Notes under the pieces: model-generated
What the model was told of the DNA's origin: nothing
Seen by the model: the letters and a program-made list of their open reading frames with translations, nothing else
The model's database searches: none
In this document: piece after piece, positions 1 through 37,725 of the stretch
How the letters are laid out: every line of letters starts with the position of its first letter
How positions within the stretch are numbered: position 1 is the stretch's first letter
Position numbers and translations under genes: made by a program
Assembly (NCBI GenBank): GCA_003154095.1
Contig: PMCK01000588.1
Location: 1-37,725, forward strand
Direction: 5' to 3'
Length of the DNA: 37,725 nt
Origin: Myxococcales bacterium
GTDB taxonomy: Bacteria > Myxococcota_A > Polyangia > Polyangiales > Polyangiaceae

Positions 1-1
1 C

Positions 2-913
2 ATGGTCGAGCAAATCGCCGACCCGCTGGTGCACTTGATTCGCAATGCAGTGGATCATGGCATCGAGTCGGCCGAGGAACGCCGCGCTGCTGGTAAACCA
101 GAAACCGGGACGGTTCGCCTGACGGCGTGCCACGAAAGCGGCAGTATTATTATCGAGATATCCGACGACGGTCGTGGCATCAACCGGGAGCGTGTGCTGG
201 CCAAGGCAATCTCCCAGGGCATCATCGACAAAAATGCGGTGTTGTCCGATGCACAAATCTTCGACCTGCTCTTCGCGCCAGGCTTTTCGACCGCTCAACA
301 AGTGACCGAAATCTCTGGGCGCGGTGTGGGGATGGACGTTGTCAAGCGGAACATAGAGTCCGTTCGCGGCCGCATTATCACTTCATCCGTTGCAGGCAAA
401 GGCACGACCTTCCGACTCGTATTGCCACTCACATTGGCGATTATCGATGGCATGGTCATCCGTTGTGGAGACGAAAGATTCATTCTACCGACATTGAACA
501 TAGTCGAGTCCCTGCAACCCACGAGCGAGATGTTATTCAGCATTACAGGGACGAATGAACACATCTTGGTACGCGGGCAAACGCTGCCGCTGGTGCGTCT
601 CAATCGGCTGCTCGACGTTCGCGGGAGCGAAAATGACCCCACCAAGGCCCTTATCATCATCGTCGAGTCACTGCGCACGCAAATTGCACTCCTCGTGGAT
701 GAAGTCGTTATGAAGCAGCAAGTCGTCATCAAGACACTGAACCACGAGCTGGATGCGTCACGAATGTTCGCAGGGGCGGCCATCCTATCCAACGGTCGGG
801 TGGGGCTCATCGTCAACGTCGAGTCGCTAATTGACGCTTCACGCGAGAAATTAGCCCAGGCCGCAGATCTGAAATCCAAGGAAAAAAGCGCAATGGCGCA
901 CTCACTCAACTAG
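2..913 (+). CDS. cheA: Chemotaxis histidine kinase CheA, C-terminal part (5' end outside window)
   Basis: The last 303 codons of a CheA kinase, which autophosphorylates and passes phosphate to CheY and CheB. Visible are the ATPase boxes: N box RNAVDHG near the left edge, G1 DDGRG, F box GFSTA, G2 GRGVGMDVV and a GKGTTF lid glycine motif. A CheW-like P5 domain follows (from about residue 150 of the visible part). P1 with the phosphorylated histidine, any P2 and the P3 dimerisation domain must lie upstream of the window, so the ATG at position 2 is an internal methionine, not the start. The stop is TAG at 911-913 and cheW begins 27 bp later, so this is the upstream part of the cluster I operon. 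It is one of three kinases here, and its P5 runs straight to the end with no second CheW domain. Confidence 0.95.
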   Translation: MVEQIADPLVHLIRNAVDHGIESAEERRAAGKPETGTVRLTACHESGSIIIEISDDGRGINRERVLAKAISQGIIDKNAVLSDAQIFDLLFAPGFSTAQQVTEISGRGVGMDVVKRNIESVRGRIITSSVAGKGTTFRLVLPLTLAIIDGMVIRCGDERFILPTLNIVESLQPTSEMLFSITGTNEHILVRGQTLPLVRLNRLLDVRGSENDPTKALIIIVESLRTQIALLVDEVVMKQQVVIKTLNHELDASRMFAGAAILSNGRVGLIVNVESLIDASREKLAQAADLKSKEKSAMAHSLN

Positions 914-940
914 CTCCGCCGCACTCCTCGAGGATCAACA

Positions 941-1489
941 ATGCCAGAACCAGTCAAAGACTCCAACAAGACCGACACCACCAGCGGCGAAGTCCCCAAT
1001 ATCGGGCAGCAGCTAGCCGGCAAGTACATGACATTCAAGCTAGCCAGCGAAGAATATGGCCTGGCAATCCTGCGTGTCCGAGAAATCATCGGCCTGATGG
1101 ACATCACACGGGTGCCTCGCACCAAGGAATTCATTCGCGGCGTGATCAACCTGCGCGGCAAGGTGATTCCCGTGGTCGATTTGCGCATGAAGTTCAATAT
1201 GCCCTCCACGGAATCCACCGATCAAACAGTGATCATAGTGGTTCAGTGGTTGGTCAGCAACAACGCGACCACGATGGGCATTCTGGTCGACGAGGTTCTG
1301 GAAGTATTGAACATAGCGGCCGAGCAAATCGAACCGCCGCCGGAGCTCTATTCGCGAAACGGCGAGACGGACTTCATTCTAGGTATCGGCAAAGCGGACA
1401 AGCGGGTCATCTGCCTTTTGGACATCGAACAGGTACTATCCAAGGACGAAACCATGCATTTGCGCTCACTGGAAGCCAGCGAGGCGTAA
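941..1489 (+). CDS. cheW: Coupling protein CheW
   Basis: A 182-aa single-domain CheW adaptor linking receptors to CheA. After a polar tail of about 27 residues comes the CheW fold, with the recognisable segments YGLAILRVREI, GVINLRGKVIPVVDLR and GILVDEVLEVLNI. Near the C-terminus is FILGIGK, then a conserved LLDIEQ strand. The length is slightly above the usual 150-170 aa because of the N-terminal tail. An AGGA-type ribosome binding site (gaggatcaaca) precedes the ATG. It lies between cheA and the large receptor in the same orientation and is presumably the adaptor of that array. Nothing looks degenerate. Confidence 0.96.
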   Translation: MPEPVKDSNKTDTTSGEVPNIGQQLAGKYMTFKLASEEYGLAILRVREIIGLMDITRVPRTKEFIRGVINLRGKVIPVVDLRMKFNMPSTESTDQTVIIVVQWLVSNNATTMGILVDEVLEVLNIAAEQIEPPPELYSRNGETDFILGIGKADKRVICLLDIEQVLSKDETMHLRSLEASEA

Positions 1490-1540
1490 GGGGCAAGTCA
1501 GAGCGCACGAGATTAATATTTAGGAAAGCGAGCAGCGGTC

Positions 1541-4500
1541 ATGTTAAACGACATTAAGACGAGCACTAAGTTACTATTCGGATTTGGTTTGGCCATTGCA
1601 GTCACGCTCATTATTGGAATTGTTGGGCGGCAGGCCCTTGTGACGGCAAGCGAACATATGGACGACATCGGCAAGAATCGAATGCCGAGTCTTTATGGCG
1701 TTCAAGAAATGATTGCGGGCCAGCTGCATGTGGCGGCTGGGCAACGCGGATTGGTCAATCGCCGAATGATGGAACATGGCGTGCGCCAAGGAAACTACGA
1801 CGAAATTGCCACGGGTCTTCGCCAGGCCGCAGACGGCCGAAAGGTTTACGAGGCTTTGCCCATGGCCCCGGAGGAGCAGCGCATCTGGTCGAGCTTCGTG
1901 CCTCGCTGGGACGAATGGCAACGAAATGTTCAAAGTACCGTTGATATCGAAAAGGAGAAGGATGCGCTGCTCAGCAGCGGCGCCAAGGGGGATGACCCGC
2001 GTGTCACCCAAATTGACGACAAGGCGATGGAATTCATGAGCCGCGCCCGTGACGCCCGCAGCGAATCCAACAAGGCACTTGCAGACATTGCTCGTCTCAA
2101 CAATGACTTCGGCAAAACCGCAGTTCAGCAATCCGAGGCCGCGGCATCGAAGAACATTTCGGTGATGCTGACAGCGATGTTCATTGGATCAATGATTGCC
2201 GCCGTAGTGGGGTTGTCAATTGCTCGCAGCATCAAGAACGCGCTGGACGCATTGCACCGCGAAGCCACGCGACTCGCGCAAGCTGCCGTGGCCGGACAAC
2301 TGGCAACCCGGGCCGATGTAATGGTGGTACCCGCAGAATTCCGGGGTATCGTCCAGGGTGTAAATGACACATTGGACGCTGTGATCAACCCATTGAATGT
2401 GGCTGCAGACTACGTGGACAAGATTTCCAAGGGTGATATCCCGCCCAAGATTACCGATACGTACAATGGTGACTTCAATGTAATCAAGGGCAACCTCAAT
2501 AAATGCATCGATTCACTGAGTGGGCTTCTCGGGACCATGTCCACCATGTATGAGGCCCAAAGGGCAGGAGACATCGAAGCATATGTCGACGTGACTCAAT
2601 TCCAAGGAGCCTACCGACAGCTAGCGCAGGGGGTCAACGACGGTGTCAAGTCAATCATAGACAACACCCTGACCATTTTGGACACAGTATCTTCCTACTC
2701 CGAAGGTGATTTCACGCCCGTTATGAGAAGACTGCCGGGTAAGCAGGTCGTCGCCAACGAGCGCATGGACAAATTGCGCCAGAACTTGATGGCGCTCGTC
2801 GCTGATGCCAAAGTTCTTTCAATTGCAGCAGTCGAGGGCAAATTGGCCGTTCGCGCCGATGCGTCCAAACATCAAGGCGACTACCGCAAGATCGTGCAGG
2901 GCGTCAACGAGACGCTGGATGCAGTCATTGGCCCGCTGAACGTGGCCGCCAACTATGTCGATCGGATTTCCAAAGGTGAAGTCCCCGCGAAGATTACCGA
3001 CAACTATAACGGTGACTTCAACGTCATCAAGAATAACCTGAACCAGCTCGTCAATAACCTCAATCAGCTCGTTGATGATATGGGTGTCATGTCCAAGCAA
3101 CATGATGCGGGTGACATCGACGTCAAGATCCCCGAAGAAAGATTCGAAGGCGCCTACCGCGTCATGGCCAAGGGCGTCAATGACATGGTGTTCGGCCATA
3201 TTGCCGTCAAGAAGAAGGCCATGGCCTGCCTGGCCGAGTTTGCTGCCGGCAATTTCGACGCGCCGCTCGAGAAATTCCCGGGCAAGAAGGTGTTTATCAA
3301 TGAGAACATCGAACTGTTGCGCCGAAACAGTAAGGCGCTCGTCACTGATGCCATCATGCTCTCAAAGGCTGCCGTTGAAGGGAAATTGGCTACCCGTGCC
3401 GACGCCTCAAAGCATCAGGGCGACTTCAGGAAGATCGTTCAAGGCGTCAATGAAACTTTGGACGCGGTTATCGGCCCGCTCAATGTGTCGGCTGACTACG
3501 TGGACAAGATCTCCAAGGGCAGTATCCCAGCAAAGATCACAGACACGTATAACGGTGACTTCAACACAATCAAGAACAACCTGAATCAGTGCATTGATGC
3601 GGTCAACAATATGGTTGCAGACGCGGGACTCCTTGCTAAGGCTGCCGTCGAAGGCAAGTTGGCTACCCGTGCCGATGCCTCCAAGCATCAAGGCGACTAC
3701 CGTAAAATCGTACAAGGCGTCAATGAAACACTCGACGCGGTTATCGGTCCGCTCAATGTCTCCGCTGACTATGTCGACAAGATCTCCAAGGGTAATATTC
3801 CCGAGCGAATCACCGACACGTACAATGGCGACTTCAACACTATCAAGAACAACCTGAACAAGTGCATCGACGCCGTAAACAGGATGGCTGGTGACGCCAC
3901 CATGTTGGCCAAGGCTGCTGTAGAAGGCAAGCTTGCGACCCGTGCGGACGCGACCAAACATGAAGGCGACTTTCGCAAGATCGTTCAAGGTGTCAATGAG
4001 ACGTTGGATGCAGTCATCGGTCCGCTCAATGTCTCGGCCGATTATGTGGACAAGATCTCCAGAGGCAATATTCCTCCCAAGATCACGGACAGCTACAATG
4101 GTGACTTCAATACAATCAAAAATAACCTGAACAGGTGCGTCGATGCTGTAAATTCTCTTGTAGCTGACACCGAAACACTTGTAAGGGCGTCTATTGAAGG
4201 CAAACTATCAACGCGTGCCGACGCCTCCAAGCATGAAGGCGACTACCGGAGGATTGTCGATGGTGTCAATAAGACGCTAGACGCCGTAATTGCGCCGGTC
4301 ATGGAAGCCGCAGGTGCCCTCGAAACTCTGGCACGCTACGACCTGCGAGCCCGTGTCACTGGCGATTACCAGGGCGATCACGCTCGAATCAAGGACGCCC
4401 TCAACGGTACTGCCAAGGCACTGCAAGATGCACTCAGTCAGGTGGCTGATGCGGTCGAACAGGTCTCAGAGGCATCACAGCAGATTGCAGGTTCAAGCCA

Positions 4501-5410
4501 AGCCGTGTCTCAAGGCGCTTCAGAACAGGCGAGTTCACTTGAAGAAACGTCAAGCAGCCTAGAGGAAATGGCCGGCATGACCAAGCAGAACGCCGATAAT
4601 ACGATACAGGCACGCTCGTTGGCTCAGACAACCAAGGAAGCCGCTGAAAAGGGCGGTACGGCCATGATTCGCATGACCGACGCGATGGAAAAGATCCGCG
4701 CTGCTTCCCAGGGCACGGCTGACATTATCAAGGACATCAACGAGATCGCGTTCCAAACGAATCTCTTGGCGCTCAACGCGGCGGTCGAAGCCGCCAGGGC
4801 CGGCGACGCAGGGCGTGGCTTTGCGGTGGTCGCTGAAGAAGTCCGTAACTTGGCGCTGCGCTCGAAGGAAGCAGCCAAGAAGACCGAAGACCTCATCAAG
4901 GTAGCGGTCGGTCATGCCGAGAATGGTCGAGTCATCACGAATGAAGTTGCTGGCAGTCTCACTGAGATTGTGACGGCCGCAGCCAAAGTCAACGACATCG
5001 TCAGTGAAATCGCCGTTGCCAGTCAGGAACAGTCACGTGGAATCGAGCAAGTCAACACTGCGGTTGCCGAGATGGACAAGGTCGTGCAAACCGCCGCGTC
5101 CAACGCAGAAGAGTCGTCAAGTGCGGCTGAAGAGTTGGCGAGTCAGTCTGAAGAGCTGTCTAGCCTCGTTCAGCGCTTCGAACTCGACCGGGACAACCGA
5201 ACAGCGTCACGGCGTCATGCTCCCGCCGCCAAAGAAGCCGCATCGCCACGCCGAGCTGCGATGCACCCCGCCACAATTCCGCCACCCAGGCGCGGAGCCG
5301 TTATTGTGAACCGTGCCAAGAGGCCCAACGGCGCCAACGGCACGACGCACAAACCAAGCCCCGAGGATCTAATCCCGCTAGAAAAGGACCCGGAATTCCA
5401 GGACTTTTAG
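1541..5410 (+). CDS. Transmembrane chemoreceptor (MCP) with a long tandem HAMP array and a C-terminal pentapeptide
   Basis: A 1289-aa membrane receptor. TM1 lies at about residues 11-30 and TM2 at about 206-226, bracketing a periplasmic region of about 175 residues that looks like a four-helix bundle. Residues of about 240-965 form a chain of HAMP-type modules with recurring [24 protein letters not shown] and DKISKG..P.KITD elements. Units begin 543 bp apart at first (2282, 2825, 3368) and then exactly 273 bp apart (3368, 3641, 3914, 4187). The signalling hairpin has its tip around residues 1065-1105 ([21 protein letters not shown]). A basic, proline-rich linker then runs to the final EFQDF, which fits the aromatic pentapeptide pattern used to tether CheR/CheB. 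cheR starts just downstream. The ligand cannot be read from the sequence. Confidence 0.95.
3368..4186 (+). repeat. Three exact-length 273-bp in-frame tandem repeats coding HAMP modules
   Basis: Units start at 3368, 3641 and 3914, and a partly diverged fourth starts at 4187. Each encodes 91 residues beginning [12 protein letters not shown]. Earlier related units start at 2282 and 2825 with twice-length spacing (543 bp, 181 codons). Neighbouring copies are nearly identical in protein but differ at many third codon positions, so they are old duplications under protein-level constraint rather than an assembly artefact. Confidence 0.9.
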
Positions 5411-5485
5411 CCAGCCCAAACAAGCGAGAAGCCCGTGGGCGACCGAAGAAATCCGAGGTCGCCCACAGCCCTTGCAGAGATTGTG

Positions 5486-6355
5486 ATGCTTAACGTGGAT
5501 GCGCAGCTGTTTCAAAGATTCTGTGACATTGCTTATTCAAGAGCAGGTATCAAGCTGCGCGACGGCAAAGAGGCACTTGTTTCAGCCAGGGTCGCCAAGC
5601 GCCTCCGAGCGCTACACCTTTCGAGCCCCAGCGAGTACTTGGCATTTCTTGAGGGAGATGCGTCGGGCAATGAGGTAGTCTCCTTCCTGGATGCCATCTC
5701 GACGAACTTTACGACATTCTTTCGTGAGCCCGATCACTTCAAACGCCTAGAAGAGTTCGTCGATTACAGGCTTAGTCAGGGCAAAAAGCGGCTTCGCGTA
5801 TGGTGCGCCGCATCGAGCAGCGGGGAGGAGCCTTATACACTGGCCATGACTCTTGCCGAAATGTTGGGCGATAGCCCCGTAGATTGGCGCATTTTGGCCA
5901 CGGACATTTCCACCAAGATTCTTGCAATGGCGGAAGCAGGCACGTACGACGAACCAGCACTCAAGGATGTGCCGCGGGCCCTGCTCTCGAAATACTTTAG
6001 GGCTACGGATTCACGACGCTCCAGCAATCGACGCTGGCAGGTCACAGACGAACTGCGTCGCAAAGTCGTCTTCAAGCGACTCAACCTGGCAAAACCCCCT
6101 TACCCAATGCCGGGCCCGCTGGACGTTGTATTCTGTCGGAATGTGATGATCTATTTCGATGATCCGGTAAGGCAGGGACTATTTACCGAGGTAGATCGGT
6201 TGCTGGCGGATGATGGTCTTGTCTGCATTGGCCACTCGGAGTCCCTTTCCGGGCTAAAGACCAAGCTGTCGATTATTGAACCTTCAGTTTACCAGCCCCA
6301 AGGGACTGTATCTCCATTGACAACGAGCAGGGCCGCCAAACGGATGCGCCGATGA
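5486..6355 (+). CDS. cheR: Chemoreceptor methyltransferase CheR
   Basis: An S-adenosylmethionine-dependent methyltransferase that methylates receptor glutamates. It is 289 aa from the ATG at 5486. An in-frame GTG at 5435 would give 306 aa, but the ATG start places the first helix (LFQRF) where the cluster III CheR has it. The N-terminal helical domain is followed by the SAM-binding motif CAASSSGEEPYTLAM, then ATDIST and FCRNVMIYFDDP. In the beta-subdomain, the stretch between KYF and the DEL motif (RATDSRRSSN..) is unusually basic and glycine-free. It differs from both other CheR loops in this window, so pentapeptide binding cannot be predicted. It sits between the multi-HAMP receptor and cheD, and its likely substrate is that receptor. 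Confidence 0.95.
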   Translation: MLNVDAQLFQRFCDIAYSRAGIKLRDGKEALVSARVAKRLRALHLSSPSEYLAFLEGDASGNEVVSFLDAISTNFTTFFREPDHFKRLEEFVDYRLSQGKKRLRVWCAASSSGEEPYTLAMTLAEMLGDSPVDWRILATDISTKILAMAEAGTYDEPALKDVPRALLSKYFRATDSRRSSNRRWQVTDELRRKVVFKRLNLAKPPYPMPGPLDVVFCRNVMIYFDDPVRQGLFTEVDRLLADDGLVCIGHSESLSGLKTKLSIIEPSVYQPQGTVSPLTTSRAAKRMRR

Positions 6356-6358
6356 AAG

Positions 6359-6844
6359 GTGAATGTGCGTCGAGTCGTCGTAGATATTGCGGATTTCGTG
6401 GTGAGTAAGGACTTGGACGTCACGTTGACAACCTATGCCCTGGGCTCCTGCATTGCCGTCATTTTGCATGATGCTGTGATTCCAGCAGCGGGGATGATTC
6501 ACTACATGTTGCCGCTGTCCTCGACGAATCCCGAGAAAGCCAAGCTCAAACCGGCCATGTTCGCCGATACCGGGGTGCCGCAGCTATTTCATGCGATGTA
6601 TGGCCTAGGTTGCAAGAAAGAAAACCTGGTTGTCAAAGTGGCGGGTGGTGGCCAGTTGTATGACGATCAGGGAATTTTCGAAATTGGTAAGCGCAATTAC
6701 ACGGTACTAAGGCGCATGCTTTGGAAGACCAACGTCCTCGTGGCGGCCGAAGAGGTAGGAGGCGCCAAGTCACGCACCGTTCATCTCGAAGTCGCAACGG
6801 GTCGTTGTGTAATACGTTCCGGAGATTTGGAGCAAGAGCTGTGA
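6359..6844 (+). CDS. cheD: Chemoreceptor glutamine deamidase CheD
   Basis: A 161-aa CheD that deamidates receptor glutamines. The catalytic cysteine lies in YALGSCIAV and the catalytic histidine 17 residues later in GMIHYMLP. A threonine lies six residues before the cysteine, as in active family members. VAGGGQLY and the C-terminal HLEVATGRCVIR strand complete the fold. The start could be GTG 6359, or GTG 6365 two codons later, which is better spaced from aaaggtga. It begins 3 bp after the cheR stop, and its TGA overlaps the next gene's GTG (GTGA at 6841-6844), so the genes are translationally coupled. In Bacillus-type systems CheD also partners a CheC/CheX-type phosphatase, and a cheX lies two genes downstream. 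Confidence 0.94.
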   Translation: MNVRRVVVDIADFVVSKDLDVTLTTYALGSCIAVILHDAVIPAAGMIHYMLPLSSTNPEKAKLKPAMFADTGVPQLFHAMYGLGCKKENLVVKVAGGGQLYDDQGIFEIGKRNYTVLRRMLWKTNVLVAAEEVGGAKSRTVHLEVATGRCVIRSGDLEQEL

Positions 6845-8105
6845 TCGACAAGCAAAACTTGATAGCGATAATTAGGCAGCTGCCCACTATTCCCCAGGCG
6901 GTTCTGGAACTGCAGAAATTGCTGACGCAGCCCAACGTCAGCGTTGCAGATGTCGATCGAGTGATCCGGACGGATCCAGCCCTGACCGGAAACATCTTGC
7001 GCCTCGCCAATAGTGCAGCCTTTGGCCTTTCACGCAAGGTAGCGGATATCCCGCAAGCCGTCACGCTCATGGGTTTCAAAGTACTTGGCAACCTGGCGCA
7101 TACGGCGGCATTCTCAAAAGCAATTCCACCAGAATTCCCGGGCTATCGCCTAACGGCAGCCCAATTTCTGCGTCACAGCTTCGTGGTTGGAGTTCTTGCT
7201 GAATCTCTTGCAAGCGCGATGAGCCTCGCCGCAAACCGACCTTACTTTACAGCGGGCTTGTTACACGACATTGGGAAATTGGTTCTAGGAACATTCGTAG
7301 CTACCCACGACCAGGATCTATTCAGGCTGCTCGATTCACAGGAGCTTACGTTCGTTCAAGTGGAACGTGAAATACTGGGTGTCGATCACGGTCAAGTGGC
7401 TGCATGGGTGGGCGAGCATTGGCAGCTCCCAGCCGAACTGATTGCCGCAGCCGAGTTGCATCATCGACCTGACGAGGTCCCGGCTGAATTTCAGCCGATC
7501 GTGGACATAGTTCATGTTGCTGACATGACAGCCCATTGCCTGGGCTTTGGCGCGGACATGGGAGAGCTCGCACGCAGCATTCATAAGGGCTCGTTCGAGC
7601 GACTCAAACTCACAGCTGAGTTGCTGGAAAGAGTGGCCAGTACGTCGCTCGAGCGACTGATGCAAGAATTACCCACGGAGGGGCGCGACAGCGTCAAGCT
7701 CCGGTGTCAGGAACTATTGCATATTTTGGTTGTGGATGATTCCTCGATTATTCGGCAAATGGTGTGCAAAAGCTTGGGATTGGCGGGGTTACCTCCCCAT
7801 GAGATATCGGAAGCCAGTGACGGCGCGCAGGCGCTCTCCATGCTGCGCGAGGGGTCACGCACGTTCGACCTTGTGTTAGCGGATATCCACATGCCGAAAA
7901 TGACCGGAACTCAACTAGTGGGGGCAATGTCAGAGGATGAAAGACTGAAAAGCATTCCGGTCGTCATCATTTCTTCCGATGGAAACACGGCCAACCACGA
8001 GCGGCTGCGAGCCCTCGGGGTAAGGGCACTATTAAGAAAACCATTTAGACCCGAACAGTTCAGGGCAGTCGTTCGCCCGATATTGAGCGACGAAACGGCG
8101 CGGTC

Positions 8106-8109
<4 letters not shown>
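6841..8109 (+). CDS. HDOD domain - receiver fusion protein
   Basis: A 422-aa protein from the GTG at 6841, which overlaps the cheD stop by 4 bp. An in-frame ATG at 6721 lies inside cheD and is rejected. Residues of about 8-210 form an HDOD domain, with IRTDPALTGNILRLANSA, the LLHDIGKLVLG motif near 140-150, and AELHHRPD near 205-211. A helical linker leads to a receiver from about 293 to the end: VVDDSS at 297-302, phospho-acceptor Asp347 in LADIHMP, and a conserved Lys in LRKPF. HDOD proteins usually act as signalling or protein-binding modules, not nucleases. Placing the receiver at the C-terminus inside a che operon suggests an output protein phosphorylated by the cluster I CheA, in place of a stand-alone cheY. 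The downstream target is unknown. Confidence 0.93.
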
Positions 8110-9631
<1,522 letters not shown>

Positions 9632-9676
9632 GAAACCATAGTTGACTCAGGTGGCCCCAAGAATCGAGCGTATACA

Positions 9677-10096
9677 ATGGAAAATGCAAAACGGATTCAT
9701 GTCCCAACTCAGCTCACACCGGAGCTGACCACCGATGTAGAAGAAATCGACTCGCAACACCGCTATTTCTTGGATCTAATTCACGCAGTGGAGGATTTAT
9801 GCAAAAATCCGGAATCAGAAACTGCAAGAATATTGCTCTTGGAGATCGCGCGTTACGCGCAATGTCACTTTGCGTACGAAGAAACCATGATGACGGTTTA
9901 CGATTACCCAGATCGGGACCAGCATGTGGCTCAGCACGCCGGAATATTGACCGCCTTGAGACGATCAATTGAGAACGACTGCGTCAATCTTGCCCAAATG
10001 CGTTTTCAGCTCCTACGCTGGCTAATGGCGCACATTCCTCAGGAAGATAAACCGATGTTGGCATTCGTGACAGCGCAACGCCCTTGTATCGACTAG
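9677..10096 (+). CDS. Bacteriohemerythrin (O2-binding di-iron protein)
   Basis: A 139-aa single-domain hemerythrin. All seven expected ligands of the di-iron site are present: His28 (DSQHRYF), His64 and Glu68 (H-x3-E), His83 and His87 (H-x3-H), His119 and Asp124 (H-x4-D). No signal peptide is seen, so it is cytoplasmic. It starts 45 bp after cheB in the same direction and is probably the last gene of the cluster I transcript. Established knowledge: bacterial hemerythrins bind O2 reversibly and occur both as stand-alone carriers and fused to receptors (DcrH type). Inference: it could supply or buffer O2 information for this chemosensory array, but the sequence does not show an interaction. Confidence 0.92.
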   Translation: MENAKRIHVPTQLTPELTTDVEEIDSQHRYFLDLIHAVEDLCKNPESETARILLLEIARYAQCHFAYEETMMTVYDYPDRDQHVAQHAGILTALRRSIENDCVNLAQMRFQLLRWLMAHIPQEDKPMLAFVTAQRPCID

Positions 10097-10358
10097 AACC
10101 TACAGATACCGAGGACTCAAGACTAGTGCGGTATCCAGCCACCAGGCTGTGTTAAGCCACGACGCCCAGGGCAATGCCCGCGAGCCGCAGTTGAGGGTTG
10201 CCTAATACCGTAAGCCCTGCCCAACGCGCTTGCGCCGTGGCGACGACTACCGACACGGCGAACCATAGACAGCGAAGTTTTCTAGCTTGTGCAATTCCTT
10301 GGTTCATGGTCGAAAGCGGGGGTTAAGATTGGTTTCGAGTGATCCGTAAATGCCTTAA

Positions 10359-10913
10359 ATGATTGGGACGGTACCGGTAGACAGCCACGAGCACCTGCGG
10401 ATATTGACCTGCACCGACGGAATCATTGTTGCCGAAGTCGGTCCTGTTTGCGTGGTGATCTGGCGTGGTGACGTCACCGAAGAAAGATTTGAACTTCAAT
10501 CGACGGGACTCGCCGAGGTGGCGGCGCGCCATTCTCCCAACGCAGCGCTGTTGTGCATCGTTGAACCGACTGTCAAACCACCCAGCCGGCGCCTACGGAA
10601 GGCATCTATAGACATGCTTAACTCTCACGTGACTGAACTGCGCTGCGTAGCTGGCGTGTGTGAGGGGGAAGGGATACTAACCAGTATTGGTCGGGTTGTC
10701 ATGACCGGAATGGCCGTTGTATTTGGCCGTCCGAAAATACCATTGACAATCTTGGGCAGCGTCGAGGAAGCAGCACTATGGATGCAAAAGCATATTTCGC
10801 TCGGGCCACTTGCAATCTTTGCATTTCTAGTTGAGGTCGCTCGAACCAATTTGGATGTACAAGATCTGCGGGCAAGTGTGAGCCGCCAAAAGGTCGCAAT
10901 ACAAGGCAAGTGA
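10359..10913 (+). CDS. Uncharacterised 184-aa protein
   Basis: I do not recognise a named domain. The first 120 residues have a strand-rich start (IIVAEVGPVCVVIWRGDVT), followed by the helix AEVAARHSPNAALLCIVEP and the strand ELRCVAGVCEGEG. The run GRVVMTGMAVVFGRP, then VEEAALWMQKH, resembles uncharacterised proteins I associate with myxobacteria, possibly a STAS/SEC14-like fold (inference). No signal peptide or transmembrane segment is evident. The ATG at 10359 has no strong ribosome binding site. It is preceded by 262 bp without a recognisable feature and converges on the minus-strand cheD with a 13-bp gap. It is probably a separate transcript rather than part of cluster I. Confidence 0.7.
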   Translation: MIGTVPVDSHEHLRILTCTDGIIVAEVGPVCVVIWRGDVTEERFELQSTGLAEVAARHSPNAALLCIVEPTVKPPSRRLRKASIDMLNSHVTELRCVAGVCEGEGILTSIGRVVMTGMAVVFGRPKIPLTILGSVEEAALWMQKHISLGPLAIFAFLVEVARTNLDVQDLRASVSRQKVAIQGK

Positions 10914-10926
10914 GGCTCGCTTGAGT

Positions 10927-11502
10927 TTAAGCTTGGTGAAGCCGCACCTTGATTTTGCCCGTGTCTGTGGCGTACGTCAAAGTGCGACCGAGAGTACCTC
11001 CAATGTTTTGGTGGGATACTAGAATGCCATGGCGCTCCAACGTCTTGCGGGCTATATCCACGTTCTGGTAACCGACAGACCGGTTTGGGTCGAACCCGCG
11101 CAAGACGTTCGCCCCGCCAATGAGCGAAGCCGTAATCTCATGCTTCGGAACCTGCAGGAACGCTAATGACCTGAGCATAAGTTCGATGCAACAGGTGACG
11201 AATGTGAATTGATTCGAGTCGGACGTTTGACGAAGGCAAGGATGAATACAGGACACGTTGCAGGGTTCAACTGCGTCCATGGGGGAGGGCAACCGCGCGT
11301 GGCAGATGGCGGAGACTTGCATACGTGGAGCGAACAAGATCACAGAGACACAGGACCCAAGGACGGTCCACACAAGGCTGGGTTGTGCCCCAATGTGAAC
11401 GGCACCTACGCCTAGCCTGATCTTCGTGCGATCTCCTTGATGAGCGCATGTTGACTGATCATTGATTGCAATTAGAGAGCGTTCTGGCAGCCCGTTGGTC
11501 AT
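10927..11502 (-). CDS. cheD: Second chemoreceptor glutamine deamidase CheD
   Basis: A 191-aa CheD on the minus strand. The catalytic Cys is in VLGSCVSV and the catalytic His 17 residues later in ICHARLP. IGGANVL and GYQNVDIARKTLERHGI match the family, and the C-terminus has the usual GR.L.Y...TGKIKVRL pattern. The residue six before the cysteine, where a catalytic threonine is expected, is Trp, with Thr one place later. This may be a local shift rather than loss of function. The N-terminus is about 30 residues longer than usual, so a later start is possible. It is divergent from cheB at 11637 across 134 bp. It may serve the cluster II array, whose own CheD-like domain is degenerate. Confidence 0.9.
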   Translation of the reverse strand: MTNGLPERSLIAINDQSTCAHQGDRTKIRLGVGAVHIGAQPSLVWTVLGSCVSVILFAPRMQVSAICHARLPSPMDAVEPCNVSCIHPCLRQTSDSNQFTFVTCCIELMLRSLAFLQVPKHEITASLIGGANVLRGFDPNRSVGYQNVDIARKTLERHGILVSHQNIGGTLGRTLTYATDTGKIKVRLHQA

Positions 11503-11636
11503 CTACCTTACCATTACGGCCAATATGCCGGATCTTATAACCAATGCTGTCGAATCTGCAGATTGGGTATCAAAAATTCCAGAAATCTACCGTTGTATAT
11601 TGAATCTGCAGCCAAATCGCATTTCGCGCGCAATCA
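11503..11636 (+). promoter_or_regulatory. Divergent intergenic region between cheD and cheB with a spaced direct repeat
   Basis: This 134-bp region lies between two divergent genes and must hold promoters for one or both. The 10-mer GAATCTGCAG occurs at 11552-11561 and again at 11602-11611, exactly 50 bp apart, each containing the palindrome CTGCAG. An AT-rich TATATT lies at about 11597 just before the second copy, but I see no convincing -35 element. The cheB ATG lacks an obvious Shine-Dalgarno sequence. An operator role is speculative. Confidence 0.3.
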
Positions 11637-12686
11637 ATGTCGAATCAACGAAAAAAAGTCCTGATTGTTGACGATTCTGCCATCATTCGTCAACTGCTGA
11701 GCCAAGTCTTGGGTAGCGCTGCGGACCTTGAAGTCGTCGGCGTGGCGCCAGATCCCTATGTAGCCTGGGAGAAAATCAAATCGCTGTCACCAGACGTATT
11801 GACGCTCGACGTCGAGATGCCACGAATGGATGGCGTGACGTTTCTAGAGCGCCTTATGAAGTTGCACCCGATGCCTGTCGTTATGGTATCTTCGCTAACT
11901 GAGGAGGGCTGCGCCACTACGCTGCGTGCGCTTGAATTAGGAGCATTTGACTTCGTTGCCAAACCCAAAGTGGACATTCGTGCGGGCACGCTGGAACTGG
12001 CGGACTCGATACTGGAAAAGGTTCGAGCAGCGGCACACAGCAAACCCAAAGCCCCGAAGGCGAGACGATCGATTCGCGCGACTCCCGTAAAGGCGCCGAT
12101 TGGCGCGATGCTCAAGACGACCCACCGGATCGTTGCTGTGGGTGCCTCGACGGGCGGAACCGAAGCCATCCGCGAGATTCTTATTCGCCTGCCGGCCGAT
12201 GCCCCGCCCATCGTAATCGTTCAGCATATGCCTCCAGGTTTTACGCGCGCATTTGCAGCGCGACTTGACTCAATGACGGCGGTGAGAGTCAAGGAAGCCG
12301 AAGACGGTGACCGACTATTTCCGGGCCGGGTGCTGATTGCACCGGGTGACTACCACATGGCGCTGCGACGCAGCGGGGCCGACTACAGCGTGCGAGTATT
12401 TTCATCTGAACGAGTCAACCACCATCGTCCATCGGTGGATGTTCTGTTCGATTCGTGTGCGGCTTGCGCCGGAGCCAACGTTGTCGGTGTTATCCTAACC
12501 GGCATGGGCAGTGACGGGGCAAAAGGGATGGCCAATATGCACACAAAAGGCGCGCATACCCTGGCCCAAGACGAGGACTCTTGCATTGTCTTCGGAATGC
12601 CGCGCGAGGCCGTCGCGCTCGGTGCGGCTGACGAAATCCTTCCACTTGGGCGCATTCCAATGGCCATTTTGCAGGCCTGTGCCTAG
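11637..12686 (+). CDS. cheB: Receptor methylesterase/deamidase CheB
   Basis: A 349-aa CheB. The receiver occupies residues 7-125 (IVDDSAI, acceptor Asp in [14 protein letters not shown], Lys in VAKP). A basic linker (about 135-160) leads to the esterase domain, with catalytic Ser in VGASTGG, His in VQHMPPGF and Asp in LTGMGSDGAKG. Among the window's CheBs the receiver is most like that of 8570 by eye. It is the only rightward gene beside the leftward cluster II operon. It converges with the CheZ-like gene (35-bp gap) and diverges from cheD, so its expression is uncoupled from the operon that encodes its presumed kinase. It is the only CheB near cluster II, so it most likely serves that array. 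Confidence 0.95.
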   Translation: MSNQRKKVLIVDDSAIIRQLLSQVLGSAADLEVVGVAPDPYVAWEKIKSLSPDVLTLDVEMPRMDGVTFLERLMKLHPMPVVMVSSLTEEGCATTLRALELGAFDFVAKPKVDIRAGTLELADSILEKVRAAAHSKPKAPKARRSIRATPVKAPIGAMLKTTHRIVAVGASTGGTEAIREILIRLPADAPPIVIVQHMPPGFTRAFAARLDSMTAVRVKEAEDGDRLFPGRVLIAPGDYHMALRRSGADYSVRVFSSERVNHHRPSVDVLFDSCAACAGANVVGVILTGMGSDGAKGMANMHTKGAHTLAQDEDSCIVFGMPREAVALGAADEILPLGRIPMAILQACA

Positions 12687-12721
12687 TTCACTCAAGCGCC
12701 AGTGAGTCCCATTAGTTGTGA

Positions 12722-13690
12722 CTAGAAGAGTTCGATATCTCCTGCTTCCAGACACGTCTGCTGCACGGCGACGGCTCGAATGGTCGAACGGCTACGCTCG
12801 AATTCATCCGTAAATGCCCAAAGCTCGCGGTTGTCGACGTTGGCTGTTGCCCACTCTACCGTTTGCGTGGTGAATGGCTCAAGAATATTCACGCGAGAGA
12901 CGCTAAGTTGGCTCAATTGTCCAACCAGATCCCCGAATTGCAGGCCGCGCACGCAAAGATTGATGCCCTGTTGAATGGACACCCCGATACCCTGCGCGGC
13001 ACGCAATTGCTCTGCCAGTTCTTGATTGAGGCCGTCCACTTTATTGCGCAACGTAGTAGTTGCATCACGCGCGTCATTCACAAATTTACTGTCGTCCGTA
13101 ACTGCGGCTTTGGCATCCGATGCTACCGCGCCGACGGCATCGCGAATTTCTTCCACGTTGGCGTCCATTCGAGTGCTTACGCCACCAAATTGCATCGCTA
13201 GTTCTTTCACCGCTGCCGCGACCACCGCGAAACCTCGCCCTGCCTCGCCGGCGCGGCTTGCCTCGATTGAGGCGTTCAGTGCTAGAAACCGAATTTGCTC
13301 GGCGCTATTTCTTACCGCGTGCGAGAGCTTGTCCAGTTCGCCGAGCACCGGCAACGTTGCGTCGAGCCGCGTCGCCAAACCAATAGTCCGATCATTGGCG
13401 TGCTCGAGCCCGCGAAGCACTTTCTCCATGAGGTGCTGACTGTCGTCGACGAATCTCGCAACTGTGCCAGTCCCGGCTGATGGGTCATCCACGGAACGCA
13501 GTGTCTTCTCTAGCAACGTCTGCTGCGTATGACTCTGAGTGGATATCTGTTCAAAGCCATCACTCAGCTTGGTTACGGCGTCTAGCACAATGTCCCGCAC
13601 CTGTCCTACATGCTGGCGAATTGCAGCTAACTCATCGAGGACGGCCAAGTCCAATCCAGTACAAATGCCTGACTTGGCTGATTCGGTCAT
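12722..13690 (-). CDS. Soluble MCP-like protein with a CheZ-like DxxxQ motif and acidic-aromatic C-terminal tail
   Basis: A 322-aa cytoplasmic protein with no membrane segments. Residues of about 125-170 form an MCP-type hairpin tip (EQIRFLALNASIEASRAGEAGRG), so it could enter receptor arrays. Downstream of the second helix, residues 248-260 read RGLQFGDLVGQLS. This matches the CheZ active-site helix pattern F-x-D-L-x-G-Q, with Asp254 and Gln258 in the positions of the CheZ catalytic Asp/Gln. The protein ends GDIELF, an acidic-aromatic tail comparable to the CheY-P-binding tail of CheZ. My reading is a receptor-derived CheY-P phosphatase, because cluster II has a cheY but no cheX. The start overlaps the upstream cheR-cheD stop (ATGA, 13687-13690). 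It is the last gene of the operon. The function is inferred, not shown. Confidence 0.8.
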   Translation of the reverse strand: MTESAKSGICTGLDLAVLDELAAIRQHVGQVRDIVLDAVTKLSDGFEQISTQSHTQQTLLEKTLRSVDDPSAGTGTVARFVDDSQHLMEKVLRGLEHANDRTIGLATRLDATLPVLGELDKLSHAVRNSAEQIRFLALNASIEASRAGEAGRGFAVVAAAVKELAMQFGGVSTRMDANVEEIRDAVGAVASDAKAAVTDDSKFVNDARDATTTLRNKVDGLNQELAEQLRAAQGIGVSIQQGINLCVRGLQFGDLVGQLSQLSVSRVNILEPFTTQTVEWATANVDNRELWAFTDEFERSRSTIRAVAVQQTCLEAGDIELF

Positions 13691-15093
13691 GGGTTCCTTT
13701 CGCGTCCAGCAGTGAGCTTGCCCAATTCTCGGGATTGCGGCGCAAAAGGCCGACCGTCCTCCGTGTTCGCTCGAACAAGAACACGACCCGTGGCAAGCTC
13801 TAATCTAAAATCGGCGGTCTCTTCGAACACACGTTGGGCCGTGACGGCAATGGACGCTTTTTCAAGCCAGTCGTTGACAACGGATAGCAGCGTCTGGCAA
13901 TCAATCTTTTCGCTCTTAGCGCTAGTTGTGCGGGTCGCGACCAACTTGGCTTCAATTGAGGAGCGAGCAGAAGCATTGGCCTGCAATTCGCGCACCATGG
14001 CCCGAAGTATTGACGTTACGGCGCGTGCCCCTCCGGCGTTCGAACAATTTTGCAGAAAGTGTGCGGCACAACTTCGCTGCGCGTCTCTGTTCACCAGTAC
14101 CGTAACGACACCAGCACCCACGGTCATCGTTGCCCAGCCTTCCGAACCGCTCAAGAACTGCCCACGCTTCGACCCGAAATCAGAATCCAGCGATACCGCC
14201 GCCTGCAGCCGCGGGACGGATGCATGGGCTGTGTCGCTACTATAACCACTCGGGCGATACACAGTATGTGCCACGGGTTCCAAATGTAGAGTTATCCCCG
14301 TTAGGCCCTCTGAATGGCCCAGAAACAGCAGCCCGTGCGGTGCCAGCAAGCCGCAGGCGCGCTGAACCACTTCCAACTGGGTCGGCTTATCGAAATAGAT
14401 CAACACGTTGCGACAGAATATTATGTCGAGAGGCTTCTTGATGGCCCAGCCACGCTTGGCTAAATTTAGCTGCTGGAACTGAACACGAGCGCGAAGCTCA
14501 GGACGCACTCGATAAACTTCCTTGTGTGGGCCCTTGCCGCGTAGGAAGATACTGCGGCGCCAAGCGTCGGACAATGTGGCGATGTCGGATTCGTGATAAA
14601 CTGCGGCTTCGGCTTCCTGGAGCACAGCGGTATCCAGATCAGTGGCAGTAATCGACGTCCTATTCCATTCCGCCCGCGACACACTTGCCTTGACGACCGC
14701 CGCGATGGTGTAGGGCTCTTCGCCGGTGGAGGATGCAGCACACCAAATTCGTAAGCCTCGCAGCCGCGCACTCTTGACGCCTTCTTCCGAAGAGTTAAGC
14801 CAATCTTCCAAAATCTTGAAGTGATGAGGCTCACGGAAGAATTCGGTCTTATTGGTGGTAATTGCATTTACCAATGCCTGCAGCTCGGTGCCGGTAGGGT
14901 CATTGCGTGTGACTCGATTGTAGTACTCCGTGAATGAACGGAGCCCCAGGGCATTGAGCCGTCGATTCAATCTCGAAACCAGCAGAATCTTCTTTTCCTG
15001 CGAAAGCGCAATGCCTGCAACATTGTAGATGAGCGTCTTGAGAGACACCCACTCGGCGTGGCTAATCGAGGGTAAGCCATTGGCCGCGGGCAA
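13687..15093 (-). CDS. cheR: CheR methyltransferase fused to a CheD-like domain lacking the catalytic cysteine
   Basis: A 468-aa protein. Residues 1-282 are a complete CheR: CAASSTGEEPYTIAA SAM motif, FCRNVLIYFD, and a beta-subdomain loop FLRGKGPHKEVYRV close to the enterobacterial pentapeptide-binding loop. Residues of about 315-445 follow the CheD fold. TVGAGVVTVLVNRD aligns with the LGSC strand, AAHFL holds the conserved His exactly 17 residues on, and LELATGRVLVR matches the closing strand. The catalytic Cys position is Gly328, and the GGA turn is replaced by VATRT. Thr322 and His345 are retained. It is therefore a probable non-catalytic CheD domain, perhaps for partner binding. TTG at 15093 is the only plausible start before the first helix, with a weak ribosome site. 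It lies 29 bp after the MCP stop and overlaps the next gene by 4 bp. Confidence 0.9.
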   Translation of the reverse strand: MPAANGLPSISHAEWVSLKTLIYNVAGIALSQEKKILLVSRLNRRLNALGLRSFTEYYNRVTRNDPTGTELQALVNAITTNKTEFFREPHHFKILEDWLNSSEEGVKSARLRGLRIWCAASSTGEEPYTIAAVVKASVSRAEWNRTSITATDLDTAVLQEAEAAVYHESDIATLSDAWRRSIFLRGKGPHKEVYRVRPELRARVQFQQLNLAKRGWAIKKPLDIIFCRNVLIYFDKPTQLEVVQRACGLLAPHGLLFLGHSEGLTGITLHLEPVAHTVYRPSGYSSDTAHASVPRLQAAVSLDSDFGSKRGQFLSGSEGWATMTVGAGVVTVLVNRDAQRSCAAHFLQNCSNAGGARAVTSILRAMVRELQANASARSSIEAKLVATRTTSAKSEKIDCQTLLSVVNDWLEKASIAVTAQRVFEETADFRLELATGRVLVRANTEDGRPFAPQSRELGKLTAGRERNP

Positions 15094-15122
15094 ACTCTTG
15101 AGCGTCTCGGGGCGAGCCGTGG

Positions 15123-16775
15123 CTAGAACTCCTCGAATACCGTGTCAAGCTCACTCGGAGTCGCTCCAGAAAGGCCGGAACCGTTGGTGCCGTGTCTGAT
15201 TCCTGGCGTCGGCCGTATCGTCGCGGGTTCGTGTTCGACCTCAAAAGCTGTATGCTTAGCGGCTTGCTTCACGGGACTGCGTCGTGTCGTGCGCGCGCCG
15301 TTGGAAGGCGCCTTCGGACGCCTGCGGGCTGAAGTGTTGCTCGACATGGCTGCGTCCGAGCTGTCTCGCGTTATATGAAATTTCGCCACGACATTGAGTA
15401 ATTGGCGACCTTGTTGCGATAGTTCTTCGGCAGTACCAGAGAGCTCTTCGGTCTGGGCCGCGTTAGTCTGAGTGACCTGGTCCATTTGCGTTACAGCCGT
15501 ATTTACCTGGTCAATGCCGGTGGACTGTTCACGCGAAGCGGCCGCAATCTCTCCTACAAAGTCCGTGACGCGCTTGACGGAACCCAAAATTTGCTGCAAT
15601 GCCTCGCCGGAAGTCTCGACCAACTTGTAGCCAGCCTCGACCTTGCTCACCGAGTCTTCTATCAGTGATTTTACTTCCTTGGCCGCGGCAGCACTGCGTT
15701 GCGCCAGGTTGCGGACTTCAGAGGCTACGACGGCAAACCCTCGACCTTGCTCACCGGCTCGCGCGGCCTCCACTGCCGCATTGAGAGCCAACAGGTTCGT
15801 CTGAAATGCAATTTCGTCAATAGTCGTCGTGATGTCCGCGATGCGCTTTGACGATTGGTTTACTTCTTTCATGGCGGAAACGGCGTCGGCCACGATGCGC
15901 CCGCCCTTTTCGGCCACTTCGCGCGACGCACTCGCCAATTGTGCTGCTTGCTGGGCACTGTCGGAAGTCTGTTTGACGGCCGAAGTAATTTCCTCTAGCG
16001 TCGAAGCGGTTTCCTCGATGCTTGCAGCCTGTTCCTGCGCGCCGCTGGCTATGGCTTCAGAGGACGCGGACAGCTCTTGCGAAGCGGCGGCAACCGACTC
16101 GGCAATCCTTGCCGTCTCGACCAGGGCTTTTCCGAACCAATTGGCGAAAAATACACCGATCAATAAGCCCAACGCCGACGATACGCCAATTAGGACGAAC
16201 GACAGATTGCGTGCGCGAGCGTAGGTGTTAAGTGCGTTGGTTCGAAGTTGCTCGCCCACCGTCTCTTTGCTCTTGCAGAGTTCTGAAATGAGCTCGTCAG
16301 CCTTGAGTCCCTGGGGAACTGAAGCTGCGAGCAAGTCCAACGCCTCCTTCTTCTTACCCTGAAGGCTGAGGTTGGCCACTTCCTTGGCACCCACGACATA
16401 AGCGTCAAGCGCCGTGCGGGCCGCGCTGGCTATGCGCCGTGCGTCATCCGTAACAACGGACTTGTCCACCCGATCCATGGCGTTACGCATGCGCTCATAA
16501 GTAGTCTCGATCCGCTGTTGCGATTGATGAATTGCCTCAGGGGTTGTGTCAAGAATTGACTGGCGCACGGTTCGCGCAATGACCCACATGTCCACGTCAG
16601 CCTCGCGCGCAGCGGCGAGGCCGAGAAAGCCGCGATTAAACAGCGAGTCAATCTCGTCATTCAACCCGCTGGCGTTGGATAGACCAACGTATCCCACGAC
16701 CGTAGTAAATGACGTTATGAGTAGAAATCCAAGGATCAATTTGACTTTAGCACTGAGATTCTGAAACCATTCCAT
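15123..16775 (-). CDS. Transmembrane chemoreceptor (MCP), 4HB-type sensor, C-terminal VFEEF
   Basis: A 550-aa receptor. TM1 is at about residues 12-31. A four-helix-bundle-like periplasmic domain spans about 32-189, and TM2 about 190-213 ([19 protein letters not shown]). A recognisable HAMP domain is missing: within about 10 residues of TM2 the sequence is already coiled-coil signalling helix. The tip is near 315-355 ([21 protein letters not shown]). The tail after about 470 is basic and proline/alanine-rich and ends VFEEF, an x-aromatic-x-x-aromatic pentapeptide of the CheR/CheB-tether type. The cheR immediately downstream (29 bp) has the matching loop type, so the pair probably works together. 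The ligand is unknown. Confidence 0.94.
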
Positions 16776-16824
16776 GGTAGATACCTTTCAGTCGCGGCAC
16801 TGCCGGACACAATTCTTGTTTGAG

Positions 16825-17322
16825 TTAGGTCGAGACAATGTTGGCCTCCAACCCAAGCAGCTGGTCGAGATTCAAGAGCAAGACAATTTCCTCGCCCCGC
16901 TGAACCATACCGGTAATAAAAGTCGTATCGACGTGTCCGCCCAAGTCCGGGGGTGGCGCAATGTCCGTCGGCGCTACGTCGAGTACGTCGGAAACCGCAT
17001 CCACGACGAGCCCCAAAACACGCGTGCCGACAAGAACCACAATAATAACGGTAAATCGATTGAAAGTGGACTCGCCGAGGCCAAATCGCATCCTGAGATC
17101 GACCACGGGAACGATGGTGCCCCGCAAATTCATGACTCCGCGAATGTGCTCTGGAGCACTCGGGATGGGTGTTATTGGTGTCAGCCCGCGAATTTCCTGC
17201 ACGCGCAGAATCTCCAGAGCAAACAACTCATCATGTAGTTTGAATGCCAAGAACTGATGGATCGGCTCCGCCGACGTGGCGGCTGGCTTTGCCATGCTTA
17301 GTGAAATTGCCGTTTGAGTCAT
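16825..17322 (-). CDS. cheW: Coupling protein CheW
   Basis: A 165-aa single-domain CheW. Typical segments are HDELFALEILRVQEIRG, HIRGVMNLRGTIVPVVDLR, GLVVDAVSDVLDV and FITGMVQRGEEIVLLLNLDQLL. An AGGGA ribosome site lies about 8 nt before the ATG. It sits between cheA (40-bp gap) and the MCP in the leftward cluster II operon and is presumably the adaptor for those two. There are no extra domains. Confidence 0.96.
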   Translation of the reverse strand: MTQTAISLSMAKPAATSAEPIHQFLAFKLHDELFALEILRVQEIRGLTPITPIPSAPEHIRGVMNLRGTIVPVVDLRMRFGLGESTFNRFTVIIVVLVGTRVLGLVVDAVSDVLDVAPTDIAPPPDLGGHVDTTFITGMVQRGEEIVLLLNLDQLLGLEANIVST

Positions 17323-17362
17323 ATTAGTTTCCCTGTTCCAGAGGCCCAGCCAAGAAGCTCGT

Positions 17363-19339
17363 TCATGCCGCGTCCGCCTTAGTCTGTGGGGCCGTCAGGC
17401 GGGCCGTTCTCACAAGTCCGGGAATATCCAAAATGAGCGACACCTGTCCGTCGCCAAGAATCGTCGCGCCCAGAACGCCGTCAATTCGCTGGTAGTGTGC
17501 TTCCAAGCTTTTCAACACGACCTGAGCCTGTCCGAGAAGCGTGTCAACGACGAGCCCAACCCGGTTGCCATCCGATTCCACCACGACAACCAGTGCGCGT
17601 GTTGGGTCTACCGTGGCACCCGCGATTCCAAATAGTTCATGCAATCGTAGCAGCGGCAACGCTTGACCGCGCACAATGATCAGCTCACCACGGCCCATAA
17701 CGTGTTTGTATTCAGCGGCGCTAGGCCGAAGCGATTCAGTAACGGCAAGTAGCGGCACGATGAACCGCTGTGAAGCAACGCCCACCGTTAGCCCGTCGAG
17801 AATTGCAAGAGTCAGCGGAAGTTTAATCCGGAACGCGGTACCCTGGCCCGGCCGGGTCGTAACTGCAATAGTGCCGTTCAATGCGTCTATTGTTCGCTTC
17901 ACTACGTCCATACCGACGCCGCGCCCAGAAACGTCACTTACGGTTTCTGCCGTTGAAAAACCGGGTTCGAAAATCAGGGCTTGTATTTGTTCATCGCTCA
18001 CTGAATCAGTGGGCCGCAGTAACCCAACGGCCTCCGCCTTATGGCGAATTCGCGCGGTGTCGAGACCACGACCATCATCCCCGAGCTCAATGACAATGCC
18101 GCCGGCCGCATGTTGCGCTGACAGCCTTAGATTGCCCAGCGCAGGCTTGCCCTGGCTAAGGCGCTCGGCCGCCGTTTCTAGGCCGTGATCCAATGCGTTG
18201 CGCACTAAATGCGTCAGCGGATCGGACAAGCGTTCGACGACACCCTTGTCGAGCTCGGTATCTTCTCCTTCGATCGTGATTGCAACCTCTTTGCCCATCG
18301 TGGCCGCCAAATCCCGGACAATTCGAGGAAACCTGCCGAAAACCGTGCTGACGGGCACCATGCGAATTGCCATGACTCGCGCCTGCAAATCCTGGGTATT
18401 GTTTTCGAGAGCCGACACGGCGTCCTGCAGCGCTGAATGTTGGGCCGCGTTCAACGAATTCATCAATTGCTTGACCATCGATTGAGCAATCACAATTTCG
18501 CCCACCAGGTCGATGAGTGCATCCACCTTTTCCGTGGATACGCGCAGTGTCGAGCCTGCCGAGTGCTGTGGCAAATGTTCGACCGCACTGGCAACGTCGC
18601 GTGAGGCGGCGCGTCTTTCGACGGGGGAGCTTTCGTCCTCCGACAGCGTGATGCGGCAAACCTCCTCGACAAACAGGAATACATCGCGAATCTTTTCGTC
18701 CGAGACGTCGGTGACCAAAATCGATGTGAAAGACAGATAGCACTTCTCGGGGTCCATTATTTCGAGCGCGGGCAGCCTGGCAAGGTCGGCCGCTACCCCC
18801 TCGAGTGAACCCAGTGAAGCCAGATCCCTAAAGATTAACAGCGGATCAAGCCCGGTGATGAAGAACTCGGGAGTAGGAGACAAGCTGACTCGTATTCGAC
18901 GATGAGCCTTGGAAGCTGCTGGGGTCACGGCGGCACGTTCGACGACGACCGGAGAAACTTCAGCGGTTTGCTCGAGTTTCAGTACTAGATTCGCAATCTC
19001 GGCGGACGGCGGTTCTTTCGAGTCAATCGTGTCAAGTAGTTCTCGCAGCGCGTCAACGGACTTTAGTAGCAGCGAGACACGTTCGGTGGTTGCCGATAAA
19101 TTGCCTCGGCGCATCCGGTCCAGGAGTGTTTCCAAGGCATGTGTAAAGTCAGCGATATTTCCAAACCCGAGACTGCCAGCGGCGCCCTTGATGGAGTGCG
19201 CCGCGCGAAATATTGCGTGAAGCGCTTCGCTGTCCTGCGGCGTACTCTCGAGGACCAATAGGCCATGTTCCAGAGTGGCGATGTGCTCCGTCGCCTCCTC
19301 TAGGAATGATTGCCGAAATACCGAAAGATCAATCTTCAT
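17363..19339 (-). CDS. cheA: Chemotaxis histidine kinase CheA, with P2-like domain
   Basis: A complete 658-aa CheA. P1 Hpt spans 1-115 with phospho-acceptor His48 in AAHSIKG. Residues of about 143-235 are a P2-like domain (RRIRVSLSPTPEFF.., two strand-helix-strand halves) that would dock CheY or CheB. P3 dimerisation is at about 262-330 (VDALIDLVGEIVIAQSMV). The ATPase domain has N box RNALDHG near 378, G1 DDGRG, F box GFSTA, G2 GRGVGMDVV near 470 and GQGTAF. P5 runs to the end. Together with the cheY (9-bp gap) and STAS gene upstream and cheW downstream, it forms a compact leftward operon. It retains P2, unlike the cluster III kinase, so the two should differ in how they recruit response regulators. 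Confidence 0.96.
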   Translation of the reverse strand: MKIDLSVFRQSFLEEATEHIATLEHGLLVLESTPQDSEALHAIFRAAHSIKGAAGSLGFGNIADFTHALETLLDRMRRGNLSATTERVSLLLKSVDALRELLDTIDSKEPPSAEIANLVLKLEQTAEVSPVVVERAAVTPAASKAHRRIRVSLSPTPEFFITGLDPLLIFRDLASLGSLEGVAADLARLPALEIMDPEKCYLSFTSILVTDVSDEKIRDVFLFVEEVCRITLSEDESSPVERRAASRDVASAVEHLPQHSAGSTLRVSTEKVDALIDLVGEIVIAQSMVKQLMNSLNAAQHSALQDAVSALENNTQDLQARVMAIRMVPVSTVFGRFPRIVRDLAATMGKEVAITIEGEDTELDKGVVERLSDPLTHLVRNALDHGLETAAERLSQGKPALGNLRLSAQHAAGGIVIELGDDGRGLDTARIRHKAEAVGLLRPTDSVSDEQIQALIFEPGFSTAETVSDVSGRGVGMDVVKRTIDALNGTIAVTTRPGQGTAFRIKLPLTLAILDGLTVGVASQRFIVPLLAVTESLRPSAAEYKHVMGRGELIIVRGQALPLLRLHELFGIAGATVDPTRALVVVVESDGNRVGLVVDTLLGQAQVVLKSLEAHYQRIDGVLGATILGDGQVSLILDIPGLVRTARLTAPQTKADAA

Positions 19340-19348
19340 GAGCCAGCC

Positions 19349-19714
19349 TCAACGAACGACTTTAGAAACGACCGCCAACAGCTTTTCGGGGTCGAAGGGT
19401 TTGACTAGCCAACCGGTTGCTCCCGCGGCTTTGCCCTCCTGCTTTCTCGATTCTTGCGATTCCGTAGTAAGCATCAGAATCGGCGTGAACTTATGCGCGC
19501 TGTTCTTTCGCGCGGCACGAATGAAACCGACGCCGTCCAGTTCAGGCATGTTTAGGTCGGTAATGACCAGTTGAAAGGTCTTCTTCTCGAGCTCGCCGAG
19601 CCCGAGTTTCCCATCGGCAGCTTCCGTTGTCTCAAAGCCCGCCTGTCGCAACGTGAACGCCACCATTTGACGCATGGTTGGGGAATCATCGACGATAAGA
19701 GCAAATTTCGGCAT
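19349..19714 (-). CDS. cheY: Single-domain response regulator CheY
   Basis: A 121-aa stand-alone receiver. The acidic pair is Asp9/Asp10 (IVDDSPT), the phospho-acceptor Asp53 (ITDLNMPELDG), a Thr lies in LMLTTES, and the conserved Lys is in LVKPFDPEKL. It is 9 bp upstream of cheA and follows the STAS gene in the same operon, the usual arrangement of STAS-cheY-cheA-cheW modules. No output domain is attached, so it must act by binding a motor or another partner not encoded here. Its phosphatase may be the CheZ-like gene at the operon's end. Confidence 0.95.
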   Translation of the reverse strand: MPKFALIVDDSPTMRQMVAFTLRQAGFETTEAADGKLGLGELEKKTFQLVITDLNMPELDGVGFIRAARKNSAHKFTPILMLTTESQESRKQEGKAAGATGWLVKPFDPEKLLAVVSKVVR

Positions 19715-19728
19715 GTAACTCCCACGAT

Positions 19729-20064
19729 CTATCCAACACCTGGGTCACCCAAGAGGACCTTGCTCAGGCCGAGTAGTTGGGCATCTTCGTGAAGGGTTTC
19801 GCTGGCGTGCTTCAAAGTTAGGCCAATGTGCAGACCTGCTGCCGCTGTTCGCATGGCCGCCAACAATTGTAACATCGCGGCATCCAGGTACGTCACTCCC
19901 GAGAGATCGACCGTAATTGGAATGCCTGCCGCAATTGCCCGGATTGCGTCGTGGTGCACACTCGCTACCTCCGCAATGGTCAGATCACCATTGAGGACAA
20001 GTTGGATCTCCTGCTGTCCGATGACCACTTTGCAGGCCAATTCTGAGTTATTGACGGAGGACAT
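19729..20064 (-). CDS. STAS-domain protein (anti-sigma-factor-antagonist-like), no phosphorylatable Ser at the usual site
   Basis: A 111-aa STAS protein and the first gene of the leftward cluster II operon. Strands and helices match SpoIIAA-type proteins: LNGDLTIAEVASVHHDA, then ITVDLSGVTYLDAAMLQLL and GLTLKHASETL. In SpoIIAA the phosphorylated serine lies in a D-S-S-G loop. Here the loop is D-A-A-M, with no Ser or Thr, so regulation by a serine kinase at that site looks impossible. STAS proteins are commonly found just before cheY-cheA, with unclear roles. A GGAGG-like ribosome site precedes the ATG, and the cheY start is 14 bp after the stop. Confidence 0.9.
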   Translation of the reverse strand: MSSVNNSELACKVVIGQQEIQLVLNGDLTIAEVASVHHDAIRAIAAGIPITVDLSGVTYLDAAMLQLLAAMRTAAAGLHIGLTLKHASETLHEDAQLLGLSKVLLGDPGVG

Positions 20065-20129
20065 ACTTTCTGGATCGGGGTTAGATCGACCTACCTAAGC
20101 GCAAACTCGAAGTTCACCCGGGCGATGAC

Positions 20130-20144
20130 CCGTGAGTCTCACGG
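20130..20144. promoter_or_regulatory. Perfect inverted repeat, candidate operator
   Basis: CCGTGAG-T-CTCACGG is a perfect 7+7 palindrome with a 1-nt centre, 66 bp upstream of the STAS start codon. The one-base loop and lack of a T-run argue against a terminator. A dimeric regulator site for the STAS-cheY-cheA operon is possible. No regulator gene is visible nearby. Confidence 0.4.
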
Positions 20145-20244
20145 TGATAAAGTTCATGATCGAGCGAAGAAACAATGCGCAACTCTGACGATTCGGGACA
20201 TTCGAGACCGCATACGGTAAGTGACCTCCACTTCATAAGTCCGA

Positions 20245-20652
20245 ATGAATGACGCTTGCGGATCTACGTGTGAAAGCAGATACCGTGTAGGTTGCCGAAC
20301 TCGCTCTTGGCTCTACAGTAACCTTAGCATCTACATGCGGCGTGCCGCAGCCGTAGTCGGAATGGCAAAGCCGGACGCAGCGGTCAGACCTGCGGCGCGT
20401 GCCAATACGCCGCCTAGCGGAACATCGACGAAGTTCGAGAACGGATGTTCCAGCGCACTTCTTACTGTTTAGGATCCGCGCTGTGCCGAGTCACTCGCTG
20501 AATTTCAGCAGGCCCTCAAGCGTCGACTTCTGGAGATCTTTTCGGATCCCAAGTATCGACCTCCTATCTTACCCGTCACAGCCGTAAAGCTGTTCCAGCT
20601 GTCCCAGAAGGTTGACACGAAAATTGCGGACCTCGTTGGTCTTCGGCCTTAA
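20245..20652 (+). pseudogene. Remnant of an HDOD-domain gene
   Basis: One reading frame runs from an ATG at 20245 to a TAG at 20470-20472 and continues in the same frame from 20473 to a TAA at 20650. The second part reads AEFQQALKRRLLEIFSDPKYRPPILP, then VTAVKLFQLSQKVDTKIADLVGL, the typical N-terminal beginning of an HDOD domain (proline after a dP.yrpP.LP run, then LsQ...). It stops before the d-P-.-L-.-.-r-.-L-r core. There is no proper start codon for the second part. The first 76 codons have no recognisable domain. The best reading is a decayed, truncated HDOD gene. Two other HDOD genes in this window are intact. Confidence 0.5.
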
Positions 20653-20863
20653 TCGTCGAGACAGGCACGTCTAGCGTTCCGCGGCCAATAGCTGTTCGCA
20701 ATCGCATCTTCCATTGCCCGTGAGAGCCGATGGCTTTCATTTATTCTTGACTGAGACAAATTGGCCACTATCCGTTGAGCGGCGGTTCAGCGAGAATGCG
20801 GCAATCGGCGGTTCCGTGCCGATGTGGCATAAAGAAACAGGTATGCTGGCCGGAGACTTAGCT

Positions 20864-21352
20864 TTAGGTGCTCTTGCCAACTCGAATCGAAATGGGACCT
20901 GAGCCGTAACCCTGCACATCGACAAGCACGTCCGTTCGCACCGCGGACTGCATGAATGCCTTGTGCTCGGGAGGGGGCGCGACGGCTTTGGCTAATACGG
21001 TTTGCAGGTGCACCCGGCTACCAACATGCTCGGTAAACAGTGATGAGCAGATGTTGGCAACTTCACGGAAATTCTCCAGCAGACCCTCATCCAAGCTGCC
21101 CTTCTTGATCGACTCGTCAGCGACCGATTTAGGCAGCAACGAAAGCGCAGCCCCCAAATATCCGGCTGCGGCGAAGGAGCAGACCAAGAGGCCCATGACT
21201 TGATCCTCGTTGCCTATGTAAACGGCAATCACGCAAGGCTTTATTGAAGTGGGTTCAAACTTCGGCGCGACCTGAACCTCGACGGGCCTACCATATAATC
21301 CGCTTAAGAGGGTATGGAGTGTAGCGGCTTTGGGATCCTGGATTTTGGCCAT
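20864..21352 (-). CDS. CheC/CheX-like protein (putative CheY-P phosphatase)
   Basis: A 162-aa protein. Residues 90-108 read GLLENFREVANICSSLFTE, with Glu97 and Asn100 fitting the E-x-x-N active-site pair of CheC/CheX/FliY proteins. The strand VMGLLVCSFAAAGYLGAALSLL and the C-terminal VLVDVQGYGSGPISIRVG also fit the fold. Overall similarity to classic CheX is weaker than for its upstream neighbour, so it may be a divergent branch, as sometimes seen in chemosensory operons of deltaproteobacteria. It is the last gene of a leftward trio (cheY, cheX, this gene) with a 14-bp gap. Phosphatase activity is inferred only from the motif. Confidence 0.7.
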   Translation of the reverse strand: MAKIQDPKAATLHTLLSGLYGRPVEVQVAPKFEPTSIKPCVIAVYIGNEDQVMGLLVCSFAAAGYLGAALSLLPKSVADESIKKGSLDEGLLENFREVANICSSLFTEHVGSRVHLQTVLAKAVAPPPEHKAFMQSAVRTDVLVDVQGYGSGPISIRVGKST

Positions 21353-21366
21353 GTCAACTTTGCGAG

Positions 21367-21858
21367 TTAGGCGGGAGTACGGCTAGCGTTGAATTTGTCC
21401 TTGTTACAAACAATTAGCAAACGCGCTGGCGTTTTGCCAAGCCTAACGTCCACTTGAGCCATTTGCTGCCGTTCTGTGATACGCAAATGACCCTCCATTA
21501 CAATGGGTAAACCAAGTGAAAGCGGCAGCTGGACGGTTGCCATTCTTTTCTTGACTCCTCCAGCTATGATGTTGGCGATCTCGCCGAGTGCGTCGCTGAC
21601 GTCCGTATCGGGCAGGTCGTCGTCGGATGCAAAGAGCGCCTTGGCCAGCGTTTGGCAACCGGCAGCGTCGGATGCTAGGCCGACTTGAAGAGAACCTTCC
21701 TCGCCGACGAGCGCGACAAAGCAGCCCGTCAAATCCAACGCCAGCACCCCGCTGGCATCGGCGGTCTCGAGCGCAGCATCCAACGTTGTTGTTGCGAATT
21801 CGGATGCGGCTTCCGTGGTTGCCGAAAGCCACTCATCAAGGGCAATCGCAGCGCTCAT
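21367..21858 (-). CDS. cheX: CheX-family CheY-P phosphatase
   Basis: A 163-aa protein from the ATG at 21858. The open frame extends upstream, but that part lies inside cheY and is rejected. The active-site helix DALGEIANIIAGGVKKRM carries Glu93 and Asn96 (E-x-x-N). It is followed by LPLSLGLPIVMEG, with the proline that usually follows the helix in this family. A preceding strand pair (GCFVALVGEEGSLQVGLAS) completes the CheX-like fold. The start overlaps the cheY stop by 4 bp (ATGA, 21855-21858), so the two are translationally coupled, and that CheY is the obvious substrate. Confidence 0.85.
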   Translation of the reverse strand: MSAAIALDEWLSATTEAASEFATTTLDAALETADASGVLALDLTGCFVALVGEEGSLQVGLASDAAGCQTLAKALFASDDDLPDTDVSDALGEIANIIAGGVKKRMATVQLPLSLGLPIVMEGHLRITERQQMAQVDVRLGKTPARLLIVCNKDKFNASRTPA

Positions 21859-22223
21859 GCTAACCCTAGGGGCAGTAGCGCGTCGTGCAGCGCTTCGGGG
21901 GTAAATGGTTTGACGATGAGAAATTTGGCGCCATTTTCCATGGCCATGTTGCGGATGTCGTCCGTGCCCTCGGACGTGACGAACCCGAATTGAACGGTTA
22001 TACCCTCCGAGCGAACGGCTTTGAGCAGATCGATGCCATTCATTTGCGGCATGTTCCAATCGGCCAAAACCAAATCGAAGGGGCCGCCTCGTAGTTTTTG
22101 AAGGGCTTCCTCTCCATTGGTTGCCTCATCAACTTGGTGTTCGCCAAGGTTTGCTTGACGCAAAGCCCTGCGCACAATCATGCGCATGGCCTTACTATCG
22201 TCCACAATCAGAAGCTTTTTCAT
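21855..22223 (-). CDS. cheY: Single-domain response regulator CheY
   Basis: A 122-aa receiver from the ATG at 22223, which has GGAG 8 nt upstream. An in-frame ATG at 22271 would add 16 unlikely residues. The acidic pair is Asp8/Asp9 (IVDDSKAMR), the phospho-acceptor Asp55 (LADWNMPQMNG), a Thr lies in GFVTSEG, and the Lys is in IVKPFTPE. It heads a leftward operon with two CheX/CheC-like genes and no kinase. It is divergent from the cheX-led cluster III operon, whose CheA probably phosphorylates it. That operon also has its own CheY of similar type (27270, shared WNMP motif). Confidence 0.95.
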   Translation of the reverse strand: MKKLLIVDDSKAMRMIVRRALRQANLGEHQVDEATNGEEALQKLRGGPFDLVLADWNMPQMNGIDLLKAVRSEGITVQFGFVTSEGTDDIRNMAMENGAKFLIVKPFTPEALHDALLPLGLA

Positions 22224-22444
22224 GGGAGCAATCTCCAAAACTGTTGGGTCTAACAAGTACCAATCGGCCACCTGGGTTTAACAGTTAATCTCTAGGAGAT
22301 AAAAGACCCGGAAATGCGAAATCCGACCGGTCACTTGCGGCCGCTCCGCGTTTCCGGCCGGTGCCCCCCCGACTTAATGTCCCTCGGCGTGTGCCGTTCG
22401 GGTGTTGAAACGTGCGATCCGCAATTAAACACCAGGTGCTATGA
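22224..22444. promoter_or_regulatory. Divergent promoter region between cheY and cheX
   Basis: A 221-bp region serving two opposite operons. It contains the short inverted repeat ATCTC-TAG-GAGAT at 22288-22300, a GC-rich block (about 22320-22370) with several short palindromes, and AT-rich sequence (aattaaac) just before cheX. No sigma-54 or sigma-28 consensus is convincing to me. Confidence 0.35.
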
Positions 22445-22903
22445 ATGTACTCCGTCGAGGTCGCAGATATAGTGAACAACGTCTGGCAATCCTTGCTCGA
22501 ATTTGACATCACGTTGATTGACGAGCCGGAGCCGGTTTCGCGGTCGCAATGGGCTTTGACCGGTTGCATTCAAATCACTGGGGCCTGGCGAGGCGCAATA
22601 ACCGCTACCTGTGGCGAGAGCCTGGGTCGACAAATAGCTGGGGCCATGATGGGTTTGAGTCCGGAAGATGTGACTCGCGAGGATTTGAGCGACTCGATTG
22701 GGGAGATCATAAATATGGTCGGAGGCAACGTTAAGGCGCTCCTGCCTTCCCCCTGTCAGCTGTCTCTCCCGTCCGTGACAAGCGGTGGCCAATTTGAGCT
22801 TACAGTGTCACGCGCCGAGGTAGTCGATACATTGCACTTCCAATCGCTCGGCTTTCCTATTGTACTGCAAGTACTTCACGAACGGTCGGCTACGGAAGGC
22901 TAG
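22445..22903 (+). CDS. cheX: CheX-family CheY-P phosphatase
   Basis: A 152-aa CheX-like protein, first gene of the rightward cluster III. Glu87 and Asn90 in SDSIGEIINMVGGNV give the E-x-x-N active site, and LPSPCQLSLPSV supplies the following conserved proline segment. The strand GAWRGAITATCGESLG precedes it. An out-of-frame ATG four bases upstream is ignored; AGGTG lies a short distance before the start. It is the fourth CheX/CheC-like gene in this window and the third in cluster III, so this cluster is rich in predicted phosphatases. It is separated from the PAS-MCP by 182 bp, so the receptor may have its own promoter. Confidence 0.87.
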   Translation: MYSVEVADIVNNVWQSLLEFDITLIDEPEPVSRSQWALTGCIQITGAWRGAITATCGESLGRQIAGAMMGLSPEDVTREDLSDSIGEIINMVGGNVKALLPSPCQLSLPSVTSGGQFELTVSRAEVVDTLHFQSLGFPIVLQVLHERSATEG

Positions 22904-23033
22904 TCTGTCGTTGTTTTAACGAGGGGCAACTACACGCGATGCGACTTGTTCCTGTCCGCCCGGGACGCCTTATCTTTAATATTATCGCAATGCCCTGAAG
23001 CGCACGAATTTCGGGCCGTAGTCATTGGCTGTA

Positions 23034-23050
23034 GCAAGCGGGTCGCTTGC
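23034..23050. promoter_or_regulatory. Perfect inverted repeat in the PAS-MCP leader
   Basis: GCAAGCG-GGT-CGCTTGC is a 7-bp stem with a 3-nt loop ending 35 nt before the ATG at 23086. It has no following T-run, so a leader hairpin or operator is more likely than a terminator. Confidence 0.35.
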
Positions 23051-23085
23051 ACTTGGTTTCAATTCCGCTCCTGCAGGTGACCGAT

Positions 23086-24477
23086 ATGACCTCACTCAGC
23101 AACTCGCCGCCCCCTCCGCTCAGCAACCCTCCCGCTCCCCGACTTGGGAAGCGACGGCGGCCACGTGTGCTTTCGGGCAATGGTGGTTCACCAATTATCG
23201 ACGGCGGATCTTCCGATATAAGTACTACGCGCCAAGCAACCGCCAAACAGGATGCCGAGCTCGCGGATCTTCGAGCTCAGCTAGCCGCGATTGGTCGCGC
23301 ACAGGCAGTGATAGAATTGCAGCTTGACGGCACCTTCACCAACGCGAACGAAAATTACTTGTGTTTACTCGGGTATCGCCTCGAAGAGTTGGTTGGCAAG
23401 AACCTCAGCGCATTCCTCGATCCGAATCATGTGAACACCCCGGAGTATCGAGCTTTCTGGGCCGAGCTTGTCGCAGGTAGACCGTCAGCACAACGCGTCC
23501 GGCGCACCGCCAAGGACGGCCGAGAAGTGTGGTGGCAGGTATTGTATACGCCCGTCCTCGATTTGACTGGCAAGACCTATAAAATCGTAGCCTACGGAAC
23601 CGACGTTACCGAGATAGTGCAGGTTGAAGGTGCGGCAAAAGACCGGGAAATGGACGTGAAGACAAACCTACGCCGTACACTCGATACCGTATCCGTCAAT
23701 GCTCAGTCACTAGCTGCGGCGTCGGAGGAACTGGGGACGGTCGCTCAGCATATGAGCATGAACTCAGAGGAGACAGCCGTTCAGGCTGCAGCGGTCAGCA
23801 GTTCGTCAGAGCAGGTCAGCAGAAACGTTGCGACCGTTGCCGCGAGCGCGGAGGAGATGAACATCAGCGTAAAAGAGATTGCGAAGAATGCGAGCGACGC
23901 AGCGCGAGTTGCGACCACCGCCGTGCGTGTGGCCGAGGAGACCAACAGGACCGTTGCCAAACTTGGAGAAAGTTCAGTCGAGATTGGTAAAGTGATTAAG
24001 GTCATTACATCAATCGCACAGCAGACAAATTTGCTGGCATTGAATGCGACGATCGAGGCGGCGCGCGCTGGTGAAGCGGGCAAGGGTTTTGCCGTGGTGG
24101 CCAATGAGGTCAAGGAATTGGCCAAGCAAACGGCCGTCGCTACCGAAGACATCAGCCAGAAGATCGAAGCGATTCAGAACGACACCAAGGCGGCCGTGAA
24201 TGCCATCAGTCAGATTGGCCAGATCATTGGCCAAATCAATGATTTTCAAAACACTATTGCCAGCGCCGTCGAGGAGCAGGCAGCTACCACGAATGAGATC
24301 GCTCGTAGCGCCAGTGCCGCATCAAAAAACAGCACCGAGATCTCCGGTAACATCTCCAAGGTCTCGACGGCAGCCAAAGAAACTACCGAAGGTGCCAACA
24401 ATACCCGGAACGCGGCGCAGGACCTCTCCCGGCTCGCGTCGGAACTCATTGGTGTAGTCGATTCAGCCCGGACTTGA
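23086..24477 (+). CDS. Soluble PAS-domain chemoreceptor
   Basis: A 463-aa cytoplasmic receptor. The ATG at 23086 is preceded by AGGTGA five nt upstream; a TTG at 23047 would add 13 residues and is less likely. The N-terminus is basic and proline-rich (about 1-35), then a short coiled coil, then one PAS domain at about 70-178. That domain is of the type found in soluble energy-sensing receptors ([30 protein letters not shown]). The signalling hairpin follows, with tip near 305-347 ([20 protein letters not shown]). There are no membrane segments and no HAMP. Whether the PAS domain binds FAD, haem or something else cannot be read here. It lies 47 bp upstream of cheA and is the natural input for the cluster III kinase. 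Confidence 0.93.
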
Positions 24478-24524
24478 ATCATGCCTCTGTTTTGCCACGC
24501 AATTAGATTTGGAGTAGTCCGGGC

Positions 24525-26786
24525 ATGAATCAAGACGACGAGATCATCTCCCAATTCTTGACGGAAAGCCTCGAGAATCTCGATCTTCTGGACCGCGAAC
24601 TCGTACAGCTCGAGCAAGATCCGGGCGCCCAATCCTTGTTGTCGAGCATCTTTCGAACGGTGCACTCAATCAAGGGTAGTGCCGGCTTTCTCGCGTTCAA
24701 GAAACTCGAAGCCATTGCTCATACTGGCGAAAGCTTGCTCAGCCTAATGCGGGACGGAAAAGTCCGGCTCGAGGAAACGCGGACGACTGGTCTACTCGCC
24801 ATGGTCGACGCGATTCGACAGCAACTCAATCACGTCTCCGAGTCAGGATCGGAAGGCAGTGAGCACCTCGGAGCCCTCATAGAAGCACTCGGACTGCTCA
24901 AGGACGATTCGACGTTAGCAGCTGCCGCCAGTCAACTTGCGCAGCTTGGATTGGACCGGAAAGAGTTGGCACAGAGCGCCAGGCCTGTGATGGTTCCAGA
25001 GGTAGCCACCACAACAGTGGCGGACTCGGTGCCTCCACCGTCTGCACACTCCGCAGCTACAGTGGCAAACGCCTTCATTGGACGCGTCGAGGCGACCGAG
25101 CCAAAGGCGGCTGCAGCTGGACCTGCGCGTTTGCCCGGAGAGGAATCAAAACACGTCGACCCGCGGATTCGGGTCGATGTAGGTCTTCTCGATCGGTTGA
25201 TGAATTTGGTTGGAGAGTTGGTGCTTGCTCGAAACCAGCTTCTGCAACATGCAAGCAAGAGTCAGGACGAAAGTCTAATTGGCACCTGCCAAAGACTCAA
25301 CCTGATTGCGGCCGAGCTTCAGGAAGGCGTGATGAAAACACGCATGCAGCCGATCGACAATGTCTGGAGTAAATTTCCGCGAATCGTTAGGGACCTGGCT
25401 CGTGCGTGCGGCAAGGAAGTCAGCCTGGAAATGGATGGCAACAGTACGGAGCTTGACAAGACCATCATCGAGGCCATCAGCGACCCACTCACCCACCTTG
25501 TGCGAAACGCCATCGATCATGGCTTAGAGACCCCCACACAACGTCTGGCGGCACAGAAACACCGTGGTGGAACGCTGAGTCTGCGAGCATTTCACGAAGG
25601 TGGGCGCGTCAACATCGACGTCGCCGACGACGGTCGCGGCATCGACGCGGATCGAATACGAGCCAAGGCAATCGAGCGTGGCTTACTTACGCCCGAAGCT
25701 GCTCGAATGATGTCTCACCACGATCTAGTCAACATGATTTTTGCGCCAGGTTTTTCCACCGCAGAAGTCGTCACCAACGTATCGGGGCGCGGCGTCGGCA
25801 TGGACGTCGTGAAGAACAATATCGAGCGCATTGGTGGGACCGTCGACGTCGAGACGCGGCTGGGTCAAGGCACGGCGATCAGAATCAAAATCCCACTGAC
25901 ACTCGCAATTATTCCGGCGCTCGTCGTGGGTGCGGGTGGGGAACTGTTCGCGATCCCACAAGTGAACTTGATGGAGCTAGTTCGCCTCGATACCGAACAG
26001 GCCAAGAAGGCACTCGAGTACATTCACGGCGTGCCGGTGTTTCGGCTTCGCGGTACGCTACTGACCCTAATAGAATTGAGTCAGGTTCTTGGCTTGGAGG
26101 TCAACGTCCACGACGACGTGCATATCGTGGTGCTCCAGGCCGACGATCGGCAATTTGGTCTATTGGTGGATAGCATTAACGATACCGAGGAGATCGTCGT
26201 CAAGCCGCTCAATAGGGAACTCAAGGGACTCAACGTTTACGCTGGCGCGACAATTCGCGGCGACGGGCGCGTTGCTCTGATACTGGATGTCGTCGGATTA
26301 GCCGAGCGCGCCGCGATTGGGGCAACGGAGCGACGTGCCGGATTGCGCACGGGAACGGAGGCTAAGGCTGGTCAGGTCACAGAGACCGAGAGGTTGGTCT
26401 TGTTCCGCTCGGGTGCCGGTACTCACATGGCGCTGCCGCTCAATTCGGTGGCGCGTCTCGAGGAATTTCCACGCAGCATCGTGGAACTCGTCGGGTCTCA
26501 GGAGGTTGTGCAATATAGAGGCGAGATCATGCCACTCGTTCATTTGTCGGAAATGTTCGGTGGACCGCGGGGCACCGCTGAATTGCTCCAGGTTGTCGTA
26601 CACACCGGGGAAACCGGTAGTATCGGATTCGTCGTCGACAAAATCGAGGATATCGTCGAAAGCGAAATCGGCGTGCAAAGCCGCGACGGAGGTCGGCGCG
26701 GTGTGATGGGTGCGCGAGTCGTGCAAGGACATGTCACCGAGCTACTGGATGCAGCGGCGGTACGCCAGGCAGCGGAAAGGCACTGA
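24525..26786 (+). CDS. cheA: Chemotaxis histidine kinase CheA with two C-terminal CheW-like domains
   Basis: A complete 753-aa kinase. P1 Hpt (about 1-115) has the phospho-acceptor His47 in VHSIKGSAGF. Residues of about 125-208 are a low-complexity Ala/Pro linker with no recognisable P2. P3 starts at about 215 (VGLLDRLMNLVGELVLARN). The ATPase domain carries RNAIDHG (about 326), DDGRG, GFSTA, GRGVGMDVV (about 422) and GQGTAI. P5 (about 470-600) is followed by a second CheW-like domain (about 620-748: LVLFRSG..MALPLNSVARLEEF, YRGEIMPLVHLSEMF, GFVVDKIEDI). The doubled P5 gives an extra docking surface and may make up for limited regulator docking. The stop overlaps the cheW ATG (TGATG). Confidence 0.96.
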   Translation: MNQDDEIISQFLTESLENLDLLDRELVQLEQDPGAQSLLSSIFRTVHSIKGSAGFLAFKKLEAIAHTGESLLSLMRDGKVRLEETRTTGLLAMVDAIRQQLNHVSESGSEGSEHLGALIEALGLLKDDSTLAAAASQLAQLGLDRKELAQSARPVMVPEVATTTVADSVPPPSAHSAATVANAFIGRVEATEPKAAAAGPARLPGEESKHVDPRIRVDVGLLDRLMNLVGELVLARNQLLQHASKSQDESLIGTCQRLNLIAAELQEGVMKTRMQPIDNVWSKFPRIVRDLARACGKEVSLEMDGNSTELDKTIIEAISDPLTHLVRNAIDHGLETPTQRLAAQKHRGGTLSLRAFHEGGRVNIDVADDGRGIDADRIRAKAIERGLLTPEAARMMSHHDLVNMIFAPGFSTAEVVTNVSGRGVGMDVVKNNIERIGGTVDVETRLGQGTAIRIKIPLTLAIIPALVVGAGGELFAIPQVNLMELVRLDTEQAKKALEYIHGVPVFRLRGTLLTLIELSQVLGLEVNVHDDVHIVVLQADDRQFGLLVDSINDTEEIVVKPLNRELKGLNVYAGATIRGDGRVALILDVVGLAERAAIGATERRAGLRTGTEAKAGQVTETERLVLFRSGAGTHMALPLNSVARLEEFPRSIVELVGSQEVVQYRGEIMPLVHLSEMFGGPRGTAELLQVVVHTGETGSIGFVVDKIEDIVESEIGVQSRDGGRRGVMGARVVQGHVTELLDAAAVRQAAERH

Positions 26787-27250
26787 TGGCTACGCGAATG
26801 CAGCTCTGCACATTCATTGTTGACGATCTCCTGTTTGGCGTCGATGTGATGCGAGTGCAGGAAATAATTCAGTATCAGCACATGACTCGCGTTCCGTTGG
26901 CACCGAAGCTGATTCGCGGTTTGATTAACCTTCGCGGTCAAATCGTAATGGCGGTCGATTTGCGGGAACGATTGGACTTGCCGCCACGTGGCGGTGATGA
27001 GCCACCCACCAACGTCGTAGTGCAGGGGGTCGACGCGGCGGTTAGCCTGCTAGTTGATTCCGTCGGGGACGTGATTGAGGTCTCTGATGATTCATTCGAA
27101 TCGCCCCCGGCGACGATGTTGCCACGTTACCGCCAAGTCGTAGACGCCGTTTGCAAGCTTCCTCACGGTTTGTTACTGCTGCTTGATCCAGAGCGAGCCG
27201 CGTCCTCATCCGAGGGCGGTCCAGTTGGAAATCTTGGATACGGGCGTTGA
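26786..27250 (+). CDS. cheW: Coupling protein CheW
   Basis: A 154-aa single-domain CheW translated from an ATG overlapping the cheA stop by one base. Conserved segments: CTFIVDDLLFGVDVMRVQEI, LIRGLINLRGQIVMAVDLRERL and SLLVDSVGDVIEV. The C-terminus is short. It belongs to the cluster III array with the PAS receptor and the double-P5 CheA. Confidence 0.95.
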   Translation: MATRMQLCTFIVDDLLFGVDVMRVQEIIQYQHMTRVPLAPKLIRGLINLRGQIVMAVDLRERLDLPPRGGDEPPTNVVVQGVDAAVSLLVDSVGDVIEVSDDSFESPPATMLPRYRQVVDAVCKLPHGLLLLLDPERAASSSEGGPVGNLGYGR

Positions 27251-27269
27251 GTCTAGCCAGAGGCCGCAT

Positions 27270-27701
27270 ATGGACCAATCAGCATCCAATAGTAGTGAAT
27301 CCGTGCAGAAATCGAAAACGCAGCTCCGGGCGTTAGTCGTTGATGATTCGCGTTCGATGCGTGCAATCCTGCGCCGCGCGTTGGAGCAGTGCGGTTTCGA
27401 GGTGCTTGAAGCCGTCAATGGCCGCGACGCGGTCGAGCGTCTGGCCATGATGCGTATCCCCGATCTCGCGCTGGTCGATTGGAATATGCCTGAAATGACC
27501 GGGATCGAATTCGTTATCGCCATTCGCAGTGACAAAAATTACAACGCCATGCGCATCGTGATGGTTACAACGGAAACGGAGATGGAACAGGTCGAGCGGG
27601 CGTTGAAGGCGGGCGCCAACGAGTACGTCATGAAACCGTTCACCAGGGAGGTTTTGGTTGACAAGTTGACACTCCTTGGCCTGGGTGATCAATTGCCGTG
27701 A
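27270..27701 (+). CDS. cheY: Single-domain response regulator CheY
   Basis: A 143-aa receiver from the ATG at 27270, with AGAGG a few nt upstream; the open frame further upstream overlaps cheW and is rejected. A polar N-terminal tail of about 18 residues precedes VVDDSRSMR. The phospho-acceptor is Asp70 (LVDWNMPEMTG), a Thr lies in MVTTETE, and the Lys is in VMKPFTREVL. Its stop overlaps the cheB GTG (GTGA, 27698-27701). With the divergent cheY at 22223, cluster III thus has two CheYs plus the CheB receiver competing for phosphate from one CheA. Confidence 0.95.
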   Translation: MDQSASNSSESVQKSKTQLRALVVDDSRSMRAILRRALEQCGFEVLEAVNGRDAVERLAMMRIPDLALVDWNMPEMTGIEFVIAIRSDKNYNAMRIVMVTTETEMEQVERALKAGANEYVMKPFTREVLVDKLTLLGLGDQLP

Positions 27702-28768
27702 AAACTATCAAGGTTCTGCTCGTCGACGACTCGCTGCTCGCCAGGCGACTGATCAGTAACGCCTTGAATGCTAGCGGTCAGGTCGAGGTTGTAGGTACCG
27801 CCGCGTCCGGCGCCGCGGCGCTCGCGCAGCTCGCCACCGGAGTTCCTGACGCGGTTATTCTCGACTACGAGATGCCGGGCATGAACGGCGCGGAAACGTT
27901 AAGAAAATTGCGCGAAATTTACGCCATGTTGCCCGTCATCGTCTTTAGCGGCGCCAGTGAGCAAAGTGCCAAAGTGACCGTGGACGCTCTGGCCGCGGGT
28001 GCCAGCGACTTCGTTGCAAAGCCAACCTCGAGCGGACCTGATCTTGCGACCATTGTCGAGCTGGAGCTGGCGCCAAGGTTGTCCGCTCTGTGTAACCGAG
28101 TATTTCTCCGCCCTATAAAGGAGCTACAAGACCGAAAGGCGTCCGCGCGAGACAGTCTGCCTGGTGGTGGAGCACAAGTGATAGTGATAGCTTCTTCTAC
28201 GGGCGGTCCGGATGCGCTGGCCAAGCTGCTGTCACTCATTCCGGCCACAATTCCCGTAGCAATTGTAATCGCCCAGCATATGCCACCCGTATTCACACGG
28301 TGCCTCGCCGAAAGGCTCGACGCGACAAGCCCGCTCACCGTGCGCGAAGCCCAGGGCGGCGAATTACTAACCCCGGGTACGGTCTGGATTGCGCCGGGGG
28401 ATTACCATCTCGAGATTGAGGCCACTGCCGGGGGAGCCCGCACCGCGCTCAATCAGGGGCCGCCTGAGAATTCGTGCCGTCCCGCGGCCGATGCACTCTT
28501 TCGTTCTGCAGCTAGCGTATTTGGTGCTGGGACACTAGGCGTAGTCTTGACTGGCATGGGTCAAGATGGACGAAGTGGTGCTCGGGCAATCGTGGCTGCG
28601 CACGGCACCGTGCTCGCGCAGGATGAAAAGAGCGCGGTGGTCTGGAGCATGCCCAAAGCTATCGTAGAAGCAGGATTGGCTGAGGCTGTTTTATCTCTCG
28701 AATCACTCGCAGACGATCTTGTTCGTCGAACCGCACGTAAGCGCAGCGAGCGCAGGTCGCGACCATGA
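27698..28768 (+). CDS. cheB: Receptor methylesterase/deamidase CheB
   Basis: A 356-aa CheB. The receiver (5-125) has VDDSLLARR, acceptor Asp in LDYEMPGMNG, FSGAS and VAKP. The esterase domain (about 160-345) has Ser in IASSTGG, His in AQHMPPVF and Asp in LTGMGQDGRSG. The variant IASSTGG (usually IGASTGG) and GMGQDG set it apart from the two CheBs at 8570 and 11637. The GTG start overlaps cheY and the stop overlaps the cheR ATG (ATGA, 28765-28768), so CheY, CheB and CheR are translationally coupled. The substrate is presumably the PAS receptor. Confidence 0.95.
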   Translation: MKTIKVLLVDDSLLARRLISNALNASGQVEVVGTAASGAAALAQLATGVPDAVILDYEMPGMNGAETLRKLREIYAMLPVIVFSGASEQSAKVTVDALAAGASDFVAKPTSSGPDLATIVELELAPRLSALCNRVFLRPIKELQDRKASARDSLPGGGAQVIVIASSTGGPDALAKLLSLIPATIPVAIVIAQHMPPVFTRCLAERLDATSPLTVREAQGGELLTPGTVWIAPGDYHLEIEATAGGARTALNQGPPENSCRPAADALFRSAASVFGAGTLGVVLTGMGQDGRSGARAIVAAHGTVLAQDEKSAVVWSMPKAIVEAGLAEAVLSLESLADDLVRRTARKRSERRSRP

Positions 28769-29607
28769 GCTTGGAGCAAGCAGCGTTCGAACGAGTCCAA
28801 AGGCTCGTCTATTCCCTCGCTGGAATCGTACTCGAGAACGGCAAAGAATATCTAGTTGAAGCGCGACTGGCTCCGATTGCAAAAACCCATGGGTTCACCC
28901 GCATCGAGGAACTGATCGCGCAGCTCGATATTAAGCCCGATCTAATCGCACAAGTCGTCGAAGCCATGACCACGAATGAAACGAGCTTCTTTCGCGACCA
29001 TCGGCCATTCGAATTGATTCGGACCAAAATTATGCCAGAATTGCTCCTCAAGCGAGAAGAGCGTCGCACACTTGATATCTGGTGTGCAGCCTGTTCCAGT
29101 GGACAAGAACCATATAGCGTTGCAATGCTCCTTCACGACAATTTTCCAGAGCTCGCGAGCTGGAGGGTGCGGATCTTGGCAACCGACATTTCCAGCGCAA
29201 TACTCGAACGTGCACGCTGCGCTCGATTCAGCCAATTGGAGGTAAATCGCGGGCTCGGCGCGGCGCAGCTCGTCAAACATTTTCATCGCGAGGGTCTACA
29301 GTGGGAACTCAAACCGGAGTTGAGAAATATGGTGAATTTCACACAACTCAATCTGATAGCGAATTGGCCGATTCTGCCCACGTTCGACCTCGTCTTCTTG
29401 CGAAATGTCATGATTTACTTCGACGTCGAGACAAAGCGCAAGGTCCTGGCCAAGCTGAGCGAGAGGGTAGCTCAAGGTGGGTACATATTCCTCGGTGGGG
29501 GGGAATCCACATTGAATATTGATACCAATCTCGAGCGCGTCGAATTCGAAAACTCTGCGTGTTATCGCGTTGCTTCTCCGTCGTCGAATATCGCTGCGCG
29601 CCCGTGA
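28765..29607 (+). CDS. cheR: Chemoreceptor methyltransferase CheR (short-loop type)
   Basis: A 280-aa CheR of standard length. It has the SAM motif CAACSSGQEPYSVAM, ATDISSAIL and FLRNVMIYFD; the usual Cys before RNV is Leu. The beta-subdomain loop is short (HFHREGLQWELKPEL), about four residues shorter between the Phe and the PEL motif than in the cluster II enzyme, and lacks the Gly-x-Gly-Pro-His turn. This fits a CheR that does not bind a receptor-tail pentapeptide. In agreement, the neighbouring PAS receptor has no aromatic C-terminal pentapeptide. It is the last gene of the tightly coupled cluster III series. Confidence 0.95.
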   Translation: MSLEQAAFERVQRLVYSLAGIVLENGKEYLVEARLAPIAKTHGFTRIEELIAQLDIKPDLIAQVVEAMTTNETSFFRDHRPFELIRTKIMPELLLKREERRTLDIWCAACSSGQEPYSVAMLLHDNFPELASWRVRILATDISSAILERARCARFSQLEVNRGLGAAQLVKHFHREGLQWELKPELRNMVNFTQLNLIANWPILPTFDLVFLRNVMIYFDVETKRKVLAKLSERVAQGGYIFLGGGESTLNIDTNLERVEFENSACYRVASPSSNIAARP

Positions 29608-29806
29608 GGCTCATTCGATCTTCCGCCACCAAGGAATCGCGCCATCGGCGCTCCAAGTTGGGCAAGTCGTCCCGGTTAGTGGTTCGTCAGGTGCTCCCGC
29701 CATTTCCGTGATTTACTAGTTATTGCCTGCGGCCGGAGCAGGGACTTGCAAATCCGCTTAATCGGGTCCTTGTCCTGGTCGTTGTGGTCCATAAAGGAGA
29801 GTTGCC

Positions 29807-30226
29807 GTGCAGATTACCCAAGTACCCAATAAGCTCATTGTAGAATGGTGTGAGGATGTGAAGGCCGTGAAAGACCGTTGGCTTAGCTTCTTCATATCGC
29901 TAGAAGAGTTCAGCCAGGCCGTAATGATTACCGGTGTCGAATATGCAAGAGCTCACCGTGCGGTCGCATGGATTGCCGATGCGAGCGAGGCGAAGGGAGT
30001 CTTTCCGCAGGAGATCCAGGACTTTATTTCCCAGCAGGTGTTCAAGGCTTTTACCGACATTGGAATCAAGTACTTCATATCGGTTCAACCGAAGAGCGCC
30101 GTGTCCAAGCTCGGAGTGAAGCGTTATGAAAGCGAACTGGGCCCCCACGGAATCCAGCTCGTCGAGGTGGCAAGTGTTGAAGGCGCCTTTGCCTTCCTAC
30201 GAGAGCAGGTCAAAATTGCCGGTTGA
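29807..30226 (+). CDS. Small protein, SEC14/STAS-like (tentative)
   Basis: A 139-aa cytoplasmic protein with a strong ribosome site (AAGGAGAG 5 nt before a GTG start). The alternating pattern LIVEWCEDVKAVKDRW, YARAHRAVAWIADASEAKG, IKYFISVQP, and ELGPHGIQLVEVASVEGAFAFL resembles small proteins loosely grouped as STAS/SEC14-like, which are common in Bacteroidetes and deltaproteobacteria. The assignment is by pattern only. It is preceded by about 200 bp with no gene, including a short hairpin (CCTGC/GCAGG, 29726-29742), and so has its own promoter. The HDOD gene follows after 94 bp. Confidence 0.75.
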   Translation: MQITQVPNKLIVEWCEDVKAVKDRWLSFFISLEEFSQAVMITGVEYARAHRAVAWIADASEAKGVFPQEIQDFISQQVFKAFTDIGIKYFISVQPKSAVSKLGVKRYESELGPHGIQLVEVASVEGAFAFLREQVKIAG

Positions 30227-30249
30227 ATCAGTGTATAGGAACTGAACCC

Positions 30250-30275
30250 GGCCGACGCGCGACGGCGCGCGGGCC
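30250..30275. terminator. GC-rich stem-loop between the SEC14-like and HDOD genes
   Basis: GGCC-GA-CGCGC-GACG-GCGCG-CG-GGCC forms a nine-pair stem with a 2x2 internal loop and a 4-nt loop, 24 bp after the upstream stop. No T-run follows, so it is at best a non-canonical terminator or an mRNA stabiliser. A CGAATTC direct repeat (30285, 30295) lies just after. Confidence 0.35.
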
Positions 30276-30320
30276 AGAACTCGCCGAATTCTAACGAATT
30301 CCAATGTTCGCTATCAATTA

Positions 30321-31190
30321 TTGGGGCAAAGCGCCGTAGATCAGTTGCTGATGGATCTCAACGCGCTTATCGAGCAGGCCTACGATCTTGAACCACTACC
30401 AGCCTCTGCCGCGCGTTTGGCCGGATTGGTGGCGGATCCAGAATCGACCCTCGCGAGCATTACGGAGGTCATTAGACTGGATCCCTCCTTGACTGCCCGG
30501 GTCTTACGCGCTGCGAATTCCGCTCGAAGCGCCGTGAGAAACCCGATTACAACGGCCCATGACGCGGTGATCCGTCTGGGACGCGGGACGATTCTGTCAA
30601 TTACTGTCGGTGGCGCTGCGCGCAAACATTTGCAGCGGGCAATACCGGCGTACGGCCTCGGGGAAAACGTACTGTGGCGGCATTCCGTATCCGCCGCGCT
30701 AGCTGCGGAATCAATGGGCCCGTTTTGCAAGGCGTCCATTCCACCCGAAGCATTTGCCGCAGCATTGCTGCACGACATTGGCAAGCTGGTCTTAGGTAGA
30801 TTTCTCGACGCTCAGACCTTGTTATTGCTAGAGCAAGCACAGGCCGAAGGTCACCTAAATCCGCTGCAAGCGGAGTCTGAGCTGCTCGAGGTTAACCATG
30901 CAGAGCTGGGCGGCCTAATAGCTCAGAAATGGGAACTCCCGGAGACCATAGTGCAGGGAATTACGTATCATCACCGGCCTGAAGCTGGCCAAGCAATGAT
31001 ATGTGATGTTGTGTGCATCTCCAATGAATTGGCCATTGCGACCGGACTTGCCAACATGCCATCACCTCTCATCCACGAAGACCACACTCCTTCATTTGCA
31101 CGTTTGGGACTAGCCCCGCAGGATCAGGCGCGTATTTGCGAGATCATCAAGACCCGCTTTGCGGAGGTATTGGAGCGATTTGGAGCCTGA
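30321..31190 (+). CDS. HDOD-domain signalling protein
   Basis: A 289-aa protein from a TTG at 30321; an ATG at 30351 would give 279 aa and is equally plausible, since neither has a clear ribosome site. HDOD features: LDPSLTARVLRAANSA, DAVIRLGRGTI, the ALLHDIGKLVLGRF motif, LEVNHAELGGLIAQKW and ITYHHRPEA. It resembles the HDOD half of the cluster I fusion closely in these motifs but has no receiver. HDOD proteins act in regulatory cascades, often without nuclease activity. No membrane segment is seen. It lies just before the IS remnant and is probably not part of cluster IV. Confidence 0.88.
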   Translation: MGQSAVDQLLMDLNALIEQAYDLEPLPASAARLAGLVADPESTLASITEVIRLDPSLTARVLRAANSARSAVRNPITTAHDAVIRLGRGTILSITVGGAARKHLQRAIPAYGLGENVLWRHSVSAALAAESMGPFCKASIPPEAFAAALLHDIGKLVLGRFLDAQTLLLLEQAQAEGHLNPLQAESELLEVNHAELGGLIAQKWELPETIVQGITYHHRPEAGQAMICDVVCISNELAIATGLANMPSPLIHEDHTPSFARLGLAPQDQARICEIIKTRFAEVLERFGA

Positions 31191-31237
31191 TGGATCTACA
31201 CCGCGCGATTGGTCGCAAGCACCCGCGCCTACCTCTT

Positions 31238-31256
31238 TGTCAACGCAGATGAGACA
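31238..31256 (+). repeat. Left terminal inverted repeat of the IS remnant
   Basis: TGTCAACGCAGATGAGACA. The outer seven bases TGTCAAC match the reverse complement of the right end perfectly, and the inner part matches 7 of 12. Confidence 0.6.
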
Positions 31257-31322
31257 GTCATCACAGGGTGGTTACTATAGTAATCGCAAGGGGTAAAGAA
31301 GCCTCCCCCACGCAATTCATGG

Positions 31323-32030
31323 TTGCCCATGGCAATTGAGAGGTCCGCTTTCGACGTGACTGGGAAATCAAAACGACGAACATTTACGGCAGAATACAAG
31401 AAGCGGATCTTGCAACAGGCCGAAGTGTGCAAGGAAACTGGTCGACTAGGCGCATTACTGCGCAACGAGGGCCTGTACGCATCGCATATTGCGAATTGGC
31501 GCACACAAGCAGTATCGACAATGCTGGGCGCGCTTGCTCCAAAGAGGCGAGGCCCGCCGAAGGACTTGGTTGCCGGGCATGTTCGCGCGCTAGCGGAAAA
31601 AGACCGCGCGATTGCCCAGTGGAAACGACGCGCGCTACGCGCCGAGGCGCTCGTCAAGGTCCAAAGAACAAGACTGTCAGACGCTCGGGACGGCATTGCC
31701 ATGAGCGCTAAACTCGACTTGAAAAGCTCTGTTCATGCGGCAGCGACGGAACTCGGGGTATCTTCAACCTGCGCAGCTTTGGGCGTGTCTCGATCAACGT
31801 ACTATCGAGAACTCGCACCCAAGCAAGGTCCCAAGCAGCGGCGACGTTCACTGCGGAGGCTGTCGGATGCAGAACGCCAAGTCGTATTGAATGCACTGAA
31901 CGAAGATCGTTTCATTGGCCTCTCACCAGCTGCAATTCACGCAAAGATGTTGGGAGAAGGGCGATACCTTTGTTCCGTGCGCACCATACATCGAATATTG
32001 GCAGAGCAAGCGACAGCCAACAAAGATTAA
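31323..32030 (+). pseudogene. Truncated IS3-family transposase (OrfA plus start of OrfB)
   Basis: A 235-aa open frame. Residues of about 17-60 (RRTFTAEYKKRILQQAEVC, then ALLRNEGLYASHIANWR) are the helix-turn-helix OrfA region of IS3-type transposases. The middle part is a basic coiled segment. From about 145 the OrfB N-terminus appears (AALGVSRSTYYREL, then FIGLSPAAIHAKMLGEGRYLCSVRTIHRILAEQ). The protein stops right there; the DDE catalytic core that should follow is absent, and the next 157 bp to the right inverted repeat do not encode it. OrfA-like and OrfB-like parts are in one frame without frameshifting. It is classed as a non-functional remnant. Confidence 0.8.
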
Positions 32031-32186
32031 AGTTTGGGCTGGCACCGTTGCAGCGTAACCCATGAAATTGGCGACAGTACGACTCGCACAATTACCATTT
32101 GATCTGAGCGTTTGATGATTGTTGTGATTCGCGACTAATCTCGCCAATCAGCTTGCGAGCCTTCTACACTAATCTAAAACTCGGAG

Positions 32187-32205
32187 TGTCCCAGCGCAGT
32201 TGACA
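32187..32205 (-). repeat. Right terminal inverted repeat of the IS remnant
   Basis: TGTCCCAGCGCAGTTGACA on the plus strand, partner of 31238-31256. The region between the transposase stop (32030) and this repeat shows no gene, nor does the leader to 32330. Confidence 0.6.
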
Positions 32206-32330
32206 CGATGTGTGGTCGAGATGCGTCAAGCAATTGCCAGTGTGATTGGGTCTTATTCAGCCCCATCGAACGGTCGCAAATGCACGCGACACCCTGCGCG
32301 CTGTTGCAACGGAATCATATAGGAGCAATC

Positions 32331-34313
32331 ATGACCACCACAAGCAATCTTTCAACAAACGGTAAACGTAGACCTGGCGACCGAGCTTTAGCTGCTCCCA
32401 AGGACAACGCGAGCAAACAAGACGTCACGGCTACCGTAGGAGCTGACATCCAACAAGATCGTTTGGCAGCACGTCGCATGGCGGAGGAAAAGGTCCGCGC
32501 CCGCACGTTGGCACGCTCTCAGGCCGTTGCCGAAAAGCTTGCCTCTGCAACTTCACAGGTTTCGTCCGCAATTACCGAGGCATCCGGCGCGATTCACGAA
32601 CTCGAAAAGACGATGCAACAGATCGCGACCGGTGCCAACGAAGCGGCGTCCGCAGCCGAGGAATCACGTTCGGCGGTCAACCAGATTGAGAAATCTGCAA
32701 TAATGGCGGCGAAAAACGCCGACGTATCTATGAAGTCGGTCAACGCCCTGCAAGAACTGGCAAAAGAGACCTCCAACGACATTGCGAAACTAATTCAAGG
32801 GGTTGGCGAAAGCGCCCAAGCCAACATCGAATCTGCCAGTAAACTTGCGGAGCTCGAAAAGCTTTCGGACGAAATCGGCAAGATCGTGCATGCGGTAGCC
32901 CGCATTGCGGATCAGACCAACTTACTGGCCCTCAATGCTGCCATCGAGGCGGCACGAGCAGGTGAACATGGCAAGGGTTTTGCCGTAGTAGCTGACGAAG
33001 TGCGCAACCTCGCAGAGTTGAGCGAAAAGAGCGCACGTGGCATTCAAGAGGTGATAAACGAAATTCAAGGCCAGGTGAAGGTAGTCGCTGCCGACACCGA
33101 AATGGCAGGCCGCAAGGCAGCCGAAGAAGTCGAAAAGGCCAAGGTTATCACCCGCGACCTCGAACAGGTTGGGCGCGAAATGAGTGAAATCCAGAAGGCC
33201 TGCGAAGTCATTGGTGTCAATGCGAGCCAGTCTGCCAGTGGGGCCAAAGAATACCTCGCCGGAGCTGAGCAGATTGCGTCGGCGGCCGAAGAGGCTTCTT
33301 CCGCCTGTGAAGAATCACTGCGCTCAGTGCAGGAGCAATCCAAAGCCTACAACGAGATGTCAGACGCTGCCAGTTCCATGTCTGAGCTAGCAGAGGATCT
33401 TAAGACCTCGACCAACGCGCAGAAATCTGCGGAAGAACTAGCGGCTTCAGCCGAGGAGCTCTCAACCAACTCCGATGAGGTGAAGGCGTCCGCGAGCCAG
33501 ATCGCAACGGCCATTGAGCAGATTCAAAAGGCTGCCGGGATTCAGGGCAAATTGGCCGAAAAATCGCGCGACCTTGGGCAGCAGCTGCAACTTGCGACCC
33601 GCGGCATGGCCGATCGAGCTACTGAGAGTACGGAAAAGGGCAATCGGATCAAGGACGTTCTTACCACGAACAAAGTCAACGTGGACGCAGTTATTGCCAA
33701 CGTTAACGCAGCTGCCCAAGCTGCCGTGACCTCTGCCAAAAACGTAAAGGAACTCGAGGAACGGACGCGACGCATCGACAAAATTGTCGACGCCATCGTC
33801 ATGGTGACGGTTCAAACCAACATGCTTGCCGTCAACGGCAACGTCGAAGCGGCGCGTGCCGGTGAGTACGGCCGTGGCTTTTCCGTGGTGGCAGGCGACA
33901 TCCGTGCTCTGTCCAATGAAAGCAGCGAAAACGCTGACCGGATCAAGGATCTGGTGCGCCAAGTCCAGTCCCAGATCACCAAGGTGGCGGCTGACATTGA
34001 GCTCGCCGGGAAAACTGCCCTGGCTGAAGGAGAGCGAGCCAAGGTTTCCACTGAGAATCTGACACGTATCGCAATTGACGTGGACAAGGCGCTAGTCGCT
34101 ATTCAAGAAGTCATGACGGGGGCGCAGGAGTCGGCAACGGCGATTGAGCAAGCCGGCAAGGCTGCAGAACAGATCGGCGCGGCTGCGCAACAGATGTCCC
34201 GTTCCACCATCGAGGGCGCCAGCGCCGCCGAAGAGGCGGCCAAAGCCGCCCAAGAAATTGCACAAGCCATCGAAGAGATTGCCTCACAAGCCGACGACCT
34301 GCAACACGGTTGA
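32331..34313 (+). CDS. Soluble chemoreceptor with two signalling tips in one chain
   Basis: A 660-aa cytoplasmic protein from the ATG at 32331 (AGGAG six nt upstream; the 41 codons upstream in frame are not used). After a basic disordered N-terminus (about 1-50) it is almost entirely long coiled coil, with no PAS, HAMP or membrane segment. Two MCP hairpin tips are present about 300 residues apart. Tip 1, residues 187-222, is canonical ([20 protein letters not shown]). Tip 2, residues 486-522, is modified ([20 protein letters not shown]). The helices before and after each tip repeat QAA/SAAEEA-type methylation-like runs. A single chain could thus contribute two signalling hairpins, one perhaps with altered kinase control. 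The triple-CheW gene begins 29 bp later and is a likely partner. Confidence 0.92.
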
Positions 34314-34342
34314 TGCCACGGAGCAATTCAGGAGAATTTACC

Positions 34343-36196
34343 ATGGCAAATGCAAATGTGCTCGCGAGCGAGCAACTGGAAGAAAGTCAACTCGTTACCT
34401 TTTACTTAGGTAACGAGGAGTTCGGATTCGACATCATGTCCGTGCAAGAAATCATCAGACAGCCCACGCTGTCGAGGATCCCGATGGCCCCCGAATACGT
34501 CGAAGGTATCGCCAATCTGCGCGGAACTGTCCTGCCCATCATCGACACGCGAACTCGCTTCGGCATGAAGCGAGAGGCCGATACGGACCATACCCGGGTA
34601 CTGGTCGTGGACGTGGACGGCGTAAAGACGGGCCTGCGCGTCGATCGTGTTCGTCAGGTCACGCGGATCACGCGAGGCGACATCGAGGCGTCCCCAGCCG
34701 TTATCAAGAACGGAATGAGCACCGACTACTTGCAGGGAGTCGTCAAGCTCGAACAAGGCAAGCGAATTATCATGTCCCTTAGCCCGGCGGCCATCTGCAA
34801 GATTGAATCGAAGGGCGCGCTGAACCAAGCCATTCAATCTTCCCATCTCGAACTTGCGGGTGCAAGCGAGACGAAGACGGCAAAGTCTGGGGATTCCAGT
34901 GATCAGACATTGGCCCAATTAGTGTCGTTCAAGCTTGGCGACGAAGAGTTTGCGTTTCCCATGGAACGGGTGCGTGAAATTCTTCGCGTCCAGCGGCCCA
35001 ACGAAGTTCCCGATACGCCCAAGCACTTCCTGGGCATTCTTACGGTACGTGGAAACATCCTGCCAGTCATCGATCTCCGGCTATTGCTGAACCTCAGTGA
35101 CATGGCGGGCGACGTCGAGAGTTTGGCTCAAAATGCGTACGATACCTACGCGCGCTGGTTGACAGCGATGCCAAGCTACGTTGAAGAATCAGGCAACCAC
35201 ACCGCACTAGTGCAAGGCGCCGAAGCATTGCGGACCTGGGTAGCTGCGTTTGCAACCTCAAGTGAGCTCCTCATGGGTACGCTGGGCGCCATTCGATTGG
35301 CCAATGACAAGGTACTGCGGGCCATTCAGCAATTGCAAACCTGCAACAACCGTGAGGCGAGGCTTGCAAATTGCAAACAGGAAGTCGAGCCGCATGCTCA
35401 AGAGGCTCTACGCCAAATGCTTACGTTCAAGCAGCAAGTGCGTGAATGCATCCGTGAAGACCAGCGGCTGATTGTCGTACAGACGGGGAGCGCCCTGCTC
35501 GCCTTGCTAGTCGATCAGGTCAAGGAGGTTTTGACCGTACCAACGCGACTCATCGATCCACCGCCACAACTGGGTAGTCAGAAAAATCTAGAAATTCAGG
35601 GAGTGGCGCGGCTCAATGATGGCAAGCGACTGATCATGCTCTTGGACTCCGATCATCTGGTAGAAGGGCAAACCAAGGAAGCCCTGAAAAAGGCCGGAGC
35701 CCTTGGAACGGTTGTAGAGGCAGCCGGCCTCGACTTGAAGCACGCACAAGAGTCGGCAAGTTCCCTCGGCGAACGTCAATTCGTGACATTCCAGCTCGCC
35801 GATGGCGAATACGGAATTCCAATCAACGAGATTCAAGAAATTGACCGCTCCTCGCGGATGACCCGCATTCCCAAGTCCGCCGAACATGTCGACGGAATTA
35901 CCAACCTTCGAGGCGAGGTAGTCCCAGTTATCAATGCTCGCAAGCGCTTCAATCTTCCCATGAAGGAAACCGACGAGCGGACGCGCGTTATCATCATTGA
36001 CGTGGACGGGAAGAAGACCGGGCTGTTGGTGGATTCGGTCCGGGAAGTCCTTAACCTAGCGACCAAAGACATCGCTCCGCCCCCGGCCACCATCTCCTCC
36101 GCGATAGACCAGCAGTACATCTCCGGAATCGGAAAGGTGGACAGCGGCAAACGCATGATCGTCCTACTCAATGTAACCAAGGTCGTCGAAAGCTGA
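34343..36196 (+). CDS. cheW: Triple-CheW scaffold protein with a helical insert in the second CheW domain
   Basis: A 617-aa protein from the ATG at 34343 (AGGAGA eight nt upstream); an ATG at 34310 overlaps the MCP stop but has no such site. CheW domain 1 is at about 15-153, domain 2 at 192-442, and domain 3 at 477-614. Each has the VREI/VQEI, LRG..LPVID and LLVD.V.EVL signatures. Domain 2 is split after VIDLRLLLNL by a helix-rich insert of about 120 residues (253-373), then resumes with RLIVVQTGSALLALLVD. The insert has the spacing of a CZB (chemoreceptor zinc-binding) domain: YARWL, LRTWV and ANDKVLRAI in place of H..W, C.LG.W and H..vH. The zinc-binding His and Cys residues are replaced. 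The likely role is a multivalent adaptor linking several receptor or CheA P5 domains. Confidence 0.92.
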   Translation: MANANVLASEQLEESQLVTFYLGNEEFGFDIMSVQEIIRQPTLSRIPMAPEYVEGIANLRGTVLPIIDTRTRFGMKREADTDHTRVLVVDVDGVKTGLRVDRVRQVTRITRGDIEASPAVIKNGMSTDYLQGVVKLEQGKRIIMSLSPAAICKIESKGALNQAIQSSHLELAGASETKTAKSGDSSDQTLAQLVSFKLGDEEFAFPMERVREILRVQRPNEVPDTPKHFLGILTVRGNILPVIDLRLLLNLSDMAGDVESLAQNAYDTYARWLTAMPSYVEESGNHTALVQGAEALRTWVAAFATSSELLMGTLGAIRLANDKVLRAIQQLQTCNNREARLANCKQEVEPHAQEALRQMLTFKQQVRECIREDQRLIVVQTGSALLALLVDQVKEVLTVPTRLIDPPPQLGSQKNLEIQGVARLNDGKRLIMLLDSDHLVEGQTKEALKKAGALGTVVEAAGLDLKHAQESASSLGERQFVTFQLADGEYGIPINEIQEIDRSSRMTRIPKSAEHVDGITNLRGEVVPVINARKRFNLPMKETDERTRVIIIDVDGKKTGLLVDSVREVLNLATKDIAPPPATISSAIDQQYISGIGKVDSGKRMIVLLNVTKVVES

Positions 36197-36212
36197 GCAA
36201 GAGGTTAGAGGT

Positions 36213-37289
36213 ATGTCGAAAAGAGTCCGGGTGTTGGCCGTAGACGACTCGGCGCTGATGCGTCGAACTCTGCGTAGAATAATCGAGGCCGACCCCGAGC
36301 TCGAGCTCTTGGACACCGCGCGCGATGGTGCAGATGCCATTGCCAAAGCGCGAGAACTGCGCCCAGACGTCATGTCCATGGATATCAATATGCCCAAATT
36401 GGACGGCATTTCCGCCCTGCAGATACTGCTCGCTGAAGAGATCTGCCCGGTAGTAATGCTGTCCAGCTTGACGCAAAAAGGTGCCACGACGACTTTCGAA
36501 GCACTGGAGTTAGGCGCCTTCGACTACGTGGCAAAGCCCGACGGCACGGTATCGGACCTCGGTGTCGTGGCCAAGGAACTCTGTCTCAAGCTCAAGGCTG
36601 CCGCAAAGTCGGGAACTCTGCGTCGCCTGCGAGGGCACCATCGGCACGGCCAAGCTCGAACGCGTGCGCAGGCGCCGGCTAGACCCGAGGCATCGCGGTC
36701 AACCAAAACTATTGCTCACGGCACATTCAAAGCAGTAGCCATCGGGATTTCAACGGGCGGGCCCTCAACGATTCAGGAAGTACTTCCCAAGATCCCCGCT
36801 GACAGGAACGCCGCCGTCTTCCTAGTGCAGCACATGCCAGCGTCATTCACGGCCACGTTTGCTCGCAGACTCGACGAGAGTTGTTCGTTGACAGTGGTGG
36901 AGACGAGCGCAGGGATGGAAGTGGAGCCGGGATATTGTTACGTGAGTCGCGGAGGCCTGCATTTGGTGCTGTATCGAAACGGCGTCGGCAAGGTGATGAT
37001 CCGTACACCAAGCACACCTGAAACACTATTTAGACCTTCGGTGAATGTAATGATGGAGTCAGTGTTGAATACATACGGTCGCGACACCATCGGTGTACTC
37101 ATGACCGGTATCGGAGACGATGGCGCCGATCAAATGGTGCAAATCAAGCAAAAGGGTGGTTACACAATTGCCGAAAGCGAGGAGAGTGCCGTCGTTTTTG
37201 GCATGCCGCGCGAAGCCATAGAGCGCGGGGGAGCCTGTGAGATTCGCCCCAGCTGGGAGGTCGCTGAAGCGATCCTCAAAAGGCTATAG
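36213..37289 (+). CDS. cheB: Receptor methylesterase/deamidase CheB
   Basis: A 358-aa CheB. The receiver has VDDSALMRR, acceptor Asp in MDINMPKLDG, SSLT and VAKPDG. A long basic His/Arg-rich linker (about 130-165) leads to the esterase domain, with Ser in IGISTGG, His in VQHMPASF and Asp in MTGIGDDGADQM. The GIGDDG motif and DINMP acceptor mark it as the most divergent of the four CheBs here. It starts 17 bp after the triple-CheW gene (AAGAGG site upstream), so it belongs to cluster IV. A HEAT-repeat gene follows after 8 bp. No cheR of this cluster is in view. Confidence 0.95.
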   Translation: MSKRVRVLAVDDSALMRRTLRRIIEADPELELLDTARDGADAIAKARELRPDVMSMDINMPKLDGISALQILLAEEICPVVMLSSLTQKGATTTFEALELGAFDYVAKPDGTVSDLGVVAKELCLKLKAAAKSGTLRRLRGHHRHGQARTRAQAPARPEASRSTKTIAHGTFKAVAIGISTGGPSTIQEVLPKIPADRNAAVFLVQHMPASFTATFARRLDESCSLTVVETSAGMEVEPGYCYVSRGGLHLVLYRNGVGKVMIRTPSTPETLFRPSVNVMMESVLNTYGRDTIGVLMTGIGDDGADQMVQIKQKGGYTIAESEESAVVFGMPREAIERGGACEIRPSWEVAEAILKRL

Positions 37290-37297
37290 GTTACACT

Positions 37298-37725
37298 ATG
37301 ATACAAGAGAGCAGTATTCGAGCACGACTTTGGGACGAAGACGAGTCCGTGCGAGCCTTAGCCGCGGAGGACGCCGGTTATGACGACCTGGCCGAAGCCA
37401 TCGGTCCACTCTGTGAGCGGTTGACCCTGGAGCCTTCGCGCTCAATGCGTCAGACCATTATGGCCGCGCTGCTCCGCATGACGCACCTGGATGTCATCGA
37501 GCCAGCATTGGCACTATTTGACAGTGAAGACGTCTTCATTCGCAATTCGGCGGTCTCATTGCTGCAGGCCAAGGGCCAAGCTGCGTTACGTGGCCTTGAG
37601 CGACGCTTCGCTAGCTCCGATCCGGATATACGAAAGTTGGTCCTGGACACGCTATCGGCAATCGGAGGCGACAAAGCGGAAGGGTTGCTGGCTCGCGGCC
37701 TGCGGGATCCCGATCTCAATGTCCA
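37298..37725 (+). CDS. HEAT-repeat protein, 5' part (runs off the window)
   Basis: Translation from the ATG at 37298 stays open for 142 codons to the window edge. It consists of repeated helical pairs of HEAT type: RALAAEDAGYDDLAEAI, then MRQTIMAALLRMTHLDVIEPAL, IRNSAVSLLQAKGQAALRGL, and IRKLVLDTLSAIGGDKAEGLL. The D-P/S-D-x-x-[IV]-R turns are typical of HEAT/PBS-lyase-like repeats. Such proteins bind partners and have no enzymatic signature. It follows cheB after 8 bp and so is probably co-transcribed. I have seen HEAT-repeat genes beside che genes in deltaproteobacterial-type clusters (recollection, not checked). The ribosome site is weak. Its C-terminus is unknown. Confidence 0.85.
   Translation, partial: MIQESSIRARLWDEDESVRALAAEDAGYDDLAEAIGPLCERLTLEPSRSMRQTIMAALLRMTHLDVIEPALALFDSEDVFIRNSAVSLLQAKGQAALRGLERRFASSDPDIRKLVLDTLSAIGGDKAEGLLARGLRDPDLNV

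Follow-up and report, generated by a model that had tools for sequence, protein, structure and literature searches.

A CheR methyltransferase fused to a CheD domain without an active site in a Myxococcales bacterium

The gene at 13687-15093 (minus strand), here called cheR-psi-cheD, encodes a 468-aa protein in which a CheR methyltransferase is followed by a CheD-derived domain that has lost its active site and kept its fold. It lies in a 37,725-nt window, the whole stretch of DNA analysed, from a Myxococcales metagenome-assembled genome (MAG) of 714 contigs, the only genome from which this dead form is known. The degenerate domain very probably derives from an intact CheR-CheD fusion of a kind found in three genomes of the same phylum.

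cheR-psi-cheD and its chemosensory cluster

cheR-psi-cheD has a TTG start, and its match in its own genome runs in a single frame with no internal stops. Pfam identified CheR_N (1.5e-13) and SAM-binding CheR (2.2e-54) at residues 17-277 (14263-15045, minus strand). The nearest solved structure to this half is Salmonella CheR (1BC5), matched over the full CheR domain (E 2e-59), and in the alignment R87, D152 and Y233 correspond to the catalytic residues R98, D154 and Y235. Tether-binding features are also present, R195 being the equivalent of Salmonella R197 and the RGKG loop (RGKGPH) that of RGTG. The residue roles in CheR, including those of the longer beta-loop of the RGTG type and R197 in pentapeptide binding, are taken from published work (PMC5907407). 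The CheR half is predicted to be an active methyltransferase for receptor glutamates. The first-pass annotation had described a dead CheD on an active CheR; the lost CheD cysteine and the intact CheR catalytic residues agree with this, methyltransferase activity itself being what we infer from those residues.

Several other genes of cluster II lie on the minus strand: cheY (19349-19714), cheA (17363-19339) and cheW (16825-17322), recognised by sequence and by matches in the operons of relatives, and an MCP gene (15123-16775) recognised by sequence. Next to cheR-psi-cheD, a gene at 12722-13690 (minus strand) encodes a soluble 322-aa protein with an MCP signal domain (Pfam MCPsignal), and its ATG overlaps the cheR-psi-cheD stop by 4 bases (ATGA). 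cheB is divergent (11637-12686, plus strand; Pfam CheB_methylest, 1.6e-67). The CheZ phosphatase motif is DLTGQ; the 12722-13690 protein contains GDLVGQ, terminates in DIELF and, judging from these motifs, may be a CheZ-like phosphatase.

A CheD-derived domain follows CheR

Beyond CheR_N and CheR, Pfam gave no credible match in the C-terminal part of the protein and no TPR match after CheR. We built an HMM from 127 CheDs, leaving the cheR-psi-cheD protein out. Residues 285-468 scored 18.9 bits (E 4e-8 for one sequence) in a near end-to-end alignment (model positions 37-171 of 177), whereas the best of 1000 shuffles reached 6.9 bits and the reversed sequence 3.8. Among the 297 reading frames of the window, only two intact CheDs and the cheR-psi-cheD ORF passed, the latter with an E-value of 1.1e-4 (next frame, 0.07). 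NCBIfam gave a weak colinear CheD match (residues 329-442, E 0.098). The domain scores below the Pfam and NCBIfam cut-offs and matches the 127-CheD HMM over its full length, and no other family gave a better profile match to the C-terminal part.

An AlphaFold model of the domain guided by an alignment of 61 CheDs had a pLDDT of 83 and a pTM of 0.81, and the only PDB matches found by Foldseek at E < 0.001 were to T. maritima CheD (2F9Z; TM 0.64-0.68). The model made from the single sequence was uninformative (pLDDT 37), so the guided model is not independent of the CheD alignment, whereas the sequence test is. The resemblance to CheD of about residues 315-445, proposed from the sequence alone, was thus upheld by the profile search and, in the guided model, by the overlay on CheD. 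Based on the HMM, the shuffles, a table of conserved columns, the model and Foldseek, the degenerate domain was assigned to residues 321-445 (13759-14133, minus strand). A linker of about residues 286-320 (14134-14238, minus strand) aligns poorly with the intact fusions and the model begins there with low pLDDT.

That the resemblance is due to chance, the C-terminal part being another domain or disordered, would fit the missing Pfam CheD match and the poor single-sequence model, but is hardly credible given the gap between real and shuffled scores, a position equal to that of the intact CheD in the fusions, and 2F9Z alone passing the Foldseek threshold.

The active site is lost and the core is kept

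Gly328 (codon at 14110-14112, minus strand) occupies the position of the catalytic Cys, as seen in the column table and a residue check, whereas the catalytic His is kept as His345, exactly 17 residues further on. Of about 20 columns conserved in at least 80% of CheDs, only four are kept (Gly326, His345, Lys383 and Gly436). The GG turns, Asn and Arg, each conserved at 87-100% per column in CheDs, are replaced by SC, AT, Leu and a gap, and a conserved Pro near the active site is also gone. The GGA turn has become ATR. Specifically, GGASMF of 2F9Z corresponds to ATRTTS, with loss of the CheC-binding Met-Phe; in B. subtilis CheD, M101 and F102 bind CheC. The hydrophobic core tells a different story, with 30 of 37 core columns kept versus 10 of 40 polar ones, a difference reached in none of 100000 permutations.

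The residue check confirmed the earlier reading of Gly328, the lost GGA turn, the His 17 residues on and the closing ATGRVLVR strand. A Thr six residues before the active site had also been listed as shared with intact CheDs. Thr322 does stand there, but the neighbouring CheD and the intact fusions have their Thr at position -5 relative to the Cys, which is Met323 in cheR-psi-cheD.

An assembly or sequencing error that makes an intact CheD look dead might be suspected in a fragmented MAG, but it is extremely improbable, as about 16 of the 20 highly conserved columns are altered by scattered substitutions within one open frame with coding signal. The other frames of the same DNA gave no CheD match, so the domain is not a frameshift artefact.

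Standalone CheDs without the catalytic Cys were observed in the same family at L140:1186-1785 (plus strand) and L133:1495-2136 (minus strand), with GSG and GSS. Both have their other CheD motifs intact, and one has cheA- and cheY-like ORFs next to it. In this family, dead CheDs may be a recurrent feature.

Intact CheR-CheD fusions in relatives

CheR fused to an intact CheD was found in three genomes, G002 and G053 from the same family and G272 from the same phylum, in each case inside a chemosensory cluster. The gene orders are cheY-cheA-cheW-mcp-cheRD in G002, where the contig stops just past cheRD, cheA-cheW-mcp-cheRD-cheB in G272, and cheA-cheW-cheRD-cheB with a divergent mcp in G053. The intact CheD stands at the same position after CheR as the CheD-like domain does here, and the two are 14-20% identical. 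The first-pass annotation had suggested looking for the same domain order and the same residue 328 in other genomes: the order recurred in these three, whereas their CheDs keep the Cys.

In the CheR tree, the CheR domain of the window protein was sister to that of the G002 fusion (support 96/89), and the tree improved when all four fusions were held as one clade. In the CheD tree, the three intact fused CheD domains formed one clade (100/96). The dead domain had a CheD branch of about 7.5-7.9 versus 0.99 for the G002 CheD, the figure of 7.9 exceeding what the model can measure and meaning only 'very long'. The CheD tree therefore cannot place the dead domain, whose origin is deduced from the CheR half; there the branch was 1.08 versus 0.79 for the sister G002. 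The simplest history is one fusion, after which the CheD active site was lost in the window lineage, and the faster change in the CheD half than in the CheR half supports it. The sister position of CheR to the G002 fusion, together with the fusions in relatives, makes the protein a decayed lineage within a small family of fusions.

Used alone as a query, the C-terminal domain found zero relatives among 84,980 genomes and, besides its own match, only noise in 108 genomes of the family. A full-length relative was also absent from plasmid records, and a fusion search in the class of G272 returned G272 alone. A scan with the fusion alignment (80 loci kept) found many loci with cheR and cheD side by side and none with the two fused; adjacent yet separate cheR and cheD genes occur in many other phyla. 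In a Spirochaetes MAG, three cheD ORFs lie around one cheR (L187:4521-7494). Because the dead form is known from a single genome, a ratio of silent to replacement changes is not computable.

A probable receptor tether and a second CheD

In CheR-binding pentapeptides, positions 2 and 5 are aromatic, with acidic residues nearby (PMC7390727). The cluster II MCP terminates in VFEEF, which fits this rule with Phe at position 2, where Trp is commoner, and the receptors of related fusion clusters terminate in GFEEF or GFELF. Judging from these termini, the receptor's own tether probably brings CheR to the receptor. With VFEEF on the receptor and tether-binding features on CheR, docking does not require the dead domain.

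A separate cheD gene beside the same cluster had been described as encoding an active enzyme. This gene (10927-11502, minus strand) encodes a standalone protein of 191 aa, CheD2 (Pfam CheD, 67.6 bits), which has both the Cys (C51) and the His (H68) and falls outside the clade of fused CheDs; CheD2 is a candidate supplier of deamidase activity. The other intact CheD of the window, CheD1 of cluster I (6359-6844, plus strand; Pfam CheD, 99 bits), has C31 and H48 and is separate from its CheR.

The window also encodes a 1289-aa MCP (1541-5410, plus strand) with at least seven tandem HAMP_2 units and the terminal pentapeptide EFQDF. The CheR of its cluster (5435-6355) is without the RGxG loop, and the fusion CheR might serve this MCP. 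Additionally, a protein at 34310-36196 (plus strand) has several CheW-like stretches in one chain; the MCP-like protein next to it (32208-34313) has two stretches resembling the signalling tip.

Possible role of the degenerate domain

As a tentative explanation, adjacent cheR and cheD genes would have fused into a bifunctional CheR-CheD enzyme, the ancestor of cheR-psi-cheD. The CheD half would then have lost its deamidase, with the Cys, both GG turns, the Asn, the Arg and the grip on CheC, and retained its fold. CheR would still be active, recruited by the C-terminal pentapeptide of the receptor, while deamidation would have been taken over by the separate CheD2 together with CheB. The leftover CheD domain would be a non-enzymatic C-terminal appendage that most likely limits or steers the choice of receptor methylation sites, as the FrzF TPR domain does in Myxococcus. 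The FrzF analogy involves an unrelated domain, and contact of the appendage with CheR or the receptor is a proposal. It is rather doubtful that the protein is a chemotaxis pseudoenzyme in the sense that its CheD fold, once fused, gave up catalysis and took on built-in regulation of the attached CheR; if true, a two-step receptor-modifying enzyme would have become a self-regulated methyltransferase.

The domain could instead be a passive relic that has drifted since CheD2 and CheB covered deamidation, its frame maintained only by the need to keep the overlapping downstream gene coupled, which a stop would break. The extreme branch of the CheD domain, the loss of nearly all invariant residues, the second CheD nearby and the dead form's occurrence in only one genome are all consistent with such drift, and the ATGA overlap with the downstream gene alone could protect the frame. 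Mutation without selection was simulated on the intact fusion CheDs down to identities of 40, 30 and 25%. At 40%, 106 of 450 simulated sequences still scored as high as the real domain, which makes the test less stringent in the case of recent decay; at 25%, none of 450 reached 18.9 bits and 10 of 450 were without a stop. The real domain, unlike these neutrally drifted sequences, keeps its core and a near full-length colinear profile match at 14-20% identity. Selection on the CheD-like fold is likely without being proven, since some of the divergence accumulated on the other branches, and we regard a passive relic as somewhat unlikely.

The first-pass annotation had suggested a binding role, in which the dead domain contacts the receptor or CheC/CheX, either docking CheR or serving as a decoy for active CheD. 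In B. subtilis, CheD binding outweighs deamidase activity (PMC3513319), which keeps binding models alive, and the invariant His and the fold are retained here. CheX-like genes also lie close by. However, the domain has lost both the CheC-binding Met-Phe and the conserved surroundings of the active site, and the genome has no clear CheC, the only candidate being a match of 22.3 bits over 21 positions within a CheX-like protein. CheR and the receptor already hold a tether pair as well. Docking or decoy action through a CheD surface is therefore not supported and quite unlikely. Taken together, the tether, the cover by CheD2 and CheB and the FrzF precedent favour the regulatory appendage over a relic, and a relic over docking or a decoy.

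Comparison with known systems

Both domain families are well known, whereas the dead, CheR-fused form of CheD is seen in one genome. In the open-access literature we found no description of CheR-CheD fusions, live or dead, in line with the earlier statement that no described CheR-pseudoCheD enzyme was known. A protein whose CheD enzyme is gone and whose CheD fold is still on CheR would separate the catalytic and binding roles of CheD, and this is testable by removal of the domain.

The CheR half resembles Salmonella CheR (1BC5) in its full CheR domain, catalytic residues, R197 equivalent and RGxG loop, and differs in that the Salmonella enzyme is without a C-terminal domain. The C-terminal half resembles the CheD deamidase (PF03975, 2F9Z) in predicted fold, order of strands and helices, His, Lys and closing strand; unlike 2F9Z, it is fused to CheR and has lost the Cys, GG turns, Asn, Arg and Met-Phe.

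FrzF of Myxococcus xanthus, probably from the same phylum, also joins CheR to a C-terminal non-catalytic domain, and in FrzF this domain restricts CheR to one site (PMC2535941). The appended domain of FrzF is TPR and not CheD, and regulation is shown for FrzF whereas for cheR-psi-cheD it is what we infer. M. xanthus is itself without CheD (PMC3945109).

The closest counterparts are the intact fusions of G002, G053 and G272, apparently still working double enzymes in which one polypeptide both methylates and deamidates the same receptor. They share with cheR-psi-cheD the domain order, an operon with cheA and cheW and the same CheR clade. They differ in that their CheD keeps Cys and His, and in that the stretches read of their clusters showed no standalone cheD, whereas the window has CheD2. 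They also carry a C-terminal tail (VTLF at L146:169-1830, minus strand, and L145:9227-10840, plus strand; ITFFGAA at L144:8950-11010, minus strand) that is missing from the window protein.

Follow-up and report, generated by a model that had tools for sequence, protein, structure and literature searches.

A soluble McpA-like chemoreceptor with a CheZ-type motif as a candidate CheY-P phosphatase

CheZ, a CheY-P phosphatase, is the Escherichia coli enzyme that erases the chemotaxis signal. Its residues Asp143 and Gln147 act on CheY-P, with the Gln positioning the attacking water, and its C-terminal peptide binds CheY. The initial annotation of a contig from a Myxococcales bacterium (PMCK01000588.1; the 37,725 nucleotides analyzed are referred to here as the window) pointed to an MCP-like soluble protein (P0001) that combines a motif resembling the CheZ active site with a CheZ-like C-terminal tail, and proposed it as a new CheY-P phosphatase. 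On that proposal, a single polypeptide could both take its place in the receptor array and dephosphorylate CheY.

The gene and its chemosensory operon

P0001 is encoded on the minus strand (13690..12722; start codon ATG; 322 aa); on the plus strand, the reading frame across this region is broken by stops. The MCP hairpin noticed initially was recovered as the PF00015 signaling domain (residues 119 to 241; E value, 7.8e-17), which was the sole Pfam domain in the protein. Residues 250 to 260 read LQFGDLVGQLS, with D254 and Q258 four residues apart as in the CheZ pattern F-x-D-L-x-G-Q, and the translation ends in GDIELF, i.e., the acidic-aromatic end that had been described. No transmembrane segment was detected in P0001 (maximum 19-residue hydropathy, 1.03); the same maximum was at least 1.6 in 32 of 45 relatives. 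Because it has no such segment, P0001 was filed as a soluble relative and atypical member of the McpA-like receptors discussed below.

The gene ends a minus-strand run encoding STAS, CheY, CheA, CheW, a membrane MCP, CheR, and P0001, with CheB on the plus strand and CheD beyond it (Table 1). The operon CheY, the presumed substrate of P0001, has D53, Asn at D+2, and Glu at T+2, as read off its sequence. The CheR protein (13687-15093, minus strand) carries a C-terminal extension of ~190 aa with no Pfam match above the cut-off. The window as a whole (1-37725) contains side-by-side chemosensory sets at ~2-9631 (plus strand), 10927-20064 (mainly minus), 22445-29607 (plus), and 32208-37289 (plus), the last of which includes a four-CheW-domain protein. 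An unusually long poly-HAMP MCP (1,289 aa; seven HAMP_2 stretches) is encoded at 1541-5410 on the plus strand.

Table 1. Coordinates of P0001, its features, and neighboring genes in the window
Feature	Position	Strand	Basis
Soluble MCP-like protein P0001 with CheZ-type motif and acidic/aromatic tail	12722..13690	-	Translation, 322 aa
CheZ-type site, L250-QFGDLVGQ-258 (D254, Q258)	12917..12943	-	D and Q invariant in 45 nonredundant members
C-terminal GDIELF tail	12725..12742	-	G-x-[VI]-[ED]-L-F in 85/85 members
N-terminal helix, residues 1-68 (L42 and F46 invariant, Q56 nearly invariant)	13487..13690	-	Conservation; helix 2-68 in model
CheD	10927..11502	-	PF03975, 1.2e-18
CheB, opposite strand	11637..12686	+	PF01339, 1.6e-67
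CheR	13687..15093	-	PF01739, 2.2e-54
Membrane MCP	15123..16775	-	4HB_MCP_1 and signaling domain
CheW	16825..17322	-	ORF, named by sequence; CheW query in neighborhood comparison
CheA	17363..19339	-	Hpt, dimer, HATPase, and CheW domains
CheY	19349..19714	-	PF00072, 1.1e-26
STAS protein	19729..20064	-	PF13466, 1.8e-15
CheX-like phosphatase, separate CheY'-CheX block upstream of operon	21367..22059	-	PF13690, 1.5e-13

The cluster had also been described as having a CheY and no CheX. This is correct for the operon itself and incorrect for the window, in which three CheX-like ORFs are present. One (21367-22059) lies 1.3 kb upstream on the same strand as the operon, and the others are at 22445-22903 and 8106-8573, both on the plus strand. 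The CheX profile (PF13690) had no match in P0001. The upstream ORF is part of a separate minus-strand block (20864-22271) that encodes a CheY-like receiver (21855-22271), the CheX-like protein, and a 162-aa protein; the latter has no Pfam match, contains E-V-A-N, and is possibly a divergent CheX/CheC.

Conservation of the motif and tail

A single-sequence search of genome contigs with P0001 yielded no relatives; further carriers were gathered with a profile of its C-terminal half. This profile had matches in 7 of 329 genomes of the phylum, including the source genome and that of the closest full-length relative (L018; 25% identity), which has the motif VRGLQFEDIASQ, ends in GSVELF, and is followed on its contig by CheY, STAS, and CheA. 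Another sequence among the top matches by E value (L008) was rejected as a relative, since it is a fragment of an ordinary MCP that lacks the motif. Some of the carrier sequences also occur under Myxococcota in the named collection, which makes a myxococcotal source for the window most likely. When named genomes were scanned with the pattern, there were at least 592 matches, 538 of them confirmed, and the 80 matches kept came mostly from Gammaproteobacteria (e.g., Stenotrophomonas, Ectothiorhodospira, Solimonas, and Sedimenticola). Plasmids searched by tblastn gave no match to P0001; with a gammaproteobacterial member as the query, a Vibrio second chromosome was matched.

In the conservation check set by the initial annotation, homologs kept D254, Q258, and the tail: R.LQF.D...Q and a terminal G-x-[VI]-[ED]-L-F were both present in all 85 members, most of which were supplied by a scan that fixed R, LQF, and D and left Q258, L42, F46, and the tail free. 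Outside the MCP tip region, 45 sequences of <75% identity were invariant at L42, F46, D200, R248, L250, Q251, F252, D254, Q258, G317, L321, and F322. As a control for bias, 185 gammaproteobacterial genomes were searched with a hairpin-only profile lacking both motif and tail. All of the 30 best matches contained [LI][QH][FY].D...Q, and all tails printed ended in [VI]-x-[LI]-F; R248 varied in this set, and D254 and Q258 were invariant. Because the motif and tail were conserved throughout the members and again in the matches found with the motif-free profile, we judge from these alignments that their occurrence in P0001 exceeds chance. Elsewhere, an MCP (L194:4530-5741) ends in SGEIDLF and lacks the CheZ-type motif, so that the tail can occur alone and may serve another use.

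CheZ was found neither in the source genome (84% complete) nor in six other myxococcotal carriers, and a separate cheZ gene was present in the gammaproteobacterial carriers searched. CheX showed the reverse distribution, being present in the Myxococcota carriers, with the opposite pattern in the gammaproteobacterial ones. The presence of CheX in the former and of a separate CheZ in the gammaproteobacterial carriers examined was counted against a phosphatase role for P0001. It favors an alternative in which the motif and tail dock CheY or CheY-P at the receptor, either as a sink or to keep a local store, while dephosphorylation is left to CheX or CheZ at another place in the cell; the general resemblance of the tail to CheY-binding peptides points the same way. 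However, docking would not call for an invariant Asp-Gln pair at a spacing of four, flanked by F and L/I/M/V as in CheZ, and we regard this alternative as unlikely.

FliM had no match in the source genome, which has at least three chemosensory systems, or in genome G017, and was found in others. Since FliM was not found in the source genome, CheY there is probably not acting on a flagellar motor, and the outputs of its chemosensory systems are probably not flagellar.

Relationship to CheZ and predicted structure

By profile, P0001 is not a member of the CheZ family. PF04344 (CheZ) had no match in P0001 at an E value of 0.1, CheZ was not among the Pfam families listed for the 45 members, and a full-length hhalign comparison of the family with CheZ was not significant. 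A full-length CheZ profile scored the P0001 family barely higher than ordinary MCPs (mean, 4.8 versus 3.6 bits), indicating that the resemblance is mostly the motif; changing F, D, and Q to Ala lowered the CheZ HMM scores of the family. The CheZ sequences fetched have the motif AQDFQDLTGQVIRR and end in LLSSLGF. From the Gln to the C terminus, there were 54 to 77 aa in the 85 members and 50 to 79 aa in the hairpin-only set versus 59 to 73 aa in CheZ. At the motif, the hydrophobic face shifts around the helix by about half a turn in the P0001 family and CheZ alike, and D and Q lie ~140 to 180 degrees off the downstream hydrophobic core. Judged by helical phase only, D254 and Q258 would therefore be on the outer face and point away from the hydrophobic side of the helix at this position.

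Significant hhalign comparisons with CheZ were limited to stretches around the motif, which were chosen post hoc. In one of these, 59 columns aligned gap-free and in register (P = 1.8e-4 for one comparison). Its score of 24.8 was reached by 1 of 60 heptad-block shuffles, which scored 15 ± 3.5. This in-register alignment suggests, and does not prove, that the P0001 family and CheZ share descent. A correlation of hydrophobicity profiles with CheZ, for which the best of 8,928 windows fell on the zero-offset diagonal, was confounded by heptad phase and was not relied on.

The same data bear on the alternative that P0001 is an ordinary soluble chemoreceptor whose motif is a packing element at the bundle end. 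That Pfam recognizes only the MCP signaling domain agrees with it, and the shift of the hydrophobic face at the motif could be structural. Packing is nevertheless a very unlikely explanation, in that the outward-facing polar D and Q are strictly invariant and the motif recurs in a second group of proteins tied to che genes.

This second group emerged from weaker MCP-like matches (~400 aa) of the hairpin-only search, for which 20 neighborhoods were fetched. [FY].D...Q was present in 10 of 10 che-adjacent matches versus 1 of 10 others (Fisher test, 1.2e-4, post hoc). The che-adjacent proteins mostly have LQFQDRxxQ and tails ending in FF, and most adjoin cheY; eight (L176, L180, L183, L185, L187, L188, L189, and L192) combine LQFQDRxxQ with a location next to cheY, and no cheZ was detected in their clusters. 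The CheZ HMM gave 2.9 to 25.5 bits for eleven second-group proteins. Nine of these exceeded 8.5 bits, the highest score among 70 other MCPs, and most had the Asp in or near the CheZ register. Pfam's CheZ model gave 4e-5 for one member, which is below the cut-off. From a match in layout only, we infer that this group is of the Vibrio cholerae VC1394 (F9) kind; in a review, VC1394 and VCA1088 are listed together as 24H outliers that share one topology (PMC7534058).

An AlphaFold2 model of P0001 (45 sequences; mean pLDDT, 84.8; pTM, 0.53) consists of a helix at residues 2 to 68, a loop at 69 to 76 whose length varies among relatives, a helix at 77 to 282, within which the sharp MCP turn was not registered by DSSP, and a short helix at 287 to 306. 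The best structural alignment was with the MCP 2ch7 (Z, 14.3; rmsd, 7.8; 280 residues). CheZ was absent from the matches listed by Foldseek and VIA-align, which says little because P0001 is a long coiled coil. By hairpin symmetry, L42 and F46 would face D254 and Q258, far from the tip and past the break at 69 to 76. The CheZ-type site would then form a bundle module of its own, set behind a short MCP core, an arrangement that fits the unusual heptad class.

When the model was aligned to Tsr (1qu7), D254 and Q258 fell near Tsr residues 496 and 500 (offset counted by hand), i.e., at about methylation helix 2. The site might accordingly serve adaptation or the docking of CheR, CheB, CheD, or CheW, with the tail being a decayed CheR/CheB pentapeptide, a possibility also suggested by the pentapeptide length and terminal Phe of the tail and by the neighboring cheR, cheD, and cheB genes. 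The flanks of the site are, however, large and hydrophobic (LQF and I/V), unlike those of methylation sites. In addition, the C terminus of McpA is reported to have a nonaromatic second residue and to show no binding to any of four CheR proteins (PMC7184735); an aromatic residue at the second pentapeptide position is likewise lacking in the GDIELF-type C termini of 85 of 85 members. Such a role in adaptation or docking is quite unlikely.

McpA-like receptors and the candidate function

As a protein family, P0001 is not new, contrary to the initial proposal. Its place is with the McpA-like receptors of F7 systems, which were described in 2020 (PMC7184735) and of which it is a soluble relative with the same gene order and the same tail; the PF00015 signaling domain was found in 45 of 45 members. 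Ortega et al. (2020) describe a stage 1 order of F7 genes in which cheB is followed by the mcpA-like receptor gene (PA0180/CttP, VCA1088) (PMC7184735). The order CheY-CheA-CheW-MCP-CheR-CheD-CheB-[P0001-like] was found in Vibrio, Myxococcota, and many Gammaproteobacteria; in one Vibrio locus (L170), CheY, CheA, two CheW proteins, MCP, CheR, CheD, and CheB precede the P0001-like gene. The position in the F7 cluster (STAS, cheY, cheA, cheW, MCP, cheR, cheD, cheB, and mcpA-like) is common to the window, this Vibrio locus, and two myxococcotal loci (L195 and L198). The order in the Vibrio and myxococcotal loci and in many Gammaproteobacteria is that of stage 1; in the window, cheB is inverted and cheD lies past it.

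According to that study, F7 clusters at stages 1 and 2 include a cheY and lack a cheZ; the loss of mcpA-like genes came at stage 3, from which point species kept the F6 cheY/cheZ pair, and this pair later moved into the F7 cluster (PMC7184735). The conserved C terminus of McpA-like receptors is called important with an unclear role, no settled role is given there for the receptors themselves or for this C terminus, and Pseudomonas aeruginosa McpA was reportedly located in the F6 array rather than that of F7 (PMC7184735), which counts against a phosphatase role. Searches of the open-access literature found no mention of a CheZ-type site in the McpA-like family and no earlier report of the motif strings or of CheZ-type sites in receptors.

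The features of P0001, their strict conservation, the CheZ-like spacing, the helix phase, and the gene context are observations. Reading function from these sequences, we find it somewhat probable that P0001 is a receptor-type CheY-P phosphatase, and it is plausible that it works like CheZ. The MCP signaling hairpin (residues ~77 to 225) would join the chemosensory array, and the far end of the bundle (helix 1 to 68 and helix 226 to 282) would form a second, CheZ-like module. The GDIELF tail, on a linker extending ~60 residues past the site, would capture CheY first, as the CheZ peptide does. CheY-P would then be acted on by Asp254 and Gln258, which are placed on the outside of the last long helix, in the manner of Asp143 and Gln147 of CheZ. 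P0001 would in this way end signaling by the CheY of its operon, for which there is no CheZ, and may provide the off-switch that sensing systems without a CheZ of their own would otherwise lack.

A CheZ-type pair in McpA-like receptors would explain both the conserved C terminus and the F7 CheY without CheZ. If this reading is true, chemoreceptors would be enzymes as well as regulators of the kinase. More tentatively, and with rather less confidence, F7 and F9-like systems without a dedicated CheZ might each encode a dedicated receptor-phosphatase, in which array membership and signal erasure are combined. Its far bundle would carry a CheZ-type active site and a tail that holds CheY, and its active-site helix would be shared with CheZ by descent.

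Among known systems, P0001 resembles CheZ (PF04344) in having F-x-D-L/I-x-x-Q on a long bundle helix, ~60 to 70 residues ahead of an acidic/aromatic C-terminal tail and in the same helix phase. It differs from CheZ in its MCP hairpin tip, in the lack of a Pfam CheZ match, and in its tail, GDIELF being similar in type to LLSSLGF and different in sequence. Tm14 of Thermotoga maritima (3g67; VIA-align Z, 11.9) resembles P0001 in being a soluble receptor that consists of a hairpin and has no sensor domain, although the matched Tm14 chain spans only model residues 33 to 253 and stops at the motif. The 24H MCPs beside cheY (VC1394 layout, F9) share a CheZ-type site and are similar in length and layout; unlike P0001, they have FF tails and are mostly encoded directly before cheY. 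With the McpA-like receptors (PA0180/CttP and VCA1088), P0001 has in common the F7 gene order, an MCP hairpin of unusual heptad class, and a conserved C terminus that is not a CheR pentapeptide (PMC7184735, PMC7534058), while it differs in lacking a transmembrane segment and in gene position, cheR being the preceding gene and cheB being encoded on the opposite strand. The Vibrio protein of L170, in the position of VCA1088, has ALQFTDIIVQ together with the tail GEVELF.

What the first reader, a model, noticed from the sequence alone, without database searches (positions are those of the whole stretch)
34343..36196. Triple-CheW protein whose second CheW is split by a CZB-like domain that has lost its zinc ligands
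Three CheW domains occur in one chain. Domain 2 is interrupted by about 120 helical residues (253-373) with CZB-like spacing, but Asn/Leu/Tyr/Ala replace the usual His and Cys. It sits directly after the dual-tip receptor, so a multi-valent adaptor may have co-evolved with a multi-tip receptor.
Basis: partly seen in the sequence, partly recalled or inferred. Interest (0 to 1): 0.7.

Follow-up and report, generated by a model that had tools for sequence, protein, structure and literature searches.

The report
Triple chemotaxis adaptor with nested bundle
A myxobacterial lake genome carries the known partner pair of a two-headed chemoreceptor and a triple CheW adaptor, but here a small helical sensor-type domain that has lost its zinc-holding residues sits inside the middle CheW, a variant I did not find described.

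Summary
The gene at 34343-36196 encodes 617 residues with three CheW domains. The second is split at CheW model position ~71 by ~119 residues (254-372) that AlphaFold2 folds as a confident four-helix bundle (pLDDT 88).

The insert is probably a CZB (chemoreceptor zinc-binding) derivative. Single CheW proteins of the same phylum carry intact CZBs at exactly the same loop, with 4/4 zinc ligands in 9/9. The four triple-CheW orthologs have 0/4. Sequence support for the bare insert is modest (profile-profile E 0.002, 0/300 shuffles as good).

The "dual-tip receptor plus triple CheW" pairing is real but already known. It is the signature DosM + CheW3 of the F9 chemosensory class, which builds two-layer cytoplasmic arrays in Vibrio cholerae. 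In 377 phylum genomes the same six hold both, adjacent wherever the contig allows. Tip spacing is 299-300 residues throughout.

F9 CheW3s normally lack the insert. A tree of insert-free domains places domain 2 with insertless CheW3 domain 2, so the bundle was gained secondarily. It occurs complete in four MAGs from three families, with a possible fifth, truncated case.

Most likely it is a zinc-independent input or docking module on the F9 baseplate. Novelty: new variant of a known kind.

The parts
34343..36196 (+). CheW3-type triple-CheW adaptor gene, 617 aa
   Evidence: ORF and Pfam CheW E 2.6e-104; AGGAG upstream
34379..34822 (+). CheW domain 1 (residues 13-160)
   Evidence: CheW HMM
34910..35101 (+). 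CheW domain 2, first half (residues 190-253)
   Evidence: HMM positions 4-71
35102..35458 (+). Nested four-helix bundle, CZB-like, zinc ligands lost (residues 254-372)
   Evidence: AF2 model pLDDT 88; alignment to intact nested CZBs; hhalign; tblastn across the insert E 1.4e-17
35459..35680 (+). CheW domain 2, second half (residues 373-446)
   Evidence: HMM positions 71-148
35771..36193 (+). CheW domain 3 (residues 477-617)
32331..34313 (+). DosM-type cytosolic receptor with two signalling tips 300 residues apart, no other Pfam domain above its cut-off
36213..37289 (+). CheB methylesterase with receiver domain
   Evidence: Pfam E 1.6e-55
37298..37723 (+). HEAT-repeat protein, cut by the contig end; the same position holds a HEAT protein in the two G006 F9 loci

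Best explanation
This is the CheW3 adaptor of an F9-class (DosM-type) cytoplasmic chemosensory system, found in a few myxobacterial MAGs. In an ancestor of these a CZB-type four-helix bundle was inserted into the loop between the two halves of CheW domain 2. This is the same loop in which separate CheW-CZB proteins carry a zinc-binding CZB. The bundle then lost all four zinc ligands. Mechanism (inferred): the three CheW domains still bind receptor tips and CheA in the two opposing baseplates spanned by DosM, while the bundle projects from the middle CheW and acts as a zinc-independent input or docking module. Its most conserved face is the former zinc and Cys-motif region, which now carries invariant Arg297, Arg318, Asp322, Arg326, Gln329 and Gln330. 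Binding of a ligand or partner there would shift CheW2 and so kinase control. Shown: domain layout, nested position, predicted fold, ligand loss, F9 gene context, derived insertion. Inferred: CZB origin (likely), binding face, effect on the kinase.
For: F9 context: a CheW3 profile and a dual-tip receptor profile hit the same six of 377 phylum genomes, side by side where contigs allow; tip-to-tip distance 299-300 residues in 13 receptors of this phylum and of the class of G489; gene order DosM-CheW3-CheB-HEAT then CheR/CheA or STAS/CheA in relatives. CZB origin: nine single CheWs carry nested CZBs at the same CheW position (HMM ~67-75) with H, C, H, H invariant; L092 matches PF13682 at 8.5e-14; an L092 query aligns through the window's insert (E 1.4e-17); hhalign 4.8e-5 with flanks, 0.0018 without, 0/300 column shuffles as good. 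Derived insertion: the D2 shell groups with insertless CheW3 D2 (93/82; 96/83 with L043_D2), not with CheW-CZB. Conserved face: helices 2/3 and 4 are 57% and 51% identical versus 34% in helix 1, the dimer helix of true CZBs. Constraint: insert dN 0.50 lies between D1/D3 (0.12-0.14) and linkers (1.0-1.3), window versus L041.
Against: Pfam CZB is not matched even at E 10. Foldseek and VIA list generic four-helix bundles, with the zinc CZB 3T9O not among the shown rows. Helical receptor segments score up to 20.7 against the same CZB profile versus 23.2 for the insert, a narrow margin. Only four complete insert sequences exist, so invariant residues are weak evidence of a site. No binding or signalling datum exists.
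Confidence: 0.5

Rival explanations
1. The bundle is a structural element: it dimerises or packs between neighbouring CheW3 chains and stiffens or spaces the F9 baseplate, with no sensory role.
For: CZB domains are dimers through helix 1 (PMC8262984); DosM and CheW3 are thought able to form arrays without F9-CheA (PMC9321776); the insert evolves faster than CheW, as a loosely constrained scaffold might.
Against: Helix 1, the dimer helix in true CZBs, is poorly conserved (34%) while the former zinc region is best conserved.
Confidence: 0.27
2. Decaying relic: a former zinc/redox sensor that lost its ligands and is now neutral filler tolerated by a permissive loop.
For: Fast divergence (28-56% identity), linker-like dN/dS of 0.8-1.1 in two pairs; all four ligands lost.
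Against: Kept in frame and near-constant length (128-130 residues as aligned) in four species of three families; predicted with high confidence to fold; best conservation sits at the old functional face.
Confidence: 0.15
3. The bundle is unrelated to CZB: an independent helical insertion at a tolerant CheW loop.
For: No Pfam CZB hit; weak profile score for the bare insert and similar scores for receptor coiled coils; Foldseek sees only generic bundles. Insertions in CheW domains occur elsewhere (PMC10782961).
Against: Identical insertion site and size, retained Trp after the first ligand site and retained Leu-x-x-Trp motif, spacing 27 and 4 between the last ex-ligand positions as in DgcZ; 3t9o is the top PDB hit of the joint profile, though that profile includes true CZBs.
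Confidence: 0.14

Closest known systems
F9-class chemosensory system with DosM (VC1403) and concatenated triple CheW (VC1402), Vibrio cholerae (PMC7534058, PMC9321776)
   Same: Dual signalling-domain cytosolic receptor next to a triple-CheW gene, with CheB next; receptor tips 299-300 residues apart in all homologs measured here
   Different: The window's CheW3 carries a nested four-helix bundle in domain 2; none of the eight near-full-length CheW3 genes from the sampled class of G489 does
CheW-CZB proteins (Perkins 2021, PMC8262984; 1.4% of CZB proteins)
   Same: A CZB-type bundle associated with CheW; in the nine examples of this phylum read here it is nested at the same loop of CheW
   Different: Those are single CheWs with intact 3His/1Cys; the window's has three CheWs and none of the ligands
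CheWS / CheW-CheRlike of spirochetes (PMC10653840, PMC7666581)
   Same: A CheW fused to a domain whose original catalytic or ligand residues changed, proposed to feed signals through the adaptor
   Different: CheR-like domain at the C-terminus, not a nested helical bundle; F2 class, not F9

Membership tests
F9 chemosensory class (DosM/CheW3) | Receptor with two signalling domains in tandem, usually no sensory domain | tested here: met
   Two tips, 300 residues apart, only MCPsignal above cut-off
F9 chemosensory class (DosM/CheW3) | Adaptor with three concatenated CheW domains encoded next to the receptor | tested here: met
F9 chemosensory class (DosM/CheW3) | CheA of the F9 phylogenetic class in the cluster | not tested
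   The window's contig ends after the HEAT gene; relatives have a CheA downstream but its class was not typed
F9 chemosensory class (DosM/CheW3) | Two-layer cytoplasmic array spanned by DosM | not testable with these tools
   Needs cryo-tomography
CZB domain (PF13682) | 3His/1Cys zinc core | tested here: not met
   0 of 4 ligands in four orthologs, 4 of 4 in nine nested CZBs
CZB domain (PF13682) | CX(L/F)GXW(Y/L) motif | tested here: not met
   Reads EALRTWV in the window: Leu and Trp kept, Cys and Gly lost
CZB domain (PF13682) | Match to the family model | tested here: not met
   No PF13682 hit at E 10, control L092 hits at 8.5e-14
CZB domain (PF13682) | Four-helix bundle of CZB topology | tested here: inconclusive
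   Four-helix bundle predicted, but 3T9O not among the listed fold matches
CZB domain (PF13682) | Common ancestry with CZBs | tested here: inconclusive
   Same insertion site and motif remnants; hhalign 0.0018 for the bare insert

The most novel reading that the evidence does not exclude
A zinc sensor domain was transplanted into the adaptor of a two-layer cytoplasmic array and re-tooled, by replacing its metal site with a conserved Arg/Asp/Gln pocket, into a sensor for a different ligand. Signals would then enter the F9 array through the adaptor, helping to explain how arrays whose DosM receptors lack sensory domains receive input.
Probability: 0.25. Interest if true: 0.65.

Novelty: new variant of a known kind. 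Interest (0 to 1): 0.42.

Why it matters
DosM homologs nearly all lack sensory domains (98%, PMC9321776) and the stimulus of F9 arrays is unknown. An F9 adaptor with its own sensor-derived domain offers one testable route for signal input. It is also a clear natural case of a metal sensor fold kept after loss of its metal site, with intact relatives at the same insertion point for comparison.

Tried and rejected
Pfam and NCBIfam searches for CZB in the full protein, and Pfam for the bare insert: no hit. A single-sequence HMM test of the insert against intact CZBs gave 6.3 bits against a shuffle maximum of 9.3, so it is not significant alone. Foldseek and VIA-align returned generic four-helix bundles, and a CZB structure was not listed; this does not exclude the fold. 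The idea that domain 2 came in as a whole CheW-CZB was disfavoured by the tree, with the caution that CheW-CZB rows have long branches. The missing half of the truncated G223 gene was not found in its assembly. The original DosM paper (PMC5027440) is not held.

Full report
The gene and its domains. The reading frame 34343-36196 starts at an ATG shortly after AGGAG and encodes 617 residues. Pfam sees only CheW above its cut-off, in four stretches, because the second domain is split. A CheW HMM places domain 1 at 13-160, domain 2 at 190-257 plus 371-446, and domain 3 at 477-617; the two halves of domain 2 meet at HMM position 71. All three domains keep the Glu and Arg of the CheW salt bridge described for E. 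coli E38-R62 (PMC3828127), invariant in eight sequences.

The insert. Residues 254-372 fold on prediction into a four-helix bundle (helices 2-32, 38-52, 59-83 and 88-122 of a 130-residue construct; pLDDT 88.2, pTM 0.83, alignment of four sequences). In the larger domain-2 construct the insert is again the confident part, while the CheW halves are poorly modelled there, probably for want of sequences.

What the insert comes from. A search hit in the same bacterial family, L092, is a 275-residue single CheW with an intact CZB (PF13682, E 8.5e-14) nested in the same loop. A phylum-wide search with it found further such proteins and also aligned right through the window's insert (E 1.4e-17) and that of G006 (E 1.8e-12). 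Nine nested CZBs keep His, Cys, His, His without exception and are split at about the same CheW position. Aligned with them, the four triple-CheW inserts have Tyr or Phe, Glu/Asp/Ala or a gap, Asn or Gly, and Leu or Asp at the ligand sites; no Cys or His is conserved among the four. The Trp three residues after the first site, and the Leu/Val-x-x-Trp of the Cys motif, remain.

How sure the CZB origin is. Profile-profile comparison gives E 4.8e-5 with the CheW flanks and 0.0018 for the bare core. None of 300 column shuffles and not the reversed alignment reach it, but receptor coiled-coil segments come close (20.7 against 23.2). The best PDB hit of a joint profile is the E. coli DgcZ CZB 3t9o (E 0.0023), although that profile includes true CZBs. 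Fold searches are uninformative, since many four-helix bundles match. I put CZB origin at about 85%, resting mainly on the shared insertion site, size and motif remnants.

The surroundings. Directly upstream is a 660-residue cytosolic receptor with two signalling tips, downstream CheB and a HEAT-repeat protein. A profile of the dual-tip receptor hits six of 377 phylum genomes at E 1e-70. A triple-CheW profile gives near-full-length hits in five of them and a truncated one in the sixth, G223. Where contigs allow, the genes are neighbours in the order receptor-CheW3. By my own arithmetic, identical sets of six in 377 have a chance of about 3e-13 if independent. In 369 further genomes, of the class of G489, eight near-full-length CheW3 genes were found; six sit directly after a dual-tip receptor, one lies near a contig end, and in one no receptor was detected nearby. 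Tip spacing is 299 or 300 residues in every receptor with both tips measurable.

Comparison with the known. This is the signature of the F9 class: DosM with double signalling domains and an adaptor of three concatenated CheWs, VC1403 and VC1402 in V. cholerae, where DosM spans the two baseplates of a cytoplasmic array (PMC7534058; PMC9321776). CheW-CZB is also a published architecture (PMC8262984; PMC10653840). I found no report of a CZB-type domain inside CheW3.

How the variant arose. Insertless CheW3 is the rule: L038, L039, L040, L043, L066 and the eight of the other class. G006 carries one CheW3 with the insert and a second without. In a tree of CheW domains with inserts cut out, the split domain 2 groups with insertless CheW3 domain 2 (93/82, and 96/83 with L043) rather than with CheW-CZB shells; long branches among the CheW-CZB rows call for caution. 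The insert was therefore most likely gained within F9 CheW3. It is complete in four MAGs of three families of the order: the window, G006, G477 and G475, the last three corresponding by contig number to L042, L041 and L044. G223, from elsewhere in the phylum, breaks off at exactly the insertion point with a helix-like sequence and may be a further case.

Mechanism. Between window and L041 the insert has dN 0.50, against 0.12-0.14 in domains 1 and 3 and 1.0-1.3 in linkers: constrained, but loosely. Helices 2/3 and 4, the former zinc region, are best conserved (57% and 51% mean identity, with invariant R297, R318, D322, R326, Q329 and Q330); helix 1, the dimer helix in true CZBs, is not (34%). 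This favours a binding face at the old metal site over a dimer staple, on four sequences only. I commit to a zinc-independent input or docking module at 0.5, a structural role at 0.27 and a relic at 0.15. The unrelated-origin rival (0.14) concerns descent and overlaps with these.

Limits. The contig ends about 1.5 kb after the gene, so the window's own F9 CheA is unseen. Only four complete insert sequences were available, and metagenome collections could not be scanned.

Noticed in passing
G223:C366 (L128) 2396-3119: Truncated CheW3 after a DosM in another family of the phylum breaks off at the insertion point of domain 2 with LGMPPLATEAESLAEAL, which looks like the start of a CZB-type helix; possibly an F9 CheW3 with a nested CZB outside this order.
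   Followed up: partly
L092, L093-L095, L097-L099, L101, L112: Single CheW proteins with intact zinc-binding CZB nested between the two CheW halves; two consecutive ones in G166:C27.
   Followed up: yes
L038 and L037 (G006): One genome holds two F9 clusters, one CheW3 with and one without the nested bundle; both have a HEAT-repeat gene after CheB, also present at the end of the window.
   Followed up: partly
31323-32030: Transposase-like ORF (HTH_32, E 1e-6, below cut-off) between the HDOD gene and the DosM-type receptor, apparently a partial insertion element.
   Followed up: no
1541-5410: 1289-residue receptor with a long chain of HAMP_2 repeats (6 stretches, E 9e-194) before a single signalling domain.
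   Followed up: no
32331-34310 and homologs in L037, L038, L040, L044, L124, L128, L160-L164, L166: Distance between the two tips of DosM-type receptors is 299-300 residues in every case, in this phylum and in the class of G489.
   Followed up: partly
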